From Stentor roeselii (lineage: Eukaryota > Ciliophora > Heterotrichea > Heterotrichida > Stentoridae), in NCBI GenBank assembly GCA_006503475.1, contig RSEH01000389.1:1-28332 (forward strand): 28,332 nucleotides of DNA, written 5' to 3'. A program made the translations under genes and the position numbers. Below are positions 1-28,332 of this stretch, piece after piece (the first letter of the stretch is position 1; every line of letters begins with the position of its first letter). Under the pieces are notes generated by a model that worked only from the letters and a program-made list of their open reading frames with translations, was not told where the DNA came from and ran no database searches.

Positions 1-1
1 T

Positions 2-478
2 GGATTTAAAGCAATGAGAGACTCAGGAATTATTCATATGGACATCAAACCTGAAAGTATTCTGATCGGAAGTGATGATTATTTGAAAATAATTGATTTT
101 CAAAATTCATATTTTAAAGTTAGTGGAGATACTTTCACTGGAGTTAATGTGAATTTACCTGTTGGCACCGGAGGCTATTCCAGTCCAGAAAAGCTAGAAG
201 TTATTTTACATCAAGGAATCGGTGCATGTCAATCTAGTTATGACCCTGAAAAGTCTGATATTTTCTCCTTAGGTCTTATTCTATATCAAATTATTACTTT
301 AACTGCACCGATTATGTATCAGCATGTCTCAGACTTGCAAAACGAAATCAATAACTGTCAGAATATTAATGATTGGATAAAATATCTCGTCAATACAATG
401 TTGATGCACAAACCTTCCGAACGGTTTAATTACGAAAGGGCCTTTGAAGTTATCGATTGGATTGTTAAAAATCAATAA
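2..478 (+). CDS. Kinase-like protein, C-terminal part (5' end outside window)
   Basis: This is the C-terminal half of a protein-kinase-fold protein. The frame is open to the window edge: the codons before the first ATG (position 14) read GFKA and align with the same stretch of the two downstream paralogs, so the ATG is internal. The catalytic loop reads HMDIKPESI, keeping the catalytic Asp and Lys, but the usual Asn is Ser. The magnesium-binding DFG is DFQ. A GGYSSPE motif stands for the usual APE segment, and the helical lobe (SDIFSLGLILYQ) is well kept. Stop is TAA. It is the first of three tandem family members (next at 1848 and 3731). Catalysis looks doubtful because of DFQ; a pseudokinase or weak kinase is equally possible. 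The kinase fold is clear; the substrate is unknown. Confidence 0.85.
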   Translation, partial: GFKAMRDSGIIHMDIKPESILIGSDDYLKIIDFQNSYFKVSGDTFTGVNVNLPVGTGGYSSPEKLEVILHQGIGACQSSYDPEKSDIFSLGLILYQIITLTAPIMYQHVSDLQNEINNCQNINDWIKYLVNTMLMHKPSERFNYERAFEVIDWIVKNQ

Positions 479-1847
479 TAGATGATTAACTGTTGTTAAT
501 TTAGTATAGTTTGGTGAATTTTCTAATTTTTATAAGCGTTAAATAAATATCTATGATTTACTTCAGTTTAGATTAAAAATTAATAGGCCTCATGTTTTGA
601 ATATTGAAACATAGCTTTAGTGGAATAATTTCAGTTTTTATGATATTATCTAAGAATAAATTAATTAAATATAATGATAGGCTTAGCAACTCTTATTTAA
701 TCAAGACTTTAGTTTCACTTGATAGATCATACAATAGTTTATTTAGATATTTAATATAAGTTTCTTTTATCAAATATTCCTAATAAACTTTCTTTTAATT
801 CTAAACTCTAAAGATATCTAGAATCACAAAGAAATGAATGAAATTTAGCAGTTTAAATAGAACTTTCCAATTCAGAAAGATTTTTTAGGGATGATGTATT
901 AAATGAAAAGTATCGATAATTTTAAGAGTTTTATAAAATTTGTGATATTATTCATGCAGTTTAACCACTTTTTTTACAAAGTTAACAATTTATAGGAATA
1001 GTTTTAGTATTAAGGGAATCAAAAATATTGTAAAATAGATTTCCCATACTTTTGCTGCTGATTTTTAAATTTTTCATTAAAGGGAAAAACTTTTAATATT
1101 TCAGGAAAAAGAGTTTTGCAAGGAAATATCTGATGATACAAAAGAAGTACTTGAAAATTAATGCATACTGGATTTGATTGGAAAAAAAAGGAATAATAGG
1201 CCTTGTTAAAGGATGTGAAATATTTGGAAAACATGTTTTGCGCTGATTTCGCAATGATTGAAAGCAAAAATGAAGATGAGGTCAGGGCTTATTGTAGTAT
1301 GTATTGAAACAGGCTGAATGAACTCGCTGATAAGATAAAAATCATAAAAAAAATGAAAAGAGGAAAATTTTATAGGAAATATATAAAAATACTCAGAGTC
1401 TTATTTATAATAAATTTTTAAATATAAGGATCTTGGGAGAAATGTTTTATGTGAAAAAATTGAATATTAAAAATAGAAGCAAAATATAATGATAATTCAA
1501 GATATTTCTAGAAAGGTATCAGATTGATGAAATTCCTTCTTATATCTTAAGATTATTTTGATTTAATGTAAAGAAAAAGTATTTTCAATCAATTTTAGCT
1601 CGAGCACAAAAAATAATAGTTAAACTGGAAGGTTTAGAATCAAAAAATTTTAATACCCTAAAAGAAAATACAAATATATGTATTGAAAGTAGTTTAGCTT
1701 TATTCTTCAGCGGGATCAAATAAATTATCCTAAACTAATAATCTAAGTCAAGCTTGAAAGAAATTTCCCAGATTAAACCAAAATTATATAATTTTAATTA
1801 TTTGATTACCTCTGATTAATATAAATTATATTGTCTATAATATAAAT
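479..1847. other. Intergenic region with decayed coding traces
   Basis: This AT-rich spacer of about 1.4 kb lies between two tandem kinase-like genes. Its middle holds an ISWI-like relic (listed separately). A second open stretch, about 1493-1723 on the plus strand, gives some 76 codons interrupted only by one TGA and looks protein-like, but I cannot assign it. From 479 to about 860 I see no recognisable gene. The last 40 bases carry ATTGTCTATA and TATAAAT just before the next start codon, probably the promoter of the next gene. Confidence 0.6.
860..1400 (+). pseudogene. ISWI-type chromatin remodeler relic (HAND-SANT-SLIDE region)
   Basis: Broken plus-strand reading frames match the HAND-SANT-SLIDE part of ISWI ATPases in the right order. 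About 1060-1130 reads REKLLIFQEKEFCKEI (the HAND-start region, 'FFPxRLxELxEKE'). About 1198-1233 reads GLVKGCEIFGK (SANT, 'FIKGCEKYGR'). About 1240-1360 reads EDEVRAYCSMY, a TGA where ISWI has Trp or another aromatic, then NRLNELADKIKIIKKM (the 'EVxxYxxVFWxRxxEL' segment). The frame changes between pieces and there are internal stops. A weaker match (ERFFRDDVLNE) near 870 may be the 'YF+..L' segment upstream. No helicase motifs are visible, so only a C-terminal piece was captured here. Identification rests on motif recognition by eye; the SANT and spacer match is the strongest part. Confidence 0.6.
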
Positions 1848-3482
1848 ATGGCCGACATAGAAAGACTTCTCTTACAATTTGAACAGCAAGCATGTCGACA
1901 AAGAATGAAAACAATGCAAGATCTTTGCAATGAATATAGTGATAGTAGCCAGGCTACAAGAAAGCTCTGGGTAGCATCATTTCTCAAGTGCCAAGAAGAA
2001 AGGATATATGGGAGTCTTTTGTCAGAGAATAACACAATACTCCTATTTTTCTTCGAAAGACTAATAGAGAGCTTGAAAGTATTGAATATCTCTGCAAATT
2101 CTTCAATCATTCACAATTCAATCGACTCAATCTTAACCAAAGAATTAACAGAATTGGACTCTTTAGAAAAGATAAGAACTCTTCTATTTTTATCAAATGC
2201 TTATGATAGAAGCGATCAGATACCCTATCAATACTTGCCACTAGCCATAAAAAAAATCTCAGATATAACCAACGAAATTTTGATGAATCCTAACAAAACA
2301 ATTGAAGATATTAAAAGATTTCTGGCAATTTACTTACAGTTAGTCTCATTAATAGATATTTTTGAATTGACTCGGAGTGTCATCTTCAAAATTTGTCAAT
2401 TCATACGAAAAGAACTTGAAATTAACAACAGACAAGATATTGCCTCAGAATATTTTGTTGTCCTTTATACAATAAAAGAATTATGTGTAAATGAGATTGA
2501 GATTTCTGATATCGATTCAATGATATATGGAATTGGTCAATATTTCCAAATTAGCGCACCTAATGTAGTCTCCCCTGAAGTACCAGATTTACCCCCAGAT
2601 CTTAAAAGGTTGAACTTGGACCAAATGATATATATTAATACTCTTTTCATTAATAATATATCAGAATTAAGAGCCAAAGTTGATCTTGTAATGATTAATA
2701 ATCAGAATATGGTTCTTAAAATTTATGAAATTCCAGAATCTAGAAGGCAAGATATTGACAGAGTTTACAAAGAAGCTAGAATCTATCAAAAACTGAGTAC
2801 CTCTAATTGCAGATATTTTCTAAAATATTATGGCATTCATTTTGAACGAACTATACAATATCAAACAAATATAAACATGGTTAAATTAACTCTCGGTATT
2901 GAATACTGTAGAGTGTCCCTAGGAAATATAATAGATGAGAAAATTATTATGAGAATAAAATTCACCTCTCAAGAAATTGCTAAATTCACATTCGAGTTGA
3001 TTTTTGGATATTTGACCATGAGAGAATTAGGTGTTATTCATCAAGACATCAAACCTGATAAAATAATGATTGGAGATGATGGCAACATAAAAATTATTGG
3101 CTTTGGTGTTTCATATTTTAAAATGAATGGAGTTAGTTTCACAGGGAAAAAGATTTCTTCAGTAGTAGGAACTCAGGGCTACTTTAGCCCTGAAAAACTT
3201 AGGTGCTTTTTTAACAGAAATGTTAATGCACCTGAGTTGAAATATGACCCTGAATATTCTGATGTTTTTTCTTTAGGTCTGGTTTTTTATCAGATGATAA
3301 CTTTAAGAGAAATAATCTTATACCAGAGGGTTTCCGATTTGCATAATGAGATTGATCAATACACCGAAATAGATAAAAATATCAGAACACTTGTTAAAAG
3401 GATGCTAGCTGAAAATCCTGATGATCGGGTAAATTTCGCAGAAGCTTTGACATGGTTTAATTTAGATAGAATAGTAGTTTAA
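1848..3482 (+). CDS. Helical-domain + degenerate protein kinase (probable pseudokinase)
   Basis: A 544-residue protein. Residues 1-245 are an all-helical, Leu/Ile-rich domain I do not recognise, and about 255-540 form a kinase fold. Kinase landmarks: no glycine loop is evident; the ATP-site Lys is K291 (MVLKIYE), followed by a helix-C Glu (KEARIYQKL); the catalytic loop is H398-Q-D400-I-K402, with Lys at the position of the metal-binding Asn (K405); DFG is changed to G418-F-G420, losing the magnesium Asp. YFSPEKL replaces the APE region. Losing both metal ligands argues for a pseudokinase acting as a scaffold or regulator. The ATG at 1848 follows TATAAAT and gives the same N-terminal layout as the paralog at 3731. 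The kinase half is almost identical in DNA to that paralog, while the N-terminal half is much more diverged. Stop is TAA. Expanded kinase families are known in ciliates; this subfamily's role is unknown. Confidence 0.88.
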   Translation: MADIERLLLQFEQQACRQRMKTMQDLCNEYSDSSQATRKLWVASFLKCQEERIYGSLLSENNTILLFFFERLIESLKVLNISANSSIIHNSIDSILTKELTELDSLEKIRTLLFLSNAYDRSDQIPYQYLPLAIKKISDITNEILMNPNKTIEDIKRFLAIYLQLVSLIDIFELTRSVIFKICQFIRKELEINNRQDIASEYFVVLYTIKELCVNEIEISDIDSMIYGIGQYFQISAPNVVSPEVPDLPPDLKRLNLDQMIYINTLFINNISELRAKVDLVMINNQNMVLKIYEIPESRRQDIDRVYKEARIYQKLSTSNCRYFLKYYGIHFERTIQYQTNINMVKLTLGIEYCRVSLGNIIDEKIIMRIKFTSQEIAKFTFELIFGYLTMRELGVIHQDIKPDKIMIGDDGNIKIIGFGVSYFKMNGVSFTGKKISSVVGTQGYFSPEKLRCFFNRNVNAPELKYDPEYSDVFSLGLVFYQMITLREIILYQRVSDLHNEIDQYTEIDKNIRTLVKRMLAENPDDRVNFAEALTWFNLDRIVV

Positions 3483-3662
3483 ATATCGGGGATTCCTTAG
3501 TTTGAATAAAAAAATTTAGATAAATTGATGAGGGTTGAGTGATTTTAAAATTCTTACTAGAGATCTAGAAGGTCCTTAATTTTTAAAAACAGGCTATCAT
3601 TCAATTATATTCTTAAAAATTTATATCATCTTAGACAATATCTAAGATAATTAAACTATAAG

Positions 3663-3712
3663 TTTATTGTCTATATAAATGTCTATATTTATTGTCTATA
3701 TTTATTATCTAT
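3663..3712. repeat. Short tandem repeat upstream of kinase-like gene
   Basis: Four imperfect copies of a 12-13 bp unit, consensus TTTATTGTCTATA, lie 20-70 bases before the start codon at 3731. A single ATTGTCTATA also lies just before the start of the paralog at 1848. The sharing suggests a promoter element amplified in this copy, although simple slippage of AT-rich DNA could also produce it. Confidence 0.6.
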
Positions 3713-3730
3713 ATTATATTTATAAATAAA

Positions 3731-5542
3731 ATGAATAATATTGGAATACTTACTGCGCGATTCCAACAAGTTTTGATGCAAAGAAATTATGAGATCACAC
3801 ATCTGAACACAAAAGAATCTCTTTGCAGGGACTATACAAATTGTGATCGTGATTTACAGAAATTTTGGATTTCATCTATTCTCTATCATCAAGAAGCCCA
3901 AACATTCGGAACACTTCTTTTACCCTCAAATCAGCTACTCTTAGGCTTCTTTAAATTTTCGATAGAAAACATTCAAAATTTAGGTTATTTCGAGGATTCA
4001 GTCATATTCCATAGATCAATCGATTCAATCTTAACCAAAGAGTTGAATGATTGCCTAACTATAGATGATCTTCAAAGACTCCTCGATGCAATTAGTTCAT
4101 ATGCTCACAGTGACCAGATAGAGTACAAATATTTTCCTCTTGCCATTCAGAAGATATCAACTATTACAATGAACTTTTTGATGAATCCTGCAAAATCAGC
4201 TGAAAGTCTCCAAAACTTTATAACGAGTTACTTGAAATTAGCATTCATTCCACATGTCACTGAGTTGACTTGGACAGTAATTTTCATAGTTTGTGAATTT
4301 ATCGAAACTGAGATTTTTATTAAAAGAAATTATCAAATTGCCTCAAAATGTAAAGCCTTCCTTTTTGAATTAGATAAGGTTTGCATTAATCAACACCAGA
4401 AGACTAACGTTATGTCTTTAATAAAAAAAATCGAACCGATTATTCAAAGAATTTTACCTGGTGATAACCAAGTTGATCCACTAAATGATATTAGGTCAAG
4501 TTTAGACTTAAATCTAGCTTTAAATCGATCAAGAATTTTTGTTTCTGAAATCAATTCTATGATATGTAGAATTGAACAAATCTGCCAAATCACAGCACCT
4601 AATGAAGTATCCCCTGCAGTATCAGATTTACCCCCAGATCTTAAAAGGTTGAACTTGGACCAAATGATATATATTCGTAATCTTTTCAATAACCAAGTAT
4701 CAGAATTCCCAAGAGCCAAAGTTGATCTTGTAATGATTAATAATCAGAATATGGTTCTTAAGATTTATGAAATTCCAGAATCTAGAAGGCAAGATATTGA
4801 AAAAGTTTACAAAGAAGCTAGAATCTATCAAAAACTGAGTACCTCTAATAGCAGTTATTTTCTAAGATATTATGGCATTCATTTTGAACGAACTATACAA
4901 TATCAAACAAATATAAGTATGGTTAAATTAATCCTCGGCATTGAATACTGTAACGAGTCCCTAGGAAATAGAATAAATGAGAAAATAAAGAGCCGAACAA
5001 GCTTCACCTCCCAAGAGATTGCTAAATTCACATTCGAGTTGATTTTTGGATATCAGACCATGAGAGAATTAGGTGTTATTCATCAAGACATCAAACCTGA
5101 TAATATAATGATTGGAGATGATGACAACATAAAAATTATTGACTTTGATGTTTCATTTTTTAAAATGAGTGGAGTTACTTTCACAGGGAAAATGATTTCT
5201 TTAGTAGTAGGAACCCATGGCTACTATAGCCCTGAAAAACTTAGGTGCTTAGTTAACAGAAATAATAATGCACCTGAGTTGCAATATGACCCTGAATATT
5301 CTGATGTTTTTTCTTTAGGTCTGATTTTTTATCAGATGATAACTTTAAGAGAGCAAATCTTATACCTGAGGGTTTCCGATTTGCATAATCACATTGATCA
5401 ATACACCGAAATAGATCCAAATATCAGAACACTTGTTAAAAAGATGCTAGGTGAATATCCAAATGATCGGGTAAATTTCGCGAGGGCTTTAGAAATGGTT
5501 CCATATAGACGGAATAATAATGGAACATTGGGTGGTCCTTAG
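3731..5542 (+). CDS. Helical-domain + kinase-like protein, tandem paralog
   Basis: A 603-residue paralog of the gene at 1848. I start it at the ATG at 3731: the frame is open further upstream but has no earlier ATG, and 3731 follows a TATAAATA stretch and gives an N-terminus equivalent to the paralog. The N-terminal helical domain (about 1-305) is diverged from the paralog and carries roughly 60 extra residues near 225-285. The kinase part runs from about 315 to 595: Lys K344, catalytic loop H451-Q-D453 with K455 and a retained N458, and DFG changed to D471-F-D473. Of the three copies this has the most complete catalytic set, so activity is possible. The C-terminus ends in a short Asn/Gly-rich tail with a TAG stop. 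The 3' flank (to about 5576) is also shared with the paralog's 3' flank, so the duplication unit included it. Confidence 0.88.
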   Translation: MNNIGILTARFQQVLMQRNYEITHLNTKESLCRDYTNCDRDLQKFWISSILYHQEAQTFGTLLLPSNQLLLGFFKFSIENIQNLGYFEDSVIFHRSIDSILTKELNDCLTIDDLQRLLDAISSYAHSDQIEYKYFPLAIQKISTITMNFLMNPAKSAESLQNFITSYLKLAFIPHVTELTWTVIFIVCEFIETEIFIKRNYQIASKCKAFLFELDKVCINQHQKTNVMSLIKKIEPIIQRILPGDNQVDPLNDIRSSLDLNLALNRSRIFVSEINSMICRIEQICQITAPNEVSPAVSDLPPDLKRLNLDQMIYIRNLFNNQVSEFPRAKVDLVMINNQNMVLKIYEIPESRRQDIEKVYKEARIYQKLSTSNSSYFLRYYGIHFERTIQYQTNISMVKLILGIEYCNESLGNRINEKIKSRTSFTSQEIAKFTFELIFGYQTMRELGVIHQDIKPDNIMIGDDDNIKIIDFDVSFFKMSGVTFTGKMISLVVGTHGYYSPEKLRCLVNRNNNAPELQYDPEYSDVFSLGLIFYQMITLREQILYLRVSDLHNHIDQYTEIDPNIRTLVKKMLGEYPNDRVNFARALEMVPYRRNNNGTLGGP

Positions 5543-5576
5543 TTAGAATAAAAAAATTTCAATAAATGGATGAGGT

Positions 5577-5991
5577 TGTAAGCACTCGGATCTTCATTCG
5601 GTATCTGTGGTCCCATCCAGCATATCCATCGACAACTAGAGATATGGTCAATCGTCCTCTGCTTGTTGATTCTCCAAGAATTTTCAGGCAAAGAATATTA
5701 ACCTTTCCACCAGATATCATTCTTTGAGAAGTCCTCCTCGACAATCCGCTTATCTTTAGGCGATTGTCCAGTAGCCTTAGCCGAGTATGCACAGATGGCT
5801 CCAAAGCTAGCGATGGTCGTGTTTCTTGTGAGGTGATTCGCAGGTTCTTTGCCGATTCTCATCTCGTAGTACTCGGGGATCCTGAAGTTACGATAGATGT
5901 GGTGATTGATGATATCCACGTCGCGCATCACTGTCTTGCCTGTGAAGTCATGAATTTCTGATGCCACTGCACGGTGCAGGAAATTGAACAT
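5577..5991 (-). pseudogene. PEPCK 5' fragment relic (left arm)
   Basis: An inverted, truncated copy of about the first 142 codons of the PEPCK gene at 16917. It keeps the ATG with its upstream TTATAA and the opening residues MFNFLHRAVASEIHDFTG. It has many amino-acid changes, loses the frame after the 'KNDIWW' segment (near 5700), and continues in a second frame to GPQIPNEDPSAYN-type sequence. It stops abruptly at about 5577, where DNA matching the kinase gene's 3' flank begins. It lacks the whole catalytic core (P-loop and metal-binding motifs), so it cannot encode an active enzyme. Confidence 0.92.
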
Positions 5992-6475
5992 TTATAACCA
6001 TTGAAGATATTAGAAAAAATATGTCTAAACATCATTGGACTGGCTAGTATTAGTTATAAGAAGTGCATAGGAAAAGGATTCGGTTTGGAGTAGAGAGGGA
6101 ATGAAAGATGCAGAAGTTTATTTTAAGGATAGCTGGATTGAAAGGATGAATCATGATGAATCGGAAAATGGGATGAGTCACTTGATAGACTCTTGAATTT
6201 TAACTTGTTTAGGTTCAATGAGTTACCAGGAAGAGCCAAGTGGGAATATTGAGAGATTATTTTTATGAAGGTTCTGATAACCATAGTTACTTTTAATCTC
6301 TCGACTTTATCGAACAGACTATTTTAGTATATGATAAATATGGACAATTAATCAGTAAATTCTATGGAAACGCTAAAATAGCCTTATGAAGTTAGAAAGA
6401 AAATTCAATATTTCACCCTCTAAAAATGCTTCTTACTCAGGATAAACAATTCTGTAAAATTAACTATTTCTAAAA
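5992..6475 (-). other. Left-arm copy of the RING gene / PEPCK intergenic spacer
   Basis: Inverted counterpart of 16427-16916, including the PEPCK upstream region and its start-proximal TTATAA. It is recognisable throughout with scattered substitutions and small indels. No gene of its own is seen. Divergence looks similar to that of the neighbouring relic genes, as expected if the whole arm drifts neutrally. Confidence 0.85.
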
Positions 6476-7223
6476 TTATTCCCAATAAATTCCTCACTTA
6501 CTTTTTTGATGTTCTGGTATTCCTGTTAAATGAGATTCAGGTTGAATTACTGGTAAGAAGGGGATAGGCTTTTGTTGAGAAATTGGTAAAGGAATCTTGC
6601 CACCTAAATTCGAAAGCTGGTTTAGATTCGGTTGAGGTGATGGAGAAGGAACAAATGTATATGGAATATTCATTTGATATGGAGGAATATCATTTATTGG
6701 ATTCAAGTTTCTATTAACTGGGTTAGACTGAATGAAAATTACTTGAGGTATTGGAGAACATTGGAAGTTTTGATTCAGGGCCCTGCAAATGTATAGATGC
6801 GTTTATACATGATTTACAATAAAAGTGAACTTTACAGGTAATTAAAAAAATCTTATCAATTCTAAAGATTTGCTCTCTGCAACCTCGACACTGAAAAAGT
6901 AAAAATTTAATACAATCTTCACAAGAAAATATTTCCTTCTTCAATGAAAGATTTAAATTGAAACCATGATCGAAACAATATTCACAAGTGCGGTGATTTT
7001 GGCAAAATGGTGAGCGAAATATCTTAAATTGTATTTTTGAAATCGATTTAATATGATCACATCCTTTATAATCCAAAGTACTAGAATATATTTTCAATTT
7101 TTTTATAGCAGTATCTTCTTCAAAATTTTCAATACACTCATAACAAATACTCTGATGCTCTTGCCTTAGAACTAAATTAAACGATTTATATGCATTGCAT
7201 TCACAACATTTGACTTCTGACAT
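6476..7223 (-). pseudogene. RING/prion-like protein gene relic (left arm)
   Basis: Inverted copy of the gene at 14033. The start is intact (ATG at 7223 after TTATAA), and the first 148 codons stay open and clearly match (MSEVKCCEC, CYEC, CEDC, CRGC, CKVHFYCKSC). At about 6780 the sequence jumps, joining parent position 14478 to 15441. This 962 bp loss removes the last C-x2-C pair of the RING and most of the Gln/Asn-rich region, and it shifts the frame so the ORF ends after 166 codons. The Pro/Gln-rich remainder (about 6494-6706) persists in another frame. A second loss at about 6475 removes the parent's C-terminal Cys cluster and stop. A truncated 166-residue product could still be made, but it would have an incomplete RING. 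Confidence 0.9.
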
Positions 7224-7329
7224 TTATAATCAAATCATCTTAAATATAGAACCCATAAATTTAATAAATTTCTTCCCTATTTTCCAGTTCCCAAATCCTC
7301 ACAAACATCAAGTCTTTCCAAAGATTAAA

Positions 7330-7889
7330 ATTTTTGAAGTTAAAAAGTGCCAGTGGTTTTTGTCAGAACTTTCAAACTAAAGTCGAAGCTGAAAATCCTA
7401 GAAATATCTTTCATAAATCAGACCAAGCATTCAAGTGATACCAACAGCGAAGGAACAGTATGTTCACTGACAAACAAGCCGATATCAGTTCGAGAGACCT
7501 CGACCGTTACCTGAACAAGCAATTAACGGTTTAGAGAACTCAGAAACAATAAAGCCAGTGGCTTACATGAAATTCGCATCTCAAAAGAAAATCGATTATT
7601 TAAACAAAGTACGTGAATCGATCCGTAAAGAGCAGAAGCTTCAAAATTTAAAAAAATGATTTTATTCCGAGAGTTCCAACACGACGTGACAGTCTTTTAC
7701 ACCCTGGAGCTTACTATGACGGGGAAGGCCTGGAAAGTACAACAAGTGATGAATTGTTGAAGGACAACAAGTTCCTTTATATGACTTTGAACCTCAGTAA
7801 GTACCTGGGCTCGTCAATTGAGGACCTGGTCGAAAAGAATGTCATTTGTTTGAAGTACGACTTTATCGTTGACCAGAGCTTTTGCCCAT
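7330..7889 (+). pseudogene. Relic of the 443-residue unknown gene (left arm)
   Basis: Inverted copy of the 5' part of the gene at 12594-13925, covering about its first 195 codons. The start codon is lost (ATG changed to ATT, with a one-base deletion nearby). A stop follows after a few codons and several indels shift the frame, although stretches such as VAYMKFAS and FYTLEL remain recognisable. It ends at about 7889, where the deletion that removed parent positions 11396-13337 begins. About 27 bases of sequence I cannot trace to either side (7890-7916) lie at that junction. Confidence 0.9.
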
Positions 7890-7916
7890 TAGATTAATTT
7901 TCAAATCATCAACAAA

Positions 7917-8774
7917 ATCTTCACTGTTTATGTTAGCGAGTAAACGATGCAGTTTTTGTGTGCAATAGACTTGAGCACACCGAGGTGCAGAACTTCTCTG
8001 AAATATATTCTGCCACATTTTAACTAATCAAAGTCTCTTTAAATGACTGAATAAGTGGGTCCAGATCACTCTGAAGTATCTCTTTACCCCTGTGAAGTTA
8101 GTTTAACCTTCTTCGTCAGTCTTACAAAACCCAATATCAATTTCTTCATCATCACTTGAAGAAGTATCTGCAGATCCTTGCAAGTAAAACTCTTTTATTA
8201 CATTTATCTGATTTTTTCCTTCGAAACATCAAGTTTATCAATTTTCGACTTGGTGATTTTTCATCAAATCTAAAAGAAATGGTCTTTTGAAGTTTTTTTT
8301 CATTTCAGGGATTTTTTTTGTCACATTTTTTTACTGGGTGGTTCACTCGAGTCATTCGTTTTCGTCGGTGATCCAGGCATGAACAAATTGAATCCTTCAA
8401 CATTTTCCACCTGTTTTATGCTTTTGACTTTCGACTTTCCAGTTGTTAAAATGTCCTGAAAATAAGATTCAAAAGAATTTCTCGTAAATTCGACCTTTTG
8501 TTGAAGCCAGCTCTTCGAACTTCTCCTTCATCGCCTGCAGTAGCTTTTCGACATAGAAAATCGGATAAAGTTCTTGATACATAGTTGCCAGAATAATCTC
8601 AAACTTCAGAAACAGTTCCTATTTCATGGTAAAGCAATTTTGGGTGAAGGAACTTAAGTGAGTTCGCTCTTGATGAAGCACTTGAACGATCAACACGTTT
8701 AAAGGCGCCCAAAGGTCGCCTTGGTTTCAGAGGACCAGTCCTTCGCTGGTAAATATGCAAAGCAGCTCAAAAAT
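7917..8774 (-). pseudogene. SRP receptor alpha relic, N-terminal half (left arm)
   Basis: Inverted copy of the first 290 or so codons of the SRPRA gene at 10525. It includes the SRX-like domain, the charged linker (the DTSSSDDEE region is recognisable near 8140) and the start of the N domain. The ATG has become ATT (8772-8774). Several frameshifts and stops break it, and the entire GTPase domain is missing because of the 1.94 kb deletion. It cannot make a functional receptor. Confidence 0.92.
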
Positions 8775-8912
8775 TTTGATGAATTCACGTTGAAATAAGT
8801 CAAATTCATCAGAATAGGACAGTTTCTGAAAATCTTTGATTTATTAGAATTTTCTCTATTTGATTAAAAGTTGAATTTGTTTTGATAGTTAAAATTTTCT
8901 AAGTTATAAACA
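8775..8912. promoter_or_regulatory. Left-arm copy of the divergent coiled-coil/SRPRA promoter
   Basis: Inverted counterpart of 10394-10524, the short spacer between the divergently transcribed coiled-coil and SRPRA genes. The AAGTTATAAACA before the coiled-coil start is preserved. Whether it still drives transcription cannot be seen. Confidence 0.65.
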
Positions 8913-9072
8913 ATGGATGAACAGTCAGCGGTAAAATCCAGAATCGAAACTAAGACAAGACATTGAAGATCTAAAGACCAATAAGGGAAAAGTTATGAGT
9001 GACTCTTCTGTTCCGAAGTCTGTAAAAGACCGGTTCTTAGACATGATGAGATCTTTGAAAATGTCGATGGTT
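8913..9072 (+). pseudogene. Coiled-coil gene 5' relic at the end of the left arm
   Basis: Inverted copy of about the first 54 codons of the gene at 9695-10393. The ATG and its TTATAA context survive, but an early indel shifts the frame within the first 15 codons. Similarity ends abruptly after ATGTCGATGGT at 9072 and is replaced by unrelated AT-rich sequence. This is the inner breakpoint of the inverted duplication. Confidence 0.9.
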
Positions 9073-9166
9073 TAAAAAAAATCGATATTTATTTACAAAG
9101 ATATCGTATATTCACTGTTCAAGATACTTATAATGATTGACAATAAAAGCTTTCTGCAGATGCTGC

Positions 9167-9553
9167 ATGGCTCATGAAGTGTTTTACGCTGAAGACTTCG
9201 AAAGTGATGATGATTCTGTTCAAAATGTTTATCTTAACCCTGTCTCGCAAATTTCATTCTTTCCTTATCAGAATGAGGAAATCGCGAAGGACTATTCTCC
9301 AGCTTTTCATGATGAGAAGTCGGTTCAATGTGAAGAAAGTGCTCCTGCTTCTTTGATATCTCTCAGTCAGATGCCATCTATCAGTACTTCTTCTCTAGAC
9401 AAAGTAATCATTCCGAGTAAAAAGACCTTTGAACTAGTGCATACTCCTAAAGTTTCAATTAATTTCATCGGAAAACATTTTAAATGCAGAAGATGCGGCT
9501 TTGTTTTTAAAAATGATCAAGAATTAACTGACCATTTAACTAAATATCATTAA
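9167..9553 (+). CDS. Small C2H2 zinc-finger protein
   Basis: A 128-residue protein from the first in-frame ATG (9167). It has an acidic N-terminal part (EDFESDDDS), a Ser-rich middle and one classical C2H2 finger at the C-terminus (C-R-R-C, 12 residues, H-x4-H in FKCRRCGFVFKNDQELTDH). A single finger suggests RNA or protein binding, or a small DNA-binding factor; the target is unknown. The frame is open 10 codons upstream of this ATG to an in-frame TGA at 9134-9136, and those codons include CRCC, which looks like another metal site. The true N-terminus may therefore have been cut off when the inverted arm was joined about 90 bases upstream. It lies in the loop and has no copy in the left arm. 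It converges on the coiled-coil gene (141 bp gap). Stop is TAA. Confidence 0.72.
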   Translation: MAHEVFYAEDFESDDDSVQNVYLNPVSQISFFPYQNEEIAKDYSPAFHDEKSVQCEESAPASLISLSQMPSISTSSLDKVIIPSKKTFELVHTPKVSINFIGKHFKCRRCGFVFKNDQELTDHLTKYH

Positions 9554-9694
9554 TAGACCATACTTTAATATATTCCTAATTCAAATAATCACATCAAATA
9601 TAATCATTTTTAAATTTTCTTCGAATATTTAAATAATCTCTTGATTTTCTATTGATTTAATCAAAAACAACCAACTTGACTATGAATTAATTTA

Positions 9695-10393
9695 TTAGAA
9701 ATTGTTACGAAGAAGTGCCTCCGCATGAGAACTCGGCTGCAACAACACCCGTCGTTTAGGAATATCTTTTATTTCCTTCTGACTTCCATTCTCCCCTTCA
9801 AGTCTTTCAAGTCTTCCTTTCAAAAGTGTGATCAACTCAAAAACTTCAGAATTTTCACTTTGAATCCTTGCCAAATTCCTTCTAAGTTCTTGATTCTCCA
9901 CTTCCAAGACCTCCATTCTCTGTTCATACTCAGAGTGTCGATGTTCTTCAAGATGTTCTTGAGCCTTTTGTATGATTCCGCAGATATCGTCAAGTTCTTT
10001 GTTAAGAACAGCAGGAACTTCTTCTGAAAACGAGACCTGACTGAAGACTTTCGAAGAAGACCTGGAAGTTTTTTTTATATTTAAAGGCGGTTTGGGTTCA
10101 ATAGTTTGCATGAGTTGAAAAAGTGATTTTTTCACTTCTTCATATTCAAACCTCAACTTTTCAATACGTACTTTAAGAGCTTTACTTGGAAGTGACTCTG
10201 ACCGGAGCTGGGAACATTTTGACATGACTTGGACCATCGACATTTTCAAAGATCTCATCACGTCTAAGAACCGGTCTTTTACAGACTTCGGAATAGAAGA
10301 GTCACTCATGACTTTTTCCTTATTGGTCTTAAGATCTTCAATGTCTTGTCTTAATTTCGATTCCCAGGATTTTACCGCTGACAGTTCATCCAT
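9695..10393 (-). CDS. Coiled-coil protein of unknown function
   Basis: A 232-residue protein, highly charged and helical. Residues 1-100 are Lys/Glu-rich helices. A short Ser/Pro-containing linker follows (about 95-125, with SRSSSKVF). Residues about 130-215 have a strong heptad-like pattern (ENQELRRNLARIQSENSEV) typical of a parallel coiled coil. There are no membrane segments and no catalytic motif. The ATG at 10393 follows TTATAAACA. It is divergent from SRPRA across a 131 bp spacer, so the two may share a promoter region; a functional link is not shown. Its first 54 codons also exist as a relic at 8913-9072. Stop is TAA. I do not recognise the family. Confidence 0.82.
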   Translation of the reverse strand: MDELSAVKSWESKLRQDIEDLKTNKEKVMSDSSIPKSVKDRFLDVMRSLKMSMVQVMSKCSQLRSESLPSKALKVRIEKLRFEYEEVKKSLFQLMQTIEPKPPLNIKKTSRSSSKVFSQVSFSEEVPAVLNKELDDICGIIQKAQEHLEEHRHSEYEQRMEVLEVENQELRRNLARIQSENSEVFELITLLKGRLERLEGENGSQKEIKDIPKRRVLLQPSSHAEALLRNNF

Positions 10394-10524
10394 TGTTTAT
10401 AACTTAGAAATTTTTAACTATCCAAAAAAAGGAACTTAATCAAATAGAGAAAAATTCTAATAAAGATTTTAAGAAACTGTCCTATTCTGATGATTTTGAC
10501 TTATTTCAACGTGGACTCATAAAA
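10394..10524. promoter_or_regulatory. Divergent promoter region, coiled-coil gene / SRPRA
   Basis: A 131 bp AT-rich spacer between two head-to-head genes. The minus-strand start is preceded by TTATAAACA and the plus-strand start by CATAAAA. With so little space, both promoters must lie here or overlap the coding regions. Confidence 0.6.
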
Positions 10525-12111
10525 ATGTTTGAGCTACTTTGCATATTTACCAGCGGAGGACTGGTCCTTTGGAACCAAGGCGACCTGTGGGCGCCTTTAA
10601 ACGTGTTGATCGCTCAAGTGCTTCAGCAAGAGCGAACTCACTTAAGCTCCTTCACCCACAATGGCTTTACGATGAAATGGGAATTGCTTCCTAAGTTTGA
10701 GATTATTCTAGCAGCTGTGTATCAAGAACTTTACCCGATTTTCTATGTCGAAAAGCTACTTCAGGCGATGAAGGAGAAGTTCGAAGAGCTGGCTTCGACA
10801 AAAGGGTCGAATTTACGAGAAATTCAATTTGAACCTTATTTTCAGGACATTTTTAACAACTGGAAAGTTGAAAGTCAAAAACATAAAAGACAGGTGGAAA
10901 ATGTTGAAGGATTCAATTTGTTCATGCCTGGATCACCGACGAAAACGAATGACTCGAGTGAACCGGCTAGTAAAAAAAACGTCACGAAAAAAAGCCCTGA
11001 AAAGAAAAAAAGCATCAAAAGACCTGCCATGTCTTTTGGAATTGATGAAAAAATCACCAAGTCGAAAATTGATAAACTTGATTTTTCGAAGGAAAAAAAT
11101 CAGACAAATGTGAAAAAAGAGTCTTACTTGCAAGGATCTGCTGATACTTCTTCGAGTGATGATGAAGAACCTGCTACTGGGTTTTTTGCGAGACTGACGA
11201 ATAAGGTTAAACTTAACTTCACAGGGGGTAAGGAAATACTTCAGAGTGATCTGGACCCGCTGATTCAGTCATTTAAAGAGACTTTGATTAGCAAAAATGT
11301 GGCAGAACATATTTCAGAACAGTTCTGCACCTCGGTGTGCTCAAGTCTATTGCATACAAAAACTGCATCGTTTACGTCGCTAGCATCAACTGTGAAGACA
11401 GCTTTATCAAGTTCAATAGAAAAACTCCTAACCCCCGAAAACTACAAAGATATCCTAAGAGACGCTCTTGCCTCAAAATCGCGTCAACAGCCATACGTGA
11501 TAGTTTTTTGCGGAATAAACGGTGTAGGAAAGTCCACAAGTCTCGCAAAGGTTGGTTACTACCTAAAGACCAAAGGAAACCTAAGCCTGTTGATCGCAGC
11601 ATGCGACACTTTCAGGTCCGGAGCGATAGAACAGTTGAGAGTCCACTCAAACACTTTAGAAGTTCCTCTATTCGAGCAAGGTTACGGAAAAGAGCCAGGA
11701 CTAGTCGCGAGAGAAGCTGTGAAATACGCAGCAACAAGAAACTTCGACGTTGTCCTTGTTGACACAGCAGGCCGGATGCAGCACAATGAAGCTTTAATGG
11801 TTCCTTTGGCGTATTTAGTCGACGTCAACAATCCTGACGCTGTCCTCTTCGTCGGAGAAGCTCTCGTCGGAAATGATGGGGTCGACCAGCTTGTCACTTT
11901 CAACAAGGCACTTAGGGAAAAGACTCAAAATGGCAGAGGGGTCGATGGCGTTATTCTTACCAAATTCGATTCTGTTGATAATAAAGTCGGAGCTGCTCTT
12001 TCCATGGTCTATTCAACTGGAAAACCTATTATTTTCATTGGGGTAGGCGAAAAATATCCACATTTGAAGAAGTTGAATGCTCGTACTGTCGTTAGAAGCT
12101 TGCTCAACTAA
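10525..12111 (+). CDS. SRPRA: Signal recognition particle receptor subunit alpha
   Basis: SRP receptor alpha is the GTPase that docks the ribosome-SRP complex at the ER membrane. At 528 residues this protein is shorter than the human one (about 640), mainly in the linker. Residues 1-130 match the SRX domain that binds the beta subunit (MFELLCIFTSGGLVLW start). Residues about 135-220 are a Lys/Ser-rich charged linker. The NG domain follows: N helices about 235-315, then GTPase motifs G1 GINGVGKST (330-338), G2 region DTFRSGA, G3 DTAGRM (413-418), G4 TKFD (479-482) and a closing GVGE loop. All key residues are present. The ATG at 10525 gives the typical SRX start. A relic of its N-terminal half lies at 7917-8774. 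TAA stop, 17 bp from the stop of the convergent small ORF. Confidence 0.96.
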   Translation: MFELLCIFTSGGLVLWNQGDLWAPLNVLIAQVLQQERTHLSSFTHNGFTMKWELLPKFEIILAAVYQELYPIFYVEKLLQAMKEKFEELASTKGSNLREIQFEPYFQDIFNNWKVESQKHKRQVENVEGFNLFMPGSPTKTNDSSEPASKKNVTKKSPEKKKSIKRPAMSFGIDEKITKSKIDKLDFSKEKNQTNVKKESYLQGSADTSSSDDEEPATGFFARLTNKVKLNFTGGKEILQSDLDPLIQSFKETLISKNVAEHISEQFCTSVCSSLLHTKTASFTSLASTVKTALSSSIEKLLTPENYKDILRDALASKSRQQPYVIVFCGINGVGKSTSLAKVGYYLKTKGNLSLLIAACDTFRSGAIEQLRVHSNTLEVPLFEQGYGKEPGLVAREAVKYAATRNFDVVLVDTAGRMQHNEALMVPLAYLVDVNNPDAVLFVGEALVGNDGVDQLVTFNKALREKTQNGRGVDGVILTKFDSVDNKVGAALSMVYSTGKPIIFIGVGEKYPHLKKLNARTVVRSLLN

Positions 12112-12128
12112 GTAGTTATTAGAATAGT

Positions 12129-12467
12129 TTAATTCGAATATCGGTATTTTTCTATCAACGTCAAAAGCTCTTTGGATGAGATTTTGTTTGGCCTTTGATG
12201 GTTTTTTAAACTTGGAAGAACTTTTGTTGAACGAGTTGGACTTAAGAAGGTGGGACTGCTGAGATATACGGAGGGACCTAAGATTTTTTGGGTGGATGAA
12301 GACTTTTTGGATAACTTTGATTGGATTTCTGAAGATCTTTTCGTTTTGAAAGCGAAGTAACCGGCTAGGTGCAGGTCGTTTTGGCTGTTGTAGTAGTTTA
12401 GTCGGCTTTTATGTTGGTTGCAGCAGTCAAGGATGAAATTTTTCTTTTCTGGTGAGTTTTCATCCAT
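12129..12467 (-). CDS. Small hypothetical protein
   Basis: A 112-residue ORF with ATG and TAA, tightly placed between the SRPRA stop (17 bp away) and the 443-residue gene, which it follows on the same strand. The product is basic and Ser/Lys-rich (KLSKKSSSTQK; SSPTFLSPTRS), predicted disordered, with a short helical end (SKELLTLIEKY). Its composition resembles real genes here rather than a shadow ORF, and no competing frame exists. The block containing it is missing from the left arm, so no copy is available for comparison. No family recognised. Confidence 0.55.
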   Translation of the reverse strand: MDENSPEKKNFILDCCNQHKSRLNYYNSQNDLHLAGYFAFKTKRSSEIQSKLSKKSSSTQKILGPSVYLSSPTFLSPTRSTKVLPSLKNHQRPNKISSKELLTLIEKYRYSN

Positions 12468-12593
12468 CTTCTAATCAGAATTACAGAGGACTGAAAAAGA
12501 TAGGAAGGATTTTCATTAACCCTTAGTTGCAAGAGGCTAAATATTAAGATTATGGATTTTTTGGTTAAATTTCAGCCATTTATACCCAAATGC

Positions 12594-13925
12594 TTATTTA
12601 ATTGTTTGAATCAGCTGATAAGGGGAAATGATTCTTGGAAGCGACTTCACCTTTTTAACCTTCTTGCTTTTTTTCGTCTTATTCCTTTTTTTCCTTTTTT
12701 TTCCCCCTTCAAGATTCGGCAACGAATCCCTGGCGATTTGCAACTTCGCAATTCTTTTATTTCTACTTTCCATGATCCTCTCTTCTTCAATCTTCAAAAA
12801 GCTGCTAAGAGTATTACTCGGTTTGAGTCCCGAGAAAATATAATTAGTAGAATTCAGATTTCTCGAAGACTTCGCATTCTTGATTTCCGGCAATTTTAAA
12901 GTACTCGCAAGAGAAAAGCTTAAACTCGACTTGGTCAATTCAGGGAGGACCGGCTGAGGCGATTTCGAAGTTTGAAGTCCTTTGCGGTTACTTTCACTTC
13001 CTTCAGTGAGTGTCAACGGAACAGGTGTGACTTGTTCAGAGTTAATCAAGTGACTCATCCTTCCAATCATTCTTTTTTTGTTAGGTTTCAGTTCTGGGTC
13101 AAGAAATGTGGAAATAAAACTCATGAAAATACTTGTATAAGCCGCTTTTTTAACAGGCGCAGGACTGATCGTTTCCGGGTCAGGTTCTTTCACGACTGTC
13201 GGAATCCTCGGGTAGTTGATTCCTTTGTAGTCATTTTTTACGAGTGTTAAATTTTCCAGTCCGTCAGCGTTCATCCCTTTGTTCAAGGCGATGATCTTGG
13301 GGTGGACTAGTTTGATAAGCGAGATGTAAAGAATGACTGGGCAGAAGTTCTGGTCAACGATAAAGTCGTACTTCAAACGAATCACGTTCTTTTCAACCAG
13401 GTCCTCAATTGACGAGACCAGGTACTTGCTGAGGTTCAAAGTCATGTAAAGGAACTTGTTGTCCTTCAACGATACATCACTTGTTGTCTCTCGTCGGAAA
13501 AGAGTACTTTCCAGGCCTTCCCCGTCATAGTAAAGCTCCAGGGTGTAAAAGACTGTCGCGTCGTGTTGGAACTCTTGGAATAAAATCAGTTCTTTTAAAT
13601 TGTGAAGCTTCTGCTCTTTACGGATTGATTCACGTACTTCGTTTAAATAAGCGACTTTCTTGTGTGATGCGAATTTCATGTAAGCCACTGGCTTTATTGT
13701 CTCTGAGTTCTCTAAACCGTTTAAACGCTTGTTTAGGTAACGGTCGAGGGTCTCTCGAACTGATATCGGCTTGTTTGTCAGTGAACATACTGTTCCTTCG
13801 CTGTTGGTATAGAAAATTGAATCTGCTTGGTCTGATTTTATGAAAGATATTTCTAGGATTTTCAGCTTCGCCTTTAGTTTTGAAAGTTCTGACAAAAACC
13901 ACTGGTACTTTTTAACTTCAAACAT
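12594..13925 (-). CDS. Unknown protein with very basic C-terminus
   Basis: A 443-residue protein not recognised with confidence. Residues 1-220 look like a mixed alpha/beta globular domain, including FYTLELYYDG and RLKYDFIVDQNFCPVI. The latter pattern, a charged strand followed by 'D-x-N-x-x-P', resembles sequences seen in other ciliate proteins, but I cannot name the domain. Residues about 230-400 are Ser/Pro-rich and probably disordered. Residues about 405-430 are a dense Lys/Arg cluster (GKKRKKRNKTKKSKKVKK) that could act as a nuclear or nucleolar signal or bind RNA. The ATG at 13925 follows ATTAAAA. It is divergent from the RING gene across 107 bp. A relic of its 5' 195 codons is at 7330-7889. 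Stop is TAA. Confidence 0.85.
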   Translation of the reverse strand: MFEVKKYQWFLSELSKLKAKLKILEISFIKSDQADSIFYTNSEGTVCSLTNKPISVRETLDRYLNKRLNGLENSETIKPVAYMKFASHKKVAYLNEVRESIRKEQKLHNLKELILFQEFQHDATVFYTLELYYDGEGLESTLFRRETTSDVSLKDNKFLYMTLNLSKYLVSSIEDLVEKNVIRLKYDFIVDQNFCPVILYISLIKLVHPKIIALNKGMNADGLENLTLVKNDYKGINYPRIPTVVKEPDPETISPAPVKKAAYTSIFMSFISTFLDPELKPNKKRMIGRMSHLINSEQVTPVPLTLTEGSESNRKGLQTSKSPQPVLPELTKSSLSFSLASTLKLPEIKNAKSSRNLNSTNYIFSGLKPSNTLSSFLKIEEERIMESRNKRIAKLQIARDSLPNLEGGKKRKKRNKTKKSKKVKKVKSLPRIISPYQLIQTIK

Positions 13926-14032
13926 TTTTAATCTATGGAGGGACTTGATGTTTCTGAGGATTTGGGAACTGGAAAATAGGGAGGAAATTTATTAGATTTA
14001 TGGGTTCTATATTTTAGATGATTTGATTATAA
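13926..14032. promoter_or_regulatory. Divergent promoter region, 443-residue gene / RING gene
   Basis: A 107 bp spacer between two head-to-head genes. The plus-strand side ends in TTATAA directly joined to the RING gene ATG (14027-14035); the minus-strand side ends in ATTAAAA before ATG. It is conserved in the left arm at 7224-7329. Confidence 0.6.
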
Positions 14033-14035
14033 ATG
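14027..14035 (+). promoter_or_regulatory. Start-proximal TTATAAATG motif (RING gene)
   Basis: TTATAA runs directly into the ATG. The same arrangement is found at PEPCK (16911-16919), at the HExxH gene (24892-24900, minus) and in the left-arm copies. It may be a transcription-start or TATA-like element. Confidence 0.5.
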
Positions 14036-16396
14036 TCAGAAGTCAAGTGTTGTGAATGCGATGCAAATAAATCGTTTAATTTAGTTCTAAGGCAAGAGTA
14101 TCAGAAAAATATTTGCTATGAATGTATTGAAAATTTTGAAGAAGATACTGCTATAAAAAAATTGAAAATATATTCTTATACTTCGGATTATAAAGGATGT
14201 TATCATAATAATCGGTCTTCAAGTATGAGAGGTATGACATTTCGCTCACCATTTTGTAAAAATCACCGTACTTGTGAAGATTGTTTCGATTATGGATTCA
14301 ATTTAAATTTTTCATTGAAGAAGGAAATATTTACTTGTGAAGATTGTATTAAAATTTTACTTTTTCAGTGTCGAGGTTGCAAAGTGCCAATCTCTAGAAC
14401 TGATAAGATTTTTTTGATAACCTGCAAAGTTCATTTTTATTGTAAATCATGTATAAACGCATCTATACATTTGCAGGGGACTTGCAACTTTTGTAAAAAA
14501 ATTGAGGATATGGAAAAGAGATATAAAAATCGAGGAATGAAAACATATTTCGAAATGGATCACATAGAACACAAACCATTAGATCTAAGAGTCATTTTAC
14601 ATGAAAATTGTGAGAAACTTTATCTAGATATTTACAATAATGATCCCAAAGGATGCTCATCTTGCTCCGAACTATTTCAAATTATAAGAGATAAGCTTAA
14701 TATAAATGATAAACAAAATCATAGACTGATAAAATATCAACAGATTATAAATAATAAAAAAGGATATAGCCCGGCAAACTCAGAAAATATAAATTTTGGC
14801 AATGAAATGATGAATGATAGTAATAATTTAGCCTATCAAAATTATAACCACAGCAGTTCTAGTGTTTATAATCCTCTTCAAAATACCTACACTCAAAGTT
14901 ATATTCCAAATTCCTACAATCAAGGGTATCAAGAATCTAACATTTCTGGATTTCCCCAGACTTATCCAGACTTTAACCAGACTCCACCACAAAATATGTA
15001 TGAGCAAAATTACGGTAATCAATATGGAATGAGCCCGAGCAGTGTCAATCAAATAATTATGCCTGGTCAATATTTTAACAACTCATCAGGGATGAACCCG
15101 AGTAGTGTAAATCAAGAAATACCTCAAAACTATCCTCAATTTAGCCAATCAAATCCAGCCATTAGATATCCAAAACAACCTGAAAATCCAGGCTGGCCTT
15201 CTACTTTCTTACAAACAAATCAATACAATCCCCAGCTCTACCATCAGAGCAATCCAGGCTTTCAACAAATTTCATCATATCAAGGCTATGTTACCCAAAA
15301 TGCAAATTATAATAAAAACTATTCAGAACCACAATCAAGCTACAGCAATATGAATACAGGTATACCTCCATTAACAAATCAATTTCCATACAATCATGGA
15401 GTTCCAGCAGTTAATTCTATGCCATCCCAAGTCGCTCCTGCCCTGAATCAAAATTTCCAACATTCTCCAATACCTCAAGTAATTTTCATTCAGGCTAGCC
15501 CAGCCAATAGAAACTTGAATCCAATAAATCCTATTCCCCTAAATCAAATGAATATTCCATATCAAGGTGTTCCTTCTCCATCACCTCAACCGAATCTAAG
15601 CCAGGTCTCGAATTTAGTTGGCAAGATTCCTTTACCTATTTCTCAACAAAAGCCTATTCCCATCTCACCAGCAATTCAACCTAAACCTAATTTAAGCGGG
15701 ATATCAGAACATCAAAAAAGCAATTCAAGTGAGGAATTTATTGGGAATAATCCAAGGCACTCTACTTATAATGCAATAAGAGTAACGAAAAATAAAGGAG
15801 TCAATCTAGTTAAAGATAAAAGTCAACCAAATCCAATATCTTCACTTTATCAAACCGCTAATCACCCTAATCCTTCGAATTCTGGAAACTTAAAAGATCA
15901 ATCAGGGCGCACTATCTCTCAAGAGACCAAAACAAATGAAAATCAGAAACCATCAGAAAGTAAATGTAAAGTTTCCAATGTTGCAAATGATTTACACACA
16001 CTTAACAGAAGAAACCAATTAAAACAGTGCGAGTACCACAATGACTCGATAATCTTACTTAACTGCAGACATTCTATCTGCAAAAAAGGAGTCGAAGAAA
16101 TGATGATTGTTAAGCTCTGCAATATGTGTTCTTTGATACACCAAAAAAAATTGGAAGAACTTAATCGCTTACAATTCAGCATCGGCTGCATCAGTGACTG
16201 CTTCTGTAAGAATCTTTTTTCTTTTGATGAATTTTTCACCTCTGCTTATCAAGTTTTTGTGCAATATTCGATTCATCGGAACTTATGGTTTTGCATCGGT
16301 TTTTTGTTCGATGGAGGAAGGCTTGAGTTTAATCTGTGTAAATGCGGATGCGATTCAGTCACTCTTGGTGGTTTTGGGTGCTACAAGCAAGTTTAG
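14033..16396 (+). CDS. RING-finger protein with long prion-like Q/N/P/Y-rich region
   Basis: A 787-residue protein. A canonical C3HC4 RING spacing is visible: C113-x2-C116-x14-C131-x2-H134-x2-C137-x2-C140-x10-C151-x2-C154, suggesting an E3 ubiquitin ligase. More Cys pairs precede it (C6/C7/C9, C28/C31, C81/C84, C102/C105) and C208/C211 follow. Residues about 245-645 are Gln/Asn/Pro/Ser/Tyr-rich, with an internal duplication (YGMSPSSVNQ and SGMNPSSVNQ) and a prion-like composition that may drive condensate formation. A second Cys/His cluster (C666-x2-H669, C678-R-H680-x2-C683, C696-x2-C699) is RING-like but lacks one ligand pair, and a Cys-rich tail ends at 787. The ATG abuts TTATAA. Stop is TAG. 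A truncated relic lies at 6476-7223. Substrates are unknown. Confidence 0.85.
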   Translation: MSEVKCCECDANKSFNLVLRQEYQKNICYECIENFEEDTAIKKLKIYSYTSDYKGCYHNNRSSSMRGMTFRSPFCKNHRTCEDCFDYGFNLNFSLKKEIFTCEDCIKILLFQCRGCKVPISRTDKIFLITCKVHFYCKSCINASIHLQGTCNFCKKIEDMEKRYKNRGMKTYFEMDHIEHKPLDLRVILHENCEKLYLDIYNNDPKGCSSCSELFQIIRDKLNINDKQNHRLIKYQQIINNKKGYSPANSENINFGNEMMNDSNNLAYQNYNHSSSSVYNPLQNTYTQSYIPNSYNQGYQESNISGFPQTYPDFNQTPPQNMYEQNYGNQYGMSPSSVNQIIMPGQYFNNSSGMNPSSVNQEIPQNYPQFSQSNPAIRYPKQPENPGWPSTFLQTNQYNPQLYHQSNPGFQQISSYQGYVTQNANYNKNYSEPQSSYSNMNTGIPPLTNQFPYNHGVPAVNSMPSQVAPALNQNFQHSPIPQVIFIQASPANRNLNPINPIPLNQMNIPYQGVPSPSPQPNLSQVSNLVGKIPLPISQQKPIPISPAIQPKPNLSGISEHQKSNSSEEFIGNNPRHSTYNAIRVTKNKGVNLVKDKSQPNPISSLYQTANHPNPSNSGNLKDQSGRTISQETKTNENQKPSESKCKVSNVANDLHTLNRRNQLKQCEYHNDSIILLNCRHSICKKGVEEMMIVKLCNMCSLIHQKKLEELNRLQFSIGCISDCFCKNLFSFDEFFTSAYQVFVQYSIHRNLWFCIGFLFDGGRLEFNLCKCGCDSVTLGGFGCYKQV

Positions 16397-16916
16397 ATTT
16401 TTAGTCTTAATATGAATTATGTTGAATTTTAGAAATAGTTAGATTTTGCAGGATTGTTCATCCTGAGTTCGAAATATTTTTAGAAGGTAAAATATTTAAT
16501 AATCTTTCTAGCTTCATAAGGCCATTTTAGTATCCCCATAGAATTTACTGATTAATTGTCCATATTTATCATATACTAAAATAGCCTGTTCGATAGAGTC
16601 GAGAGACTAAAAGCAACTATGGTTATCAGAACCTTCATAATAATAATCACTCAATATTCCCACTTGGCTCTTCCTGGTAACAACTCATTGAAACCTAAAC
16701 AATTCAAAATTCAAGAGTCTATCAAATATTTCATTCAATATTTCCGATTCATCAAGATTCATCCTTTCAATCCAGCAGTCCTCGAAATAAACTTCTGCAT
16801 CTTTCATTCCCTCTCCACCCAAAACCAAATCCTATTCCTATGCACTTCTTATAACTAATAATCGATAGTGCTATGATGTTTTGACATATTTTTTCTAATA
16901 TCTTCAATGGTTATAA
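16397..16916. other. Intergenic spacer between RING gene and PEPCK
   Basis: A 520 bp AT-rich region with no convincing gene. A 79-codon plus-strand ORF at 16619 is not preserved as an open frame in the left-arm copy and has noncoding-like composition. The last bases, GGTTATAA, lead straight into the PEPCK ATG. The segment from about 16427 on is matched by 5992-6475. Confidence 0.6.
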
Positions 16917-16919
16917 ATG
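16911..16919 (+). promoter_or_regulatory. Start-proximal TTATAAATG motif (PEPCK)
   Basis: TTATAA joined to the ATG of PEPCK, as in several other genes of this window, and also retained in the inverted relic copy near 5991. Confidence 0.5.
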
Positions 16920-18572
16920 TTCAATTTCCTGCGCCGTGCAGTGGCATCAGAAATCCATGACTTCACAGGCAACACAGCGATGCGCAACCTGGGAATCATC
17001 AATCGCCACATCTATCGTAACTTGAGGGTCCCCGAGTACTACGAGATGGGAGTCGGCAAAGAACCTGCCAATCCCCTCACAAGAAACACGACCATCGCCA
17101 GCTCTGGAGCCATCTGTGCTTACTCAGCGAAAGCTACTGGAAGATCCCCGAAAGATAAGAGGATTGTCGAGGAGGACTTCTCCAAGAATGATATCTGGTG
17201 GGGAAAGGTCAATATACCTTTGCCTGAAAATTCCTGGAGTATCAACAAGCAGAGGGCGATTGACTATTTGAATAACCGACCATATCTTTATGTCGTCGAT
17301 GGATATGCTGGATGGGACCACAGATACCGAATGAAGATCCGAGTGCTTACAACTAGAGCCTATCATGCTCTCTTTATGCACAACATGTTGATTCGCCCAA
17401 CTAGAGATGAGCTCTTGAATGACTTTGACAACATTGACTTCCATATTCTGAATGCAGGAGAGTTCCCAGCAGACAAGAACACTCCAGGAGTGACTTCACA
17501 AACATCCGTGAACGTAAACCTTAAAGAGCGAATGATGGTAATTCTGGGCACTCAGTACGCAGGAGAAATGAAGAAAGGAGTCTTTGGAGTTATGCACTAC
17601 TTTATGCCTAAGCAAGGAGTTGTTTCACTTCACGCAAGTGCGAACGAAGGACCAAAAGGAGACACTACTTTGTTGTTTGGTTTATCAGGGACAGGTAAAA
17701 CTACTCTCAGTGCTGACCCTCACAGAAGGCTAATTGGAGATGACGAGCATTGCTGGAGCGATACCGGAATTTTCAACATCGAGGGAGGATGCTACGCGAA
17801 ATGCATAAACTTATCCGCTGAAACCGAGCCAGAGATTTACAACGCAATAAAATTCGGTTCAATTCTGGAAAACGTTCAATTCTTCCAAGGTACCCGAGAC
17901 GTGAACTACGCTGACATATCACTGACCGAAAACACGAGATGTTCATACCCACTCGAATACATTCCTGATGTGAAGCTTCCCGCAATTGGAGGCCATCCTA
18001 AAAACGTGATTTTCCTGACATGCGACGCTTACGGAGTCCTTCCACCAGTATCCAAGCTGACACCAGAGCAAACAATGTACCACTTCATGTCAGGGTACAC
18101 CGCGAAGGTAGCAGGCACTGAAATCGGAATCACTGAGCCTCAGCCTACTTTTTCAGCTTGTTTCGGAGAAGCTTTTCTGGCTCTCCACCCAAGTCTTTAT
18201 GCGAAGATGCTCGCTGAAAAACTTGTCAAACATGGAGCGAACTGTTGGCTGATCAACACTGGATGGAGCGGGGGAAAGTACGGAGTTGGGAAAAGAATGA
18301 GCTTGAAGATCACTAGAAAGATTTTAGATGAAATCCATGCAGGAAACCTTGATAATGTACCGACGAGGACTTTGCCAGTATTTGGACTGAATGTACCTGA
18401 GTCTGTGAATGGAGTGCCGAATGAAGTTATTTGGCCAAAGGACTCGTGGAGCAATAAAGAAGACTATGATAATACTCTTTATAAATTGGGAAAGGCTTTT
18501 GCTGACAACTTCAAGAAATACGAAGCTGGAAGTGCACCTGAAATCAAAGCTGCAGGACCTAAGTTAGCTTAA
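16917..18572 (+). CDS. PCK1: Phosphoenolpyruvate carboxykinase (ATP-dependent)
   Basis: The enzyme converts oxaloacetate and ATP to phosphoenolpyruvate, CO2 and ADP, the entry step of gluconeogenesis. The 551 residues match the usual length of the ATP-type enzyme (about 530-550). Landmarks: the NTGWSGGKYGVGKRM segment, P-loop GLSGTGKTT (255-263), and the ATP-type signature LIGDDEHCW (272-280) with the metal-binding Asp pair. No key residue looks lost. The first residues (MFNFLRRAVASE) are basic and amphipathic, which could be a weak mitochondrial presequence; the C-terminus (PKLA) is not a peroxisomal signal. The ATG at 16917 directly follows TTATAA. Its 3' end is 12 bp from the stop of the convergent J-protein gene. 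Codon use is less AT-biased than in the kinase family, as expected of a highly expressed gene. A decayed 5' copy is at 5577-5991. Confidence 0.97.
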   Translation: MFNFLRRAVASEIHDFTGNTAMRNLGIINRHIYRNLRVPEYYEMGVGKEPANPLTRNTTIASSGAICAYSAKATGRSPKDKRIVEEDFSKNDIWWGKVNIPLPENSWSINKQRAIDYLNNRPYLYVVDGYAGWDHRYRMKIRVLTTRAYHALFMHNMLIRPTRDELLNDFDNIDFHILNAGEFPADKNTPGVTSQTSVNVNLKERMMVILGTQYAGEMKKGVFGVMHYFMPKQGVVSLHASANEGPKGDTTLLFGLSGTGKTTLSADPHRRLIGDDEHCWSDTGIFNIEGGCYAKCINLSAETEPEIYNAIKFGSILENVQFFQGTRDVNYADISLTENTRCSYPLEYIPDVKLPAIGGHPKNVIFLTCDAYGVLPPVSKLTPEQTMYHFMSGYTAKVAGTEIGITEPQPTFSACFGEAFLALHPSLYAKMLAEKLVKHGANCWLINTGWSGGKYGVGKRMSLKITRKILDEIHAGNLDNVPTRTLPVFGLNVPESVNGVPNEVIWPKDSWSNKEDYDNTLYKLGKAFADNFKKYEAGSAPEIKAAGPKLA

Positions 18573-18584
18573 TTAGTTGAATGG

Positions 18585-19547
18585 CTAAGAGATGCTGAAA
18601 ATCTCGCTAAGAAGTGAACAGGAAGGATGGCTGATTGAGTTCGCATAGACTTGATATAGCTTAGAATTCATCGAGTCAGTATTTTTCATCTGACTCAATA
18701 TCTCCTTTTTCACCCTTCTAGATCCTTCACATTCACTTTCCAGTTTCTGATGATAGCTTGTTTCAGCCTTTTTCATCAAAGACGCTTGAGACTCTTTTGA
18801 AAGTAAAGCAAAAGCCTCTTGGTTCACATAAAAAGAAAATAGTTTAAAGTTCTCACTCGTGACTTTCAAGTCAAAAAAAGGTGACTTGTGAAGAGAATAC
18901 TCGTGAAACTCTTGCAAAAGTGAAGAAAAAACAATCAAAATAACTAGAAACCCGATCCCAAAGTACTTCGCAGAAGCCCCAGTCCCAGTAGCTTCACTTC
19001 CCCTAAACCACTTATGCAAAAAGTGCCCTGGGGAGTAAATCGAGCTAAGAGCAAATCCAGCAATCACTGCAGCTGCGCCTTCTTTTGTAAACAAATGACT
19101 GAAATCAATATTTCCTTCCATCTCTTCACCGAACTCATCATAGTGCTTCCTCCCAGAGTCATCAGATAAGCACTCATAAGCTTTTTGAACACGAATAAAA
19201 GCTTCACCCGCGCTAGGAGCCTGGTTCTTGTCAGGGTGCAACTTTAGGACTAGTCTTTTATGAGCTTTCTTGATCTGCTCAAGGGTGGCCGTCTTTTCTA
19301 GTCCTAGGACTTCGTAGTAGTTCGTTTTGCTGAGAATTGATTTGGAAAAAGTCTCGTCTTCTGATGAATATGTTGGAGGAGAGACTTGTTTTAAAGAATT
19401 TTTTGCTTTTTCTAGAAGCTTCTGGGTGTTCTCGCTTGGTTCGAGACTTTGAGACTTTTGGAGAAGATCGATCGCTTTTTTGAACTCGCCTGAATTCAGA
19501 GCGTTTTTTCCTTGAGAAAGAAGGGACTCGGCTTCAGGGTTTTTCAT
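18585..19547 (-). CDS. ER-membrane J-domain protein, DNAJB12/B14/Hlj1-like
   Basis: A 320-residue J-protein, an Hsp70 co-chaperone anchored in the ER membrane. Residues 1-55 form a helical TPR-like segment (AESLLSQGKNAL; KAIDLLQKSQSLEP), as in DNAJB12. The J domain spans about 76-138 (YYEVLGL start) with HPD at 104-106, ending in KHYDEFGEE. One hydrophobic segment at about 196-212 (YFGIGFLVILIVFSSLL) is the likely membrane anchor. The C-terminus, with HPSCSLLSEI, corresponds to the conserved Cys-containing end of the DUF1977 region. The usual Gly/Phe-rich linker is short. Family knowledge places the J domain in the cytosol, acting in ER-associated degradation. ATG at 19547, TAG stop, convergent with PEPCK. 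Confidence 0.92.
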   Translation of the reverse strand: MKNPEAESLLSQGKNALNSGEFKKAIDLLQKSQSLEPSENTQKLLEKAKNSLKQVSPPTYSSEDETFSKSILSKTNYYEVLGLEKTATLEQIKKAHKRLVLKLHPDKNQAPSAGEAFIRVQKAYECLSDDSGRKHYDEFGEEMEGNIDFSHLFTKEGAAAVIAGFALSSIYSPGHFLHKWFRGSEATGTGASAKYFGIGFLVILIVFSSLLQEFHEYSLHKSPFFDLKVTSENFKLFSFYVNQEAFALLSKESQASLMKKAETSYHQKLESECEGSRRVKKEILSQMKNTDSMNSKLYQVYANSISHPSCSLLSEIFSIS

Positions 19548-19633
19548 ATATGAGGGTTTTTTAAGTTTAAGATATTCTTCCTACTTGAGAGTAAAACTCT
19601 TGGAGGTTTATTTCTTTGTTTAAATTGGTTAGT

Positions 19634-20911
19634 TTATATATTTAGACTATTACGGATGCTTGTACAGGATGGACACAGGATTGATTGAAGATCGTTTAAA
19701 TAGATTTTTTCGTTTTCGTTGGTGTTGAAAGATTGGAAGACTTTGTTGTAAGATGATTGTTTTTCTTGTGTCGCCATGAGAAAATCAGTGTAAATGATGA
19801 AAGCTTCACGTTAGAATCGCATTCTTTGATTACTGATGATAAGTCTATGTCTATCTCGAAATTATGAACTGCTTTTCTTAGTTCTTTTATGCTTAGAAGT
19901 CTGTCACCGTGTTTATCTAGGGAGGAAAAAACTTCTTTCAGGTCTTGGAACATTGAGGAGTAAAGTCTTTGAGATACTGTAAATGTGAAAATTGCTTTTT
20001 GGAGGTTTGAATTAGCTTGAATAAACCCAGGGACTTTAGGGAAGATTCTTGAATATGCTTGTCGGGTACCAGGTGATCAGCTCTTGACCTAATAATCATA
20101 AAAAAATTCTTCAATTCCAGGCCAATCTTCAGATTCTTCGAGAGCATCCTCAAAAAAAGATATTTCGCTTTATCCGATACAAATTTCCAGTTTTATTTTC
20201 AAATTCCAACTTAGAATTTTCAAAATGATTCCTAACCTCCTCATAATTCTTTACTCTACAAGGCGGTATCACACTAATCAAAATATAAAATGGCTCTAAA
20301 ATCACTTTTTTCACATATTTTCCAAGCAAAATCTTCAGGAGCAAGAAAATATTTAATTTCCAGTCCAAATCATTTTCAGTCTCCATCAAAGTTCCAAAAT
20401 CAATAAGTTTCAACCTCGAGTTTTCTTTTCCTTCATACAAAATATTTTCAGGTTTCAAGTTGCAATGAATATCACTTGTCGATGAGAATGCAGAGGGCCG
20501 AACAGATTTCTTTAATGCAACCAGCTTCTGCATTTTCAGAGAATTTTTTGAGGACTTGGATCCTTTCGAAGAGCACTCCACCAGTGCAGAGTTCGGAGGC
20601 AATCTGAAGTTTGAAGGGCATTTGGAACACTTCGAATATCTTCAAAAGCCTGGGTGGTCAAACTTTTTTAATATTGACATTTCTTGAAGTAATGGTTGAA
20701 TTAGAGAGAATCTGATGGCATTGGAAGAGTTTTTATCGCTTGCATTGATTTGAAGGCTTGTGAAAGGCTTTCGGATGTAGTCTTCTCATAGCTCTGATTG
20801 CTTTTAACTGATGAAATCGCTGGCGGATAGTAAGAAACGCTTTAATATCGGGTGGGGAACCTCGGATTTCTAGAATGAGTGAAATATGATTAGTGGTTGG
20901 TAACAACTCAT
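19634..20911 (-). pseudogene. Calcium-dependent protein kinase (CDPK) relic
   Basis: Pieces of a CDPK occur in the right order on the minus strand but in changing frames. From upstream: MSILKKFDHPGF, then ELCTGGVLFERI (about 20600), the catalytic loop as IHCNLKPENILYEG with HRD changed to HCN (about 20470), IDFGT (DFG kept), LAPEDFAWKICEKSDF, IPPCRVKNYEEV and NWKFVSDKAKYLFLRML. The junction follows as NLQKAIFTFTVSQRL (about 20000), then EF-hand 1 (FSSLDKHGDRLLSIKEL), EF-hand 2 (YTDFLMATQ) and EF-hand 3 (FQSFNTNENEKIYLNDL), with TAA at 19634. At least five frameshifts and several stops are present, and the catalytic Asp is lost. The probable original ATG is at 20911 with TTATAAAT 30 bases upstream. 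Tiny introns do not explain the breaks, which are single-base shifts. Confidence 0.88.
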
Positions 20912-22641
20912 TTTATTGAGTTAGTGAAGGGATTTATAATAAAATAGAATTTTGTGAATGGATGGTGGAATTAAGAATTTTAAATTAGTTTAAGTTTTAT
21001 TAATTTTGGTTCTTTATAAATATCTGAGTTACTAAGAGGCTCGGCTTGAATTAAATGTTTTATTCATCTTTCTACTTCGTAATAATTTATAAGGTTATTT
21101 TATTATTTTCAAATGGATATTGTTAGTAATTTTGATTTGGCCTTTTATTTTTGTGACAAGTCTAACCAGATCGATCAGTAATGAAGAGATTGAAATAAAA
21201 TTTGTGGAAGCTATTATTTTCGAGAACAAAATTTCTATTATCATATAATTTCAACAAATAAATTTCGAGTTACTATTTTTTTCCTTATTAAATCACAAAA
21301 TCATAAGATCAGCCAGTCCTCTTTTACGAATCACAAAGTCCTTTCAGAAGAACTGTAAAAGTTAAGCAAGATATCCATATCAACAATAGAAGACAACTAC
21401 CAAAAGCACATCATCCCCTAAAGCCAGTGCGAGTCAATAAAGCAACCCAAAAAGATTCCTACAAAACCTACTTAAAATAATCAACTCACTGGAAAGAAAA
21501 GTAGAAAAGAATCCAAAAAACAAGAGAGTCAAGAACTGAAAAGCAAGTCAACCCATAGAGGTACAGTTTGACGAGTTCAAGTTGTGTATTCGACGTTAAC
21601 CTTTGGTAAGAAGCACTTTTCATCCAGATTCACAGAAGACAGAAGTTTAAACTTGTTGTTTAGCTTGAAGAATAATAATTTGATATCAAATCCAGTGAAA
21701 AATCAATCTAAGTGCTGAAATCTTGCGACGACCTCAGATCAATAAATGATACTTTGACCTCCACTGAAGAAAAACCTGTCTTTTTTCTCTTCTGGTCTTT
21801 TACGAGGACCAATAAAAACCTGAAAGACCAAGGCTCCTAAAAAAACCCTTCAACAAAATATTGCCGGTCTAACACTTTCGCGCCTATTGAAAACTCTCAA
21901 ACTAAAGTAAACTGCCGCGATTCTGAACTTTTCAAACAAATGAAAGATTTTCATGTTTTTCAGCACTTTTCAATGTGAGTTCTGCAAAGATATTATCGGA
22001 AAAAAAAATTTTACGAATATCTGATGCTCTGGATGAATGACAAAACAGAAAAATACGAAAAATCTGCAAATGAGGGAAGCGGGTCGATTTTTGAGAGTTT
22101 TTGCAAAATCATTGAAAAACCTGATCTTTCAAAAATCGAGATATGTAAGAACAGATCAGTTCGTTTGGCAAGGTGAAAAACCAGCGAGAGAAAGCGAAAT
22201 CACTGCTGATGAACTACTCAGAGCTTTGAAAAAAATGAGGGTAGAACATTATATTGCTGGAGAGGGCAGAAAAGCATCGAAGTCAAGCTCAAAATTAAGA
22301 ACCTGGTCAAGTTTCTACTTGTCCTAAGAAACTATTTAAATTTTCCCTAAGGACTTAAGTTTGATCATAAGTTTTCTTGAGTTGAATCTTTTACATCAAT
22401 TCAACTTCAGTGAATTTTCTAGGATTACCATTTCAAATCTAATCTTAGATATATATCTAATCTTAAATTATCAATTATTTATTAAAAACAAACCCAGGAC
22501 AGGTCCCGATAACATAAAAATTGCAGCCTCTCAAAGGATATCCTGCATCATTTTTAGATGATTTGTTCTTTTGATTGAAAAGTTTTCTAAACTGAGGAAA
22601 ACTCAAAGAAGTCAAATCAGATAATAAAAATTCAGCTCCCT
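20912..22641. other. Region of unassigned, apparently broken coding traces
   Basis: No intact gene is evident in about 1.7 kb. From about 21300 to 22330 the plus strand is richer in G and C than its surroundings and shows protein-like stretches in alternating frames: ESQSPFRRTVKVKQDIH (21310-21480), INSLERKVEKNPKNKRVK, TFGKKHFSSRFTEDRSLN (about 21600), EYEKS/SIFESFCKIIEKPDL (about 22050) and ITADELLRALKKMRVEHY (to 22327). The 96-codon ORF at 22037-22327 is the longest piece. I read this as a decayed plus-strand gene with several frameshifts. I cannot name the family. 20950-21290 and 22330-22640 look like plain AT-rich spacer. Confidence 0.4.
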
Positions 22642-24894
22642 TTAAATATAAAATTTCATATCTCTTTCCGAAAAGAGCAAGCTCAAGAACGCTCCTCCTT
22701 CGATACCTGGCACATTAACACTTTTATTAAAAATGCTTTCTTTTTCATCTTTTTCATCTTCTTTATCTTTCGTTTCAGTTAATTTTCCTTCATTTAACAA
22801 GATTTGTTTCACTAATTTTTCAGGATTCTCTTCGACTTTTTTGTCATCGTCTTGTTTATGAACTATTTTATCACTTTCAAGTTTTACTTCATCTGGATTT
22901 TCTTTATATTTTACATTTTCTTTTATTGGTTTATCTAATTTTTCTTCGAATTTCATTTCCTCTTCTTGTTTTTTTATGATTTGATAGCTTCCTTCTTTAT
23001 TTTCAGCTGGTTCTTTTTCAAATTTAACAGATTTTTCTTTATTTTTAACAGTTTCTTCTTCATTTTTAACAGTATCTTCTTCATTTTTAACAGTTTCTTC
23101 TTCATTTATCATTTTTTCTATCATATCTTTGCTTGTTTGCTTTTCCTCAATAGTTTTCTCCACTCGCACATCGTTTCCTTTTCTTTCTTCTTCTTTTCGT
23201 AGTTCAATTTGTGTTTTGAATGATCCAGTCGACCTAAAGAGAGCTATTTTTTTAAGAGATGCTTTATTGCTCCATTTTCCGAAATCTTCGGAGTTGTCTT
23301 CATCGGTATCTAGTTGAATAACAAGAGATGCACTTGATGGCCTGTTTGACTCTTCAAGAAATTCATTGTTAACTCTTTGTAAGAAATGTGCAGATTCGTG
23401 AAGTAATACAAATAAGAGTGCTGCTAATTTGTACTCTTCCTTGGTACATCTTCGAAGGATAACTACTCTGGACAAAAGTGTCATGCCACAAATGTTGTCT
23501 GTTAAAGTGGTTGTAAAAAGTTTTCTAAGTAGCATATTGATACATTCTTCGAAGGTAAATTTTGTATTAGGTATAAACTGAGTGAGAATTGTCCTGAATG
23601 GATGACGCATTAGTCTTGACTTTAGTTCACTTTTTATTTCTTGGCATACTTCTTCTAAATCAGGTGTTGCTTCTACATATTTCTTTAAAAGGCTTTCATA
23701 TGTATCTGCAGTTCTTGAGTTCAATGTTGTATTCAATACAGTTAAAATAATTGCTTGATGATCTTTCGGTAGTTTCATAATATGTAATAGCACTGACTTT
23801 AGTGAAAAATAAGAAAAAAAGTCCGTTTCTTCTTTTAAGTGTTCAGCCATCTTAGGGTGCAAAACCGAATAGAACTCAACAAATGTTGAAATAAACTGAA
23901 CAAGCACAAGATCAGGGTTTAACTCATTTTCTATTTTATTTCCCAGAATTTCCCTATTTGAGTTTTCTATAATATTTCGATTAATTAATTTGAATTTTCT
24001 GATGAATTCTTTAGATTTATCTATTTCCATTATTTTAAATTCAAAATAATTTGGAAGCAACTCTTCTACACTATCAAGTATTAAACTGCCTATTGGATAG
24101 TGGGATTTGATTGAGAAGCTTTTTATTATTTCTGTAATTTCATTTTTTAATTCATATTTTATAGAACAATTTTCAACAATTGATAAAAAAAACTGATTAC
24201 TTTCTTCCGATTCAAAGAATTTATTAAGGACTATTTCATATAATTTATTTTTAAAAGTTTCTCTTTCGGAAAGAATTCTCTCAGGATCTTTTGTTGTAAT
24301 ATAAATTTTAAAACCTTTGATTTTCATAAGTATATTCTTCAGATCGTTAATAAATTTAGTGCAGTTATAATAATCTTTCAGATTTTCCATGTTTGCATCT
24401 AGAAATTCGATAAATAATTTAAGCATTTCGAATTTTTCTTCAATAATAACAAAGCAATCTTTGAATATGGTTTGCTTAAAAACATAGAGTGCTGATCTTA
24501 TTTCGTAGAAATAATAATTTTCTAAGATGTTTTTTATATCTTCAAGATTATCATAGTATTCGCTGATAAAATGCTCAATGAGAACTTCGATACAATACAA
24601 GTAGTTTTCCAGATCTTGTAGATTTGGAATTCTAGAGTAGAATCTCTGGTACAATACTAATGCACAGCTTATTTTCAAATCTATTTCATTTGATCTCTGA
24701 GTATTTTTAGAATTTTTTTTGTTTTCTGATAGTTTTTGTATTTTTCTAGATAAAAGTTCTATTTCAGATGATGGATATCTTTTACACATAGGAACTTCTT
24801 TAATACTTTCATTAGTGCTAAAATCTTGAATGAGTTCTGAATAGGGACGTATACCACTTAATACATTCACAGATTCTTTAAGAATATCAGCCAT
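22642..24894 (-). CDS. Helical protein with HExxH metallopeptidase-like motif and K/E-rich insert
   Basis: A 750-residue protein. Residues 1-470 are mostly helical and rich in Leu, Ile, Glu, Phe and Lys. Residues 480-505 form a hydrophobic helix ending in H499-E-S-A-H503 (LLFVLLHESAHFLQR), the zinc-binding pattern of zincin-type metallopeptidases. Residues about 555-715 are an acidic/basic low-complexity insert with near-perfect heptads (NEEDTVK, NEEETVK). The last 25 residues (GIEGGAFLSLLFSE) are hydrophobic again and could supply a third ligand Glu, but that is inference. No signal peptide is evident. The ATG at 24894 abuts TTATAA. Stop is TAA. It is AT-rich like the kinase family, unlike PEPCK. 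A 366 bp inverted copy of codons about 349-470 lies at 25887. A peptidase role is plausible but unproven; the family is probably lineage-specific. Confidence 0.82.
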   Translation of the reverse strand: MADILKESVNVLSGIRPYSELIQDFSTNESIKEVPMCKRYPSSEIELLSRKIQKLSENKKNSKNTQRSNEIDLKISCALVLYQRFYSRIPNLQDLENYLYCIEVLIEHFISEYYDNLEDIKNILENYYFYEIRSALYVFKQTIFKDCFVIIEEKFEMLKLFIEFLDANMENLKDYYNCTKFINDLKNILMKIKGFKIYITTKDPERILSERETFKNKLYEIVLNKFFESEESNQFFLSIVENCSIKYELKNEITEIIKSFSIKSHYPIGSLILDSVEELLPNYFEFKIMEIDKSKEFIRKFKLINRNIIENSNREILGNKIENELNPDLVLVQFISTFVEFYSVLHPKMAEHLKEETDFFSYFSLKSVLLHIMKLPKDHQAIILTVLNTTLNSRTADTYESLLKKYVEATPDLEEVCQEIKSELKSRLMRHPFRTILTQFIPNTKFTFEECINMLLRKLFTTTLTDNICGMTLLSRVVILRRCTKEEYKLAALLFVLLHESAHFLQRVNNEFLEESNRPSSASLVIQLDTDEDNSEDFGKWSNKASLKKIALFRSTGSFKTQIELRKEEERKGNDVRVEKTIEEKQTSKDMIEKMINEEETVKNEEDTVKNEEETVKNKEKSVKFEKEPAENKEGSYQIIKKQEEEMKFEEKLDKPIKENVKYKENPDEVKLESDKIVHKQDDDKKVEENPEKLVKQILLNEGKLTETKDKEDEKDEKESIFNKSVNVPGIEGGAFLSLLFSERDMKFYI
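23042..23104. repeat. Three 21 bp tandem repeats inside the HExxH gene
   Basis: Three nearly identical 21 bp units (plus-strand unit begins TTTTTAACAGTTTCTTC) encode the heptads NEEETVK/NEEDTVK. A fourth, more diverged unit lies just before 23042. Expansion by slippage in frame is likely. Confidence 0.85.
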
Positions 24895-24900
24895 TTATAA
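24892..24900 (-). promoter_or_regulatory. Start-proximal TTATAAATG motif (HExxH gene)
   Basis: TTATAA joined directly to the ATG on the minus strand, the same arrangement as at the RING and PEPCK genes. Confidence 0.5.
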
Positions 24901-25886
24901 TCATCAAAATGTCTGAATTCTTAACCATGTAAAAAGATAGACACCAAAATTGTAGACATTATAATTTTTTACCATAAAATTCTGAGTTAATTCTTATTTG
25001 ATTATCAAATTTATTTTTAAATTCATTTTCTAGGTATTGATATTCTTTGAAGAATAATTATTTATACTAAGTTTCAATTTCAAGTTTTATAAAAAATTAT
25101 ATGGAAATTGATAATATATGTTAATTAATGCATTTTAAAATCAACCAAATTCAGTTTATTTCTAAGAATTTGGGTATAAAAAATATTTTTCTGTATTTCT
25201 GCATAGCATGATATAAAAGATTATACTGTATTTAGTAGAATAATGAATATTATATATATTTACCATAGTTATTTTAATAGTTTTATTGAGAACTGAAAAA
25301 TGTATTTTTATATAAAAGAATTTATTTAAGTGGCTTTCTCAAATTCGAAAGCTGCTAGTAAGATACTTCAAGAATCAGGACCTTTATATATCAGTAGAGA
25401 TAATATCAAAGGATTTGAAATATAAGTTCATGAAAGGATGAATTAACTTATAATAGTGCAAAATGAGTTATTGATCTTTTAGCCACCCATTATTAATGTA
25501 AGAAAGGAATAAATAATAATCATATAATATATTACAGACATCCCAATTATTATCAATTCTTAAATAATAGATTATCACATTTCTATAAATATCACGATAC
25601 ATCCGCAACCTTCACGATTCGCTAACCTGTTCAAAATGCATTTCCCAGTCCTTAAAAAATAAACCTCAAGACTAAAAATCCTGCAAAGAGAAATACACAT
25701 GAAAGATTGACACAATATCAATTTTAAATAGACTACCACAGTATTTTCAATTGTAATCAAAACTACTCAAGCAGAGAACGAATCTCGAAAACCGTATGAT
25801 ATTATTAAATAGTATATGAGATGATATGCTATAAAAATGCTATTATTTTAATTGAAAATCATGATATTACATGATACTATTAAATA
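24895..25886. other. AT-rich intergenic region, no gene seen
   Basis: About 1 kb of very AT-rich sequence between the HExxH gene and its inverted fragment. The only ORF, about 60 codons on the minus strand near 25575, has no recognisable features and is probably chance. No repeats or RNA genes were recognised. Confidence 0.5.
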
Positions 25887-26252
25887 ACTGAACAGTTAAA
25901 AGAAGAAAGGGACTTTTTTTCTTATTTTTCACTAAATTCATGCTATTCCATATTTTGAAACTACCAAGGGATCATCAAGCAATTATTTTCAATGTGTTGA
26001 ATACAACATTGAACTCAAGAACTGCAGATACATATGAAAGCCTTTTAAAGAAATATGTAGAAGCAACACCTGATTTAGAAGAAGTATGTCAAGAAATAAA
26101 AAGTGAACTAAAGTCAAGACTAATGCGTCATCCATTTAGGATGATTCTCACTCAGTTTATACCTAATACCAAATTTACCTTGGAAGAATATATCGATATG
26201 CTTCTTAAAAGACTTTTTACAACCACTTTAACAGACAACATTTGTGGAATGA
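25887..26252 (+). pseudogene. Inverted fragment of the HExxH gene
   Basis: A 366 bp copy, in the opposite orientation, of positions 23484-23850 or so (codons about 349-470 of the gene at 22642-24894). DNA agreement is very high by eye (stretches such as NTTLNSRTADTYESLL and DLEEVCQEIKSELKSRL are unchanged). A one-base deletion before 25940 shifts the frame, and both borders are abrupt: before 25887 and after the DNICGM codons at 26252 the sequences are unrelated. The copy stops about 28 codons short of the HExxH motif. It has no start or promoter of its own, so I call it a pseudogene fragment; a full second family member elsewhere could also be the source. Confidence 0.9.
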
Positions 26253-27825
26253 TATTTTCACTCAATTATAATTTACATTCAAATAACTCATGAATTAGAT
26301 TAAATTAGCTTATCATCTATCTAAATATGGTCTACGTCATGGTTAAAGCGATTTTGCTCTTTTTCAAACGATTAAAATTGATTTATTCTAAAATATAAAA
26401 TTAGGTTATCAATAAGGAATATCTCTGTAACTTATTGCAGATAGATTATTTTAATTAATTATATGAGTTTAAAATTTTATATAAACTATCTTTTATAAAC
26501 CATAGGTATTTACCTGGTTAAAATCCTTAATTTTAACAACCAGTAACTGTGGTACACATTAGAGAGTATTTTGAAATAATTAATCTGATATAAGTTCAAA
26601 AGTTAAGTGTAGGTAAAAATAAAGGTGACTGAATCGAAATTATAAATCGAGTTAATCCCAGAAATAGATTTCTGTCAATTTAGTTTCAATACTGAATTTA
26701 AAATTAATTATATATATCAATCATATAAAAACTTGCAAACTTTCATCAACAATTATTAAAAATATATTCTCTATATAAATTATAACAAATTTTAAATAAC
26801 TTCAACTCTTTCTCAAGACAAATTAATCATTAAAACCTCTAAACATCGTTCAATACTTATCAGTCAGTCCTCTAGACACAGTATTTAGTTGCATATATAT
26901 TGGATCTTAATAGCCATTAGACAATCATCATCTTCAAAGGGGAAAAGTTTCAACCCAATAACATTTTCAGCATCTAAGTCAAGGCTGATCGTAAATTTTA
27001 TTTAGTCGCATTATCAAGGCAATCTACTCCATTCATCATCTAAATATCCTTTAATTAAAGAACTCTTTATTCAATTATATTATTATTCTATGTTGCTGTA
27101 AGCTTCTCCAAATTGATCTTCACTAGTTAAATCTCTCAATATTATTATCATTATTGTAAAGCAAGCTTTCCTAATGAAAACTTAGTTCTAAACATAATTT
27201 ATAAAGAGATGAATAGCTTATAATGATATCATAATAATTTAATCTTTAGAGAAGAATAACCTGACTTCTATCTAATTAAACTAAATTTTAAAATCATTAA
27301 AAATAGTAGTTAATTATATTTATTACGTTTATGATTTATAGTTAATGTCAAACTTACTAACTGTTTCATGTGTTGATTCCATAATTTTTAGACTTATAAC
27401 AAGTAAATGAAATGACTATAGATAACTTTCATATAAATGTGATTTTAAATGACTCAATAAATCCAAAAGTTTAGTAACCTTATGCATGCTAGTTTAAGGA
27501 TAACTAAAATTAAATTGGAATAGTATACTATTATCTACATTTTTAAGAACTGCTAACAATATATTAATCCTTGTATTGTAAACTTCAGTAATATTAAGTA
27601 TAGTTTTTTTATACTTGATAATTTTAAGTTTGTCTATAATCGATCAATTATTTGAAATATTTTCAAATAGTTTAAGTAATTTAATTATTAATATAAATTT
27701 TAGGTTGAATTACAACATATGTAAGCATATAGAATTCGAATCCAGATTGGATAAATACTTAATTTTTAAACATGTTTGTTTCAAAATAACTATATATAAA
27801 ACTATTTATTTTAACTAAGTAAAAG
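26253..27825. other. AT-rich intergenic region, one weak coding trace
   Basis: About 1.57 kb without a convincing gene. On the minus strand, about 26885-27145, one frame reads LRDLTSEDQFGEAYSNIE, then IKSSLIKGYLDDEWSRLP, then ISLDLDAENVIG and FEDDDCLMAIKIQY, with TAA and TGA stops between the pieces in the same frame. This may be a relic of a gene or chance. The ORF at 27615 is low-complexity and probably not real. No RNA gene or array was recognised. Confidence 0.4.
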
Positions 27826-28332
27826 TTAGTTGAGATAACAAGATCTATATTTGAGTGATGATAAAATCACACTTGCTTCACTCAAACTCAATTCTTTCTT
27901 TTTCTTCATTAACTGTTTTAGTCCCCTCAAATTTCCTAATTTAACTTCATTCTCTTGTCTCTTAATATTTATCAGAATCAAATCTGAAAAAATATCTTTC
28001 AAAAGAATATAATCAACAGATCTACACAAAAACAATTGAAAACTAAAAACCTCACTGATTTTTCTTATAGTCCTAAAGTTATTTGAAACAAACAAATCAA
28101 AAGCCCAATCCACAAAAACAAAAATGTTCTCTCTAAACTTTCCAACCGAAATTCTTTTATTATGAGTCAATAAAATCTTTGAATTTTTCAAATCTTCAAC
28201 AAATGATTTATCTTCACTCGAATAACTTATTACTTCCCAACTTTTTGTTGTTCTCACAAATCGAATTGGACAAACTCCAAAAAAATACTTTTTCTTAATT
28301 TCCAAAAAAAAAGTATCAACACAATAAACAAA
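27826..28332 (-). CDS. Hypothetical protein, C-terminal part (5' end outside window)
   Basis: An open frame of 168 codons running from the right window edge to a TAA at 27826. There is no ATG near its start, so the gene begins outside the window. The product is Lys/Phe/Ile/Leu-rich with mixed hydrophobic strands and helices (FVFVDWAFDLFVSN; SFQLFLCRSVDYILL) and ends in a helix LKQLMKKKKELSLSEASVILS. There is no motif I recognise and no clear membrane segment. The length of the open frame in such AT-rich DNA supports a real gene. Confidence 0.55.
   Translation of the reverse strand, partial: FVYCVDTFFLEIKKKYFFGVCPIRFVRTTKSWEVISYSSEDKSFVEDLKNSKILLTHNKRISVGKFRENIFVFVDWAFDLFVSNNFRTIRKISEVFSFQLFLCRSVDYILLKDIFSDLILINIKRQENEVKLGNLRGLKQLMKKKKELSLSEASVILSSLKYRSCYLN

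Follow-up and report, generated by a model that had tools for sequence, protein, structure and literature searches.

The palindromic rDNA minichromosome of Tetrahymena is a large inverted repeat about a short centre, which is programmed, perfect and amplified. Inverted duplications of the fold-back type are represented in the human series considered here by 21 sequenced junctions, in which the spacer measures 766-70,466 bases (median 3,428), 13 junctions display 2-8 bases of microhomology, three show long repeat homology and five carry insertions (PMC3907307). In yeast, fold-back inversions that arise via single-stranded hairpins are described, with loops that can measure thousands of nucleotides and with a second rearrangement that stabilises the inverted end (PMC7467729). 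For heterotrich ciliates, the account of the Blepharisma stoltei somatic genome gives CCCTAACA as its telomere repeat and mentions some truncated pseudogenes (PMC9942806). A narrow literature search, which does not imply absence from print, found no inverted duplication in a ciliate macronuclear genome.

The window, that is, the whole stretch of DNA analysed here, is the entire contig C333 (28,332 bases) of a genome assembly of 44.4 Mb in 522 contigs. Three-unit tandems of CCCTAACA gave 220 + 327 matches genome-wide (overlaps counted), whereas the control, the same pattern reversed, gave 0 + 0; this is in keeping with the ciliate somatic genome that the first-pass annotation of this DNA had expected. 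Arrays of the repeat lie within 10 bases of the start of several contigs (C26, C40, C48, C56 and C70), and one was present among 20 contig starts that were examined (C464). Judged by these sequence features, the host is likely to have a somatic genome of the heterotrich type. Searches of the window with Rfam (gathering threshold) and with ARAGORN (bacterial code) returned zero matches.

Two arms of unequal length and condition

Self-comparison of the window confirms, at the level of the assembled sequence, that a large inverted duplication is present and that only one of its arms is intact, the other being decayed. In reverse complement, 5575-9071 aligns with 10233-17353 in four collinear blocks that run through five genes. 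The first-pass annotation had paired 5577-9072 with 10233-17362 and had proposed a self dot plot as one check; the inverted, collinear, five-gene arrangement stands, and the true ends lie at 5575 and 17353. The blocks pair, each in inverted orientation, 7918-9071 with 10233-11398 (90.4% identity), 6781-7888 with 13338-14478 (90.2%), 6475-6781 with 15440-15751 (87.8%), and 5575-6477 with 16425-17353 (88.3%). Summed, they contain 3,185 identical columns out of 3,557 (89.5%), the remainder being 278 mismatches and 94 gap columns, and they score 392-1557 bits, as compared to a best score of 31 bits among 50 dinucleotide shuffles of the left arm. The right arm (10233..17353, forward strand), the intact parent with open reading frames, is 7,121 bases long, of which the blocks cover 3,548, and the left arm (5575..9071, reverse strand), the decayed inverted copy, is 3,497 bases long. 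The lengths are unequal because three stretches are absent from the left arm, namely 1,939, 961 and 673 right-arm bases at 11398/13338, 14478/15440 and 15751/16425, respectively. At the first of these deletions the left arm carries a 29-base filler, the only template for which within the window is one 12-base match; at the other two there are overlaps of 1 and 3 bases.

All five right-arm ORFs are uninterrupted, as the earlier description of this arm as open had it. They comprise a 232-aa ORF that by eye is coiled-coil-like (9695..10393, reverse strand), of which just the first ~54 codons fall inside the duplicated part; an intact SRP receptor alpha (10525..12111, forward; SRP54-type GTPase domain PF00448, 5.1e-55, and PF04086, 3.4e-15); orf443 (12594..13925, reverse); orf787 (14033..16396, forward), with a Cys-rich N-terminal part and a Pro/Gln/Asn-rich middle by eye; and an intact ATP-type PEP carboxykinase (PEPCK; 16917..18572, forward; PF01293, 1.6e-215). 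Pfam searches gave no match for the coiled-coil-like ORF, orf443 or orf787. Read from left to right, the left arm contains the PEPCK N-terminal part (residues 1 to ~153 only), two pieces of orf787, and then orf443, SRP receptor and coiled-coil-like N-terminal parts; the ends of the duplication cut two genes, those for PEPCK and the coiled-coil-like protein. The decay of these copies had been described as lost starts, frameshifts and missing catalytic domains. Frame-shifting indels do occur in all five (1, 12, 8, 3 and 4 across the five genes), and one of the three internal deletions has removed the GTPase domain from the SRP receptor copy, but start codons are lost in only two of the five, the SRP receptor and orf443 (which retains its N-terminal part), and are retained in the other three. 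The TGRSP motif of PEPCK, present in five of five solved chains shown and in the right arm, is altered in the left arm (R76Q). Of the gap runs, 35 fall in the left arm as compared to 4 in the right; the decay is thus one-sided, being confined mainly to the left arm while the right arm stays intact.

Junctions, loop and the contig that ends in the loop

To the left of the duplication lies a tandem array of divergent protein kinase genes (1..5542, forward strand), consisting of one fragment truncated by the contig edge and two long genes, and related to arrays on contigs C35 and C203. The far end of the left arm is joined to this array, which is foreign to it, at 5575-5578 by four bases, GTTG, that are common to the kinase 3' flank (in its C203 version) and to the PEPCK copy. 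It is also here, at positions 576-579 of a 4,072-base query (window 5575-5578), that the 3' ends of four related kinase genes (one on this contig, one on C35 and two on C203) cease to match.

The loop between the arms (9072..10232) had been put at about 1.16 kb and measures 1,161 bases. It contains the C-terminal part of the coiled-coil-like gene and a small Cys/His-containing ORF that is zinc-finger-like by eye and has zero Pfam matches. The assembly contains no second full copy of the loop, but over the first 260 bases the loop is 97% identical to the terminal part of C203. At the inner junction (9071..9073) the left-arm similarity stops at 9071 and the C203 similarity starts at 9073, with at most ~2 bases of microhomology visible, blurred by divergence. 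C203 (61,031 bases) itself starts within a kinase array that is 89.6% identical to window 1772-3667, carries other sequence on the left side of the loop, and comes to its end after matching 9073-9332. Its terminal 139 bases are identical to 9194..9332, a possible assembly fork or collapsed second locus, and all the differences from the window (seven mismatches and a 2-base gap) lie within the 121 ungapped columns that precede this stretch (one-sided p=0.0043 for the clustering, with the split point picked post hoc). The frame of the loop ORF in C203 is open up to the contig end; in the window version, which is 2 bases shorter, it meets a stop after 14 codons, with an in-frame ATG at 9167. C203 could represent an older form of the chromosome that lacks the left arm, another haplotype, or the outcome of a fork in the assembly. 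The link from the left arm to the intact arm could likewise be a structural variant or stem from such a fork.

Other partial copies and dispersed families

A search of the genome with the right-arm DNA recovered, as the best candidates, the parent, the left arm, a copy on contig C181 and a single 81-base match at 77% identity (C92). Searches with three of the five proteins, those of PEPCK, the SRP receptor and orf787, retrieved these copies or distant homologues; no second full copy of PEPCK or of the SRP receptor was found in the genome among the best candidates, the other SRP-receptor match (C356) being 34% identical and limited to the GTPase part. The C181 copy (C181:705-7393) aligns with window 17517-23450 in three main pieces; a telomere array occupies positions 107-154 of the contig, at a distance of 0.55 kb. 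It is a decayed PEPCK/DnaJ region, whose PEPCK piece covers residues 200-551 with eight stops. Its PEPCK and DnaJ part has a dS of 0.411 ± 0.039, unlike the 0.12 ± 0.03 of its o750 part, and the C181 copy is therefore itself a mosaic. For the PEPCK pieces alone, dS is 0.209 ± 0.053 in the left arm and 0.403 ± 0.052 in C181. The silent divergence of 0.41 points to the C181 copy as a separate event, older than the one that would have produced the left arm.

Beyond the copy, C181 has at 7393-9726 an ORF with AAA-ATPase_like (PF09820) and PDDEXK_9 (PF08011) domains, and the border at C181:7393 is common to five other matches (C70, C476 and C252), marking a dispersed family with a defined edge. Positions 1-106 of the same contig, outside its telomere array, are non-telomeric and GC-richer, and may be an artefact of an adapter or a read end. 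Both the window (19690-20650) and C181 (4024-5334) hold a broken-looking gene with kinase and EF-hand parts (CDPK-like, from Pfam pieces); the breaks fall at different places in the two, and introns are possible. The window holds a second inverted pair, 23475-23846 with 25888-26258 (93%), in which a fragment of the o750 gene has been copied 2 kb away; relatives of this fragment or its parent gene occur on C435, C522, C453 and elsewhere as a dispersed family. We considered and rejected a three-tile arrangement in which the left arm, the C181 copy and 25888-26258 were parts of one duplicate, given the o750 relatives elsewhere and the unlike dS values. Among the 58 matches listed for window 18600-28332, the terminal segment 27784-28332 belongs to a family seen on many contigs, at several of them at the contig end, and once ~0.75 kb from the C464 telomere array. 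Window 28173-28332 and C462:11797-11956 share the same homologous end base, with 155 of 160 positions identical, including all of the last 21. The first-pass annotation had held a fold-back duplication of this size to be unusual in compact somatic DNA, which may or may not be so. Inverted pairs of at least 200 bases numbered 0, versus 12 direct pairs, in 77,032 bases from six other stretches, a small and biased sample picked for similarity to the window.

Age, origin and described systems

Across 892 codons the arms differ with a dS of 0.152 ± 0.018 and a dN of 0.061 ± 0.006, a ratio of 0.41 (0.32 for the coiled-coil-like gene, 0.28 for the SRP receptor, 0.48 for orf443, 0.66 for orf787 and 0.27 for PEPCK). 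This is slightly below the ~0.5 expected for a copy dead from birth, and may reflect either a copy that was once functional or a bias at silent sites. Outside the five ORFs, 66 of 723 positions differ (9.1%), which is below the silent-site divergence, and the age is therefore only rough. Exact runs of at least 21 bases between the arms number 46 and total 1,454 bases (shuffled mean 1,078), the longest being 75 bases (shuffled mean 58; p=0.088); homogenisation of the arms by gene conversion is thus not clearly indicated by the sequence. A recent somatic macronuclear rearrangement would require near-identical copies and was rejected, since the silent divergence and the one-sided pseudogene decay disfavour it; the same sequence evidence favours an old, germline-inherited duplication. 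Germline fixation and template switching or repair had been posed as alternatives by the first-pass annotation: the former fits best, but the two are not exclusive, as repair may have been the original cause.

We regard an old fold-back inverted duplication, transmitted through the germline and now decaying, as the probable origin of the locus. A break or stalled fork would have opened the chromosome immediately to the left of 9073, and the free end, doubling back on its own strand, would have served as a primer for synthesis from 10233, so that 9072-10232 stayed unduplicated as the loop. Rightward copying would then have proceeded to 17353, within PEPCK, where the new end would have switched or joined, via GTTG, to sequence flanking the 3' end of one kinase gene of a tandem array. 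The sequence to the left of 9073 would thereby have been lost from the rearranged chromosome, and may be preserved in C203. The second copy, truncated within two genes, would finally have lost function through small indels and the three internal deletions, with the right arm remaining intact. What the assembled sequence shows is the two arms with the loop between them, their breakpoints and junction bases, and the extent of decay and divergence; the order of events, the fold-back priming and the physical reality of the assembled adjacency we infer. This origin is favoured because collinear inverted arms adjoin across a short spacer, because other sequence joins the far end of the inverted arm through GTTG, because the best candidates in the genome included no further copy of the arm, and because decay is one-sided. 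Counted against it are an inner-junction microhomology of at most ~2 bases, blurred by divergence, a dN/dS slightly below that of a copy dead from birth, and the joining in C203 of other sequence to the loop, by which the left arm may not adjoin the intact arm at all.

This last point leads to an account in which the decayed copy resides elsewhere in the genome, at a locus with part of the loop in common, the true left neighbour of the intact locus being C203, and the assembly forks between the two. It is what one would expect from a contig that ends inside the loop with all its differences from the window ahead of an identical terminus, and from a loop ORF that stays open in C203 and stops early in the window. 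We nevertheless hold it to be unlikely, if worth serious attention: a fork leaves unexplained the breakpoint at 9073, which is separated from the identical stretch by 121 bases; the frame shift in the loop ORF is perhaps not fatal, given the downstream ATG, and either version may be the original; and a collapsed second haplotype predicts an identical picture. Further, the end shared by the window and C462 has just 21 terminal identical bases, and an overlap of 139 need not be a general mark of the assembler.

Two other accounts do without a fold-back beside the parent or enlarge it. Ordinary recombination or a copy-and-paste process could have inserted an inverted segmental duplicate next to its parent, with a later deletion bringing the arms close; the kinase array, the o750 fragment pair and the C181 copy are indeed further partial duplications in or around the contig, yet collinear inverted arms about a 1.16-kb spacer are the direct prediction of a fold-back, and the 15 bases flanking the arm on each outer side (5560-5574; 9072 onward) contain zero target-site duplication, making such an insertion improbable. 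Alternatively, a single long duplicate of 10233 to 23450, on a chromosome that was formerly a full palindrome, might have been split into the left arm and the C181 copy, which in parent coordinates end at 17353 and begin at 17517, respectively, both within PEPCK. The unequal dS of the two pieces (0.152 as against 0.411 for C181 PEPCK and DnaJ) and the coincidence of the C181 edge with a dispersed-family border, at which five other matches begin exactly at query 7239, render this very improbable. Turning to function, read-through transcription of the arms, with their 46 exact runs of at least 21 bases, might yield a long hairpin RNA and from it small RNAs against the SRP receptor and PEPCK, the decayed arm being kept as a silencer of what are the only full copies of these genes found in this genome; we consider this reading very improbable.

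Genome accidents of the fold-back type preferred here are already known, and this locus would be a well-preserved example of an ordinary kind, on a contig that also carries the kinase tandem array, the second inverted pair and the broken-looking kinase/EF-hand region. If the arms lie on one molecule, it would record fold-back repair in the germline of a ciliate as an old scar, in which the parent, the spacer and both junctions remain readable. Pseudogene arms beside single-copy genes such as those for PEPCK and the SRP receptor may also distort gene counts in somatic genomes of this type.

Unlike the Tetrahymena rDNA palindrome, the present pair is diverged and half-deleted. Blepharisma stoltei shares with this genome the CCCTAACA telomere repeats and a compact AT-rich somatic genome, and reads UGA as tryptophan (PMC9942806); here, TAA or TAG closes each of nine intact ORFs, which together contain 23 TGG and zero in-frame TGA codons, a count that is partly circular, as ORF calling used TGA as a stop. 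The yeast fold-back inversions share the possibility of a large loop and an inverted end stabilised by a second rearrangement; they are recent and were selected in mutants (PMC7467729), whereas the present case is known from assembled sequence. Compared to the human fold-back duplications, as covered by the junction series above, this one is found in a ciliate, spans kilobases rather than megabases, is old and decayed, and shows at most ~2 bases of inner microhomology after divergence; its 1,161-base spacer lies inside the human range, and the two have in common an inverted copy beside its parent (here, in the assembly), a short spacer that in this case is apparently unduplicated, and other sequence at the far end (PMC3907307).
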